From: Chloranthus sessilifolius
Taxonomy: Eukaryota; Streptophyta; Magnoliopsida; Chloranthales; Chloranthaceae
Assembly: GCA_021018995.1 (NCBI GenBank)
Contig: CM037586.1
Span: forward strand, 9,093,328 to 9,157,327
Length of the DNA stretch: 64,000 nucleotides
Reading direction: 5' to 3'
Shown: positions 1-64,000 of the stretch, piece after piece
Position numbering within the stretch: the first letter of the stretch is position 1
How the letters are laid out: each line of letters opens with the position of its first letter
Notes under the pieces: model-generated
Databases searched by the model: none
What the model saw: only the letters and a program-made list of their open reading frames with translations
What the model was told of the DNA's origin: nothing
Program-made: the position numbers and the translations under genes

Positions 1-829
1 ACATATCAACTTTCGTTGATAAATAAGAGGTATTGTTGTTGACATCAAAAAATCCTCCTTTTGTCAGCACATGAGATTTTGCTAACATATCAAGGTTAAC
101 ACGCCCCAATGTCACGCTTTGCATTGAAGTTTGGCTTAATCTTTAAAAAAGAGCTCAAATTTCTCCCTCCTCCTTTATGGTGTAAGATCCTCCACACGAC
201 GCATCGACCACACGTCTTTCTTCTGGTATCAGTCTATTGTAAAAACTCTGGACTTGTTGCCATCTTGAAATTCGATGATTAGAGCAGCTTCTAAGTAATT
301 CCTTAAAACGCTCCCAACATTCATAAAATGTTTCAGCAGGTTGTTGAGCGAAAATCATAATCTTTTAACGTAGATCATTGGTTTCACTAATGAGAAAGTA
401 CTTTTTTAAGAATTTACGTTGTAACTTAGTCCAACTCCTAATGGATCTTAGTTCTAAGGAAAGAAACCAATCTTTTGGCTTATATCTCAGAGAGAAAGGA
501 AAAAGTCTCAACTTTGCTATCTCGTCAAACACATTATGTACTCTAAACATTTTGCAAACCCCAATGAAATCAGTCAGATGAGCATACGGATTTTCATTAC
601 TCAACCCGTTGAAAATTGGCAACATTTGAATCAGTGATGATTTAAATTCAAAACGATTCCCCGGAATGGGAGCATGAGTGATACTATCTTGATCCTCGTA
701 AGGACCAGGATTACTGTATTGCTCCAACCTCCTTGGACTATTAGGTGGCACCTAAAAGTGTTTATAGTCTTCTCCTCCATTATTATTGTTATTATTCACA
801 TTCCGTTCTCCTTCTCTTTGATCAGCCAT
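1..829 (-). pseudogene. gag: gag of Athila-like element, copy A (frameshifted)
   Basis: This is the capsid-type Gag protein of the retrotransposon, which packages element RNA in the cytoplasm. The start is taken as the ATG at 829 because the product opens MADQR, exactly as copy B gag does at 32247. An asparagine-rich stretch follows. The retrotransposon gag domain lies at about 365-751 (motifs IAKLRLFPFSL and FLKKYFLI) and continues at 155-358 (WERFKELL, SFYNRLIPEE). The reading frame changes near 752 and near 360, so no full protein can be made. Positions 1-155 still align with copy B at about 32960-33080 (shared ATCAACNAAGGTTGATATGT-like end). Similarity to copy B shows the same family. Confidence 0.85.
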
Positions 830-988
830 GCTCTCAATGTGACTATGCTGAAGCCTATGATTTCTATGGTTTGTTCTGTAAGATCTTTCAATATCACAAT
901 TCAAGGTTGTAGAGTTGGGCTCATGCGCCAACCAAACGAGACAAGGATTACAAAACCAAAACAACTCAAAGGCAGCTACAGTTCAAAA

Positions 989-1512
989 TCAATCGATTGA
1001 TTTGTGAAAATCGATCGATTGATTCAAAACTGAGAACAGTATTCAGACAGTTTACCTTATCACTCAATCAATTGAAATTTGAAAATCAATCGATTGAGAC
1101 AGTAAGCACTGTTAGGACAAAACAAATAACACAAACTGAATTGGTAACAGTTCAAACTTTATCAATCGGTTGAGGTGAATCAATCGATTAACTCAAATCT
1201 TTGTTCCTTAGTCAATCAGTTGATTTTTTACAATCAATCGATTGAAATGGATCAGAAGATGGAGTTTACCAATTTGAAGCAATTTAGAGTCAATCGATTG
1301 ACTGGCAAAACAGTGAAATGAATTTCAGATTTCGAGCATAGAAGAATTTTTCAATGACAACAGAAATTTATTTGATGTTTTTTTTTGTCACAGTTCAAAT
1401 CAATCGATTGATTTTTATAAATCAATCGATTGAAGTGAAACAATGAGCAGAAATACAACACAAATCTCTGCTTCTCAGTCAATCAATTGAATATGAGAAA
1501 TCAATTGATTGA
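989..1512. repeat. Array of 12-bp palindromes (TCAATCGATTGA type) in copy A leader
   Basis: About 13 sites of TCAATCGATTGA or one- to two-base variants lie between the PBS and gag. Most come in pairs whose starts are 22 bp apart, for example 989/1011, 1397/1419 and 1479/1501, with unrelated 10-nt spacers. One pair near 1167/1185 is closed up to 18 bp. Two further pairs lie in the LTR (about 2547/2569 and 2621/2643). Variants such as TCAATCAATTGA fit C-to-T decay of the central CG in this older copy. Confidence 0.9.
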
Positions 1513-1566
1513 CTGACAAAACAGAGAACAAAAATCTCCTAAAATTAACAAAATTTCGATGCTTCC

Positions 1567-1581
1567 CTAGTAGCAGCGCCA
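1567..1581 (-). other. Primer-binding site of copy A (tRNA-Asp-like, degenerate)
   Basis: On the minus strand the sequence just inside the LTR reads TGGCGCTGCTACTAG. It corresponds to TGGCGCCGCTGTCGGG in copy B, and Athila-type elements are known to use a tRNA-Asp-complementary PBS. It lies 6 bp from the LTR end. Several mismatches show decay. Confidence 0.65.
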
Positions 1582-1587
1582 AAAACT

Positions 1588-2903
1588 TTATCGATTTTAA
1601 AGTGTACCCTATCAAGTGCACAATATCTATTGTAGCAAGGAAAGAATACGAGTATCGTACTCACAGGGAAGTATGCAATTCGATTAGTTTTAGAAAAAAA
1701 AAATAACAACCTAAGGAAGTACTAAAGGTGAGATTTGTTTGCTATGATTTACCACTACACAATGTAATAATAATAAAAAGTAAAGCAAAGCTTATATAAG
1801 GGAGAACTACGATAAATAAAATAACGATGATGAGATGATCAAGGATTCTGCTAACCCTAGATTTGTAAATTTTCTACTAACAATCCACACAATTCTATGA
1901 CAAATTATTTACCATCCTTTTACTATAAGCAAAACGAATCGATAAAAATATGAGTATAGATTCCGCATACAATATCCTAACACTACGAGGTATTCAATCA
2001 CGACATGAATCATGCGAAATGCATAACGTATCATAAATGCGAAATCAAAACAATAAAAATCAATCGTACGGCATCCTAAATCGGTCTACAAGATCGATCT
2101 AGGTGGAATAACTCTTTTATTGTCGCCGATAACCAAGATCGACGGTTATAAATGAGCATTCGATGATATACAATGAGTACAAACTAAAAGTCGTACGATT
2201 CAATAATTATAACAAGAAATTGTAGGATTAAAAATAAATTAGTTACTCATCCAGGGGTCACTTCCTCCTTGAACAAGGGTTTTAGCCGCTCATCCTTGAT
2301 CCGCACATACGGTAGAAATCCGAACCCATCACAAAAATGCTCTTTTGTTTATCACCTGTTTGATCTTTTTTTGGAAAAGATCAAAACGTTACAAAGCTTT
2401 TTTTTCTAATTACAAACTACCACTAAAAATATGAAAGAAAACTTTGAAAAACCGTAAGAAAATCTGCCAAAGAAAAAAATCTCCCTAACCCTAAACATAA
2501 CATTGTTTATATAGGGTGCGGATAAGAAATCTTCCATATAAGGATCAATCGATTGATTTCCTGAAATCAATTGATTGAATTTTAAATTCGAATAAGTGAG
2601 GGAAACAGCTGTCATCAAACTCAATCGATTGATTTCTGAAACTTAATCGATCGATGATAACATGTGACATATTCAATTCTTGCAGTTGTGTCTGGACCAA
2701 TCAGTTCACTTCACAGATTTCGGTGTTTCCGTTGGCGCCATGGTCTAATGCTCCCACGTAGCCATTATGCTCAGTTACGTCCTTGCAAGATCCAACGGTC
2801 ACGAACTCTTGAAATCATTAAAACTATACAGCAGCCGTTAGATCGCTTTCATTGGATAGCTAAATGTTGGTATTAGGGTGCAAAATATAATCATATTTCA
2901 GCA
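1588..2903 (-). repeat. 5' LTR of copy A
   Basis: About 1316 bp. On the minus strand it begins TGCTGAAATATGATT and ends near TTTAAAATCGAT just before the PBS. It aligns along its length with the 1260-bp LTRs of copy B but is clearly more diverged. It carries two 22-bp-spaced palindrome pairs and a TATA-like box (2506-2513). Confidence 0.8.
2506..2513 (-). promoter_or_regulatory. TATA box of copy A LTR
   Basis: TATATAAA on the minus strand, preceded by a GC-richer CCGCACCC stretch. It sits between the palindrome pairs and the 3' part of the LTR, as the TATAAAA box does in copy B (30027-30033). Confidence 0.5.
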
Positions 2904-4437
2904 CAAATCAAGACTCTTAACATAAGATAGTGTTTCAAGTGCATTTTCAAGGGATCTCCTAATCGTTTATTTCAACTATGGAGAGTAATAGAATTTGCAA
3001 AAGGTTTTTTGACAGCCTTCACAAAGAGGTTTTGTTTATATTTTACCCGCAAATAATACAATCCATCTCTCTGCCATTTCCAATCATCTTCTCTGTCCTA
3101 ATTCCATATTATGAGATGCGTCACTATTGTACTTCACTTAGCAGTTAGCACAACTGGTGTTGGTGGTAACCCCAACACTACTAATGTGCATGATAAAGCA
3201 ACCTTGAGGCTGCAGGTTGGATCCCAGCTTACCTTTAAACTAAATAAATAAGTCCAACACTTAAGTGAGGTGGCTGTAACTTAAGGCAGTGAGGTAGTAA
3301 CACGAGTCTTTAATTTTCTATCCTATCAATACTTTCTCTAATATCACAGGCCACTTGAATGATTTGATTCTATTGGAAGCCTTAGTTTTCCAAATCCATG
3401 TCAGTCCATCATTGACACTTGTCACAGCCAAAAAAATACCCTGATTAGTGAATTTTAATCATCCGATTGATGCACTCCAGTTTCAACTGTTAAAAGAGTA
3501 CTAACGAACACTTATTTAAGAATGTGTAGATCAGTCGATTCACATCCTCCAACACTAATAAAGTCCTCGCTCTCTCTCCCCTCTCCAAATGTGAAGATGA
3601 ATTCTATCAAATTTCTTTTTTCACGCTGAAAGTTAAAATAGTAAACACCTAAATTATCAATATAATATCGTAACTAACATACTTGGCTCGTGCTGTTCGA
3701 ATTCAAGCTTCGGGCTTACCACTATCTACCGAACCCAGTTCACTAGAAGTAGAATGTTTTTAAAATGTAAATATCAAACACATACCGGAACAGTTGATTT
3801 TCATGAAAAATAAATGCTTTATAGCTTTTTGGTTAAGACCTTAGCTTTGAAAAAAGAAGCTTTTGCTCAAATCCTCCTACCAACATTTTCATATTTTATA
3901 AGACCTAAAGTAAAAAGAACACAGGGCAAATTAGACTGAACTAGACCGCAAACCAGTCCACTGCCTACCAACCATTTTATTGCAATTATTTCGAGTAAAC
4001 TTATTCATGGTTGCCAGAAAGAAGGATGAGCGCATCAAAACTGGCATATAACAAAGCATAGCCTGCTTGAATTTTTCTTATTTGATGATGGATACAAATA
4101 CGAGTGCCAGCACTACCTATGAGTGTGCTCATTGACGATGGTTACAAATATGATGAGTAGTCTTATTTGATGATGGATACAAATACGAGTGCCCACAACT
4201 TCATTTTACCCTCCAAAATTGAAAATTAATTGGATGGATAGTACCATCCAAGCTGGGTCCTGCCCAATCCAAGCTGTCCCATGGGTTGGGCTGTTATGAC
4301 AAGATAAGGCTTTTTTTTGACAAATACGCGACTAGTAAGTGGTTTTTTGCCACACATACTAAACACGTATATTACCCGTATTTATAGGTCCTGCCCTATC
4401 CAAGGTGTCCCATTGGTGTGACATTCCAAATCACTTA
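2904..4437. other. Intergenic region with short duplications; no gene seen
   Basis: No coding homology recognised. It contains a possible SINE (3130-3330). A 27-nt block starting TTGATGATGGATAC is repeated at about 4082 and 4168. A pair of related blocks around the words CCTGCCC and AAGCTGTCCC/AAGGTGTCCC lies at about 4258 and 4388. The last bases, TTA (4435-4437), abut the CACTA terminus. Confidence 0.5.
3130..3330 (+). repeat. Possible tRNA-derived SINE
   Basis: TAGCACAACTGGT (near 3144) resembles a pol III A box. GGTTGGATCCC (near 3216) resembles a B box (GGTTCGANNCC), about 65 bp downstream and near normal tRNA-like spacing. A T-rich tail follows. No flanking duplication was identified, so this is tentative. 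Confidence 0.3.
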
Positions 4438-4640
4438 CACTACGTGAAAAGCTAAAAAATCACGCTTAAATAAATGATCTTTTCAAAAATCAACGCCTAA
4501 ACAGTTATAAAAAAGGAGTGATTTTTTTACCACCGCACAAAAACAGTGGTTTAGAAACTTCAACAACGACTGCTCTTTACAGTCATAGAAACAACCACTG
4601 CTTTGGACAGTGATTTTTTTATGCAAATTTAAAAAAAAAA
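4438..4640 (+). repeat. CACTA left terminus and subterminal region
   Basis: Starts CACTACGTGAAAAGC. Short subterminal words recur in both orientations: CAGTGG / CCACTG at about 4545 and 4595, AGTGATTTTTTT at 4517 and 4609. Repeated short subterminal motifs are typical of CACTA ends, where transposase binds. An AT-rich block with no gene (4640-4800) follows. Confidence 0.6.
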
Positions 4641-5285
4641 AAAACAAAATTTTATTTTTAAAATTACGTCGACGATTTTTTATGCAATTTTTTTTTATAT
4701 AATATTTATTTTATATTTTTATTTTTTTAATATAATTTTTAAATATTTTTTTTAATGCTTTAAAAAAAATTATATAAAGAAAAAAAGTTATTAATCTCAT
4801 ATTTAAATACATCCATTCCACTCAAATGCAAATCATTCAATGCCATTAATAAAAAAAATAGATGTCCAATTCTTTTATTCAAACCAAAGGTTGCATCTCA
4901 ACCTATGATCCAACCTTTCAAATCAACCAAATATTTTAAACTTTACATGCACAATCCTTTTATCCAAACAAAAAGTAGAAGAAAAGAAAGAGAGTTAACA
5001 ATCTAAGGACCTCATGACCCATTTTTAAAATAAAAGAAAAAAAAAATTAAATTTGCTTCGTTTCTCCTGCCAAGTGTCACCGTCCCCTAGTGATCTGTTT
5101 GAGGTGAGCTTCAAATCGGAAAGCTTCACCTGAAATAATAAAAATAAAAATTAATTTTCGACTGTAAGGAATATGACGATATGATAATGGAAGTACAAGT
5201 TCAAATATCAATACATGTTTAGGGTTATCAATGGACCATTGCTCCCATTTGAGCCACGGGCCCCTTAAGAGGGGTAGGTACTTAC

Positions 5286-5437
5286 TGCAATGACCAAACC
5301 AATCTCAACAGTTGAGAAGACGACACCGAGAAAAGCCCCCATGCACACAATGAAGTCGATCTTATCAACCTTTCATAGATGTATAACAGCATCATAGTCA
5401 ATGAGGCCAAGCATTGCGGCTACTATGTTTGTTAGCA
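5286..5437 (-). pseudogene. Sulfate transporter (SULTR) exon fragment
   Basis: Minus-strand translation gives IVAAMLGLIDYDAVIHL, a stop, [19 protein letters not shown] and [10 protein letters not shown]. This is the late transmembrane part of plant SULTR-type proton/sulfate symporters (SLC26 family), just before the STAS domain. The exon ends in a proper donor (GTAAGT, minus 5285-5280). One tryptophan codon (IHLW in the family) is now TGA. Only about 50 of roughly 650 residues are present, so it cannot function. It lies 850 bp inside the CACTA left end, next to an equally orphaned NUP205 fragment. That supports capture of genomic DNA rather than decay in place. Confidence 0.85.
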
Positions 5438-6356
5438 TTTTAGTCAAAATATTATAGAGGAACTTGAATAAACACTAGGTGTAAAATCAGAAATTTTCGT
5501 ATGAATCTCAATTATGGGAATAAACGCAATAAAATTCAAGTTGATGAATTTGGACATGATACCTTCTAGAAAGAAATTTTGGGCAATCAACCAGATGTCA
5601 TCTATTCCAATATCCAAGTCGCAAAATAGAAAGTGCCAGGAAAGCCATTTGGGCACCCATAGATCAACTCAAGGCAAGGATCTCCTCCTCCAATGAGTAC
5701 GCAATAAGAAAGGAGTTCTGGGAATCTGTAATAAATTTCAAAATAACTTCAAGCATATCCAGCGTAGAGGATATCTGTCTGAATGATAAAGGTCTTCGAA
5801 TTCCGAAGCCGCATAGTAATGTTTACAGTGAAGCCAGAACAATATCAGATTTTGTAAGAAAGAGCCTATGAAATTGATGAACTTACGGCAATTTATGTTA
5901 ATTGGAAACATTGGCCCATGGATTCGCCTTTATAAGGAGCACCTGTAGTCCATATTATAGAATATTGCTTTCAGTATTTGACCAAAGATTTTTATTTTCA
6001 ATAGGCTCATTGCTTGACCACTCTGTTTAGCAACAGAGTCGTAGGCATGGACATACTAAAGTTCACCCTATGGCTGTCAATATCATTGAATGGCTCAACT
6101 TCTTGAACGAGTAGGAGTCCACAAATCCTACCTCAAAGTGATAGCCCACTGGATTCTAATGTTAGCCTATTGGAAAAACATGGAAATGAGATCTACTCTA
6201 GCTTCCAAAAGACTTACATCCTACTATCAACAACCTCACAAAATTATTGAGACATCAACCATTAAAGAAGTAAATACAAATTTAAAATTTAGTAAATAAA
6301 TAAGTTAAACTGCATAGAAGCCCTAAGCAAATAGAACATAAATGAGACACATACCT
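5438..6356. other. Unassigned segment between captured SULTR and NUP205 fragments
   Basis: The minus strand shows stretches that look exon-like (for example around 5560-5660 and 5700-5800), but I could not assign a family. It may hold further captured exons. Confidence 0.3.
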
Positions 6357-7072
6357 GCTGAAGGGAACTGATACAGAGAGTCTGACTGTTATTCCTTTTA
6401 GGGAGTAAGCCACATATCTGCATATTTATCACCTGGAGAGCATTCAACAAGTAAGATAAAATGTACCTTCGAGAAGAATTGATACTTTTTTGTACTCAGC
6501 AGATCCATAGTAGGGCCACATGTCAGTGGATCCAAGCATAACTCATAAAGAAGCTACATGAAGAAAACAGACAAAATCTTTTTAACATGAATGTCAACAA
6601 AAAATAGCAGCCCATCCATTAAAACCTCAAATTCCACCTAACCTGAAAGCCAAATTCATGCAGCTAAGCATTTATGTCTGGCTTCGAAAGATTTTCCAAA
6701 ATATCAAGAATAACCTTCAAGCAACTACACATAAAATAAAAAAATTAATAATTTATTATCCAAATGAAGTATCATGGAATGAAAGATAATTACTAGCAAT
6801 TTTGGAACTGCAAGCTGTTAAAACCTGTAATAAAATTTTGATTGCAACACTGTTCGCTCCACGGGACCATCCACCTCAAATTTGAGAAGAAAATGTGCAA
6901 TATTCGAGGTTAGTTGACTAATATTATCAATAAGAAGCTGACAAAATAAATGAAGAAAAAATGAATGAACATTTCTCAAACTGAACAAACATCTCATAAA
7001 ACAAACACAACGTCAACCAACTTGTATTATAAGAACACCCACATCATCTCGGGGGTCTCTATGACCTGAAAC
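6357..7072 (-). pseudogene. NUP205: Nuclear pore protein NUP205 fragment, five consecutive exons
   Basis: NUP205 is a large alpha-helical scaffold nucleoporin of the inner pore ring. Minus-strand exons in order are: about 7072-7030 (HRDPRDDVGVLIIQ); 6954-6826 (LLIDNISQ, NIAHFLLKFEVDGPVERTV); 6728-6640 (CLKVILDILENLSKP, a stop, then LHEFGFQ); 6553-6466 (LLYELCLDPLTCGPTMDLL, KKYQFF); 6432-6357 (LLPKRNNSQTL). Introns are retained. Good acceptors (TTTTGTCAG, CTTCATGTAG) and donors (GTTAGG, GTACAT, GTATGT) flank most exons. About 140 of roughly 1,800 residues are present, with one nonsense codon. Retained introns indicate DNA-level capture, not a retrocopy. Identification is from recalled family sequence. 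Confidence 0.85.
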
Positions 7073-9015
7073 TCATCTGAGCATAATTCAGTGCATATAA
7101 TTTTCAATCAAAGAATTTGCTGCATTCAAATTTAGTAGAAATTGGATGAGCCTAATCATACGAGAACTGTCAATGGATCAAAATAAACATAAACAGATGA
7201 AGCTTTTGATGCACCAACATAAACATCAAAGGTCTAACAAAAATTTTGCAAGGTAAATATGTGTGGATCAAATTGAGAGGTTTCCGATTGTGTACAAAAG
7301 CCAAATTATCAGAATTTAAATCCCTGCTTCAAACTAAAACTGATGTGGAACACAACGCAATAAACATCTCATTTTACAAAAATATTAAAGCTCACTGATA
7401 AAAATTTACTTACATGCTTGGAATAAAAAAAGTTAGATAACTATAAATAAAAGGAAATTCATATATTGTTATATAAAGAATGGTGGCAAATTTTCATTCA
7501 TAAAAGTAAATAAATAATCAGATGGAAAAATTTAGACAATAACCCATCAATCTCTCACCTGGTAGTTGCTAGAATAACAGAAGAAATGATTTTGGCTGTA
7601 GAAATTTGGCCTATTTGTGGTGATATATATATATATATATATATATATAGTATGATGGCATTTTTACCCTCTTTTGATTGGCTCAGCTAGTTTATATGTT
7701 ACTTTTCTTAATAGAAAAATAATTGCTCTAAGGGTAAATTTGGAAAATTGTCTAAGAGGTAGGGATGGACATTTAATCAAACACTTGGCGAGCAATCACA
7801 GCAATAAAACTCTCACATCCTCTATTGGGCATTCCATCAAACACCTGACCAACAAACCCAACTCTCCACATTTGTCATACATATCAACGCACACATTCAA
7901 TTTGAAGCCCCATTTCACGACATTCAATGAGAAATAAATGATTCTTAGATGCAACTTATATTCATAATATCAGATGCTCTATTTGCATGACACAATGAAA
8001 TAGATAGAGGGGCAGAGAGATTTTACTGGATGTGGATTTAATAATGTCCCCTGAGTATTATTTCAAATATGTCTTAACCCTATTGGGTGGGATTTGCAAA
8101 TGATTTGGATTCTGTCAAATGACTCAAATCCAAATCCAATGCTAGAAATAAGCAACTCAAACGGTGGATTTGGATTTAGCCAACCCAAATCCAAATCCAA
8201 TATTTTAGAAAAAAAAGAGTCCAAAAACCTTGAAAACCATAATACTAAATAGAAAGAAAAATCAACTTAGATAACCCATGATCCCAAAGACTTGTTAGCC
8301 GGAGAAAACCCTATAAGAAGTTAGTTATAATCACAAGCAAATATTGATAGAAACCATGTATTATCAGATATTTATTATAAAAGATGCTATAAACCCATAA
8401 AAGACCATGCTCAACCAAAGATGATTTCTTAGAAATTTGGGAATTCGAAAAAGATTGAAAGGTTTTTTCAAGAAAAGTGCTATAACTCCATGAACTAGAT
8501 CCAAGAAACTAATAAAACCTTTAAAAATTATATAACCAAGCCGAATATAAGGATTGGTGATACATATAGAATACGATCCTGGAACCCAGCCGATATGCCG
8601 ATACATATAGAACGTTAAATCCCGGACTACAAGGAAGTAGGAGAAGAGGAAGACCTACCAGAAGTCGTGAGAGGGTATGAATGATTGCGGTTACAGAGCG
8701 GTCCGATAAGGCTGTGATGATGATGATGAACCACAATTCCCAATAGCGCCTCATTCATAAATTCATTTGATCAAGTCCCCATTCCTAGCATATTTCAGCT
8801 TTTATCACAGATAAAAAAAACAAAATTAAGACTGCAGAATCTGAACTATATGTTTTCCAAGTCCACAAGCCGTCTATAAAGAATTAAACCACGTGATATT
8901 TTATATGAAAATCACAGAGAGAGAATATCCAACCTACCACGTGAGCAACAGCTTGAGAAACTGATCCAATGTAATGGATGTAAAGCTCCTTATTGGTGAA
9001 TCGATCACTTAGCTA
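7073..9015. other. CACTA interior with no recognised gene
   Basis: AT-rich sequence with a (TA)n run at 7623-7649 and a stretch rich in CCAAATCCAAATCC at about 8080-8200. Around 8560-8612 lies a copy of a dispersed word, CCCAGCCGATATGCCGATA, also seen at 46340-46370. No coding homology seen. Confidence 0.5.
7623..7649. repeat. (TA)n microsatellite
   Basis: Uninterrupted AT dinucleotide run of about 27 bp. Confidence 0.95.
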
Positions 9016-9445
9016 CTACTGAAGCAACCGACCAAGCTTTCTCAAACAAGCATCATCTCTACATATTTTCACCAGAATCCCTCCCTTATCTCTTGAAATC
9101 ATGATTCCCTGCCTTGAGAACTCGTCCAAAGTAAATTCAAGCTCAGAATACCTACTCGCTTGGATCAAAATCGTAGCAACAACAGTTGCAACTTCATTGT
9201 CTACTCTCAATCCCGATATCTTATATTCATCAAGCAACCCGATAGCATGATTGAGAAGACCTGTTCTTAGATAACTAACCATCATAGACAAATAAATCGA
9301 ATTACTCGGACAAATTCCAACATTGCTCATTTCAAGAAGACAATCTCTGGCTTGATTAAGCTTTCCCGATTTACACAAAGCATCAACCAAAATGACATAA
9401 ACATCCACACTCAAGCGACAACTGCTTCCCTTCCACAGATCAAAC
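9016..9445 (-). pseudogene. Pentatricopeptide repeat (PPR) protein C-terminal fragment
   Basis: The minus-strand ORF holds two clear 35-residue PPR units. The first runs from VYVILVDALCKSGKLNQA to GICPSN, the second from SIYLSMMVSYLRTG to GLRVDN. A degenerate tail follows, ending LRKLGRLLQ and stop at 9016. PPR proteins bind organellar RNA, each 35-residue unit reading one base. The N-terminal targeting peptide and most repeats are missing. Upstream of about 9445 the frame stays open for a few codons, but the sequence turns into unrelated AT-rich DNA. The final stop may be the genuine gene end. Orphaned inside the CACTA-bounded region like the other gene pieces. Confidence 0.8.
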
Positions 9446-9495
9446 AACATGAGAATGACCAAAATAACCCTTCTCATAATAAAATTAACAACCAA

Positions 9496-10191
9496 AATAA
9501 CCCTTTCTCATAATAAAATTAACATTTATATAAAATATAAAATATATATCCAGCTCAATCCACGCGCTCATTTACAAATACCATTCTCACATTCTCATAA
9601 TAAAATTAACATTGTCCACACACCAGGGTGTTTTTTATTCTCTAATATACATGCCCCTACTACATACACATACAATATATATTACAACAAATCAATGCTT
9701 ACTTCACTATTGATGGAGTGGAAATCTAAAACTATCAAGTAATCTACTAGATGCGATAATCATGAAGAATCTACCAAAAAAACTATGCAAAAATAAGAGA
9801 GGTGAGCAACAAACATTTCTTATTCAAAAATATATTTCTCTAATTTTACCATAAATCTTATTCCCGTTTTTACACACGTTCAAGAGTTTATATAAACACC
9901 TATCATAGAGACTAGAAATACATCCAATCTGCCAAGTCAAATTGTTTTAATCCATATGCAAGCATTTGATATGAGAAAAAAAATGGTCACGACCATGAAA
10001 GAGTATGACCTGGCTGAGTCACTTGGTCAACCTGCCCAATAACATAATATGGACTGAACCTGCTAGCTTAGATCTACTGATATTTGTTGAAGTATCCCTT
10101 ATTGGTGTGTAGAGTGTGGGTGTGATGTGTTAGTTTGTGTTGGAGTGTGGGTGTTAACATAAAAGCTAGTGAAACACAATGTCTAACTAAG

Positions 10192-10237
<46 letters not shown>

Positions 10238-11112
10238 CCTCTCTCACTCTCCTCTCTCTCACAATGTCTTAAGGCAATCAGAAATGTCCATAACCATGGT
10301 CGCAATTGATGGATTCACTGAATGCTGGCTCAATTGTAAACTGCAGAACCAATTCTAACTTCTTTACAAGTAATTTCACTTGTACTAATCCACCTAGCTT
10401 GGAGTGAGATATGCAATTTCATACGGTGGCTTTATTGCCACAAGTTTAAGAGGGAACAAGATACAAGACAAATGATGCATCAAGCTGTGGAACGCAAGAG
10501 ACTAAAATAGAGATTTCATGACTTGCTGAGATTCAAAAATATGATAATGACCCAATGATACAATAGCAGATTCTATACAAATATGCTCAACTAACAAGGG
10601 AATGACTTTAATTTTTTTAACATGACAATACAAGTGAATACAGCACAGTTCTGTTGTTTTCTGATTTTTAGGCATTTTATATATTTTTTTTATTCTAGAA
10701 CATTTTGACATAACTATTTTATTATATACATTGTATTGTATAGAGAAGTTGGCGTATCCAAAGATCATGAAGTTTTGGTCTCTAATACTCACTTATCCAT
10801 CTGTGGATCGAGTTAGAAAATTTCACGAAATATCAATGAGAAAATGTTTGGAGAACGTTAACATCTTTGAGGGATCCAAGAAGAAAATAACTTTTCGGAT
10901 GTAATGGTACAATGTAAAATAAGACAAGGTCGTTATTTTCTTCAAGAAGAAAATAACTTTTCAGATTTTTTTGTTGAAGCTGGATAAAAGTAAGAAATGA
11001 GGGAAAGATGGAGTTAATGAGTCAAGGGGTTAATGAGTCATGGTTCTCAGAATCACTAAAGCATGGTAAGAATAAAATTGCATTGAGGAAAGTGTCAAAT
11101 TAATTATATCTC
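9496..11112. other. No gene recognised; CT microsatellite
   Basis: AT-rich DNA. A direct repeat around AATAAAATTAACA occurs at 9479, 9513 and 9599. A (CT)n run lies at 10195-10260. Two copies of AGAAGAAAATAACTTTTC lie near 10877 and 10944. No coding homology. Confidence 0.5.
10195..10260. repeat. (CT)n microsatellite
   Basis: About 66 bp of CT repeat with a few interruptions (CTCCTCTCCT). Confidence 0.95.
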
Positions 11113-11172
11113 ATGCGACTATTTTTTATGGAATATAATACGCGAAAAAAAACTCGAAGGAATCGATCTAAG

Positions 11173-11475
11173 AAGAAAGAGGATGGTGCCAAATCTATGG
11201 CAGAAGCTGCGAGAGCAAAGAAAGCTGAACCTCACGAGGAAATGGCTTCTAGTTCTAATGGCAGCAATGTTCGAATTGAGGGAGATACTACAGGTGATGC
11301 TTCCCCTTTGCAGGAGCCTTTAACTTGTTTGTTTGAGGGAACTGACGCGAATAGCGTTACAGAGCAGTTGTTTGAAAAAATTAAATACTCTGCAAACCAA
11401 TCCATTGATAGGAAAGGAGCAGATAAGCCAGATACAAACATCAATTCAAAAAACTTGTCCAAAGGAAAGAAGAAG
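11173..11475 (+). pseudogene. Candidate captured exon of an unidentified gene
   Basis: An open frame of about 100 codons runs from a possible acceptor (CTAAG, 11172) to a good donor (AAG then GTAAGA, 11476). The product is lysine/serine-rich and acidic (KKEDGAKSMAEAARAKK, GTDANSVTEQLFEKIKY, LSKGKKK), as in low-complexity regions of nuclear or nucleolar proteins. I do not recognise the family. Codon use looks protein-like and the exon is more GC-rich than its flanks. The frame also extends upstream to an ATG at 11113, but that part is AT-rich and not convincing. Likely another host fragment carried in the CACTA element. Confidence 0.45.
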
Positions 11476-11549
11476 GTAAGAAATCCTCTTTAGTTTGCTT
11501 TTACTGTAGCTTTCATTTTCCTTCATTTATTGAGAATAGCATAAACTTT

Positions 11550-11850
11550 GGTGTTTAAATGATCAAACACCAGTGAAAGTGTAAGGTGTGAGCAATCCAA
11601 GTCGTCAAAGCTTATAAATTGAACAAAAGTGATCCCCAAAATATACCTTTTGGGAGGTGTGAGCCATCCAATCTGTGCACTCTAATATCAACCGTTGTTC
11701 ATAATTTTAATAGTCAATATTAATATTCACCGATTTGATGGTTCACATTGGCTTATAGGCATGATTCTTTGGCTGAAACATGTTATAATGATGGAAGACT
11801 ACTTTGGGGTTTAAATGGATCATTTAGAGTAATCACAGATGTGTACCAGG
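11550..11850 (+). repeat. Dispersed MITE-like repeat, family 1 (copy 1)
   Basis: Shares a core with 27186-27580 and about 54640-55014: CCATCCAATCT, then CTCTAATATCAACC, then GATGGTTCACATT, then a GTTTAAATGATC-type end. The three copies are clearly homologous but well diverged. No ORF. Confidence 0.65.
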
Positions 11851-13151
11851 TGACGCTATTGTAGGTATGTTAACAGAAAATTTTAAGTAAGTGGAAAGTA
11901 TGTGTCCAAAACTTAATAAGAGAATGTATGATGCAGGAAATATATGGAGCTTGATTTATATGTAAATATCTAAAAAAGTTTATAATGTAATGTGAGTCTG
12001 AAAATGTACCAATTTAAAGAACTGCTGGAGGATTCTCTTCCAGATAACCTGAGGTTATAAAGAAAATGTACCAAGTTCATACAGAGATACATATCAAATG
12101 CAAGCAAGAAAGAAAAAGCTTCGATATTGAGGTATCGGTCCACAGAGCATATGCCTTAAAAGGTGTCAAACTTGGGTTCTCCGCAGCAAGGTGAACACCC
12201 ATAGGCCTCGAGGCGATACACTCTATTTATGACACCTTGCTGAGAAGCAATCACCGATACACTTTGCTTATGTCGTCGGCGTATGGGTATTTATATAAAA
12301 TTAAAAAAAAAAAATTATTTATTTAAAATTTAAATGCCCTACGCTGACGGCGGATGCAAGCTCCTCGTCCTATACGCTTGAGGATGTATACGGGATTCAC
12401 AGATACCTTAAATCCTTCCCTGAGAAAGGATTGTTGTATAGAAGCCATGCTCACTTTGACGTAGAGGTAAATGGTTTAATAGAAGAGACAGTACTAGCAT
12501 TGTATTTGTTTTTCCATTAATCTAAGAAAGGGGTGAAAGGAAAAAATTTGTGGGTAGTAAGAAATAACAATGGACCAAATATTGATACAAATCTCTTTTC
12601 CCCAAAGATTTATCACTGACCTGAGGTGTGCCATTATCTTCTAGGGGAGATGGCAGAAAGATTTCATGTATTGAGAATAAGGCTTCCTTCGCCATAGTGA
12701 CTGTCACCATAACTACTGATTTAAGGAAAATCAGGAGACGCGAGTTGGAATAGGTGCCTACATGGCTTGGGAATGCTACCGATTGTCTAGGTGGAAGCTA
12801 TGTAAAGAAAATTGCAGTAATAATATGACTGCGAATGATTTACCAAGGGCTGATCTTGAACCATCGGATGAAAACAATTATCATCACATGGGAGGCTTGT
12901 GAAAATAGACACTTGAATTTCAAATCCCTTTTGGGTAATGACTGAGCCATGCTATCCAGGGTTGTACATGACAGAGCCATGCAAAAGTAATTGCAAACAG
13001 AAAAATAATAAATAAACAGAAGAAGCCAATTCTTGTTAGATATTCCAATCAGTCCACTATGCTCGTCTGCAGGGCATGGGCATCAAATAAGAGTGGGTAA
13101 ATTAAACTGACCACATACAAATTAAAGTTTGACCTTCAAATTTTGAAAAGG
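11851..13151. other. No gene recognised
   Basis: Contains related words repeated in both directions around 12180-12420 (CGATACACTC, CGATACACTT, TATACGCTTGAGG). A minus-strand open stretch of about 60 codons at 12522-12710 has no recognised homology. Confidence 0.4.
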
Positions 13152-13156
13152 TAAAC
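13152..13156. repeat. Target-site duplication of Tekay-like element, left copy
   Basis: TAAAC directly before the LTR start (TGTGACAG at 13157), matched by TAAAC at 26089-26093 directly after the other LTR. A 5-bp duplication is the normal product of Ty3/Gypsy integration. Confidence 0.9.
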
Positions 13157-15792
13157 TGTGACAGCCCGGACTTCGGCACCCCGAAACCCGTGCCATCAGC
13201 ACGATCATCTTGACCGTGCCCCTCAACTATGCACGGAACACTGGTATATCAAGCATAAAATAAATAAGAACAACTTGCGGAATTTAAATCTACATAGAAA
13301 TACTTCTCAAAAGACAGTTCTACCCTCATGCCTCTGCATGAAGGGAGAACCGATCCGAACCATCGATGATTACCATCATCATGGATGGTTCGCCCAAAAG
13401 AATACACTGATATCCATATACACAAGGTTTAATCAAAAACCAGGCTTGACATACCAAGCCGTACAATCTCCAACTAAAACTCCTCAAGGTCGCACAGCAG
13501 AGTCCTCTAGAAGAAGTCCTCTGGAGGTGGCTCTAACTCCTCGCCGGCCGCAAGGTCCGACTCACCGGGGTCAGCGTCTCCTGAAGCCTCGGCAGCTGCT
13601 AGCAGTGGACCTGCGACGTATAGTCTATAGGGTGAGCTACATCCTAGCTCAATAGGGAACAGAACACAATTGAACATATAAAATATAACTCACATGTATT
13701 CTATGATATGCATGCATGATATGTCTATGCATTTATTGATGAAAAACAGTTAAAAACACTTCAATTACTGGTAGATTACTCATGTCTTTTAGTTAATCAT
13801 GAATGATGTTGAGAAGGCCTAAAGCAAAACTTAAACTTCAACTTAAGTAATCCCCGAGCAATATAGCATCGAGCCCCGACGAGATACCCTTCATCGTCAT
13901 CTATATAGACAGTTTTAAATGTATTCCCTGGGAATACCAATAGTACCCAAGCCCCTTTCCCCTGGGGATTGGTGGCGGGGTTTCACATCTCATCAACACC
14001 CCTGGGGTGTGCTTACTCTGTACGGATAAGCCTCCGTACTGGCCTACGGATTAGCCGCCGTATCGGTCACGGATATCCTGTCGCGTCAGTCGTGGTTATC
14101 CCGCCACGTCGGTGGGGTAACCTATCAAACCTCAAATAACAAAAATATCGGTGCCTTACATATAGTTATTCACCGTGTAATTGTGCTATCTTATATCAGT
14201 TAGGCCTCATCAAGCATGATTCAATCATGGATACATCCCTGGGATGTATCCATTCACTTGCATCACACCTGATGCCTTTACTTCTTCACTTCATCATCCC
14301 CTGGGGATGGTTCATTTAAGTTCTCTCCTGAATGTCACACACGCACACTTTTCATAATCATTGAGTAGTAAAAACATTTGAATTGAATTGATATCACTAC
14401 ATACATGCTCTTGTAAAATAAAGTACATGTTCAGGGTGTTCCCTACCTCAAGTCTTCACTTGATCAATGCATCAAGGTCCCACGTGACTCCTTGTGCACC
14501 AGTCCACACGTATCACCTATGGTACCACATCACAGGTGAAACACATCACAAAGGATGCCATAAAGAAGGTATAAGATCCCCCAAGAATCTTAAAGTCAAA
14601 CCAAAAGTCAACATAGTTTACTACAGTCGATTAATCGAACTCCAAAATCGATTAATCGAATCTGATTCGATTAATCGATTTCCAAAATCGATTAATCGAA
14701 AGTCAATATCGATTAATCGAAGCAATTTCGATTAATCGAAATTTTCCTTTTCGCAAAGTCCATTCTCGCTCAATAAATAAGAATTGTCATTCGACATCGA
14801 ATCCAATTTCGATTAATCAAATTCTTCTTTTCAGTAAATTCACCGCTAATAATGAGTTTTCATTCGATTAATCGAATCCAATTGCGATTAATCGAAATCC
14901 TTCTTTGCGCAAAGCAGACGCTTAGTTCGAATAGTCGAGTTGCACAAGCTGGTTAATCGATGCCAAATCGATTAATCGAAACCTAAATCGATTAATCGAA
15001 AACCCATTTCGATTAGTCGATTTTTTCTTAAGTTATATCCTCCAACCCCTGGGGTCCTCTGGAGGTTCTCAGTCGATTAAACGATTCACAAATCGATTAA
15101 CCGAAATCCAAAGTCGATTAATCGAAATCCAATTCGATTAGTCAAATCGGGTCCTCTCGACTCTTCAACTTCTGCCAATTTCGATTAATGAAACCCAATT
15201 TCGATTAATCGAAATTGTCGATTCACCCTTTCGATGTTCTTCCCAATCTTTTCCATACTTTTCTTCTATTTTTCTAAGCCATTATCCTATGATTTAACCC
15301 ACATTTTATCGCAACTTAACCCCTATAATCTATGCACCTTATTTACAAAAATTTTACCTTGAATAGATCTTAAGTTGATTTCAAATCTAGGGTTGGAAGG
15401 TTAGGGTTCCAGCTTTGGTTTCTAACGGATCCAAGTCGCGTTGAATCCGGCTTTTATCTCTTGAATCCCCCCCCTCCAATCGGTTGCAATAACTCCTCTC
15501 TTACTTTTCTCTCTCTCTCTCTTCTTTACTCTCCTTCAACAACCAACAATACACATCTAGGGTTATTAAACCCTTTTATCCCCTTTTTCTCTCTTGTGTG
15601 TTGAGCACATACACCGCGGTAGGTGTATGCGACTTCACATTTACAACACACATCACATAGGCATTCTATTTTTCACATCTCATCCGTTCATCACACTACA
15701 TACTGACTGTTGGGCTTCCATTTGGTCAAACCTATGACCGATCGGGCACGGATCCCGAGGTCATAGTTTGTGTGATTTTTCGGGCTATTACA
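13157..15792 (-). repeat. 3' LTR of Tekay-like element
   Basis: In plus-strand orientation it runs from TGTGACAGCCCGG to CGGGCTATTACA, so in element sense it is TGTAATAGCCCG...CCGGGCTGTCACA with TG/CA ends. Long blocks are nearly identical to the 5' LTR (23487-26088), broken by a few patches dense in small indels. ORFs inside (such as 13158-13655) are chance frames. CCTGGGGAT-type words recur at 13960-14310. Confidence 0.93.
14627..15212. repeat. Palindrome array TCGATTAATCGA in 3' LTR
   Basis: At least fifteen perfect or near-perfect copies of the 12-bp palindrome. In the first cluster the starts are 14627, 14648, 14667, 14688, 14709 and 14728, steps of 21, 19, 21, 21 and 19 bp. Spacers of 7-9 nt are not conserved. 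The array lies in the transcription-proximal half of the LTR in element sense. Confidence 0.95.
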
Positions 15793-15803
15793 TCCTCCCC
15801 ACC
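15793..15803 (-). other. Polypurine tract of Tekay-like element
   Basis: On the minus strand GGTGGGGAGGA directly precedes the 3' LTR start TGTAATAG. A TTCGAGGACGAAAATT stretch lies just upstream, a common pre-PPT context in plant chromoviruses. This primes plus-strand DNA synthesis. Confidence 0.85.
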
Positions 15804-16530
15804 TTGGGAATTTTCGTCCTCGAAAATAACCCAAAGTTTGTGTCTCTGTGTGTCTGTCTCTCTCCCCACACCCTCAGGTGAGGTGATCCAATTTCGTTAG
15901 ACGCATTTAAGTATTTACACATTCTCACATATAAGCAAGGAAGAAGAATCAATTTCACAAAAAGAAAAATTTTGGATTTGTATTAACGAGTGAGTAATTT
16001 TACAATGCCAAAAATTGGCGTACACAAAAATACATAGGTATCCAGAAAATGCAAAATACATATAACTCAAACTGGGAGCAGCCGCCCATCTCGAGGTATG
16101 CGAGAGTGGTCTCCTGAGCTGGCCAAGGGTGTGGGGGGGGCGGCTGGGCTGGCTGAGCGGATGTGGGTGTGGAGGGAACCGCGTCTGTGGTGGGATGGAA
16201 GACGGGTCCTCTATGGAAGGCGGTGCGTCCGCCCATTCTTCTTCTTCGGGCCAAGATATCCATGTAGGTGTGGGGTAGATGAACTGGAGGGTGTGAAACA
16301 TGAGGAAATCAATTCTCTGTTCATCCTCTCGTTATTCGCTTCCATTCGCCAACACGCCCTCTATGGTAGGACCGGATGGAGTGGTGCATGGCTGTAGGAT
16401 GGGGTGGGTGTCGCTGGCGTGAGTGTGCAGTGGTGTCATGGGGTGGTGGGAGGGAACCTTCCACCGATGGCTCGCAGGGTGTGCCCCACCCTCAAGTGGG
16501 TCCCGCTGGGTGGTGGGGGTGGTGGCGGTA
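15804..16530. other. 3' internal region of Tekay-like element, proline-rich remnant
   Basis: Minus-strand frames at 16000-16300 are rich in proline and histidine and could be the decayed C-terminus of the accessory ORF that ends upstream. GC content is high compared with the rest of the window. No domain recognised. Confidence 0.4.
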
Positions 16531-17531
16531 TCACGCCGCCGCTCGCTGGGTGGAGCGGGACCCGAGCCGGGTAGGGTCCGCTTCAAAGGTTAGAAGCTGG
16601 GTCCATGAAGACTTTGTGAACGCTTCACGCTGATCCGTAGCCCTCACCTCGTGAGGTGAAATAGTGTAGAGGGCTCGTGAGTAACACTCCAACATGCTCG
16701 AGATGAGTCGAGCATACGGCATCTTCTCCTTGGGCCGCATGTTGCCCTTCATCGACTTGCTCTTGATGTACCGCATCCCTCAAGGATGACCATGGTAGCA
16801 TCAAACCATCGGCCATGTATGTCGCGTAAGTGCATGTTGCACTTTATCCATGCGCCCGTGTCGTGGCGCATCGGGTAAAGGTTGCATTTATTATGGAGTC
16901 GAGCATCCACATGTAGGTGGAAGATCGACCCTCTTGATGGACGTGCACCCCTTTCTTCCCGTTGGTCATGCGAGTCATGACCTCTTCAAACGGGTTCCTT
17001 TTCAAAGGGTGGGAATAGGGTAGTCTCGGGAGTAAAGTCAAGGTAGCATTCAAGCACCTCATGTATGTGTCGACGAGTGATCATATAGAGACCCTCGATC
17101 TTGGTTATGATACAATCGCCGCTAGGGCCATTGGTTAGCCCTTGGTAGAATAATCTCACCAATCTAGGTAATAGGAACCCGGATTGGTTTGAGAAGGTTG
17201 CCGAGTCCGCACTAGTTAGGTAGTTCCGAGCCCATTGGGTCTCGCCTTAAATCGGGATTTGTGAATAGGGTAGGGTCGATGGTGTATTCACCTCAAAGGT
17301 CTTGGCAGCCCACCACTGCTTGGTTGCTCCACGCCAGTGGGTGGTGGTGGCATGGGGTGGATTCGGAAGACTCAGAGATGCGCCCGAACCGGAGGTGGTC
17401 TCCGATTCCGACGGTGATGGAGTCCTCACCGGCGATGGGGTAGGTGGTGGTGGTGCGGCGTTCTTACGCCTAACCGGTAGCTTGGAGGTTGCCTTCTTCG
17501 AAGACAAACGGGTTTTGGGCGGCATTTTCAC
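16531..17531 (-). pseudogene. Accessory ORF downstream of pol in Tekay-like element (putative plant transposon-protein domain)
   Basis: Same sense as gag-pol. It begins MKMPPKTRLSSKKATSK, a basic then proline/serine-rich N-terminus. After one in-frame TAA near 17250 comes LVRLFYQGL, IITKIEGLYMITRRHIHEVL and LFPPFEKEP. Frame changes lead into MLDSIINATF (about 16900) and KMPYARLISSMLE (about 16700). The order (RLFY motif, beta-strand pair, helix, then a late (M/L)PYARLI motif) resembles the domain described as putative plant transposon protein, common in proteins linked to plant retrotransposons. The Athila-like copy B carries a comparable ORF (34548-35670; IRLFYQKM). Function unknown. This copy is broken by at least one stop and two frameshifts. 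Confidence 0.55.
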
Positions 17532-17754
17532 TAAACTAGGGTTTATCTACTTCAAATGAAAGAGGAAGGTATAAATCTAGGGTTTTACCGTGGAGTTTCG
17601 ATCCAAAAGTAGACGATCTTGGTCCGAATCGTCAAGAAACCCCAAAACCCTAGCACACGGATGAATGGTCAAGAAGAAGGAGAAAAGGCGTCAAAAACTC
17701 AAAGGGTAAATGATTCAATGGGGAAGAGAATCCCTAATTTCATATATATATCGC

Positions 17755-18373
17755 TCGATTAATCGAAATTCTGTTTCGATTAATCGAAATTTAAAACTAG
17801 GTTAAGCCGCGTAAAATCGATTAATCGATTTCCCAAATCGATTAATCGAAAGTCAAATTCGATTAATCGAAAATATTTCGATTAATCGAAATCGTGTCTG
17901 TTTAAAATTTCAAATTTTTAAGCGCACTGGCGCTTCCCAGTCGATTAATCGAAGTCCATTTCGATTAATCGAAATTCCAAAGTCGATTAATCGGATTTAG
18001 TTTCGATTAATCAAATCGCCATAACTTCAACTTTTTCTAAACTTTCTTAAGTATTCGAATAATCGAAATCCATTTCGATTAATCGAAATTTCAAAATCGA
18101 TTAATCGAAATCACTTCGATTAATCGAAATTGTCCATTTGACTTTAATATCTCTCAAGTCCTTTAAGTAACTCGATTAATCGAAAATCCAATTCGATTAA
18201 TCGAACAAAATCGATTAATCGAAATTATAATTGATCAATCAAACTTCATTCTATGTATATTCTAACTCAAATTTTTCATTTCCAGTCACTGGCACATGCC
18301 AGTCGACTAATCGAACAAAATCGATTAATCGGAATTCCAAATCGATTAATCGATTTGAAATTCGATTAATCGG
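17755..18373. repeat. Palindrome array TCGATTAATCGA, internal, between accessory ORF and pol
   Basis: More than fifteen sites, in clusters of two to four with 6-10-nt spacers (pitch 18-22 bp). Copies range from perfect to one-base variants (TCGAATAATCGA, TCGATTAATCGG). It sits directly after the pol stop, so it is in the 3' untranslated or intercistronic part of the element RNA as well as in the DNA. Confidence 0.93.
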
Positions 18374-18515
18374 TTTTGTCCAATTTCTCCAGAATTTCAG
18401 TCTCTTTGTTTCTTTTACTATTCTTGACAATTTATAACAGATTGGATCAAAATTTCCATTGAATTTCAAGTATAGTGGAAATTTCACAAACGTGGTTGCG
18501 GTTTACATTGAATTC

Positions 18516-21500
18516 TCACGTTGTTGGAAACAAGGCCGGATATTGTTCTTTCACATCGGCCTCTCGTTCCCAAGTAGCCTCTTCTTTTGGATGATTGTTC
18601 CACCGAACAAGCACTAAGGGAATCACTTTAGTGCGCAGTACTTGCTCTTTTCGATCCAGAATCTCCACTGGTTCCTCTATCATGCTCATGTCCTCACACA
18701 TCTCTATAGGTTGCTTTCCTAACACATGAGACGGATCATTCACGATTTTCTCGAGCATCGATATGTGGAAGACATTATGTACACGATCACATAGCGGTGC
18801 TAAACCAATGCGATATGCAACTTCACCTACTCTTCCCAGAATTTCAAATGGTCCAACATATCGTGGACATAACTTCACTCTCTTGCCAAATCTCATTACA
18901 CCCTTCATAGGTGACACCTTCACAAACACATGCTCGCCCACCTTGTAGTCAACACTAGTCCTCTTTTCTCGTCATCGGTCGCCTTTCAACCTTTCTCTGA
19001 TAATTCGGACAACGGTGGCGTTGTCTTCAAGCAGTTTCGGTCCTAATACAAATTTCTCACCTGTTTCCTCCCAATTCAGAGGTGACTTGCATCGTCGTCC
19101 ATACAGAGCTTCATACGGTGCCATGCCAATGCTCGTTTGGAAACTGTTGCTATATGCCAGCTCGACCATCGGTAGATACTCATCCCAAAGATCCTTGCAT
19201 ATCAAGCATGCACGCCCGAGCATGTCTTCTATCACTTGATTCACTCGCCTGCCCCGCCCATCGCTTTGAGGATGGAAAGCTGAACTAAAGTCTAGTCGTG
19301 TTCCCATTCCTTCTTGAAATTTCTTCCAAAACTTGGACGTATATAGTGGATCACGATCTGAAACGATGCTGCTTGGAATCCCGTGTAATCTTACAATCTC
19401 CTTCATGTATAAATCTGCCTCTTCCGCAAAGATATGTGGTATTATACGCAAAAAGTGCTACCGATTTGGTCAATCGGTTCACGACGACCCAAATGGCATT
19501 GTGTCTCTTGGCAAGACGGGTAATCCAACAATGAAATCCATTGAGATCGATTCCCACTTCCATTCTCGGTATTGGTAAAGGTTGCAATAGTCCCGCAGAT
19601 GTCTATGATCAACCTTCACCGACAAGTCAAACATCGTGACACATACTCGCCACGCCTTGTTTGATCCTTCCACCGAATTTTTTTCAAATCTTGGTACATT
19701 TTGGTGCTACCGTGGTGGATAGCATAATTTGACTTATGAGCTTCATCAAGAATTGTTCGTCTTAGATCGGCATTGTCCGGATGCATAGACGGCCTTTAAA
19801 CAACAAAGAACCATCTTCTTTTCCGAGAAGTCCGACCGATGCCTTCATTCACGCCTTGATGAATCTTTGTTAATGTCGGATCCTTCATCTCAGAGATCGT
19901 GGATATGCTCAAATATCACCGCTTTATCGATATGTTAGCCAAAAGGATCCAAAGGTCCTTTGACTCAATGTTCGGCCATAGATTGCCGTGTCTTCCAATA
20001 ATTTCCATCGGTGCATACCCAAAATCAAAGAAGCTAACCGAAATGAACCTTTCGACTCAATGCATCGGCTACTACATTCGCCTTGCCTGGATGGTATTGT
20101 ATAGAGCAATCGTAGTCCTTGAGGAATTCCATCCATCTGCGCTGTCTCATATTGAGCTCCTTCTGTGTAAACAGATATCGGAGGCTCTTATGATCGGTGA
20201 AAATTTCAAATGTCTCACCATACAAGTAGTGTCTCCAAATTTTCAACAAAAATGATCGCCGGTTCCCAAGTCATGAGTCGGGTAATTTTTCTCGTGTTCT
20301 TTCAGCTGTCTTGATCCGTAAGCTATCACCTTCTTGTGTTGGTTGAGCACACAACCAAGGCCATTGTATGACGCGTCAGTCAGACATCGCAGTATCCACC
20401 ACTGCCTAAAGGAATTGCCAACACTGGAGCCGAAGTGAGTCTCATTTTGAGTTCTTGAAAACTCTTCTCGCATGCCTCACTCCACTCAAACCTTGAATCT
20501 TTACGTGTCAGCTTTGTGAGAGGTCCCGATATTTTTGAAAACCCCTCAACGAAACGTCGATAATAGCCTGCTAAGCCCAGAAAACTTCGGACATCTGTCA
20601 CTGTCTTTGGCTGCTCCCATTTAACTACTGCTTCTATCTTTGCTGGATCTACCGTGACGCCGTGCTTCGAGACGACATGTCCCAAAAAGCTAACTTCTTC
20701 CAACCAAAACTCACACTTACTGAGTTTGGCGTACAATTGGTGTTCACGTAGCGTTTGTAGAGCAATCCTCAAGTGTTCTTCGTTTGCCTTGGATTTGGAG
20801 TATATTAGTATATCATCAACGAACACTACCACGCAGGAGTCCAAGTGTGGTTTAAACACTCGGTTCATCAGATCCATAAATGACGCTGGAGCATTCGTTA
20901 ATCCAAACGGCATCACAAGGAATTCATAGTGTCCATACCGTGTCCAGAAAGCTGTCTTCTGTATGTCCTCAGCTTTAACTCGCAACTGATGATACCCAGA
21001 TCTCAGGTCGATCTTAGAAAAATACCTTGCTCCTTGCAGTTGGTCGAATAGATCGTCTATTCTAGGCAAAGGGTAGCGGTTCTTCACAGTGAGTTTGTTC
21101 AATTGCCGATAGTCAATGCATAGCCGCATTGACCCATCTTTCTTCTTGACAAACAAGACCGGTGCTCCCCATGGAGACATGCTCGGTCTAACAAACCCCT
21201 TGTCCATAAGCTCTCGTAGTTGTTCCTTCAACTCCTTTAACTCAGCGGGAGCCATTCTATAAGGTGCTTTTGAAATAGGCTCCGTTCCTGGTGCTAAGTC
21301 AATGGCGAATTCTACTTCTCTTTCTGGAGGTAATCCAGGCAATTCTTCTGAAAACACGCCGTCAAGTCTCACATAATTGCTATCTCGTAAATGACGCTTC
21401 TTTTCCTCCTTGTCCTCCTTTAAGAAAGCATCATCGCCCTTCGCTGAGATCAAGCACAGAGTAATGACCTCACTCCTTGAAACCGAAATGATCTTCTTGT

Positions 21501-21890
21501 GTTGGGTCCGAAAATGACTACCTTGTTCTTGCAATCAATGGTCGACAATGTCATGCCAACCACCATGCCAAGGATCACATCAAACCCTTGCATATCTAAC
21601 AGTACCAACTTTGCTTCCAATTCATGCACTTCTAAGTCTTGAACTGCTACGATGATGGATTTGCAAGCTAACTCCGTGTCTACTAACTCCCCAGTCGGAA
21701 TAGACACAGATAGGACGAAATCCAACGTCTCTGGAATGATCTTCATCTTCTTAGCGAAACGTGGAGTGACGAATGAGTGGGTAGACCCGGGGTCTATCAA
21801 CACTCGAGCGTCATATCCACCGAAGCATCCTTTTTCATATATATTTAGAGTACCTATAGTATACATACACACATACAATAATTTACACAT
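18516..21890 (-). pseudogene. pol: pol of Tekay-like chromovirus (PR-RT-RH-IN-chromodomain), frameshifted
   Basis: Minus-strand order: aspartic protease (IDPGSTHSFV, near 21790); reverse transcriptase (LRSGYHQL and the active-site FVDD, 20830-21250); RNase H (DASYNGLGC about 20385, then [10 protein letters not shown] about 20190, VVADALSRK about 20060); integrase zinc region (about 19600-19700) and core (SDRDPLYTSKFW about 19350; FHPQSDGRGRRVNQ about 19270); C-terminal domain (GPFEILGRVGEVAYR) and chromodomain (VRWNNHPKEEATWE) ending at 18516. Where the family has SERTNQ, with the catalytic glutamate, this copy has GRGRRVNQ, so the integrase appears dead. Frameshifts at about 18960, 19460, 19690-19950, 20240 and 20390 break the polyprotein. 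Confidence 0.93.
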
Positions 21891-21979
21891 TAATTTACAC
21901 CCTCAATTTACACACTGCTTTTGGTATTGAGAAAAATCTATATAATTCCCTAATGCATGCTTCTTCTCTATCTAAAGTT

Positions 21980-23386
21980 TTAACGAAAAGAAAATTCTCC
22001 TTTAATTTTAAAAGGAATCTCACCTTGGATGACATGCACGCTCCTCGCTTCGAGCAAAGGACTACATAAGCTCTCCCCTGGACGATCGGTTTCCTTGCTT
22101 GAATTGGTCGTGGTGTCAGAATCGAAACCGTCTTTTCTCTTATCCGTCTTGGGGCAATCCTTGATCAAGTGGCCCACCTTGCCACATCGGAAACAGCCCC
22201 TAGTTCCCAATCTATACCCATCGTTTCTATGAGGCTTGCCACACTTTGCGCAAGTCTCCCGAGGTGCGGAAGAAACAGTACGAGAACCCTGTGTGATAGC
22301 GGCACCAGTAGACATGGCAGGGCTCTCATAGCGAATAGGTCTCCCTGACGCAAGTAATGGAAACCTCTGTTGGTGTTGTTGTTGCTGTTGTGCCGGTCTT
22401 CCGAAACCCCCTTGAAACTGTGGTCTCTGATTCTGGCCCATGAACCTCGGCTTTTTGTTCACCGGTTCATAGTGCGCCGTTCTTCCTTGTTCATTTCCTC
22501 CTCTCTGTTGTTCCCTCTGTCTATATCTATTATTGTTCTCCTCTTCTACGACCAACGCCTTGCTCATGACCTCTTCATAGGTCCTTAGCTGAAATGGAGC
22601 TACGCCTCCTCTAACCTCAGGCTTCAAACCTTGCTGAAACCTCTTGGACTTCATCACTTCAGAAGCGACGTAATCCGGAGCAAAACGGGCAAGTCGTAGA
22701 AACTCTACCCCGTATTCTCTCACTGTCATCCTCCCTTGTACTAACTGTAGGAATTGTATTTCTAGTTGGTTCCTCACCACTTCCGGAAAATATTGTTTGT
22801 TGAACTCCTCAACAAACTCCTCCCAAGTCCATGGCAACTCTGGGGTCTCCTGAGCCCGAGTCCGTATCACGGACTTCCACCAAGGCCCAGCCTCTCCATC
22901 CAACATGTAAGCTGCCCATCTTACACTCTCGTCTTCCGTGCAAGTTAGCACGCTTAAAGACTTTCTCCATCTCCATCCAATTCTCACGGCCATTGTATCG
23001 CCGCTCAGAAAATGAAGGAGGTCTCATCCTTCTAAACTCAGAAAGATGAGGGCACAGTGCAACGCAGTCCCACAGTGTGTGTAGGTGGTCACGTTTCTTG
23101 AGGCATGAGCTGCAAAGGATGCTGCTTGTTGTGCCATGGCATCTGCCATAGTCTCCATAGTGTGCATCATCCTTTGTCGCTCCTCTCTATCTTCTTGTCT
23201 TTCTCTCAATCTTTCTTGCTCTCTTAGATCTTGATCCTGATGATCTCGATCCTCTTCCTCATGTCGCTACTACGCCTCGGGCCTCGTTACCTCCTAAAGG
23301 CACTCTATTGGTAGGAGAGATGAAATCATCTCCACTACGAAACTCCTTTGATGGCCTCCTTGGTCGGCCTCTCCTCTAGTCGACAT
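21980..23386 (-). pseudogene. gag: gag of Tekay-like chromovirus, frameshifted near N-terminus
   Basis: The start ATG at 23386 gives MSTRGEADQGGHQ. An arginine/glutamate-rich coil with MADAMAQQAASF follows at about 23100. The capsid-like gag domain is open from about 22950 to 22450 (WAAYMLDGEAGPWW, EEFVEEFNKQYFP, VREYGVEFLRLARF). Then comes a glutamine-rich linker and a CCHC zinc knuckle, CFRCGKVGHLIKDC, at about 22170. The knuckle binds element RNA during packaging. Frame changes near 23270, 23050 and 22950 break the N-terminal half. Gag and protease lie in separate frames about 90 bp apart. Confidence 0.9.
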
Positions 23387-23470
23387 TGCGGTACGCATTT
23401 GAAACTAAAGTTTCGTTAGCGAAGCCCCTATGTTCAAAAAGAACCCTTGTCGAATTGCTAAAAAGAAAAT

Positions 23471-23486
23471 GGCTTTGATAATTAAC
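23471..23486 (-). other. Primer-binding site of Tekay-like element (initiator tRNA-Met-like)
   Basis: On the minus strand TTATCAAAGCC follows the 5' LTR end within 5 bp. It resembles TGGTATCAGAGCC, the usual initiator-methionine PBS of plant chromoviruses, with mismatches. Confidence 0.6.
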
Positions 23487-26088
23487 TGTGATGACCGGGA
23501 CTTCGACACTCAAACCCGTGCCATCAGCACGATCATCTTGACCGTGCCCCTCAACTATGCACGGAACACTGGTATATCAAGCATAAAATAAATAAGAACA
23601 ACTTGCGGAATTTAAATCTACATAGAAATACTTCTCAAAGAAGTTTCTACCCTCATGCCTCTCGCATGAAGGAGAATCGATCCAACCATCGATGATTACC
23701 ATCATCATGGATGGTTCACCAAAAGAATACAATCGATATCCATATACACAAGGTTTAAAAACCGTGCTTGACATACCAAGCCGCATACAATCTCCAACTA
23801 AAACTCCTCAAGGTCGCATGACAGAGTCCTCTAGAAGAAGTCCTCTGAGGTGGCTCTAACTCTCGCCGCCGCAAGGTCCCACTCACCGGTCGTCTCAAGC
23901 TCCTAATGCTAGCAAAGTGGACCTGCGACGTATAGTCTATAGGGTGAGCTACATCCTAGCTCAATAGGGAACAGAACACAATTGAACATATAAAATATAA
24001 CTCACATGTATTCTATGATATGCATGCATGATATGTCTATGCATTTATTGATGAAAAACAGAAAAAAAACACTTCAATTACTGGTAGATTACTCATGTCT
24101 TTTAGTTAATCATGAATGATGTTGAGAAGGCCTAAAGCAAAACTTAAACTTCAACTTAAGTAATCCCCGAGCAATATAGCATCGAGCCCCGACGAGATAC
24201 CCTTCATCGTCATCTATATAGACAGTTTTAAATGTATTCCCTGGGAATACCAATAGTACCCAAGCCCCTTTCCCCTGGGGATTGGTGGCGGGGTTTCACA
24301 TCTCATCAACACCCCTGGGGTGTGCTTACTCTGTACGGATAAGCCTCCGTACCGGACTACGGATTAGCCGTCAGTCGGCCACGGATATCCCGCCGCGTGG
24401 GTTATCCCGTCCACGCTTGGGGTAACCTATCAAACCTCAAATAACAAAAATATCGGTGCCTTACATATAGTTATTCACCGTGTAATTGTGCTATCTTATA
24501 TCAGTTAGGCCTCATCAAGCATGATTCAATCATGGATACATCCCTGGGATGTATCCATTCACTTGCATCACACCTGATGCCTTTACTTCTTCACTTCATC
24601 ATCCCCTGGGGATGGTTCATTTAAGTTCTCTCCTGAATGTCACACACGCACACTTTTCATAATCATTGAGTAGTAAAACATTTGAATTGAATCGATATCA
24701 CTACATACATGCTCTTGTAAAATAAAGTACATGTTCAGGGTGTTCCCTACCTCAAGTCTTCACTTGATCAATGCATCAAGGTCCCACGTGACTCCTTGTG
24801 CACCAGTCCACACGTATCACCTATGGTACCACATCACAGGTGAAACACATCACAAAGGATGCCATAAAGAAGGTATAAGATCCCCAAGAATCTTAAACTC
24901 AAACCAAAAGTCAACATAGTTTATTACAGTCGATTAATCGAACTCCAAAATCGATTAATCGAATCTGATTCGATTAATCGATTTCCAAAATCGATTAATC
25001 GAAAGTCAATATCGATTAATCGAAGCAATTTCGATTAATCTAAATTTTCCTTTTCGAAAAGTCCATTCTCGCTCAATAAATGAATTGTCATTCGACATCG
25101 AATCCAATTTCGATTAATCAAATTCTTCTTTTCAAAGTAAATTCACCGTTCGAACAATGAAGTTTTCATTCGATTAATCGAATCCAATTTCGATTAATCG
25201 AAATCCTTCTTCGCAGCGTACTCTTAGTTCGATAGTCGAAGTTTCACAAGTTGATTAATCGATTCCAAATCGACATCGAAACTAAATCGATTAATCAAAT
25301 CCCATTTCGATTAGTCGATTTTTCCTGTTATTTCCTCCAACCCTCGGGTCCATCGAGGTTCTCAATGATTAATCGATTCCCAAATCGATTAATCGAAATC
25401 CAAAGTCGATTAATCGAAATCCAAATTCGATTAGTCGAAATCGGGCTCCTCTGACTCTTCAACTTCCTGGCCAATTTCGATTAATCGAAACCCAATTTCG
25501 ATTAATCGACATTGTCGATTCGATCCTTCATGTTTCTTCCCAATCTTTTCCATACTTTTCTTCTATTTTTCTAAGCCATTATCCTATGATTTAACCCACA
25601 TTTTCTCGCAACTTAACCCTATAATCTATGCACCTTATTTACAAAAATTTTACCTTGAATAGATCTTAAGTTGATTTCAAATCTAGGGTTGGAAGGCTAG
25701 GGTTCCAGCTTTGGTTTCTAACGGATCCAAGTCGCGTTGAATCCGGCTTTTATCTCTTGAATCCCCCCCCTCCAATCGGTTGCAATAACTCCTCTCTTAC
25801 TTTTCTCTCTCTCTCTCTTCTTTACTCTCCTTCAACAACCAACAATACACATCTAGGGTTATTAAACCCTTTTATCCCCTTTTTCTCTCTTGTGTGTTGA
25901 GCACATACACCGCGGTAGGTGTATGCGACTTCACATTTACAACACACATCACATAGGCATTCTATTTTTCACATCTCATCCATTCATCACACTACATACT
26001 GACTGTTGGGCTTCCATTTGGTCAAACCTATGACCGATCGGGCACGGATCCTGAGGTCATAGTTTGTGTGATTTTTCGGGCTATTACA
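23487..26088 (-). repeat. 5' LTR of Tekay-like element
   Basis: From TGTGATGACCGGG to CGGGCTATTACA in plus orientation. It aligns end to end with 13157-15792. Blocks such as 23925-24345 and 25530-26088 are almost identical to the 3' LTR, but patches at about 23637-23920, 24349-24420 and 25045-25510 hold many small indels. It carries the same palindrome array at 24929-25510. Confidence 0.93.
24929..25510. repeat. Palindrome array TCGATTAATCGA in 5' LTR
   Basis: Same array as in the 3' LTR. The first six sites keep the 21/19/21/21/19-bp steps, while later sites are more degraded (for example TCGACATCGA in place of a full site). Confidence 0.93.
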
Positions 26089-26093
26089 TAAAC
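26089..26093. repeat. Target-site duplication of Tekay-like element, right copy
   Basis: TAAAC, identical to 13152-13156. Confidence 0.9.
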
Positions 26094-27031
26094 ACACATA
26101 ACTCCAAATATCTAATATATATACTCGCTCCATTTTAAGTAAATTCCATAGACTTTAATTAATCCATAAGGAGAAATAGGTATGAGTTCCCTCAAATTTG
26201 GTTGGTACAAAGCTTCGCAGTCTAAATTTTTCATTAGCTCAATAGAGTGAGCTCTACAAGGATGCTAGATACGAAATTTCTCACAGGCTTTCAGAGTATC
26301 ATAACAATGATCGTAGTAACAAATCCGTATATAAACTATGTTTGATTTGAAGCATATACCTTTCGTTTAATGGGTACTGATACGCTCACAGCTGGCTTAA
26401 AGAACGATTCTAATCTGTATATAACGAAAATGACACCAAAATCAATACAAGAAAAACTCTAAATCTTTCATTCTAATTTACATACCCATCAAAAGATTGC
26501 CTATTTACACAATACCACTCACCGGCCTTGAGATTGTTTGTTCTTTGCTGCTTTGATCTTTTCTATGGCCTGTTCAAAAAATACATATCAATACAATTTT
26601 GTTATGGTTTCTGCCCTGAAAAAATGATAGAACTGGATGAACAACAGACTAGAGTAAATTGTGCTAATAAATGTGAATGCCTTTGTCACTCAATCAGCTT
26701 GAACCTGCTGTCGCCAAGAAGGTTATTAGTCCCTAAGAGATAAGAAAATCATAGAGATTTTTAATTATGTCAAACATATAGCAAAAATGAAGATTATAGA
26801 GTGCTCAAAACAAGATTTGTCACTGCTTCATCTGGGGCAATCCATTTAATATCAACTTGCCCCTCACTAGCAGAGACTACAGGTTCTTAAAAAAGATGCC
26901 AAGCTTCTTGACATGGCTAATTTTCAGGAATCTAATACCTGCATTAGGAGACATGCAACCATGGAGAATTGAAAACGGAAACATGAGAAAAAAAAATCAG
27001 GAGATCCAAATGCCGATACCGACACTTGAGT
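26094..27031 (-). other. CACTA interior with two candidate captured exons of unknown gene(s)
   Basis: On the minus strand about 26880-26810 reads PVVSASEGQVDIKWIAPDEA and continues VTNLV. About 26573-26527 reads AIEKIKAAKNKQSQGR between an acceptor (TTTGAACAG) and a donor (CCG then GTGAGT). Both look like real plant exons of minus orientation, as are most other captured pieces here. I cannot name the gene. The rest is AT-rich and featureless. Confidence 0.4.
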
Positions 27032-27181
27032 TGATACCTGATATGTATCGGTGTGGATATGTAACCTTATGGGAGGCTGATACCTGATATGTATCGGTGT
27101 GGATATCTTGAGGCCTTTGAAATCCTTGAAAGCCTACTTTTCTTTTGGGTTGGGTGATACCTGATATGTATCGGTGTGGAT
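27032..27181 (+). repeat. Three direct copies of a 27-bp word (TGATACCTGATATGTATCGG...)
   Basis: Copies start at 27032, 27078 and 27155, each followed by TGTGGAT. Related words (CCGATATGCCGATA) occur near 8590 and 46355, so this is a dispersed repeat in this genome. Confidence 0.85.
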
Positions 27182-27185
27182 CTCC

Positions 27186-27580
27186 CTAAAATACCAAATG
27201 GTGTCTAAATGATCTTACACCATCAATAGTTTAAAATGTGGGTGATATGTACCATTAAAGTGATAGATTGACGTGTAAGAGCCCAAAAATGGCATTTTAG
27301 GGAGATTTAGACCATCCAATCTTTTTAATATAATATCAACCATTGTTTCTAGTTTTAATGGCTAATATTGAAGTTCATCAATTGGATGGTTCACATTCAC
27401 TTATAGGCATGTTTCTCTGGCTGAGATATGTTTCAATTTGGCACTTAGACAATTTAGTTTGGTCACAAATGTGCGCGCCGCCACATGGCATAATGATAGA
27501 TCACACTTCAATGGTGTGAGATAAAAGTAAAATTTAAAGGTTTAAGATCATTTAAACACTATTTCAGTGTTTACAATATG
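27186..27580 (+). repeat. Dispersed MITE-like repeat, family 1 (copy 2), with terminal inverted repeats
   Basis: The left end ACCAAATGGTGTCTAAATGATC faces an inverted right end (GATCATTTAAACACTATTTC). The core matches the copies at 11550-11850 and 54640-55014. It carries CCACATGGCATAATGATA near the right end. About 390 bp, no ORF: a non-autonomous DNA transposon. Confidence 0.7.
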
Positions 27581-28319
27581 GAAATAGGGGAGTAAAAATA
27601 TTATGACAAGACCTATTATGAAATTCAGTTAAATCCCTATGACAAGACCTATTATGAAAGCTTGCCACGAAGAGCTTGGCACAAATCAGAAACAAGTGCT
27701 AAATAGACTTCCAAAGCTGATCCCAAATAGATGGGCCAACGAGATGATGATGATAGGAGGCATCATACAGCCATATAGGTATTTTAGTATTTTCCCTGTT
27801 TAGATTGATTAGTCCTTCTGTTCATTGGTTTTTTCTTCTTTCTGTTTTTTTTTTTTTTAAGTTAAAGAGTTTAATGAAGGAATAACTACTCTCTCTCTTC
27901 AATCTCTTTAAACTTGAATCAAGGATGTTGAATCAAGGAGCTGTTTAAGAATCAGAGCATATAGGTATATAAAAAAAATGAACTGCCTTGAGGGCAATAT
28001 AAAACCTCTTCCTTTGCATACCATTTTTTTTTAAATCCCTATTTTTTAGTTTTTCAAATACTCATCATCGTCTTACTGGTTGATCGTAACAAAATAATGT
28101 AGGATAAAACACTAATTACATAAAAATAACGATAAAAAGATTGAAAATGAAGGAATAAACGCATAAAACCCATTCCAAGTTGCATTAGGGTTACAAAAAT
28201 TAAAATCTACAACCTTACACTAGCCAACGAATTTATATCAAGACAAAATAATGAGAAAAGTCCAAAGCTAAGAAACAGAAAAAATTGCATAAAGAAATAA
28301 TCAGAAATGGAAAATTTTC
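27581..28319. other. No gene recognised
   Basis: AT-rich. A duplicated phrase TATGACAAGACCTATTATGA lies at about 27601 and 27638. No coding homology. Confidence 0.5.
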
Positions 28320-28580
28320 AGCTTTTGATCGATGGATCTCTGAAGTTTACCTCAATCGAAATCGCTCTTAATGACTTTGAATGTGAGATTTCGGTTTCGA
28401 GGAGAGAGAGAGAGATGGGAAGCGATCGACGTCAAACGCTTCGATCGATCTACCGCATGATTTTAGAACGGCTACGAAGGTAGCTAGGGTTTCTGAGGGG
28501 AGCTCGATCGGGAGAAGGGAGAAGGGAGAAGGGAGAAGGGAGAAGGCTCCGGAGATAGTGCGAAGGGAGAAGGGGAAAAT
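28320..28580 (-). other. 5'-UTR-like first exon (captured gene start?)
   Basis: On the minus strand a 7-bp tandem repeat (CTTCTCC, five copies, about 28507-28547) is followed by AAACCCTAGCTACC, CT-rich DNA and a GAG/GTAAAC donor at about 28350. GC content and composition match plant 5' untranslated exons. No convincing ORF. It might be the leader of the gene whose exon lies nearby, but it sits downstream of the RPN5 exon in minus sense, so it is not the RPN5 leader in its original order. Confidence 0.4.
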
Positions 28581-29239
28581 TTAATTTATATAGTGGGTCG
28601 TGAGTGTTAAGTTGAGTGGCAGGGTTGGGTCTCGTGGGTGGGTCCAAATCGTCCCCTACACCAACGGTTTCTTATCTTCAACCATCAGCGTATGCTTTAT
28701 TTTTTGTAGTGTCAAGATCATAGATATTAAAAAAAATACCAAAAGTGTGTCCATAAAAGCATACAACACACACATAATGGTCAATAGAACCTGACATGAA
28801 GCTATCATTGATTGGGGACATGGCAATCAATGTAAAATTGTACTGACACCTATAACCGATTCATAGTTCATCAAGCATTTTTTGTAAGCTAGCCCAAAAA
28901 TAGATATATGATTCAATTACAATGCAGATCTGGTTCCCATCAGGGGATATCCATGCTTAAGCTTCATGCCTCTAATATCAAGAATTACGACATAAAAGTC
29001 AAACCAATGAGGTCATCAATTTGACTACGGCTTACACAACAAAAAAGAGATACAGAATAAAACCTAAACAATTAGACATTCACCATCATCTCCGCTCCCT
29101 TAAAACCCAACTTTTTAAAAATGGCAAATAAGAACACATTCAATTAAAAAAATTAGCATAAAAAAGGTAATAATCCCAGCTTACCAACCAAACATAATGC
29201 AAAGGTGTTTTTGACAAGTTGCTTTGTCAACAATATTAC
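28581..29239. other. No gene recognised
   Basis: AT-rich sequence between the leader-like exon and the RPN5 exon. The part next to 29240 is the retained RPN5 intron. Confidence 0.5.
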
Positions 29240-29431
29240 CTGCTTAAGCTGGCCCCTTCTCTTGGAAAGAAGAATAATTTGATCATTAAGAGCCCTCCAT
29301 GCACGAGCTTCATAGCAAAGTTGAACTATGGCAATTACTGCCTTCTTAGTGCCAGGAACATCCCCAACAAACCTCATTTGTTTTTCCTCATTCAAAAGAG
29401 AATCTATGGCAGCTTCAAGATTCTTCCCTTC
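29240..29431 (-). pseudogene. RPN5: 26S proteasome subunit RPN5 (PSMD12) exon, single captured exon
   Basis: A 192-bp exon (64 codons) is bounded exactly by an acceptor (AATTTGCAG) and a donor (CAG then GTAATA). It is fully open: [47 protein letters not shown]. This is the N-terminal helical region of RPN5, a PCI-domain subunit of the proteasome lid. Residues match the plant family closely (recalled sequence). The rest of the gene (about 440 residues) is absent, so the piece is orphaned. It lies 150 bp from the Athila-like insertion. No nonsense mutation is seen, suggesting fairly recent capture or slow decay. Confidence 0.88.
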
Positions 29432-29587
29432 CTGCAAATTGCTCAACATCTTAACAACCATTAGAAAGCAGACTTAGCCAAGACATAAGCAAAGAACTGA
29501 ATATAATTTTCCCATAAAATGCTTTGGTAAGGGTTTGAAAATCTTTATCTCCAAATCATAGTAAGTAATCGACAAGCCATCGATCGG

Positions 29588-30847
29588 TTTGAAATATGAC
29601 TATATTTCACACCTTAAATCCTACATTTAGCTGTTCGATGAAAGCATCTGATGGTTGTTGTGAGGTTTTAATGTTTACAGGTGTTTCCGACCATTAGATC
29701 GTTCAAAAGCCTAAAAGGAGGAAATTAAAGGCTATGCAAGAGCTATGGACAAAAAGGTCCAAAGAAGCATTGAGATCCGAGAAGAGAATCAATATCCATC
29801 AAGAAATGAGACTTTACATTGAAGAAGCAATCGATTGAGGAATCATTGTCAATCGATTGACAGATGAAATAAACTTCAACCCTGAAAATCAATCGATTGA
29901 GACACGAAAATCAATTGATTGACACATAAGGTAAAAGTGCCCTAAAAAAATTCGAACTCAAATTCAATCGATTGAGACTTCTGGCTCAATCGATTGAGGC
30001 AATTAGGTTTAGGTGTGCTCGGCCATTATAAAAAGGAAGCTAAAGCTTTGAATAGAGGACTCTTTGTTTTTGGAGTGGGTGTTGAGATCTTTTGAGATTT
30101 TTCTTTGGGAAACTTCTTTTCATCTTTTTAAGGTCTTCTTCTCTCTTTCTTCTAGGGTTTTGATTAGGGTAGATTGTACCTAGGATTTGCATTGTTTTCT
30201 TTTAAAGCATAGATTGTATTTAGGAGAGAGCATTGTAAACAAATATCTTTTGGGAAGAAATAAAAAGAGGAGTGACTTTGAATGAACAAGGAGATTATAC
30301 ACCAAAGATGAGCGGCTAAATCTGTAGATCGGGGAAGATGCGATCTCCAGATAAGTACCCATATTTATGATTAATACCATAGTCTAATATTTTTATTGTT
30401 TTGATCTACACATCATGAGATACGCTATGCTTCTTACATGACTCATACCGCAATGATAGGCTGAGTCATTGTTTTTAGATAGGGTATGCCGGATTGATGA
30501 TCATACTTTATTTCAAATCATTTTTATGAATGAATGATGGTGTGAATGATGCTTTAATGAAAGGGGGGTACAAATCTGGGGTAGCATATTTCTTGATCTA
30601 ATTTAAATAATTGTTCTTAGATTCATCGGTAATTAGTTGTTTAGATTAATTTATTTTTCTGCATTTAGGAAAAAGTGATAAATTTTTTGTAAATTGAATC
30701 TGCCCCTTGGTACTTCCTTGGGGATGTTTTTAAATCCCTGAAAGAATTAATTAAAAATTCAGATTTTCCTGTGGGTTCGACACCCTTGGTCTTGCCATAC
30801 TGCAATAGATCTTGTGGACTTGCAAGGGTTACATTTAAAATCGATCA
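29588..30847 (+). repeat. 5' LTR of Athila-like copy B
   Basis: 1260 bp, ending AAAATCGATCA just before the PBS. It carries three palindrome pairs, each at 22-bp pitch (29827/29849, about 29889/29911, about 29963/29985). A TATAAAA box follows at 30027-30033, so the palindromes lie directly upstream of the promoter. The first bases (TTTGAAATATGAC) differ slightly from the 3' LTR start (TGCTGAAATATGAC). Confidence 0.92.
30027..30033 (+). promoter_or_regulatory. TATA box of 5' LTR, copy B
   Basis: TATAAAA (context GGCCATTATAAAAAGG) lies about 35 bp after the last palindrome pair. The same box occurs in the 3' LTR at 41828-41834. It is the expected start of element transcription. Confidence 0.65.
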
Positions 30848-30853
30848 AGTTTT

Positions 30854-30869
30854 TGGCGCCGCTGTCGGG
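30854..30869 (+). other. Primer-binding site of copy B (tRNA-Asp-like)
   Basis: TGGCGCCGCTGTCGGG, 6 bp after the LTR end. It differs from the complement of the plant tRNA-Asp 3' end (TGGCGCCGTTGCCGGG) at two positions. Such a PBS is typical of the Athila lineage. Confidence 0.8.
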
Positions 30870-30941
30870 AAATTTCGGTGAAATTTTGATTAATTCGGAT
30901 TAGGATTTGTTTTTTTTTTTTTTTTTTTTTGTTTCTAGCAA

Positions 30942-32077
30942 TCAATCGATTGAGAATTCTTCCTCAATCGATTGACTCTATTATGTGGTGGAGAAACTAC
31001 TTGACAGACAATCAATTGAGACCTTCTTGTCAATCGATTGACTGTGTCTTGTGTTTTTATCAGCACTTCTGCGTCAATCGATTGACACTAACTTGTCAAT
31101 AGATTGACACCAAAAAAAAAAAAAATTTAATTCAAAAAAAAAAAAAAAAAAAAAAAATCTTTAATTCTGAAAATTTGGAAGTTTGTGGATTTGAAATATG
31201 AAATTTGGTGCTTAAAGGTTGATTTTTTATTTTCGAACTTAAATTTTTGCAATTAGAATTTTTGAAATTTAATTTCTAAATTAAATGTTGATTTTCTTGT
31301 GTGAATTTTGATTTTTGAATTTAAAAAGAAAAAAAAAAAAAAACTAATATTTAGATTTTTGATTTGCAAAATCTTCTTTCCCTTATTTTTCTCTCTTAGG
31401 TAAGTTTTTGTAGGACTCTTTTAGGAAGTTTAGGTTTTTAGGACTTCTTATTTTAGTAGGATTCTTTTTCCTTATTTTCCTCTTTTAGATATTCTAGGAT
31501 TTTCTAAAATTAGTTATTAATTTTTTTTTTTTAGGAAGTTTATAAATTTAGGATACCTTCCTTAGGAAATTTAGGAATCTTTTATTCTTTCCCTTATTTT
31601 TCTTTTTTAGATAAGATTCTTAGGATTGCCATTAGATTTAAAATTTTAATTTCTAATTTTAATCTTGAAAATTTAATTTTAATTTTTGAAATTTGAAATT
31701 TAATTTAATTTAATTTTAAAATAAAATAAAAAAATTTAAATTAATTTATCTTGTTTTGCTTTTCTTTTCTTCTTATTTTGGCCACTGTTCATATTAGAAC
31801 TCAATCGATTGAAGCTTCAGGTTCAATCGATTGAGACTGAAATATTCTCTGTTGTGATCTTTGCTTTTCTTTCAATCGATTGACATTCCTCTGTCAATCG
31901 ATTGACAAAAATTATGTGCTTGCCATTTCGGCTGAAATTCCTGTGTTAACTTGCTTTGACCTTTGAACCTCAATCGATTGAGAACAGTTCTTCAATCGAT
32001 TGACTGATATAGTCATTTCTGTGAAATTTTAAGTGTGCTTTTATTAATCGATTGAGACCTTTGCTGCAATCGATTGA
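30942..32077. repeat. Palindrome pairs TCAATCGATTGA in copy B leader
   Basis: Seven pairs, each at exactly 22 bp start to start: 30942/30964, about 31008/31030, 31073/31095, 31801/31823, 31872/31894, about 31970/31992, 32044/32066. Spacers are 10 nt and unrelated (for example AGCTTCAGGT and CATTCCTCTG). Between the second half and the PBS lies AT-rich leader with poly-T and poly-A tracts. Confidence 0.95.
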
Positions 32078-32246
32078 GCCTATTTTGTGGATTTGTTTTG
32101 GATTCTTTAATCCCTGTTTGTGAGCGTGGTGTATGAGCTTTACTCGTTTTCATCACCCACATCTGCTACCGTTTAATCTTGAGATCAAACAATCTTGTAG
32201 AGAGAATCGTAGAATTCAAAGGAATCAGTATCATCATACTGATACC

Positions 32247-33464
32247 ATGGCTGATCAAAGGCAAGAAATGAATGGGAACAACCAAAATATCAATAATGGC
32301 AATAATGAAAATAATGGAAATGATGGGAATAACAATTACAATGAGGGCCCTAGAACACTCGAATATTATAATGATCCTGGTTTTTACGAAGATCAGGAAT
32401 GTATAATGCATGATCCCATTCCAGGAAACCACTATGAATTCAAATCAGTGATGATCCAAATGCTACCAATTTTCCATGGGTTAGCAAATGAAAATCCGCA
32501 CATTCATCTAAATGAATTCACTGGGGTATGCAAAATGTTCAGAGTCCACAATGTCATTGATGAGATAGCTAAACTCCGACTCTTTCCTTTCTCTTTAAGG
32601 GACAAGGCAAAAACGTGGTTTTATTCCTTAGAACCGCAATCTATTCAGAGTTGGGCAGAGCTACACCGTCAGTTTCTTAAAAAATATTTTCCCATGACCA
32701 AAGCCATTGAGTTGCGTCAGAAGATTCAATTCTTTTCCCAACAACCTACTGAAACATTCCATGAATGTTGGAAACGTTTTAAGGAATTGATTAAGAGTTG
32801 TCCAAATCATCAAGTTCCAAGGTGGCAACAGGTCTAAAGTTTTTATAATGGACTGATTCCTGAAGAGAGACGCATAGTTGATGCATCGTGTGGTGGATCA
32901 TGTGCCACAAAAGAAGCTGATGAATTGTGGGCATTGTTTGAGAAGTTATACCAAACTTCGATACAAAGTGAAACAGGCGAACTAACTTGATTTGGCATCT
33001 AAATCTCATGTGTTGACAAGAGATGGATTGTATAATGTCAAAATAATACCTCGATCTATCAACAAAGGTTGATATGTCTTGTCCAAGCAAATGAATATGT
33101 TGTTAGTTGCGACCAAGCAAGCTAAAGCTCTCACCCCATCAGGTTCAATTTGTGACCACCCAGGTCACATGGCTAATGAGTGCCCCACTACCTTGTCATT
33201 ATTCCCTGATGAACCTACTCCTCAAGAGCAGGTGAATCTAACTCAATCTTATCAACGGCAGGGTAGAAACATATACTCCAATACCTATAACCCGAAATGG
33301 AAAAATCACCCCAACTTAGGACGGGGTGGTTCGAACCAAACTGGTCAGGTAAACCAGCAGTACAGAACCAACACAATGGGCGGACAACAAAATTTTCGCC
33401 CACAACAGAATTCCACTTCCCAGCAGAATTATAATTGGCCATCAAAAGATTCAATTTCGACATG
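32247..33464 (+). pseudogene. gag: gag of Athila-like copy B (nonsense codon and frame changes)
   Basis: The ATG at 32247 gives MADQRQEMNGNN, then an asparagine-rich segment. The retrotransposon gag domain runs from about 32400 to 32990 (IAKLRLFPFSLRDKAKTW, QFLKKYFP, HECWKRFKELI, FYNGLIPEERR). A CAA codon has become TAA at 32835, cutting the domain. After a frame change a weak zinc-knuckle relic, CDHPGHMANEC, lies at about 33150, with a glutamine/asparagine-rich tail to 33440. An upstream in-frame ATG at 32133 exists, but copy A supports the MADQR start. It can make at most a truncated Gag. Confidence 0.88.
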
Positions 33465-33839
33465 CAAGCCGCAGGATCAAATCGACGGCTACAGTTGAGT
33501 GAACTGGACGAACTATGCTACGATGCGTATGAAAATTCGAAAATGTACAAAGAAAGATACAAGCAGCTTCATGATGAGTCAATTTCTCAAAAAGAGTTTC
33601 ACATTGGGCAAAAGGTTTGGCTGTTTAATTCCAGACTAAAGCTTCACCCTGAAAAACTGAAATCTAGATGGGAAAGCCCGTATCAGGTTGTTTCCATTAA
33701 TATGCATGGTGCAATTGAGATCCATAGTCTCAAGGACAATCGAGTTTTCAAAGTCAATGGGCAACGTCTCAAACCAATGTTTGAGCCAATCACCCAGTTT
33801 AAGATTGAGTTGATGCACCTCAGTGACCCAAATGATTGA
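33465..33839 (+). pseudogene. Integrase C-terminal remnant fused behind gag by internal deletion
   Basis: The frame opens at 33435 and from about 33490 reads LSELDELCYDAYENSKMYKE, HIGQKVWLFNSRLKLHPEKL, RWESPYQVV, VFKVNGQRLKPMFEP. This is the C-terminal DNA-binding part of Athila/Tat integrases and ends at a natural stop (33839). Everything between the gag tail and this point (protease, RT, RNase H, integrase zinc finger and core, normally about 3.5 kb) is missing. The junction is near 33440-33480. It is a deletion derivative that keeps both cis ends, not a random truncation. Confidence 0.85.
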
Positions 33840-34547
33840 TCAATGAAAAGGTCGAGCTGGCGACACTTAAACTCAGCGCTTCCTGGGAGGCAACCCAGTT
33901 TGTTTTATTTTCTGTTTCATCTTTATTTTTGTCTTTTTTTTTGTTTTTGTTCATATTCAGTGTTTTTCAATCGATTGACTGTGAAAAGTCAATCGATTGA
34001 CCCTTGTTTATCAATCGATTGACATGTACCTGTCAATCGATTGAGAATTTCCAACATCATCATCATTTTCCTCTTCTTGTGTCAATGGATTGAGAGGTAT
34101 GTGTCAATCGATTGACACCATATAAAATTGTGTGCAGTCCTTGGGATTTGAAGCGCCAATCGACACATCTTGTCGGGGCAGCTAACTTTTCAAGCACGTT
34201 TGGCTCAATCGATTGAGGATGGTATCTCAATCGATTGAATTAATGGGATAATTAAAGCTCTCATTTCCGAGGGCACCTAACCGGTGCGCCTCTTCGACAA
34301 CAGGTTTCCTCAATCGATAGACCCATCAGTCTCAATCGATTGAAATTTATGGAGGAATTGTGATGAGCCACGTCTCCTCCACATCTGCCAGATGTCGCTC
34401 CGGCTTCGCAACGTGGGCATCCCAACCATTCTCAATCGATTGAGGTTCAATTTATATAAGTGGCAGCCCCAACCCGTGGAGCCCTCATCCGACTTCAATC
34501 CACTCCATTTCAAGCCAATCATCTATATTCTCCTCGTACGCGATCGA
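33840..34547. repeat. Palindrome array between pol remnant and accessory ORF, copy B
   Basis: Four sites in strict phase at 33967, 33989, 34011 and 34033 (all 22 bp). Pairs follow at about 34081/34103, 34204/34226 and 34308/34330, and a single site at 34431. Spacers are 10 nt. The palindromes avoid the coding blocks on either side. No ORF recognised in the remainder. Confidence 0.93.
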
Positions 34548-35670
34548 ATGGCAGCGCCTGGCCCACCACTCTTCCGTCAATCGCGTCCCGCCAATGATCC
34601 GATGCGCATCCCCAATGAGCACTATTTCAATCGCTAGTTCCAAACGGAAAATTTCTCAAATCGTCGCAGTGAATGCCCGCTCGATCGAATTCATTGAGTC
34701 CTTGCGATTGGAAATGTTGCTTGCCCCTCCACCCATCGATGTCTCTCTGCTCCTGATCCGTCTGTTTTATCAGAAAATGGTATGGGTACCGGAAACACTA
34801 TCGCCCACAGGAATGCCCTACATTACCATCGAGATCAACAACTGGCAATATAATCTGCATGCCGCCGATCTCGCGCGTGCCTTCAATTTTTATGTGGTTC
34901 GACCGCGTGAACCACCACATTAATCCGCGATTGATCGTAGTCGACGACATGATCAATGATATGTGGAGGCACCGCTACGGTCGTGCCACTAGACGATCTG
35001 TTCTTCCGATGGACATTCTCTTTTGGGATATCGTCATGGCAAACAACCTCCTACCGCATGGCACGAGCGAGGACCAAGAATAGGGTATTGCAAGCATACA
35101 AACGCTTGGTTCGATGCGCCAGGTCTGATGCTCGAGGAGATGTATCGTTGCCACAGTGATATAGCCACCACCACCGTACCCACTAAGCGTGCAGCGATTC
35201 TCCTCCATTTCCCACATTATGTGATGCACCTTTTGGATCACCTCGGCTGCCCCATCTATGATGATGAGGAGTTAGGCGACATGCAATTTTACCAGTATGG
35301 TGTCAATGTGTGGGATAAGATCATGAAAGCGATCCTTCGTGTGCAGCCACCCCTGATTGCAGTTGACGATGTACCTCCTCCTCCCCGTCCTAACCCCACA
35401 CAACGCCAACATGGCGGTGTAAGACGACCTCGTCCCGAAGAGGTTCCTGATTTTGATGCCGAGGCAGCTGTTACTCGCCTTGAGGCGCGGATGGATGGGC
35501 TGAATGCGAGGCTTGGTGGTGTTGATCGACGGTCAAGGTTTCAAACTTCTCTCCTCATGCGGATGGCCCGGGAATCGTTCCCTGGGCGTGCCGACGAGTT
35601 TATCGTCTGGCCGGCGATGAACGAGGAGAGGGACCCTGAATATGATGATGATGATGATGTTAATGTTTAG
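34548..35670 (+). pseudogene. Accessory (env-position) ORF of Athila-like copy B, frameshifted
   Basis: Starts at ATG 34548 (MAAPGPPLFRQSRPANDPMR). After frame changes it continues with IEFIESLRLEMLL, LLLIRLFYQKMVWVPE, YITIEINNWQYNLHAADLAR (34650-34900), IVVDDMINDMWRHRYGRA and ILFWDIVMANNLL (about 34930-35070), then LLHFPHYVMHLLDHLG and MQFYQYGVNVWDK (35190-35320). The end is a coil-like segment with a poly-Asp tail. Plant Athila elements are known for an extra ORF at this position, often called env-like. I see no signal peptide or convincing transmembrane helix here. The layout instead resembles the putative plant transposon-protein domain. At least two frameshifts. Confidence 0.65.
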
Positions 35671-38600
35671 TTTGTTTTTGTGTCGTTCTTTTTACGTTTA
35701 GTGTTTAGTGTTTAGTGCTTTGTTTTGTTTCATTTTTTTTTCGTTGTTTATGGTGTTGTTAATTTTTGTTTTTCATTTAAATCCATTAGGGGTGTCGGGC
35801 CTCGGTGTAATCAATCGGACAAATCAATGGAATTAGCTTTCTTTTTTGTGTTAATTGTTATGGTACTTCTCGGTTTGGTGCACAAGTGCATCAGTCAATC
35901 GATTGAGGCTTCTCTCTCAATCAATTGCGCACTTTTCTATTAGCAGTTCATGCAACTCAACTCCTCACAGTCAATCGATTGAGAATTTATTCTCAATCGA
36001 TTGATTGCTGCATCCGAAACAGGCAAATTCTAAAAATAGACATTTCTTTTAGCTATAGTTGGTATCCTGTGTCAATCGATTGACAATGGAATGTCAATCG
36101 ATTGATTTCGCATAATCGGCCGGTCAAATTAATCACTACTTGAACTTTCCACTCAATCGGGAAAGTCACCTTTGCTCGGCACCACTATGCTTGCCAACTT
36201 TTGTCAATCGATTGACACTAAATCACAATCGATTGATCATTCTAGTGCACCAACTAGTCCGCCGCTCGAATCTGTTAGAGTTCTAGTGAGTCTTTTGAGC
36301 CTTTATTTGAGGAAACTTTTAGTTATTTAAGGAACCCGTAGGGTAGTCCTTTGAGTTAAAATCAGTTTTCCTTTCCCAATTCTCAGCTATGTCGTCCATT
36401 GATCGCACTGCAGCCGAGATAAAAAGATGATGAGCTCGCGACCAAACGTGCACGTTATCATGCTCCGCCACCGCCAATCAACTTGTCCAATCATGCTGTC
36501 ATCAATCTTGATGATGAATTTCCTCTTGAAGTCCGCTCTATTTTCACGCACTCCACCGAGGCCGCTCCCGCCCCCTTTCCGCCTCTCTTAACAACACCTC
36601 CACCGCCACCTTTCTCACCACCCCATACATCAATACCGGGAATCATACGATGTGGCGCTACGCGTTTCCAAAACTGAGGGAAGACGGTTCTACCATGGAA
36701 GACTAGAGGATTAGGGTTTTCTGTTTTAGGGTCTAGTTTTCAGAGTCTTTCAGTTATATTTGCTTTTAACGTGTTAGGTTAGGTTTGATTTTGCTTAATC
36801 TAGGGTAGAATTTTAATTTTGCATTATTTGTCAGAGTTTTTTTTTATATATATATTTGTTTAGATCTTTGTGTTTACCTTTTCTTTCACTTGATCTAGTT
36901 CTTTTTGGCCCTCGAGTGCATTAAACAGGTTTGGGGGGGTCTCCCCTCCTATTTTCAACATCCGCACCAATGAGGACATTGGACAGTTCAGGTTTGGGGG
37001 GGGTAAATTCGGTAAAGCGCCAAAAAAAAAAGAGAAAAGAAAGACTGATTTTCGGACCTTGTCAGCCAATCAATTGAGGTTGTGGTCTCAATCGATTGAC
37101 TGCCAACCATAAAAAAAAAAATTTGGGAATTGTCAATAGTCAATCGATTGAGGAATCATTGTCAATCGATTGACTGATGACAGGAAGGCTAATGAAATTC
37201 GATTTTTTTTCCCTTAAATTGTGAATGACCTGAATTTCTTTAAAAGTTTGTTATCACACCACGTTTGTTTTAATGAATGCTCATAAAGTTCAAAATTAAA
37301 ATAGCGATATTCATAATCTATGCCTGAAAATTTATACACCACCACGTGGCTCCAATTCCAAGTTTGAGAATAAAGTGTATGACTTGAAATTTTTAAATCA
37401 CAAGAAAGGCTTCAACCCAGTGAGTTTCGAAACCTTATCTTCGTTCTTGATGAGTGTGGAAATAACTTCGGAGTATCTTTGAATTCCTGCTTCAATTGTT
37501 AACATCTCATTTACTTTTCTTTGATTTGTTTATTGTACGTGTGGTATACCATTACACTAGACATCAATGTGTATTAACTCAAAGCAGATAGGCATATTTT
37601 ACCATAATGAAAGGAAATGATCTAAGGCCATCTTTGGCTCGTTTTTGCTTAAAATGACCCACCTCATAAATGTATCATTCTAGTACCCTTTTGAGCCTAT
37701 TGGAAAATTTACCTTTATATATTCTTCGATAAGCCACATTAACCGTTAACCCTCTACCATTTCTGAAAATTCAGCTTTACCCTTCTTATTTCTGAGAAAT
37801 TAGGAACGATGGATGAAAATGAGTGAAAAGAAAGTACGTGGAGAGATACTGAGTTGTGGTGTTTACTAAGGGTGTATGGCAAAAATATAAAAGAAAAGGG
37901 GGGAGAAAAAGAAAAAGGGAAAGAAAATTTGAAAAAATAGTGAAAAATATGAGGTGTTTTAAGAAAAGGAAAACAAAGGAAAAGCAAATTGAAAAAAAAA
38001 AAAAAAAAGAAGAAAAATAGTGAGAAAGTAGAAAAAAAAAAAAAAAAAAAAAAAAGAGAGATAGAGAAAATAGAAGTTTGTTTCTTTTCCAATTTCTCAG
38101 AAAATTTGAATCCAAATTCCCTTTCTTTCTTTTACCTTTACCCGAGCCCCATTACAACCTTAGAAAAGACCTTTTTGATCCAATCATGAGTGGTAAATGC
38201 CTTGTGGAGAGTAATTACACATTGTCTATGGTGCTTGATATATCCATGTTTAAAATACAAATATCTTTCTTAATGAGATCTCGGTTAAAACTCTTTGATA
38301 CACCGTCTTTCGCATAAATTGTGAGAGTTCTCTAAATTGCATTGTAACTCCATCTCACATGTGCGTGAAACATAAAATCCATTCATCAGGAGCGATTTCA
38401 TTCTGAGTGTATATCCATGATAAGGATTGAGTCAAGACATGTGATCAAAAGATGCCTAGTTTAAGCTTCTTCTCAGGCAAAATAAAATTTGAGCAGTGAT
38501 GATTGCATAACATTAATGCATAGAGTATGAGCATTGAAAAACAGTGGACTAATGTGAATGAGCATTAATAAAATAAGCATGGTCGAATGCATTTTAAATG

Positions 38601-38870
38601 ATTTTCCAGGGGCATTTGACTGCTTAAGAGCATGGCTAAAAAAAATAATAATAATAATAATTTTTGAAATTCATAAGCTTTGGAGTTTGTAGGTACCTTC
38701 GCTGAAAACCTGCAGGAGACACAACTCCTCCACTAGGGATCACCTAGCGGTTTAAAGGCTTGTTGCATATGCTAAATGCAATCGTGTTCCCTACGAAAGT
38801 GGCATTTAAATTTTTAGGAAGTTAGTTTTATTTGCGTTATATTTTCTCTTTGCTCGAGGACTAGCAAAGT
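35671..38870 (+). other. 3' untranslated region of Athila-like copy B
   Basis: More palindrome pairs at about 35894/35916, 35970/35992, 36071/36093, 36202/36224, 37063/37085 and 37140/37162. A purine-rich low-complexity tract (A/G) lies at 37850-38065. A short proline-rich frame at 36483-36677 is not convincing as a gene. Two GGTTTGGGGGGG-type words occur near 36930 and 36990, resembling internal polypurine tracts. Phenylalanine-rich minus-strand frames near 38000 come only from the A/G tract. Confidence 0.6.
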
Positions 38871-38892
38871 GTAGGTGTGGGGGTGTGATCGG
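38871..38892 (+). other. Polypurine tract of Athila-like copy B
   Basis: GTAGGTGTGGGGGTGTGATCGG directly precedes the 3' LTR start TGCTGAAATATGAC, with GAGGACTAGCAAAGT upstream. A GTGTGGGGGTGTGAT-type tract is the usual PPT of plant Athila/Tat elements. Confidence 0.8.
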
Positions 38893-38909
38893 TGCTGAAA
38901 TATGACTAT

Positions 38910-38914
38910 ATTTC
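38910..38914. repeat. Target-site duplication of nested solo LTR (ATTTC), left
   Basis: ATTTC here and again at 41405-41409, flanking TGTAAT...GTCACA. The uninterrupted 5' LTR has ATTTC once at this position. Confidence 0.93.
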
Positions 38915-41404
38915 TGTAATATCTTGAAAAATCGCTTCAAACAGTGACCTCGGGATCCGTGCCCGATTGGTCATAGGTTTGACCAAACAAGAGTTCACAA
39001 GTTAACGTAGGATACGATGAACGGACGAGATGTGAGGATTCGAGTGAATATGGGGAGTGTGATGAAAATCTGGAGTTACATACACCTATTAAGGTACATG
39101 TGCTCAACACACAAGTTAGAGGGGAGATAAAAGGGTTTAATAGCCCTAGTTTCTCTTTTATTTGGTTCATTGAGAGAGAGTAAAGAAGAGAGAGAGAAGG
39201 AGAGCATAGTTAATGCAAGGAGTAAATGCTAGTTGAGGAGGGATTCGAGCAATAAACGCCGGATTCGACGCGAGGGATCCGCTAGAAGCAAAGCTGGAAA
39301 CCCTAGCCTTTTCAACCACTTAACCTAATCAATTGAAGATTGATTGAAGGTAAAATTCTTGTAAATTGAATGCATAGATCGAAGGGTTTAATTGTAGTTA
39401 GGAATGGTTAAAAATCATAGATTAAAGGCTTAGAAAAAGAAAGAAAATAAATGGAGAAAGATTTGGAAGAACAGCCAGAAGGGGGCAAAATCTGGCAATT
39501 TCGATTAATCGAAATTGGGTTTCGATTAATCGAAATTGGTCAAGAAGTTGAAAAGTCAGAGGACCCCGATCTCGATTAATCGACTTTGGATTTTGATTAA
39601 TCGAATTTGAATTCGATTGATCGACTAGGAACCCACAGTGAACTCCAGTGGAGGAAAGAAAACAGCTTGGAGAAATCGACTAATCGAAATGGGAATTCGA
39701 TTAATCGATTTAAAATTTCGATTAATCAATTTGGAATCGATTAATCGATTTTGGAAATTCGATTACTCGAATTGAGAATCGACAGGATAGAGTAGAAAAT
39801 TTCGATTAATCGAATGGGAATCTCGATTAATCGATTTGAGAATCGATTAATCGATATTAACTTTCGATTAATCCATTTTGGAAATCGATTAATCGAATCA
39901 GATTCGATTAATCAATTTTGGAGTTCGATTAATCGACTGGGCTAGTTTATATTGACTTTTGAGTTTGACTTTAAGCTTCATGGAGGATCTTAGACCTCCT
40001 TTATTGCATCCTTAGTGATGTGTTTCACATGTTATGTGGTACCATAGGTGGTACGTGTGAACAAGTGCACAAGGAGCCACGTGGGACCCTGATGCATTGA
40101 TCGAACGAAGACTTGAGGTAGGGAACACCTTGAACATGTACTTTATTTTACAAGAGCATGTATGTAGTGATATAGAATTCAATTCAAAATATTTTTATTG
40201 CTTAAGAATTGTGAAAAGTGTGTGTGTGTGGCATCCATAAGAGTAATTATACTGAACCATCCCCAGGGGATGAGGAAGTAAAGAGATAAGAGCATCAGGT
40301 GTGATGCAAGTGAATGGATCCATCCTAGGGATGTATCCAAGATTGAATCATGTTTGATAGGGCCTAACTGATATAAGATAGCACATTTATACGGTGAATA
40401 ACTATATGTAAGGCACCAATATTTTTGTTATTTGAGGTTTGATAGGGTACCCCACCGTGTGATATCCACGATCGACACGACGGGATATCCGTGGATCGTG
40501 ACGGCGAATCCAGAGGCCTGAGGCTTATCCATACACAATAAGCACACCCCAGGGGTGTTGATTGAGACTAGTGAAACCCAGCCACCAATCCCCAGGGGAA
40601 AGGGGCTTGGGTACTATTTGTATTCCCAGGGAATACGTTAAAAGTGTCTATATAGATGACGATGATGGGTATCTCATCGGGGCTCGATGCTATATTGCTC
40701 GAGGATTACTTAAGTTGAAAGTTTATGTTTTGCTTTAGGCCTTTTCAGCATCATTCATGAATAAATAAAGACATAAGTAACTACCAGTAAAATGTAATGC
40801 TTTTAATTCTTTTCATCAACAACTGCATAGACACATCATGCATGGCATATCATGGAATATATGTGAGTGATAATTTATATGTTCAACTGTGTTTTGTTCC
40901 CTATTGAGCTAGGATGTAGCTCACCCTATAGACTATACGTCGCAGGTCCACTACTAGCAGCTGCCGAGGCTTCAGGAGACGCTGACCCCGGTGAGTCGGA
41001 CCTTGCGGCCGGTGAAGAGTTGGAGCCACCTCCTGAGGACTTCTTCTAGAGGACTCCGTTGTGCCGCTTTGAGGGCTTTTGGATAGAGATTTGTACGGCT
41101 TGGTATGTCAAGCCTTATTTTGGCTAAACAATGTATATGTATAAATTGAGATTATTCTTTTAGGGCGAACCATCCGTGATGATTTGCTATCATCGATGGT
41201 TCGGATCGGTTCTCCATTCATGCAGAGGCATGAGGGTAGAACTGTCTTTTGAGAAATACTTTTATATAGATTTAAATTCTGCAGTTTCATTTACTATTTC
41301 ATTTTTGCTTGATATGCCAATGTTCCGTGCTTAGTTAAGGGGCACGGTCAAGATGATCGTGCTGATGACACGGGTTTCAGAGTGCCGAGATCCGGGCTGT
41401 CACA
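38915..41404 (+). mobile_element. Solo LTR of Tekay-like family, inserted in the Athila-like 3' LTR
   Basis: 2490 bp from TGTAATATCTTG to CCGGGCTGTCACA. It is homologous along its length to the LTRs at 13157 and 23487 (in opposite orientation there) but diverged by many substitutions, so it came from another family member. It is flanked by a perfect 5-bp TSD and has no internal region: the product of LTR-LTR recombination after insertion. It holds its own palindrome array. Confidence 0.93.
39501..39936. repeat. Palindrome array TCGATTAATCGA in solo LTR
   Basis: About twenty perfect or near-perfect sites in opposite orientation to the other LTRs. The site sequence stays largely intact although the LTR backbone has diverged, which argues that the motif is maintained in the family. 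Confidence 0.9.
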
Positions 41405-41409
41405 ATTTC
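41405..41409. repeat. Target-site duplication of nested solo LTR (ATTTC), right
   Basis: Second copy of the ATTTC duplication. The Athila-like LTR sequence resumes here. Confidence 0.93.
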
Positions 41410-42648
41410 ACACCTTAAATCCTACATTTAGTTGTTCGATGAAAGCATCTGATGGTTATTGTGAGGTTTTTATGTTTACAGGTGTTTCCGACCATTAGAT
41501 CGTTCAAAAGCCTAAAAGAAGGAAATTAAAGGCTATGTAAGAGCTATGGACAAAAAGGTCCAAAGAAGTATTGAGATCCGAGAAGAGAATCAATATCCAT
41601 CAAGAAAGGAGACTTTACATTGAAGAGTCAATCGATTGAGGAATCATTGTCAATCGATTGATAGATGAAATAAACTTCAACCCTGAAAATCAATCGATTG
41701 AGACACGAAAATCAATCGATTGACACATAAGGCAGAAGTGCCCTAAAGAAATTCGAACTCAAATTCAATCGATTGAGACTTCTGGCTCAATCGATTGAGG
41801 CAATTAGGTTTAGGTGTGCTCGGCCATTATAAAAAGGAAGCTAAAGCTTTGAATAGAGGACCCTCTGTTTCTGGAGTGGGTGTTGAGATCTTTTGAGATT
41901 TTTCTTTGGGGAACTTCTTTTCATCTTTTTAAGGTCTTCTTCTCTCTTTCTTCTAGGGTTTTGATCAGGGTAGATTGTAACTAGGATTTGCATTGTTTTC
42001 TTTTAAAGCATAGATTGTATTTAGGAGAGAGCATTGTAAACAAATATCTTTTGGGAAGAAATAAAAAGAGGAATGACTTTGAATGAACAAGGAGATCATA
42101 CACCAAAGATGAGCGGCTAAATCAGTAGATCGGGGAAGATGCGATCCCCAGATAAGTACCCATATTTATGATTAATACCATAATCTAATATTTTTATTGT
42201 TTTGATCTACACATCATGAGATATGCTATGCTTCTTACATGACTCATACCGCAATGATAGGCTAAGTCATTGTTTTTAGATAGGGTATGCCGGATTGATG
42301 ATCATACTTTATTTCAAATCATTTTTATGAATGAATGATGGTGTGAATGATGCTTTAATGAAAGGGGGGTACAAATCTGGGGTAGCATATTTCTTGATCT
42401 TATTTAAATAATTGTTCTTAGATTCATCGGTAATTAGTTATTTAGATTAATTTATTTTTCTGCATTTAGGAAAAAGTGACAAATTTTTGGTAAATTGAAT
42501 CTGCCCCTTGGTACTTCCTTGGGGATGTTTTCAAATCCCTGAAAGAATTAATTAAAAATTCAGATTTTCCTGTGGGTTCGACACCCTTGTTCTTGCCATA
42601 CTGCAATAGATCTTGTGGACTTGCAAGGGTTACATTTAAAATCGATCA

Positions 42649-43064
42649 CTCACTCAAAATCAGTGAAATTTGAGAAGCAAAGGAAAAATATTCCCATCAA
42701 AGCTATCCTAATAAAAAATAACATATTGCCCAAGTAGATACATCAATACAAGATAACATATACTAAATAACATAGAGTCCGAAAACATATAATGAAATAA
42801 CTTTTATATCTACATGCAGATTAACGTGGTCTCACTTATGCTGAAGTCGATATTGGTGATGCCCTTGTACAATACTTCATGGATTTGCATCAGTGAGAGC
42901 GTTACAAAGTCGAATAATTGAGTTTTTGAAGATTGACGTGGGCTGAGTTTTTGAAAATTTTGAACACCAAAATTTTGAAAACTAAAATGGCAATCACCAT
43001 AGAGAAGTCGAATCAAATTGGGAAACACCATCCAGATCCTCGATTGCAAATTCGCACTTTGTCC

Positions 43065-43109
<45 letters not shown>

Positions 43110-43589
43110 GCTTGGATGAATCATGGGAATCGCTATCTGGTTTAGAGATCCGAATGGTGTAAGGTCTATCAGAAACCCTAGAATTTAATAAACGAAGTAA
43201 AAATAAAATAAAAAATTTATTAAGAGATTAAGGAGATTGGGATCTGACCTTCAATTGATGAAGAACCCTAGCTCATACATCAAACACCATTGACAACCCT
43301 AAATAATCCAAAACATGTGAAGCGTACATTTACGAAATCAAAGCCTTAAATAATCAAAAAATAGGTGAATCGTTCACTTACAAAATCAGAATCATCGGGA
43401 CGACTTCACGAAATCCCTACCCAATCAGCGAACAATCTGATCCATTTCACCAAAATTTATGCCAAATTGCAAGGAAAATTGCTGAAGAACTAAGATAAAT
43501 CAGGCCAAGAAATAAGAACATTAGATCTCGTAGATAGAGAGATGATGAGACGACCTTTGACGCTATCCGATTTGGGTGCCATCACTTGA
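42649..43589. other. CACTA interior, no gene recognised; AT microsatellite
   Basis: A (TA)n run of about 41 bp lies at 43066-43106. AAACCCTAG-type words occur at 43173 and 43264. No coding homology seen. Confidence 0.5.
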
Positions 43590-44024
43590 TTGGATCCCCA
43601 AATCGCGATTTCGATCTACCAAATGGTAAAACTAGGGCTCCAAAACTCGATCTCGATTAAGAGAAAACCTTCAATGCTGATTTATGCTTCAATGGAATCG
43701 TCTCCAACCTTAAACATAGATCTCCATCGTCTCCAACCATCAATGGACATGATTTCTCCGATCTTGAGCTTCCAATCGAAGATCGGATCAATTTTCCTCA
43801 TCAACGCTTATCCGTTTTTTGCTTACAAGAGGAATCCGAAGCAAGTCCCTCTGGATTTTGCGTTGTTTCAGCCGAACCAAGGGGTTTTGGATCCGATCTC
43901 AAATCTCCGCTACGACAACATGTTGTTCGCGCAGATCAATGCTATTTACTCAGCGTTGGCGGAGCTAGGGTACTCGCACCTACTGGTGCAGAGCTCGGAG
44001 ACGGGGTGGCCGAAGGGCGTTTGA
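43590..44024 (+). CDS. Chimeric ORF containing a beta-1,3-glucanase (GH17) fragment
   Basis: 144 codons from ATG 43590 to TGA 44024. From about residue 62 on it reads FLINAYPFFAYKRNPKQVPL, FALFQPNQGV, NLRYDNMLFAQINAIYSALA, ELGYSHLLVQSSETGWPKG. That is the second half of plant glucan endo-1,3-beta-glucosidases, including the SETGWP block with the catalytic nucleophile glutamate. The N-terminal catalytic half with the acid/base glutamate is replaced by about 60 unrelated residues (MDPQIAISIYQMVKLG). So this is a transposon-made fusion or a captured fragment with a chance start. It lies 320 bp inside the CACTA right end. It is unlikely to hydrolyse glucan. Whether it is expressed is unknown. Confidence 0.6.
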   Translation: MDPQIAISIYQMVKLGLQNSISIKRKPSMLIYASMESSPTLNIDLHRLQPSMDMISPILSFQSKIGSIFLINAYPFFAYKRNPKQVPLDFALFQPNQGVLDPISNLRYDNMLFAQINAIYSALAELGYSHLLVQSSETGWPKGV

Positions 44025-44341
44025 GATGGATTGACGAACTCGTCTTTGGTTGTCGAGAGAGAGGAAGAGGAGAGAGGCTAGGGTTTGAGAGAGAAAGAAA
44101 ATAGATGAATATGGAGACGGCAGATTTGTTTGCATAATAAAGGGGGAAAGTTTAGAAGTACGATCACGATAGATTTGGCACGTGATGGCGGTTAGAGTTG
44201 CACGTGATAAAGGTTAACTAATTAAACCACTGTTTTATTATAATAAATCACCGATTTTGGCAATGGATTATTATACTATTACTTGGGCAATGATTCTTTA
44301 TATATTTGGAGGTGTGGTTTATATGCCATTTTCACGTAGTG
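44025..44341 (-). repeat. CACTA right terminus, subterminal region and possible element promoter
   Basis: On the minus strand: CACTACGTGAAAATGG (44341 inward), ACAGTGGTTTA (about 44236-44226), then a CT-rich AAACCCTAGCC leader-like stretch. The terminal 13 bp match the left end exactly. A transcript from here would run antisense to the GH17 fragment. Confidence 0.6.
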
Positions 44342-46013
44342 TTGTAAATATATCTAGCCTATAGATGATGACTTTAAAAGCTCTATTCTTTCGAGCCAAG
44401 CCAGGTCGAGCCTAGCTTCGAGCTGGCTCAACTCTTTGACAGCCCTAGGTGCACCCCATGGATGATGTGCGTTGAGTGAACCTTGACGGAGACCACGAGC
44501 ATGATGTGAGCCTGTAGATACGCAATGCACCAAATGTAAACTAGCGACAAATCATAATGTTGTGATCGTCTTAGGTGCATGTTACAACGCTATCACATGC
44601 AATATTTTTCTCAAGAGCTAACGTAGAGCTCGGTCACAAAATTCTTTGAATTAATCAAAGTTTGCAAAAATTTCCCGAATAGGTTATCGGTCAAACTTTT
44701 TACCGAATGCTCACTTTATTCGTCGTCTCTTTGAATTTATCCAATTTTAATGAATTTTCTGAATTATTTTTTGAACTTTTACCATTGTGATTCATGCTTT
44801 AATCATACTTCTATTGTTCTTTTCTAATTATAAATTATTAATGCATGCGGGCTATGTAATCTCCAAATAATTTTTCCTTGAATCTTTCCCGAATATATCC
44901 GAATTTAAACCTAAGTGACACCCCACCAAATCTCCGAGTTCACACAGCAAACAACTGTCTTGTGCGGTACCTGACCCATGCACAAAGTTTAATCTTTCTT
45001 TACGAAACTTGGTAGTTTGAGAGTTAATTTTAAGCTCCCAAGCTGTAATTAGTTAAAAAAAGAGGGTACTTCTATTTGCAGCTAGAAGACGATGGTTGTT
45101 CTTCACCCTAATGTATACACAATGGATCTTGAGATCATGGTTGTACCATCAAAGAGCCAGTTTATTTATTACAAATGGAAAACATGCTAAAAAAGTGATC
45201 CTGAAACCACATGACACATCATACTCAAACTTGATTTTAGGGTGATTTTTTTATATATGTGCCACATGGAATCAGAAAGAGCTTGGCTGATGGTATGCTC
45301 ATGCTCTCAACATTTATGTTGTGTGGAAGATTGGGGTGAATAGAGATCTCTATCATCTGATTCAACACAACCAATGGGTTTAGAGATTAGACACACTCGG
45401 AAATTTTCTAGGCATGAATAAAAGCATCCTTAAAAAATGGTGCTTTCACTGATAGGAGCAACTACTTGCACCTAAAAATTTCACTTGTATTTATAGGAGC
45501 GATTGCATGCACCTAAAAATTGTTCTATTGCACCTTATTTAAAAGAAAGACTTGAGACTTAAATTGTTCTATTGCACTTTATTTAAAACAATTGAGAGTT
45601 GAGACTTGTGCCATGTGGAAACACAATCTAAACCATCTTATTTGAAAGTTATGATGCAAAATCTTGGGTACAAAAGATTGACACGGAACATGATCTCTAT
45701 CATATGATTCAACAATCATGGCCCATTAATTGTTTTCAACAGTTAACTGCATTGTATTTTATGGCAGGCATCATGCTAATCCTTTATGCCAAAGATATTT
45801 ACATCCTAACCGCCAAATTAGACAGCTTAGATGGTATTTTCATGGGACATAAGTCCCAAAAATGTCATCTCTCTTTTTAAAAAAGGTGCAACATAAATTT
45901 AAGGTGGAAGTAGTCAGGCCCTTGATCGACACTCAAACATAAATATTTGTGAATCTCACATATGATTGTATGATGAGTTGATATAATACTTTGGCTTCGA
46001 TTGGGTTACCTCT

Positions 46014-46054
46014 TTAGAGCTAAAGAGCGGTTCTTTCGCTCTTTAACTCCAAAG
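46014..46054. other. Short perfect hairpin
   Basis: TAAAGAGCG, a 7-nt loop, then CGCTCTTTA: a 9-bp perfect stem extended by GAG/CTC after one mismatch. It might be a decayed MITE terminus. Isolated, no partner recognised. Confidence 0.5.
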
Positions 46055-46236
46055 CAGATAGTCAGTTATGTTTGGTAACACAATTTTCGCATATGCATTG
46101 GATCGTGTTCGTTGAAATGCTTTGGCGTGAGGCATCACTGTAATTCTTCTTTTATAAAATTCTGGTGTTTCCCTTCTTTCCAAAGATCACAGGCAGCACA
46201 ATCTCCATGGGTTTTGCCTTCCGACGTGGAAGGTTT

Positions 46237-46316
46237 GGTTCATTTGGAAGACCACCATGGTAAATAATTCCCATATGGTTCATTTGGAAGACCACCATGC
46301 TAAATAATTCCCATAT
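46237..46316. repeat. 40-bp tandem duplication
   Basis: Two copies, 46237-46276 and 46277-46316, each starting GGTTCATTTGGAAGACC and ending CCCATAT, nearly identical. Confidence 0.9.
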
Positions 46317-48756
46317 CAGATACATATAAGCTTGGGGCCCAGCCGATATGCCGATATATATTGGTGTTTAAATCCTTGGGTGATCTTCACCATCTACCAC
46401 TGTAATAATGTGTATCTATTTCCACAGGATTATATAGAGGAAACGAAAGTAAGCATAGTTTCCATCACCTAGGCCCACTTAAGAGAAAAATATGCACTAG
46501 GTTCCTTTCATTGTGTGACATGCAAATTTTAAATGGTGATCTGCACCATCACATTATGTTGCACAATCATCGTACCAGCATCAGATTTCATCGAATGGTG
46601 GTACAAATCATGACTATGTTATAATGGTGATTTTCACCATAGATCACTGTTATAAATTGTCTGATTCCTCAGATTATTTAGAGGGAAAAATAAGCACAGT
46701 TTCCATCCCTTTTTGTTTGTTTTGGTTTGATGGGTAAGCTGCAACCTTGAGATTACAATATTGTCAACCTTCTAGTTGAGCTCCAGGCTAAATCCCTTAA
46801 AAACGTAGTCACCAAGTCGGTAATTCGGCGAGGTTAAAATCTGGGAAAATTCGGCAAGTTCAGGAAAACAACATATTGATGAGAGACTGTGAGAGTGGAT
46901 TGGTTGGTAGAAAACAACATATTGATGAGAGACAATGAGAGCGGATTTGTATGTTTGGACTAGGTCTTATGGATGTTCTTTGAAAAGGGTTTTACCACGT
47001 GAAAAACATTTCGGCAGAGTAGTTTATTAGATAATTTAAATAGTCCATTTTCTGCGCCAATTAATTGCTTCTTCTGTTATTGTGTATTTCTTCTATGCAC
47101 CTTAAAAAATAGGACAACAACACTCTTTGTTTCAATTCAAGCAAGCTTCTTTTTGGCATCTCCACTTATATTAAACCATGACCTATCTTAACGTGGATTT
47201 GTAATATGGCCTGTCATAGGAGGATTCAACATGATCTTTACAGTTAGCTATTAATCTAAACCCTCTTTTCTATATGGGCTTGGGACCAGATTCGACGGGG
47301 AGATTCGATATTTTTTTAGTTTTTACAGCAAGTAGTCAACCAGATGTTAACTCTCCTTCATCCAGGCTTGGAACTAGCATCAACGGGGTTACTTTTTTCA
47401 TTCCTTGATTTTCAAAACGTGATATTTGAATCCAATTTCAGCTGAATAGTACTCCAACTACTCTTGAATGCAAGGGGGAAATCTCTATAGAGATCTTTGG
47501 CTCCTTCCACAATACTTGAGCTCACATAATGGAAGAAATGTCTCCAGATCCTAATACAGGTTCCGAATGCTAAAAAATGCTCACTAGATTGTCTCTTTAT
47601 GCTTGATAGGTTCTTGTTCAGGACCTATTCCATCTACACTCTCCATTGAGATAGGTCATGCTTGATAGGTTCTTGTTGAAGTTGAGTCTAATGACAATTT
47701 TGGGGTGGTTTATGCATACACACGTGCATCCTTTCCACAAACTGAATTTGAGTAATTGACTTGTCACATAGAAGCAAACTAACAGAAAATGAATAATTAG
47801 CAAGTGTCTCTATCTACAATCTATGTGTGTGTATTTGGCTGCTCAATTATGTTCACGAGATAATGATGAAATCATTTGTATTCATTGTAATTACTATACA
47901 ATCTATCAGTTTGACATGAAATTCAACATCATCATCATTCCCTTATCATTAGTTCGACAATCTATAGCGGGGAAGATCGGGGTGTAACACAATCTACATC
48001 ATTTATTCCTAAGCAAGCAATGGTTTTAAATTGTGTCTATGCGTTCAAAATATTAGGATAAGATTTGTTTATTTTTTATATTAAGAAATGTGATGAAGAC
48101 TTTAAAACATATCGCAATCCTATGGACACCCTTAGTGAACCATTGAAAACTCTAGATTAGATTTTCAAAATGTTAATGAATGATTTTATGCCCTCTTTCT
48201 TTCAAACATTTTTTCATTCCTATGGTTTTTACTTCCTCAATATTTTATTGGTATATGGTGTGTAGTTCTGAGTAGTCTTCATAGTCATGCAAAATGCTCA
48301 TAAATTCCAAAAATTGAGTAAGTCAAATTTTGGTTTCCAATTTAAAAAAACAGCCACAGTCAATGTTTATGGACCTGGTTTCATCAGTGTGTTGTTTGAT
48401 TTTATTTATATAAAAAAAATTACTTGTAAAATTACCGTGCCAGTTTAATATGAAAGACTCGATACTAAGGGTTGGTGGGTCGGAGATCGCAGAGGTAGTT
48501 TTTTGTTTGATTCCTTGGTTTTGCGGAGGTGATTTTCGATTTCTTCATGATTTTATTGTTTTGCAGAGATTTTATTTTCAATTCACTAATGTTACCTTAT
48601 GAAGTGCAAATCCGCTGATGATTTTGTCCGATCGGGTATTAATGTATTAGATTTTTACACTTTCGTTAGAACCTTTGACCAAAGCTTATAAATCAATGGG
48701 TTCTTTGTTTCTTTAGGGCAGAAAGAAGAGTAATATGGATACCCTTTTATGTGCAG

Positions 48757-48846
48757 GTACACATCGTGTACAGGGGTCAACTCCGGAGTGATGAATTCTC
48801 TGTGGAATCTCTCCACCTAAGTCTTCTAGAACAGGTCCTTGATGGG

Positions 48847-48848
<2 letters not shown>
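48757..48848 (+). pseudogene. Subtilisin-like protease (subtilase) propeptide exon fragment
   Basis: The exon is bounded by an acceptor (TTATGTGCAG) and a donor (GGGAG then GTATAT). It translates VHIVYRGQLRSDEF, SVESLHLSLLEQVLDG. This matches the start of the I9 inhibitor propeptide of plant subtilases (family pattern VYIVYMG...SHH..LLxxVLxGS). One changed residue is the M of YMG, now R. The donor runs straight into a (TA)n microsatellite, and no further subtilase exon is visible. Likely an orphan exon. It is outside the CACTA-bounded segment. Confidence 0.6.

Positions 48849-48849
<1 letters not shown>

Positions 48850-48910
<61 letters not shown>
48850..48910. repeat. (TA)n microsatellite
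   Basis: About 60 bp of uninterrupted AT dinucleotides directly after the subtilase exon donor. Confidence 0.95.
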
Positions 48911-48912
<2 letters not shown>

Positions 48913-49019
48913 TTTTATCTATTTATTTATTTATTTTAAATTTTGGGTAAAGATAATTAATCCCCATAAGTGATTTCTAAGATTTACCAAGCATATTAGG
49001 GTTGTCAAAAGCCGAGTTA

Positions 49020-49330
49020 GTTTGGCTCAAAGTCACCAAATTAGTTGATTTTTTTAAAAATTAGTGAAAAATTTGCATATTTGATGTTTTGCAAATTAAT
49101 CGCGAATCTTTCAAAATTTATGTGTTTTTATGCAAAATTCACAATTTTTTTTCAATAAATAGTGATTTGTATATTTTTATACTCTTTAATCTTCTTTCTT
49201 TATTTGTATATTTTTTCCTCCGAACTTTCTGAATTTACTCAGATTTTTTTGAATTTTAACCTCGCGGTCCTTGCTAATTTATTGCCGAACCCCCATTGGT
49301 GACTATAGTTAGGCCAATTTCTCATCTCAA
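49020..49330. repeat. Dispersed AT-rich MITE-like repeat, family 2 (copy 1)
   Basis: TTTTTGAATTTTAACC followed by GCTAATTTATTGCCGAACCC and TTGGTGACTATAGT. The same order occurs at 53600-53940, which starts TAGTGACCAAATTCGCC and ends TTCCCGAACCCCAACTTGG, TCACCAAG. The ends are inverted relatives (TAGTGACCAA / TTGGTCACCA). Confidence 0.55.
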
Positions 49331-49719
49331 ACCATTCAAGTGGAATAATCAGCCAAAAAATTTAGAATTACTCATACGTAAATGCTCTCATTTGAATAGA
49401 CTTCAATAATTTGAGTTCCAAGTAATTTGTAGTGTCCATGTAATATCCATACTGCCTTTTGTGGTTGTAGGTCGGAGGAGTTTTGGTAGATGTATCATTG
49501 GAAAAGACTGACTTTTATCTTGAAACAACTCTAGAAACAAGGTGTCTTGATTAAATAGTTGATTTCAGTGAGCAATTGGGTCTTCATTCTATTGAAGATA
49601 GGCTTTTGGCAATTTCCAAGATCGAGCCAATAAGAAGGAATCGCTGGCAGGCCACATGGTATGCACATGCATTATCTCCTGTTGAAGAAGATTGTGGAAG
49701 AAGGTGGTGACGGCTAAAA
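49331..49719 (+). other. Exon-like open segment, unassigned
   Basis: After an acceptor-like TTGTGGTTGTAG (about 49471) and again from about 49575 the plus strand is open: LGLHSIEDRLLAISKIEP, RWQATWYAHALSPVEED, ending in TGA near 49709. Composition looks coding, but I do not recognise it. It may be another gene fragment cut by the adjacent element insertion. Confidence 0.35.
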
Positions 49720-49728
49720 TTTTTTAAC
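49720..49728. repeat. 9-bp target-site duplication (TTTTTTAAC), left
   Basis: TTTTTTAAC here and at 51552-51560, directly flanking the GGGTTTTTTG termini. Nine bp is the Mutator-type duplication length. Confidence 0.9.
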
Positions 49729-51551
49729 GGGTTTTTTGAATATACCCCCTGTGTTATGATAATATTATAAGAAACCCCCTGAGTTATGGGTATTTATTTT
49801 GTAGCCCCTACTTTTGTGTTTCATTTCGTATAACTCCCTCCACGTTAACTAGCCATGAGTTTATGACGGAAAGCCTATTTTGCTCTTAATGAAACCAATA
49901 TTTTAAAAATACCACCATTCTAAAAGGCCCTTCGTTCATCTATATTTACAAGTCATGCCATTAAAGTTTATCACCATTCTAAAAGGCCCTTCATTCACCT
50001 TTATTTACAAGTTATGCCATTATAATTGACCACTATTCTAAAAGGAATACCTTTAAATCCACCTACAAAATCTTTGAGTTCACCCATGCTGAAATACATC
50101 GACTGCATTGAATCAAACGATGGAGATTTTTTATCGTCCCAATCTTTCATGAGATCGATCTTTAGATCATGGGTGTACCATCAGACGGCCGATTTTTTAT
50201 TTCATGTGGTACACACCCCTAAAAAGCATGCACGTGATGTTAAGGTCACTTTTCTGAGATGCGTGCCACGTGAAATAAAACATTGATCGTCTGATGGTAC
50301 GATCATGATCTCAAGATCCATCATGTGAAAGATTGGGAGGATAGATGATATCCATCGTTCGATTCAATTTAATCAACGTGTTTCAGCGTGGGTGAACTTA
50401 AAGATTCAGTGGGTGGATTTAAAGGTACTCTTCTAAAAGGCCCTACCCATCAGATTCAAGACTCATCTGATGGGTGATTCCCCCATTAAAGCATGTCAAT
50501 GTTTGCACGGATACTCAGCCAACGGAGTATCTGTGGCAAACGATGTAATTATTCTTGAAAAGAAAACCTTCTATCTATATGTTCCACTCAAAATACTCAT
50601 CCCTCCAATTTCCTATATGATTCAAGACCCATTTTTAGGAATTGGATTGCCTAATCACGTCTTCTTCCATCCACTGAAATCTTTGAGTTCACCCACGTTA
50701 AAACACATTGATTGCATTGAATAAGACGATGGAGATCGTTTAGGCATACCATTAGACGATCAGTGTTTTATTTCGTGGCACACATCTCAGAAAGTGACCT
50801 TAACATCACGTATACGGTTAAAATTAATTTTAAGGTCATTTTTTTGAGTGTGTATCACATGAAATTAAAAATCAACCATCTGTTGGTGCCACCATGATCT
50901 CAAGATCCATCGTGTGAAAGGTTGGGACGATAAATAATATCCATCGTCCGATTCAATGCAATCAACTGTTTGATGGTGTCACCATGATCTCAAGATCCAT
51001 CGTGTGAATGGTTGGGGCGATAAACAACCTCCATTGTCCAATTCAATACAGTCAACAGCCTGATGGTGCCACCATGATCTCAAGATACATCGTGTGAAAG
51101 GTTGGGACGATAAATGATCTCCATCGTCTGATTCAATGCAGTCAACCGTCTAAAGGTGCCACCGTGATCTCAAGATCCATCGTGTGAAAGGTTGGGACGA
51201 TAAACGATCTCCACCGTCCGATTCAATGCAGTCAATGTTTTTCAGTGTGGGTGAACTCAAATATTTGGTGGGTGGATTTAAAACTACTCTTTTTGGTAAG
51301 TGGAGGGGTGGATTTAAAATTACTATTACAACGTGTAGAGGGTGGCAATTTAGTAATTTAATTTTAAAAAGGATAAATATGGTATTTAGGCTATTCTTTA
51401 ACGGCTGGTTAATCATTTAAAGTAGCATCCGTTAAAGATGGTGTTTTATGAACACCAAAATGCTAACTCAGGGGGTTTAAAGCAAATAGTTATAACTAGG
51501 GGGGTTATTTGTAATATCAACATAACTCAGGGGGGTATTTGCAAAAAACCC
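49729..51551. mobile_element. Non-autonomous Mutator-like (MULE) foldback element
   Basis: 1823 bp with long terminal inverted repeats. The left end is GGGTTTTTTGAATATACCCC then CTGTGTTATG; the right end, inverted, is GGGTTTTTTGCAAATACCCC then CCTGAGTTATG. A perfect 9-bp TSD flanks it. The TIR similarity extends about 150 bp, including repeated CCCCCTGAGTTA and TTTAACGG words. The interior holds no transposase, only copies of a 90-bp unit: inverted on the left (about 50080-50280), direct on the right (50881-51240). So the whole element can fold back. Related units lie elsewhere (45105-45400, 53270-53400). Confidence 0.88.
50881..51240 (+). repeat. 90-bp tandem repeat, four copies
   Basis: Starts at 50881, 50971, 61 and 151 of the next hundred block (51061, 51151): an exact 90-bp period. 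Each unit holds ACCATGATCTCAAGATCCAT, GTTGGGACGATAAA and CGATTCAATGCAGTCAAC with a few differences. An inverted, more diverged copy lies near 50100-50190. Confidence 0.93.
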
Positions 51552-51560
51552 TTTTTTAAC
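51552..51560. repeat. 9-bp target-site duplication (TTTTTTAAC), right
   Basis: Identical to 49720-49728. Confidence 0.9.
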
Positions 51561-51961
51561 ACACCTTTTTATAACTTATTGGGAATTATTCGGGTGTGTT
51601 AAGCCGGCACACCAAGGAAGGGTATATAAGCTTTTACTTCAAGGTTCAAAATAAAGGTTTAAAACCTACCTATCACCCTTGACTTCTTGTCTATTACTCA
51701 AGTCTTTAACCAGTATGCTATCACACAATTTGTGTCAAATAATGACATAAATAAATATAAGAGCCTTGAAAACCAAAGCATGTATTCTTTAGCCAAGACA
51801 TTTTGGAAGTCAAGGTATTCGGTGTATACACTATTAAGCGCATATAAGAAATTTAGGGATATCAACGATACAAAAATCCGAGTCGTTACAAAGACGAGCC
51901 AGCTATCGATCACGACGAATTTTTATACGAGGGCCTGGTACTTGGCGACCTTATCTAGCTA

Positions 51962-52379
51962 GAAACCGTTCAAAAAGCTCTGTGTCATGTTGACCGAATC
52001 AGCCATGGACATGGCTTGTCGGAAGAACCCGTTCATGGGTGGTGGAGATGCTGACGTGTCGTTGGACCCGAATATCTGTTCTCTGATGGCTTGGAACGAG
52101 TGGCCACGTTCTAGGTCGACGTAGTGTGCTTTGTCTTCAAAGTAAAAGTGGGAGGAGTTGGGATCTGTGGTGTTTATTGGGTTTGATTCGGTGCCTGAGA
52201 CTCCGTTGATTTCTGGATTTAGACGCTTCATCCAACCGAGCATGTGATCGAACGATAGATTTCCTATCCCTATGATGAGTACTGTTTTTATTGGACTAGC
52301 GGTGACGATAATCAAGAAGAGTAGGTATGTGATGGCCGTTAAAAGAGAATGTGATGGTTGGATTTATGTGAATCGCCAT
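51962..52379 (-). pseudogene. Non-specific phospholipase C (NPC) promoter-proximal exon, truncated
   Basis: NPCs are phosphoesterase-family enzymes that cleave membrane phospholipids to diacylglycerol. Minus strand: ATG 52379 (MAIHINP), a one-base frame change near 52350, then a signal-peptide-like [13 protein letters not shown]. The N-terminal catalytic block follows: [50 protein letters not shown] and PPPMNGF, stopping at about 51960 after [12 protein letters not shown]. The family has VMENRSFDHMLG; here the conserved metal-site segment reads [12 protein letters not shown], so the glutamate is lost. The remaining three quarters of the protein are absent. Position 51960 abuts unrelated sequence. 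Confidence 0.87.
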
Positions 52380-52413
52380 TAGAGAGAGAGAGACCTGCGT
52401 CTCCTACTTTTTT

Positions 52414-52423
52414 CTTTATATAG
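52414..52423 (-). promoter_or_regulatory. TATA box upstream of the NPC fragment
   Basis: CTATATAAAG on the minus strand, 35 bp upstream of the ATG at 52379, with a CT-rich stretch between. The spacing implies a leader of only a few bases. This suggests that the promoter was copied together with the first exon. Confidence 0.5.
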
Positions 52424-52440
52424 GGATAAGGGAGAGGGGA

Positions 52441-52536
52441 GCCTGGGCAAGTCTTCCAATAGAAAAAAAAAAAGAAGGCAAGAATCCCGCCTGGGCAAGT
52501 CTTCCAATAGAAAAAAAAAAAAGAAGGCAAGAATCC
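52441..52536. repeat. 48-bp tandem duplication upstream of the NPC fragment
   Basis: Two copies starting GCCTGGGCAAGTCTTCCAAT, each with a poly-A tract and AGAAGGCAAGAATCC. Confidence 0.9.
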
Positions 52537-53599
52537 ATCGGGACTCTGTTACTTGCCAAGTTGGGTGAAAGGATGGGCTAATTTTAGGTGTTGGGCACCT
52601 ACACCAAGCCCCATACTTATCCCATCTAAACTAATGAGTCTAGTTGTTAATTACTTATCACCTAAGGTAATAAGATTTTGGGTTCATGTGTTTGATGTCG
52701 GCACTCATTGGATGCTCCCAAGATCTAGTACCATATGCCCATCTATATATAAACTTATATATACACATATTTATTCATTAACTAATTTCTTATTATATAA
52801 ATTGATACATGGCTTGGATTGGGTGTGAACCACTGCACCAATTCGACCTGACACACATATCTAGGGACTAAATATATAAACTCATGTGGACTATAGTAAT
52901 GGTGCTTGAAAGTTGGGTCGGTTGTGCGTGGTACACCCTCCCTAAAGAAAAGGTTGGCCCAAGGCCACGCTATCCAAGTCAAATATTTGACTAAGATCAA
53001 ATAAGTCAAATAACTGCATTGTCATCAAAAGTTAGCAATTCAATGCTAGCGAAAATCATGGTTGTTACAAGAACCCTATACATAAGAAGGTTTAAAACTA
53101 GAACCTATGTGTTACAAATCTCTAATTCAACAATTAGAGTGACTTACTAAATTATGTATAAAAATAAAAAACTTTAATTAATATATAAATTTTGAAAATC
53201 AAAATAATGTAAGGAATTCTAGAAAGGGTGGCATTATTAGCACCCTCTTTTCCTGTGACGAACACCCACATTTTTAACATAAAAATTGTTGGATGCTTTG
53301 AATTGGATGATAGAGATCGTTTTTCGTCCCAATCTTCCACACAATAGATCTTGAGACTATGGCACACCCATCAAACAGTCTGATCTTGATTCCATGTGGC
53401 ACACATCTCTGGGACCGACCCTGGTTACAATTTTTTTTTATTAATATAAATAGGCCCCATTTCAGAATCTCGATATAGACTCTGAAAACCTCAGGACTGG
53501 CCCTGGGCCTGACCAACATACAGATGAAACTTAGCAGAAAGTTCATGGCTGTCCCATCTCATAATAGCACATTTTTTCCTCTCAACGGGGACAATCTCT
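52537..53599. other. Intergenic, no gene recognised
   Basis: AT-rich. At about 53275-53400 is an inverted relative of the 90-bp unit (GATAGAGATCG, TCGTCCCAATCTTCCACAC, GATCTTGAGAC). No coding homology. Confidence 0.5.
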
Positions 53600-53940
53600 C
53601 GTAAGCATAGTGACCAAATTCGCCAACTTTTTGAAAAAGTCGCAAATAATTGATGAATATTTCTAAAAAAGGCGGAAAAAAAAATTGAATTATTTGCAAA
53701 TTTCTAAATAAAATCCATTTTTTTTTAATAATTCACAAATTATATGCTAATTTTATGACTTTTCCCCAGATTTTTCCCGATTTTGGTCAAAAAAATATTA
53801 TCTTTTATTATTTTTAATTGATATATTTTATAATTTTTTCTGAATTTTTAACGTATTATTCCAGAATTTTGCCTGATTTTTTCAAATTTCATCCGAGCCA
53901 ATTTATTCCCGAACCCCAACTTGGTCACCAAGCTCATAAG
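53600..53940. repeat. Dispersed AT-rich MITE-like repeat, family 2 (copy 2)
   Basis: From TAGTGACCAAATTCGCCAAC to CCCAACTTGGTCACCAAG: inverted ends around an AT-rich core with many TTTGAATTTT-like words. Homologous to 49020-49330. Confidence 0.6.
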
Positions 53941-53989
53941 TTGTTAGCTATTCATTTGAAAGCTCTTATAGGCTAAATCGTAGAAATTG

Positions 53990-54410
53990 CTCAATGGCAT
54001 AATATTTCGGGTTGAACCTAATCAAAATTCTATTCATGGAACTAAGGATGCAAGCTTTGAACCAAATACCGAAGCCGAACCGAAAACCGAGAGTCCCGAA
54101 CCAGATCGAACCGCATCGAAAACCGATTGAAACCGAACCGAACCCCAATTCAGTTCGGTTTTGGTTTCGGTGGCTCAAAACCGAAAACCGAGGGGGTAGG
54201 TTGAGTAAACCAAAAAAAATACATTAAAAAAATAAAAAGTAGGTATTTTACCTACACCTACACCTACACCGAACCGAATTGGATTCGATTTCAGAAAAAA
54301 AAAAAAAAAAAAAAACAAATTACTGAACCGAACCGAATGGGTTTCAATTTGGGCTGTACCGAACCGAACACCGAAAAATTCGGGTTCAATTCGGTACACC
54401 GAACAACAAA
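53990..54410. repeat. CCGAA-rich low-complexity tract
   Basis: Dense, irregular repeats of ACCGAACCGAA/CCGAAAACCGA on the plus strand and their complement (TTCGGTTTTGGTTTCGG) at 54150-54170. The ORFs here (arginine/proline- or phenylalanine/glycine-rich) only reflect the repeat. Confidence 0.8.
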
Positions 54411-54639
54411 TGTTTTTTTTTCAAACAAAAACTAATTAAAGCTTATTTATTTTATTTTATTTTCAAAAGAATTCTTTACGATTTTTTAAATATTTTCAAT
54501 ATTTTTGTCAAAATCAATATTTATTTTTAAATATTTTCTTACTTTTTCCCAATTAAAAAAAAAATTTCTCAAAATTTACCAATTTTTTTTAAGGACTAAC
54601 TCTCCCGCCATCATTTAAGCACAAAATGATGGTTAATCG

Positions 54640-55014
54640 ATCTTACACCATTTATTGGCTTATGATCTTGGGAATTCATACCGTCTACGTGATATATCAT
54701 CAATTGAGGGACTACCGGTCAAAAAACACATTTTTTGGAAGATTCAAACCATCCAATCTATGCACTCTAATATTAACAATTGTTCTTAATTTTGGTGGCT
54801 GATATTGAAGTTCACTGATCGGATGGTTTACATTCACTTGTAAGTATGATCCTTTGATTGGGACATGTTCCTACGATAGATTGCCACTTGGGCAATTTAG
54901 ATTGATCATAGATGTGTGCCACATGGCATAATGATAAGTCACACTTTAATGGTGTGAAATAAAAAGTGACATTTTAGTGGTGGAAGATCATTTAAACACC
55001 ATTTGGTGCTTAAA
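54640..55014 (+). repeat. Dispersed MITE-like repeat, family 1 (copy 3)
   Basis: Shares CCATCCAATCTATGCACTCTAAT, split here as CCATCCAATCT plus GCACTCTAAT, then GGATGGTTTACATTCACTTG, CCACATGGCATAATGATA and the end GATCATTTAAACACCATTTG with the copies at 11550 and 27186. No ORF. Confidence 0.7.
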
Positions 55015-55166
55015 TGTCGGTCAGAGCCATTATCCCATTTTTTATTTATTTATGACCAATTGCCCTAAAAAATCTCCCATTATCCTGATTTATCCCAATC
55101 GAACCCCTTAAGTTAGAAATACTATAGCAAGGCCTTTTTTATTTTTTTAGCCTAAAATGCCCTTCA

Positions 55167-55174
55167 TATATAAA
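55167..55174 (+). promoter_or_regulatory. TATA box of the MULE transposase gene
   Basis: TATATAAA followed by GGGTTTAAACC, about 30-40 bp upstream of a CT-rich leader (55190-55290). The leader ends in a strong donor (ACG then GTAAGG at 55293). Confidence 0.6.
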
Positions 55175-55292
55175 GGGTTTAAACCTACACTATTCCCTTT
55201 TTCCCCTCTCTTCCTTTCTTTCTCACGCTGGTTCCCCTTCTTCTTCGTGCAAACTCGCCGACTTCGTACCAACCCCCCCGACGAAGAAAACG

Positions 55293-58117
55293 GTAAGGTT
55301 TCTCTCTCTCTCACTGTAAGTCTCTCTATCTCTCTCAATGATTCTTCTTCCTCTTATTTTTCTTCTTTATTTTTCTACATCAAAATCAGAAACGGGTTAG
55401 ATAAGATGCCCTAGGTCATTTTTTTCATGTTATGGTTGGATCGCCTGGTGCAGTCTTCTTTGTAGACTGACCTAGGGTGGCGCAAACTGACCTAGAGTGG
55501 CGCAAACCGACCTAGAGCAGTTTGAAAATAGAGAAATGAGTGAGAAAAACTACCCTCGGTCAGTTTAAAACGTCCTAGGTCAGTTTTGGTCATCACCTAG
55601 TGCATTCTACTCTGCAAACTGATCTAGGATGGCGCAAACTGACCTAGAGTGGCGCAAACTGACCTAGGGCAGTTTAAAACTGATAAATGGGTGAGATAAA
55701 CTACCCTGGGTCAATTTGCAACTATCCTAAGTCAGTTTGAAACTACCCTAGGTCAGTTTTGGAGATCATCTGATACAGTCTACTCTGTAAACTAACCTAG
55801 GGTGGCGCAAATTGACCTAGAGTGGCGCAAACTGACCTAGGGCAGTTTGAAAACAGATAAATGGGTGAGATAAACTACCCTGGGTCAGTTTAAAATGCCC
55901 TAGGTTAGTTTTGGTGATCACCTGATACAATCTTCTCTGTAAACTGACCTAGGGTGGCAAAAACTGACCTAGAGTGGCGCAAACTTACCTAGGGTAGTTT
56001 GAAAATAGATAAATGGGTGAGATAAACTACCCTGGACCAGTTTAAAATGCCCCAGGTCAGTTTTGGTGATCACCTGATACAGTCTTCTCTGTAAACTGGC
56101 CTAGGGTGGCGAAAACTGACCTAGAGTGGCACAAACTGACCTAGGGCAGTTTGAAAACAGATAAATGGGTGAGATAAACTACCATGGGTTAGTTTGAAAC
56201 AACCCTGGGTCAGTTTAAAATGCTCTAGGTCAGTTTTGGTGATCACCTGATACAATCTTCTCTGTAAACTGATGTAGGGTGGCGCAAACTGACCTAGAGT
56301 GGCGCAAACTGACCTAGGGCAGTTGGAAAATAAATAAATGGGTGAGATAAACTATCTTGCGTCAGTTTGAAACTACCCTAGGTCAGTTTAAAATACCCTA
56401 GGTCAGTTTTGGTGATCACTTAGTGCAGTCTACTCAGAATCACCTAGGTGGCGCAAAATCGACCTAGAGTGACGAAATCGACCTAGGCGTTTGAAAACAG
56501 ATAAATGGGTGAGATAAACTACCCTGGGTCAGTTTGAAACAACCCTGGGTCAATTTTGGAGATCACCGATACTACTCAGAACCCGACTAGGGTGGCTAAA
56601 CCCACTAGAGTGGCACAAACTAACCTAGGACAGTTGGAAAACAGATAAATGGGTGAGATAAACTACCCTAGGTCAGTTTGAAACTAGCCTAGGTCAGTTT
56701 AAAATGCTCTAAGTCAGTTTTGGTGATCACTTGATACAGTCTTCTCTGTAACCCACCTAGGGTGGCAAATCGACCTAGAGTGGCGATTGGAAAAGATAAA
56801 TGGGAGAGATAAACTATCCTAGGTCAGTTTGAAACTAGCTTAGGTCAGTTAAAAATGCTCTAGGTCAGTTTTGGTGATCACCTAGTACAGGCTACTCTGT
56901 AAACGGGCCTAGGGTGGCACAAACTGACTTAGAGTGGCGCAAACTGACCTAGGGCAGTTTAAAACTGATAAATGGGTGAGATAAACTACCCTGGGTCAGT
57001 TTGAAACTACCCTAGGTCAGTTTTGGAGATCACCTGATCTACTCTATAAACCCGACCTAGGGTGGCGGCCCGACCTAGAGTGGCGAGCGGCCTAGGGCAG
57101 TTGGAAAATAGATAAATGGGTGAGATAAACTACCCTGGGTCAGTTTGAAACAACCCTGGGTCAGTTTAAAATGCCCTAGGTCAATTTTGGTGATCACCTG
57201 ATACAGTCTTCTCTGTAAACTGACCTAGGGTGGCGAAAACTGACCTAGAGTGGCGCAAACTGACCTAGGGCAATTTGAAAACAGATAAATGGGTGAGATA
57301 AACTACCCTGAGTCAGTTTGAAACTACCCTAAGTCAGTTTAAAATGCCCTAGGTCAATTTTGGTGATCACCTAGTGCAGTCTACTCTGTAAACCGGCCTA
57401 GGGTGGCGAACACTGACCTAGAGTGGCGCAAACTGACCTAGGGCAGTTTAAAACTGATAAATGGGTGAGATAAACTACCCTGGGTTAGTTTGAAACAACC
57501 CTGGGTCAGTTTAAAATGCTCTAGGTCAGTTTTGGTGATCACCTGATACAATCTTCTCTCAGAATCATGTAGGTGGCGCCAAGCCGACCTAGATAAATGG
57601 GTGAGATAAACTACCCAGAGTCAGTTTGAAACTACCCTAGGTTAGTTTAAAATGCCCTAGGTCAGTTTTGGTGATCACACAGTACAGTCTACTCTGTAAA
57701 CGGGCCTAGGGTGGCGAAAACTGACCTAGGGCAGTTTAAAACAGATAAATGGGTGAGATAAACTACCCTGGGTCTGTTTGAAACTACCCTAGGTCAGTTT
57801 AAAATATCTTATGTCAGTTTTGGTGTTCACCGAATGCAGTCTACTCTGTAAACTGGCCTAGCGTGGCGCAAATTGACCTAGAGTGGTGCAAACTGTCCTA
57901 GAGTGATCGTAAACTGACCTACAAGTGCTCTACCTATTCTTGAGTATTCCTTAATGTATTATGAGTTAAAAAATATACTTTCTATGGAGTTGGCGGTCAC
58001 CTAGTGCAGTCTGTGTTGTAAGTTTGGTTATCCTTGTTGATAATTTCTAATGTAGTTAGACTCTCTCTAGTGATTAGTCTAACTTAATTTTATTTTGGTC
58101 ACAATCATTGTTAGTAG
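55293..58117 (+). other. Putative 5'-UTR intron of the MULE transposase gene
   Basis: GTAAGG at 55293 and a TTGTTAGTAG acceptor at 58117, nine bp before the transposase ATG at 58127. The intron is inferred from splice-site likeness and gene layout only. Almost its whole length is the minisatellite described next. Confidence 0.45.
55430..57920 (+). repeat. Minisatellite, about 15 units of 136-175 bp
   Basis: Each unit holds GGTGAGATAAACTACCCTGG, one to three GGTCAGTTTRAAA blocks, TTTTGGTGATCACC, CTGTAAACTGACCTAGGG and TGGCGCAAACTGACCTAGAG. The word ATAAATGGGTGAGATAAACT recurs at about 55687, 55858, 56010, 56161, 56333, 56503, 56646, 56798, 56968, 57113, 57288, 57459, 57594 and 57747. Steps fall mostly near 151 or 171 bp, the difference being one roughly 20-bp sub-repeat. 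AAACTGACCTAGGG and CCCTAGGTCAGTTT within a unit are exact inverted copies, so every unit can form a stem. Some units are shortened irregularly (56430-56480, 56570-56610, 56755-56800). Confidence 0.93.
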
Positions 58118-58126
58118 ATATCAACG

Positions 58127-61060
58127 ATGGCTACATCCGAAGATAAAGTTTACTTATTATGCTTTTATGATGGGCGGTTAAATGATTCTGACTCTACGAA
58201 ACCGGTGTATGAGGTCGGAAAAAGGAAAGTATTGGTTGTAGAGAGAGAGATAAGTTTAGAGGATTTAATTGTCAAAATATATGAGATGACAAAAATTCGG
58301 ATCAAAGATACAATACTGAAGCTTAGCTACGTAATGCCACAAGTAGGGGGAGAAAAGTATGTGATAAACCTTGATGATGACAATGACGTGCATGAGATGA
58401 TGCATTATCAACAGTTTGTCGGGTATAGTATATGTATTTACGTACAAAAAGCTCCTTTCGAACAAGACAATGATTGTCATGCTGATCCTTTGACTGATTT
58501 CTCTAACGGCTTAACACCCATCGAGTCCTTCCCGTTACATGCCTATCAGAGGGGTTTGAGACTCAACGTAACACAGTTGTAAGTGCATCGACTACTGTAT
58601 GTCAAACTCCTATCACCCACCTGAATAATCTTTATAGTAGAAGGTGCATAATATATTTATGATTGGTATTGATTAGTTCGCTTATATACTTATGTCTTTG
58701 TTGGTTTGTGTTTGTTGAATTAATTTATTTTATTTACATTGATGTAGGAACGAAGAGCATACTTTTTCATCCCCATTCAATGCAACAGTAACTACTTGGC
58801 CCACTACTACTTCGTCCTCACATGGAAGATTAATTCAATCTACTAAGTCAATAGTATTGAGATTATCTCGTAAATTAAATTTATTAAGTTGATAATTGAT
58901 TATCCGTCCTTCAACAGGCATGTTGGTGTGACACGTGTTTCAGATAGTAAAAATGAAGTCGGCCCTCCTTTAGTGCATGTCCCCATCGATCCCGCCAACG
59001 AAAATATAAGCGTATCTCTGAGAGGTGTGTTCGAGGGCAATGCATATAATATCGGTACAGTTGGGAATGAGAAAGCTACTGCACTCTCTAAGGGAGGTAG
59101 TATAGATGCCAGCATATGGACCGTCAATGCGAAGCTGTAGTGAGTGTAGGGGGTGAACTTGACGAAGAGAAAGTAGAGGTACACCTCGATAGCGAACCAA
59201 GGCACAATGATCAGTGGTGATATTACAAAATCCCCGTTTGTAACACAAAGCGGCATGCTTCCTATTATTGAAGACATATATGTGGTGGATGAGGCACAAC
59301 AAGTGAGCGGTGTTCTGGCGTGAGACTTGTTCTCAATTTAAACCAAATATTCACTGGGAAGATATCATTCCATAATGCTTTGAGAGAATTTGCAATGCAT
59401 GAGAACTTCGAAATTAAACCGACCAAAACTAATCGAAAGGTTATTGCTGCCAAATGTCGTGAAGATGGATGCTCTTGGCGTATACGTGCTTCGAAGATGA
59501 GAGACTCCGATTATTTTAAAATTAAAAGATTTACTCCAGAGCATACTTGTGGGTTGCCATGAGATAGACAACAGAGCCATCGTCAAGCTACAAGTATTTG
59601 GATGGCGTCATTATGAAGGACCACTAAAGAAAATAGCAACTACACTCCCAAGCGAGATAATGTGTGGCGGAGAACGCGATTTCAAACCAATACAGGATAT
59701 CGGAGGGCTTGGCGTGCAAAAGAGATCGCCCTCAATGATATTAGAGGTAGTTGGAAGGAGTTTTATAAATTGCTCCCATCATATATGGTGGAACTGAAAC
59801 GCGTGGATCCTCAATGCCTTATATACCTACAGACGAAGGAAGACAATGCATTCTTGAGAATCTTTTGGGCATTTGGTCCATGCACTGATTCATTTAGGAA
59901 GTATATACGGCCGCTTATTTCGGTTGATGGTACACATTTATTCGGAAGGTAAAGAGCTTCACTCCTCATAGCCACCGGCATTGATGGAAATAAGAGGATA
60001 TTTCCATTGTGTTTTGTCGTAGTGGAATCAGAGAATAGTAGTTCTTGGGAATATTTTTTACATGGATTGGCATAGATCATAGGATACGATTCACACGCAG
60101 TAATCCTAAGTGATCGACAAAAAGGTCTTACTCAAGCAGTGCCAAAAGTCTTTCGGTATGCTTTTTATATCACATTGAGAAAAATTTGAAGAGTATGTAC
60201 AAGAATGAACTTGTAATAGAACACACAAAGAAAGCATGTTACGCGTATACTAAAATTGAATTTGATAAAGAAATGAGTGAAATTCAGAAGATATCTGAAG
60301 AAGCGTATGACTACATTGTTCAGATTGGAAAACAACATTGAGCTAGAGCACATTTTCCTATTGGGAGATACGAACACACGACCACATCACGGTCTAAATG
60401 TCTCAATAATGCACTGAAAGATGCTAGGGATCTACCGATCATTGGTCTAATAGAAAATACGCATAAGAAGGTGATGGAATATTTTTACAATAGAAGGAAT
60501 GAGGCCGAAAAGTGGACCACAATTATGACGCCAAAGACCGAAGAGTTTTTTAAAGAAAATGATAGAGCGCCGTTCATGTATACTACATTTCCCTCTGACT
60601 TTGATGAATTTTTAATTGTTGGAGATACTAGAAATACCGTGCATCTGGGAAAACGCATGTGCTCTTGTCGGCAATTTAAAATTTTGGGCGTCCCGTGTAA
60701 ACATGCATTGGCAGCCATAAATAATCGTTGCACAAGTCCCTATTTATACGCTCAAGATTGGTTCACGGTGGATAGGTACCGCAAGACTTACGAGCCTATT
60801 ATTCATGCCACTATGAGTAGTGATAAGTGGGTCGAACGAACCTAAGGAGAAAAGAATAGGTATGCCACCAGTTCCTAGGGTACCAACAGGACAACCTAAA
60901 AATTTGAGAAGAAAGAGTGTCGGTGAGGTGGTCGCATGTCGGCGATGCACCAATTGTAGGGAGGTTGGTCATAATCGAAAGAGTTGCAAAAGACCCCCTA
61001 AAGGTAACATTTTTCCTGCAGAAGTACACATTGCCTACATAGTCACTTTAAAAGTTTCTT
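58127..61060 (+). pseudogene. Mutator-like element (MULE) transposase, multi-exon, frameshifted
   Basis: MuDR-type DDE transposase, cut-and-paste. Exon 1 from ATG 58127 to the donor near 58579 is an N-terminal PB1-like domain (VYLLCFYDGRL, LEDLIVKIYEM, YVINLDDDNDVHEM). Exons after acceptors near 58748 and 58918 are weakly coding. The MuDR DNA-binding domain with Cys/His pattern follows at 59320-59560 (FHNALREFAMHENF, CREDGCSWRIRAS, FTPEHTC). The transposase core starts about 59700: ISVDGTHLFG with the first catalytic Asp, LLIATGIDGNKRIFPLCF, SSSWEYFLHGL, ILSDRQKGL with the second Asp. A SWIM zinc finger, CSCRQFKILGVPCKHA, lies at 60660, and a CCHC knuckle (CTNCREVGHNRKSC) at 60950. At least five frameshifts or stops (59560, 59950, 60075, 60165, 60340) kill it. 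Confidence 0.92.
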
Positions 61061-61629
61061 GACGGACTTTTATTTGCTTCCACTATCTGTTATGCATTTT
61101 ATCTCTCGTTCATTTATCTAGAATAACCTATAACAATTTAATATTTTCTATTATTTATTTGTTTAGAGGTTCCAGTGTCAGATGCAACAGTGTCACGTGG
61201 GCATTGAGGTCTCACAGAGTTATATTAAAGCTATTGAGGCGGCCAACTTATGCTCTGTATTGATGGAGTTCGGTTTTTATAAGCATCAAACAAAGGTAAC
61301 CCTTACATTCATATGATAACATGCAAAGTAAATCAATTTGGTAGGAATCAAACCGAGGTAACCCCTAAATTAAGAAGATAGTATCCAAATGAAACTATAA
61401 ATTAGTGATTGTTCTAAATTACATATGCATAAAAAGGTAAACGAAATTTACTCGAGTAGGAAATAGTAGAAGATAGGGAGGTTCGAGACCTAATACGATG
61501 TAGATAGAAAATATTATAAATACATGTCTGCTAATCAGTCGAAATATTGGGTGGCATCAACGCAAAATGTCTTATATCGATTTTCAAGACGTAGGTTTAT
61601 TTTTGCACGAATACAAGACCGTAGAAAAA
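61061..61629. other. Possible last exon and 3' region of the MULE; otherwise no gene
   Basis: After an acceptor-like TTTAG near 61168 a short open stretch follows, then AT-rich DNA. The plus-strand frame at 61524-61865 overlaps the better supported minus-strand ORF and is treated as a shadow. Confidence 0.4.
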
Positions 61630-62016
61630 TTACATCTGGTTGGTCGGAGGACCACATCGACGAACCAAACATAAATAAGAATTCATTGCGAAACGCAAAT
61701 TCAAATATGCCCATAATCCACTGGGCATATGTCGAAAGGTCATTCTTGCCAAGAGCTCAATTGCCCCTAAGCGTCGCTCATTTATTTGCTCTAGAGTACT
61801 GTAAGGTGGAATACACCACATATCATCTCCCTCAAAAAGAGATAAATAAGGTTCGTGAAGCTTGAAGATGTCCTCGATGATGTACATGGCATAGAAATTA
61901 TCGCTAAATGGGAAGGCCTCCTGATCCATGATGCAATATTTGCGGACCCGATTTAGAATGAATCGACCGGCTTGAAGAAGTACTTCTGCTGGGATCCTCT
62001 GCGGTAGGGTTGCCAT
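61630..62016 (-). CDS. Unknown ORF, family X copy 1 (128 aa)
   Basis: Open from ATG 62016 (MATLPQRIPAEVLLQAG) to the stop at 61630. The frame continues upstream to another ATG at 62142, but homology with copy 2 starts near MATLPQ. Key blocks are RFILNRVRKYC, DNFYAMYIIEDIF, FEGDDMWCIPP, LEQINERRLG and WAYLNLRF. It shares IP, AG, RVRKYC, FY, MY, IE and EGDD with the plus-strand ORF at 62740. No domain, signal or membrane segment recognised. It lies convergent to the MULE transposase, as mudrB does to mudrA in maize MuDR, but I see no likeness to MURB. Intact as written, which is unusual in this window. Confidence 0.5.
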   Translation of the reverse strand: MATLPQRIPAEVLLQAGRFILNRVRKYCIMDQEAFPFSDNFYAMYIIEDIFKLHEPYLSLFEGDDMWCIPPYSTLEQINERRLGAIELLARMTFRHMPSGLWAYLNLRFAMNSYLCLVRRCGPPTNQM

Positions 62017-62079
62017 GAATGTGTATAGGGGGTGATGAACAAAAGGGGTTGAGAGGTAATGAGTAAGTGTTGTATGTGT

Positions 62080-62695
62080 GTTTATTATATAGTTGTGAGC
62101 TAGGTAGAGATTATTACTAGCCTCTATGAGTTGACAACACATGGAGTGGAGGAGTTATCATTCACCGAGATGGCGTATGAGTTGACAACACATACTAGCC
62201 TCTACGATTTAACAATACACACATAGGGGTCAAATGAGTTATCTTTAGGTGAGTTGATAACACATACCCCGCAGTCAAATATAATAATATTATCGAGATG
62301 CAATGGAGAGTGGACAACACAAACATAGCTGAAACTGTAGTCAATACTCATAACTAGAGTAATGGCAGACTGTATGAGTTGACAACACACACGCAAGGGC
62401 CAAATGAGTTATCTTTCGGTGAGTTAACAGAACATACCTCGCACGGGGCTAAAAGAGGGTCTCTCTTATCACAGACTCTCTCTACGAGAGTAGTCTAATA
62501 TAATAATACGATCGAGATTCAATGGTGAGTGGACAATACGTATATAGACCTGAACCATCTCACTGGTAGGTGCTAGCCTGTAGGAATTGACAATACAGAC
62601 ATAGCTGAAACTATGGTACAATACTCATAAGTAGAGCAATGGTAACCTCTACGAGTTGACAACAGACACATAGGGGCCAAATAAGTTATCTATAA
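62080..62695 (+). repeat. Degenerate direct repeats between the divergent family X ORFs
   Basis: GAGTTGACAACACA-type words recur at about 62127, 62172, 62366 and 62658 (with relatives at 62240 and 62310). GGGGCCAAATGAGTTATCTTT-like phrases, shorter than that in each copy, occur near 62226, 62397 and 62673. ATAGCTGAAACTGTAGT / ATAGCTGAAACTATGGT occur at 62325 and 62598. Unit length is about 230-290 bp. The repeats occupy the shared upstream region of both ORFs. Confidence 0.75.
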
Positions 62696-62739
62696 GTATG
62701 GTCGTGATCTTGATTTACGGTCATCCAACTCACCACAAT

Positions 62740-63060
62740 ATGCCGACTCCCATCCCCAACACAATAATGGTAGAGGCTGGGCATCTTATGCTTAAAAGAG
62801 TTCGTAAGTATTGTTGTCTAAAAGAATCAGCATACCAATTGGACAATGATTTCTATGGTATGTATCTCATCGAAAGTGCATTCCATGCCTGTGAAGCACG
62901 TGCTCTCCAATACGAAGGAGATGACCTATGATTTCCACCCCCTCCAACCACCATGATAGCGGTGCGAGAGGGTTCACGGCCCCTTAGAGTTCATCTTTTG
63001 CGACGAGTTCATATTTCGGTTTGGGCCCTCAGAAATTTCCATGGAAGATGAACCTGAATT
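62740..63060 (+). pseudogene. Unknown ORF, family X copy 2 (nonsense mutation)
   Basis: From ATG 62740: MPTPIPNTIMVEAGHLML, KRVRKYCCLKESAY, DNDFYGMYLIESAF, YEGDDL, then TGA at 62929. In copy 1 the matching position is tryptophan (EGDDMWC), so TGG-to-TGA is the likely lesion. Beyond the stop the same frame stays readable (FPPPPTTMIAVREGS, RRVHISVWALRNFHG), again parallel to copy 1 (IPPYSTL..., WAYLNLRF). Divergent from copy 1 across the repeat region. Function unknown. Roughly 40 percent identity to copy 1 over 60 residues by eye. Confidence 0.55.
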
Positions 63061-63260
63061 AATTTCAAGCTTACCCGTGATTCGAGCCAATAACTGGATA
63101 TGTTTGCAGGCAAATCAGTTTAAAACATATGCCGTTCATGCAAACTCCTGAAACTAATGTAGTGGAAACATTATGTAATGCACTGTTCGGTTATGTACTT
63201 CTCTGTCCATAGAAATAAAATTTTTACTATCTTATAATTTGTGTGGAGTTATATGTAATG

Positions 63261-64000
63261 CACTACGTAAAAAAAGCTCTAAAAAGACATAAGATAAGAC
63301 TATTTTTTGACGTTTTTAAATAAGGCCGTTTATAGCAGTCTTAAACTTACTAATAGGATGGTCACATACTGACAGATGACAAGGAGCAGCTCCACTATTT
63401 GTTTGGGATTGCTCTTTGAATGCAAGGAGCAGCTCCCCCAATTTCTTGGGATAATATCTTCCCTTGGGACTAAATTATGCTTCAAAGCTTATGAAGATTC
63501 ATTGGCCGTTCAAAACTTTTTTTTTGAATACTATGAATTGCAGATCATGACCCAAATTACTTTTACCATATACATAATGCAGGAATTCCTCTTGATATTA
63601 TTAGCAGGTAATTTGTGAGTATGTGTCTTTTAATATGCATGGCCTGTAGAAATTTTAGCGAATTAAGGCAATTCACCTTGCTTCTTTGGGTGTCCAAAGA
63701 TCCAAACCATCAACACCTCCAAATCGTATCATTTCCTTTTCTTAAAGCTTTCCATTTAGATTTCTATTCCATTTTCTCTCTCAATTTTGAAGATTCCATT
63801 CCTGTTACTCGATCTACATCATATTAGATAGAGATGAACTGATCAGTGATGAACCCCTTGTGTTTAGGCTATAAAAAATATCAACTTCCGAGTTCCGACT
63901 TCACAGATGACCCATAATATTTACACAAAAAAAAAAGAACCATTAATTTTTCTTCAGTTTTGTAGTCTTCAATAATCCTTCATCATCCTCTGTCCCAGTT
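63261..64000 (+). mobile_element. Second CACTA-type terminus, element runs off the window
   Basis: CACTACGTAAAAAAAGCTC closely resembles the terminus at 4438 (CACTACGTGAAAAGC). It is followed by GACGTTTTTAAATAAGGCCG, of the style seen in CACTA subterminal regions. The other end would lie beyond 64000. Downstream (63370-63840) are open stretches without recognised homology, including a duplicated AGGAGCAGCTCC word at 63382 and 63425. Confidence 0.4.

Follow-up and report, generated by a model that had tools for sequence, protein, structure and literature searches.

Palindromes paired at an exact 22-bp pitch in the non-coding regions of an Athila-like retrotransposon of Chloranthus sessilifolius

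Introduction

A maize paper states that control regions of transposable elements (TEs) frequently consist of repeat arrays, the repeats being palindromic in some cases (PMC10760457). Sireviruses, members of the Ty1/copia superfamily, carry repeated motifs (RMs): short, CpG-bearing palindromes in 8-32 copies per element, conserved within the element while their flanks differ (PMC2829016). Within the LTR, RMs cluster ahead of the TATA box; where ENV is present they also cluster upstream of it, with 77 of 79 linker RMs lying before ENV. Palindromic arrays ahead of the TATA box are reported to distinguish Sireviruses from the rest of Ty1/copia (PMC2829016). The LTR motif of the Sirevirus Tnd-1 is ACAATCGATTGT (PMC2829016, Table 3). 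Short interrupted repeat cassettes (SIRC), described in Arabidopsis, also occur in ATHILA2 and ATHILA6A, and 1,666 cassettes (about 57%) are without palindromes (PMC10342631). Dimers of the homeodomain protein WOX14 bind in a manner sensitive to the spacing of the half-sites and to methylation of cytosine (PMC11765556).

Here, arrays of the 12-bp palindrome TCAATCGATTGA are described from two Athila-like retrotransposon copies, A and B, in one window of C. sessilifolius DNA (the whole stretch analysed, 64,000 nt). As in Sireviruses, palindromes stand before the TATA-like word of the LTR (copies A and B) and upstream of an ORF in ENV position (array 33967-34443), and TCAATCGATTGA shares its ten central bases with ACAATCGATTGT of Tnd-1. 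The superfamily is different, and the arrays also occupy the leader before gag and the 3' region, whereas RMs are described for LTR and linker; the part of that paper drawn on here mentions neither a fixed pitch nor pairing (PMC2829016). Instead of the CGG-CCG core of the other RMs, the palindrome has AATCGATT, a core shared with Tnd-1, which Table 3 shows to be exceptional. The VANC target arrays of Arabidopsis VANDAL elements likewise hold a dense short motif in non-coding parts, but VANDALs are DNA transposons whose factor is known and element-encoded, and VANC21 has the motif YAGTATTAY rather than a 12-bp palindrome; the portions of these sources used here describe no exact pitch (PMC5735166, PMC10398659). 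SIRC are similar in combining short direct repeats with diverse spacers, but are defined by bioinformatics as 2-8 repeats of any sequence, with no fixed pitch in the sections drawn on (PMC10342631). The WOX14 half-site YAATYA resembles CAATC/GATTG; ER1 and ER0 rank highest among its dimer motifs, followed by DR3-5 and IR6-8, whereas the half-sites here adjoin directly (CAATC-GATTG) and have G in place of the expected A (PMC11765556).

Abundance and pairing of the palindrome

The window holds 46 exact matches to TCAATCGATTGA and 61 with at most one mismatch, against a mean of 0.41 and a largest count of 3 in 100 dinucleotide shuffles. All 61 are confined to copy A (989-2632, minus strand) and copy B (29827-37173, plus the second LTR at 41628-41798, both LTRs of B being included in the 61). 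When two mismatches are allowed, an exact 22-bp partner is present for 60 of 66 sites: 14/17 in copy A (8 sites exact), 40/43 in copy B (32 exact) and 6/6 in the second LTR (6 exact). The sites without a partner are 1162, 1180, 1290, 34432, 36204 and 36225. Elsewhere in the window there are 13 more two-mismatch matches, six of them within arrays of another palindrome.

Nearest-neighbour distances of 30 bp or less equal 22 in 7 of 8 cases in copy A and 20 of 21 in copy B (27/29), the two exceptions being 18 and 21 bp; this count omits pair 37140/37162, which repeats an LTR pair including its spacer. The first-pass annotation had reported dozens of copies nearly always 22 bp apart, and the counts bear this out. 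Its coordinates are also correct, except that 29827 is GCAATCGATTGA, with one mismatch. An even spread of distances in other family members, which it had named as grounds for dropping the pattern, is not what copy A displays. Across copy B as a whole, no 22-bp lattice is seen beyond the pairs; pair-to-pair distances concentrate at 71-79 bp (8/18; scan p 0.001 against a uniform null). The sites were also considered as individually extended palindromes, an idea rejected because single-site flanks are complementary in only 15/42 cases in B (p 0.38) and 5/17 in A (p 0.72).

Structure and class of the element

Copy B lies on the plus strand. Its 5' LTR (TGAAATATGA ... ATCGATCA, 29590..30847) is defined by LTR-LTR identity, 29604-30847 matching 41405-42648 at 97.3%; the LTR start recurs at 38896 and in copy A. 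Three pairs form the U3 array (29827..29997), with 5' ends at -200, -178, -138, -116, -63 and -41 relative to the TATA-like word TATAAAA (30027..30033), which begins 29 bp past the last site and, like that of copy A, was picked by position. Three pairs ahead of the TATA box were first proposed, and three do stand before the TATA-like word in the LTR of copy B. After the primer-binding-site (PBS)-like string TGGCGCCGCTGTCGGG (30854..30869), leader array 1 holds three pairs in one 22-bp register with two slots empty (30942..31107), and leader array 2 holds four pairs ahead of gag (31801..32077). Gag and a remnant presumably of pol, so read from its likeness to an integrase end, are palindrome-free (32247..33836); no Pfam match was found for the pol-like remnant.

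The intercistronic array (33967..34443) comprises a four-site run at 22 bp, three more pairs and one single site. A TATA-like word (34453..34459) stands 9 bp past its last site and upstream of the broken remnant of an extra ORF2 in env-like position (34548..35667); even at E 10, no Pfam family matches the pieces of ORF2. A possible internal promoter at this point lacks statistical support: 3 of 9 TATA-like words lie within 40 bp of a site, with 1.8 expected (p 0.27). In 3' array 1 (35895..36236) there are three pairs together with two sites at a distance of 21 bp, and in 3' array 2 (37066..37173) two pairs, of which 37140/37162 shares its spacer with the first LTR pair. The LTR at 38896..42648, taken to be the 3' LTR of copy B, is interrupted by a solo LTR from a different family (38914-41404), and its U3 array has six exact sites in three pairs (41628..41798). 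No matching target-site duplication is seen around the two LTRs. Within the coding remnants of copy B, whose bounds were set by hand and which cover 2,698 of 7,584 bp, there are 0 of 41 sites.

The Retrotrans_gag family PF03732 matches copy B at E 3.5e-19 and copy A at 2e-5; it represents gag of Ty3/gypsy type and does not single out Athila. We take the string at 30854-30869 to be of Athila/Tat type and the PBS TGGCGCCG.TGTCGGG to be Athila-typical; copy B has this PBS string and the extra ORF position after pol. The PBS, on that assumption, and the gag match support the earlier description of the element as Athila-like, an assignment made from sequence features. Sirevirus (Ty1/copia) membership is rejected on the Retrotrans_gag match, as in the neighbouring Ty3 element, and the presumed Athila-type PBS. 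No reverse transcriptase was found in copy B, and copy A leaves the window. The Athila ORF-1 model has no match in the element; this model matches 16% of Athila elements (PMC6317226).

Conservation between the two copies

Copy A, on the minus strand, has an LTR with approximate ends (1590..2899). Its TATA-like word is at 2513, and the two pairs of its U3 array (2545..2654) have 5' ends at -141, -119, -65 and -43 relative to that word. A leader array with five pairs and three single sites (989..1512) precedes a gag part that matches PF03732 and runs off the window (1..829). Positions 1-711 are 74.2% identical to copy B. The comparison covers two elements of one window and three pairs placeable in both, in which the sites are identical at 66/72 positions and the 10-nt spacers at 8/30; the flanks agree at 84/240 positions ungapped and 110/169 with free gaps. 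The two pairs nearest the TATA-like word lie at nearly matching distances from it, -43/-65/-119/-141 in A against -41/-63/-116/-138 in B. Because the diverged copy A repeats the design, with sites kept and spacers nearly free, motif and pitch were probably under selection in the active lineage. After insertion, no constraint on the sites is apparent, as expected of a single copy: sites make up 72 of the 1,244 bp and take 2 of the 33 differences between the LTRs of B, close to their proportional share.

Spacers, CpG content and site changes

Spacers mostly differ, which does not fit a plain tandem repeat with unit and spacer conserved together, the other outcome that the first-pass annotation had named as fatal to its proposal. 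Its description of them as unrelated is nearly, not wholly, right, because one spacer, GGAATCATTG, is repeated exactly (at 29827 and 37140) and similar spacers are in mild excess: 19 of 378 comparisons have three or fewer differences, with about 7 expected from column shuffles mixing A and B.

The central CpG is kept in at least 47 of 58 sites. Outside the sites, CpG observed/expected within array stretches is 0.19-0.66, compared with 0.75 for the whole window and 1.04 for the ORF2 remnant. The 58 sites contain 25 mismatches. The central CG dinucleotide takes 11 of them, 9 being C-to-T (or G-to-A), the type expected from methylated CpG. Of the 15 pairs in which a site has changed, only 1 has exactly complementary arms, so the stem sequence is kept fixed rather than merely paired.

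Other elements, genomes and the literature

Further elements in the window carry different palindromes at a looser 18-22 bp pitch, a second palindrome being TCGATTAATCGA. In viral contigs, the TCAATCGATTGA pair pattern has 0 matches; the gag piece matched one stretch elsewhere, with none confirmed. Prokaryote genomes yielded 25 records with a close palindrome pair, two with a 34-base match at 22-bp pitch (L017, L020), and all 25 are presumably unrelated bacterial palindromes, judged by record titles.

In the open-licence literature, exact TCAATCGATTGA occurs in two papers, and exact TCGATTAATCGA in a single bacterial paper. The string CAATCGATTG occurs in 20; among the matches listed, judged by title and abstract, only PMC2829016 concerns retrotransposons. 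The earlier impression that such arrays were undescribed in Athila stands, none being described in the parts used of the open-licence matches listed (absence being weak evidence), but it needs qualifying: for Sireviruses the same kind of feature, including one case with the same 10-bp core, is published (PMC2829016). Rigid 22-bp palindrome pairing is likewise not described in the portions of those listed matches that were used.

Possible function of the arrays

The reading favoured here, with roughly even chances, is that a dimeric DNA-binding protein would bind the arrays cooperatively and act on the LTR promoter. The palindrome would be a dyad site for a dimeric, sequence-specific protein with half-site TCAATC, and two sites exactly 22 bp apart would be the working unit. 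Two dimers could bind the pair cooperatively on roughly one helix face, 22 bp being about 2.1 turns; the looser 18-22 pitch of a neighbouring element indicates that the helix alone does not force 22. The U3 pairs would serve as an upstream activating array of the LTR promoter, and the leader, intercistronic and 3' arrays as extra docking places that might boost transcription or hold the element open. We infer protein binding, cooperativity, activation and host origin from what the window shows directly: abundant sites at a rigid pitch, outside coding sequence, kept in two diverged copies and standing ahead of a TATA-like word. The central CpG retained in CpG-poor stretches and the fixed stem sequence also count in favour. 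A host factor, perhaps a homeodomain protein, would be more likely than one encoded by the element, and ACAATCGATTGT as the LTR motif of Tnd-1, from another superfamily, would fit a shared host factor. Many sites lie at least about 0.9 kb downstream of the presumed transcription start, which is unusual for a plain upstream activator and counts against the proposal. The literature searched turned up no known factor for CAATCGATTG. The classical HD-Zip site is the 9-bp CAATNATTG, with one central base. The palindrome was at first likened to it, but a classical HD-Zip site is not supported: CAATNATTG is absent from A, B and the second LTR, occurring in the window only at 58102 and 58468, and the centre here has two bases.

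An anti-silencing target array like that of VANC, in which a protein encoded by the element, such as the ORF2 product of an autonomous relative, binds a dense non-coding motif and strips silencing marks, is possible though on the unlikely side. The dispersed, dense, strictly non-coding distribution over the whole element fits it. The motifs targeted by VANC are short and sit in tandem repeats within non-coding parts of TEs, and VANC21 localisation depends on motif density (PMC5735166, PMC10398659); the copied pair at 37140 and the 71-79 bp spacing hint at local duplication, and Retand, a related Ty3 lineage, often has antisense ORFs with a putative DNA-binding domain (PMC11963269). However, no DNA-binding protein is recognisable in copy B, where ORF2 is broken and lacks Pfam matches, VANC is described for VANDAL elements, with 'palindrom' absent from the main texts (PMC5735166, PMC10398659), and the part of PMC2829016 drawn on names no element factor for the similar-looking Sirevirus arrays. 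The broader proposition that Athila-type elements evolved sequence-specific anti-silencing or self-recognition independently of VANDAL, an element-borne factor reading 22-bp dyad pairs throughout the non-coding parts and each element having a private palindrome, appears doubtful. Folding of the pair into a hairpin in RNA or single-stranded DNA (stem about 12-15 bp, short loop), with a role in genomic RNA (packaging, translation, reverse transcription) or exposure to small-RNA silencing, is rather unlikely. All 27 of 27 pairs tested can fold, and real spacers out-fold shuffled ones (mean -1.8 kcal/mol, p 5e-5), but spacers exchanged between pairs fold equally well (p 0.61) and swapped spacer halves give p 0.08 in B, 0.50 in A and 0.11 together. 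The two end bases of the spacer are complementary in 12/20 pairs of B, a weak covariation (7.2 expected, p 0.013), with outer flanks (6/20) and single-site flanks in B at chance and non-22 neighbours complementary in only 3/21; in A, spacer ends are at chance (4/7 versus 4.3 expected). Outer runs in A (p 0.034) and inner runs in B (p 0.046) favour folding; total run length (p 0.05 in B, 0.13 in A) counts on the other side. Small RNAs are drawn to maize Sirevirus palindrome clusters (Bousios 2016, via PMC10760457). Both sites are changed in two pairs, one of which is exactly complementary, as would suit a hairpin; the stem sequence is nevertheless fixed, though pairing alone would permit covariation.

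A functionless by-product of repeat formation, the pitch being inherited from a decayed 22-bp or ~75-bp tandem repeat, is improbable and already disfavoured. One pair was copied together with its spacer, six sites share one register (30942-31107), pair-to-pair distances cluster, and some spacer similarity is left over; yet neutral decay would strike sites and spacers alike and introduce indels, whereas A-B spacer identity is at chance with sites largely identical, and the coding remnants are free of sites. Very improbable is a silencing or chromatin landmark, by which a host factor would read CpG palindromes and methylate the element: the mismatches at the central CG agree with it, but CpG decay is the ordinary fate of any methylated element, and an element should shed such sites rather than retain and multiply them.

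Significance

The kind of feature is already known from Sireviruses; its presence in an Athila-like element and rigid 22-bp pairing were not found described among the open-licence matches listed. The spacing would allow clean discrimination of cooperative binding from hairpins, and the fixed sequence and pitch make the putative factor directly searchable. Arrays in a Ty3/Athila-like element, together with other palindromes in its neighbours, suggest a general strategy of plant retrotransposons.

Layout of the two Athila-like elements

Two Athila-like retrotransposons, copies A and B, are present in the window. Copy B runs from a 5' LTR (29590-30847) through a PBS-like string (30854-30869), which we take to be of Athila/Tat type, and gag (from 32247) to a remnant that, by likeness, is presumably the end of pol; a broken extra ORF (ORF2, 34548-35667) and a 3' LTR (LTR 2, 38896-42648) follow. 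LTR 2 is split near its start by the insertion of a solo LTR (38914-41404) from a family carrying a different palindrome, TCGATTAATCGA. The two LTRs of B align without gaps over 1,244 bases and show 33 differences. Since no matching target-site duplication lies beside them, their origin in a single insertion is inferred. Copy A, on the minus strand, has its LTR at about 2899-1590, followed by a leader and a gag that continues beyond the window edge; over 1-711 it is 74.2% identical to B. The gag part of A also has, on the opposite strand, an Rfam match to the plant snoRNA snoR71 (270-376, 48.4 bits), possibly by chance or derived from a repeat.

Pitch and placement of the palindrome

The window contains 46 exact copies of the 12-bp palindrome TCAATCGATTGA; with one mismatch tolerated the count is 61, against 0.41 expected, and all 61 sites fall within copy A, copy B or LTR 2. 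With up to two mismatches allowed, exact 22-bp pairs or runs include 14 of 17 sites in A, 40 of 43 in B and all six in LTR 2. The exact 22-bp pairing claimed in the first-pass annotation holds: where nearest neighbours lie no more than 30 bp apart, the distance is 22 in 27 of 29 cases. Sites of B occupy U3, the leader, and the intercistronic and 3' stretches; the coding remnant (2,698 bp, with bounds set by us) has none of the 41. Both the 29 distances and the 41 sites exclude the pair at 37140/37162, which repeats an LTR pair including its spacer. This pair and its spacer (GGAATCATTG) are common to the LTR (29827-29860) and the internal 3' region (37140-37173), which suggests that whole pairs can be duplicated together. 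From one pair to the next in A and B, the start-to-start distance tends to be 71-79 bp: a single 9-bp span takes in 8 of the 18 distances below 200 bp (scan p 0.001).

The palindrome centre is a CpG, and 47 or more of the 58 sites retain it. Outside the sites, observed/expected CpG in the array stretches is 0.19-0.66; the window as a whole has 0.75 and the ORF2 remnant 1.04. Nine of 25 site mismatches are of CpG-decay type.

Conservation between copies A and B

The site sequence and its pitch seem to have outlasted their surroundings, because the sites of A and B agree more than spacers and flanks do and two pairs stand at nearly equal distances from the TATA-like word. The comparison, like the results as a whole, covers two elements in one window. 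Three pairs could be matched by position between the copies, two of them in U3 and the third following the PBS; this leaves aside B's first U3 pair and the remaining four leader pairs of A. Across the placed pairs, 66 of 72 site bases are identical but only 8 of 30 spacer bases. Their 40-bp flanks match at 84 of 240 positions ungapped; allowing free gaps gives 110 of 169, an upward-biased figure. Global alignment of U3, which matches the distal sites otherwise than the three-pair placement, gives 58/64 identities in site columns and 217/324 elsewhere, not counting 13 and 62 columns with gaps. Measured from the TATA-like word of each copy, picked by position among three in A and nine in B, the two proximal pairs begin at -43/-65/-119/-141 (A) and -41/-63/-116/-138 (B). 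Post-insertion constraint on the sites was not seen, as expected (2 of 33 LTR differences lie in sites).

Possible function of the pairs

Every pair doubles as an inverted repeat that can fold into a hairpin. Complementary spacer ends occur in 12 of 20 pairs in B, above expectation (7.2 expected, p 0.013), in 4 of 7 in A (4.3 expected) and in 3 of 21 non-22 neighbours; p values here are nominal, from many tests on few pairs. In folding, the real spacers outperform shuffled sequences (p 5e-5) but not spacers of other pairs (p 0.61). Exchanging spacer halves gives p 0.08 (B), 0.50 (A) and 0.11 (both). For run length, p is 0.05 (B) and 0.13 (A) in total, 0.046 and 0.85 for the inner part, and 0.25 and 0.034 for the outer part. 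Fifteen pairs have a changed site; exactly complementary arms are found in one of them, itself among only two with both sites changed. We read all this as too weak a signal to carry a hairpin model. Because the stem sequence is fixed and the sites precede the TATA, we favour reading the pairs as binding places of a DNA-binding protein.

Most likely, a dimeric factor would bind each palindrome, two dimers would sit side by side 22 bp apart (about 2.1 turns), and the U3 pairs would form an activating array. The main rival, by analogy, is an anti-silencing role, since the sites are dispersed over the whole non-coding part much as in the VANC target arrays. No candidate protein is readable in B, where the ORF2 pieces are without any Pfam match. 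A TATA-like word at 34453, 9 bp past the intercistronic array, would fit the idea of an internal promoter driving ORF2, of the sort suggested for Sirevirus ENV (PMC2829016); its closeness to the array is not significant.

Known relatives and other arrays

In the excerpts available, the closest relatives are the repeated motifs of Sireviruses (e.g. Tnd-1, ACAATCGATTGT), LTR palindromes that lie before the TATA and also before ENV, a feature its authors consider Sirevirus-specific against the classic Ty1/copia elements of their study (PMC2829016). According to the accessible part of PMC10760457, Bousios 2016 tied maize palindromes of this type to small RNAs, a Sirevirus palindrome is found in Helitrons too, and control regions of transposable elements are often repeat arrays, sometimes palindromic. 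SIRC cassettes (PMC10342631) and WOX14 dimer sites (PMC11765556), as excerpted, offer looser parallels. The available portions of PMC2410132, PMC6317226, PMC6911290, PMC11963269 and PMC12046899 make no mention of palindrome arrays in Athila or related elements.

Another Ty3 element in the window (LTRs 13142-15793 and 23474-26092, internal stretch 17755-18385, solo LTR 38914-41404; gag, protease and RT on the minus strand) carries 71 sites of the different 12-bp palindrome TCGATTAATCGA (at most one mismatch) in its LTRs and internal stretch. These sites are spaced less strictly than those of the Athila family (48 of 70 distances between neighbours are 18-22 bp, with a mode of 21), and covariation of their spacer ends is not significant (29/48, 24.5 expected, p 0.08). 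A tandem repeat of four 90-bp copies (86% matches) lies at 50872-51235. Besides the TCAATCGATTGA and TCGATTAATCGA arrays there is a third, satellite-like one (55402-57921), which has a unit of about 152-173 bp and 20-21 bp subrepeats with CTGACCTAGG-type words and their inverse CCTAGGTCAG. Palindrome arrays thus look like a recurrent device of the elements in this stretch of the genome, each with a sequence of its own.
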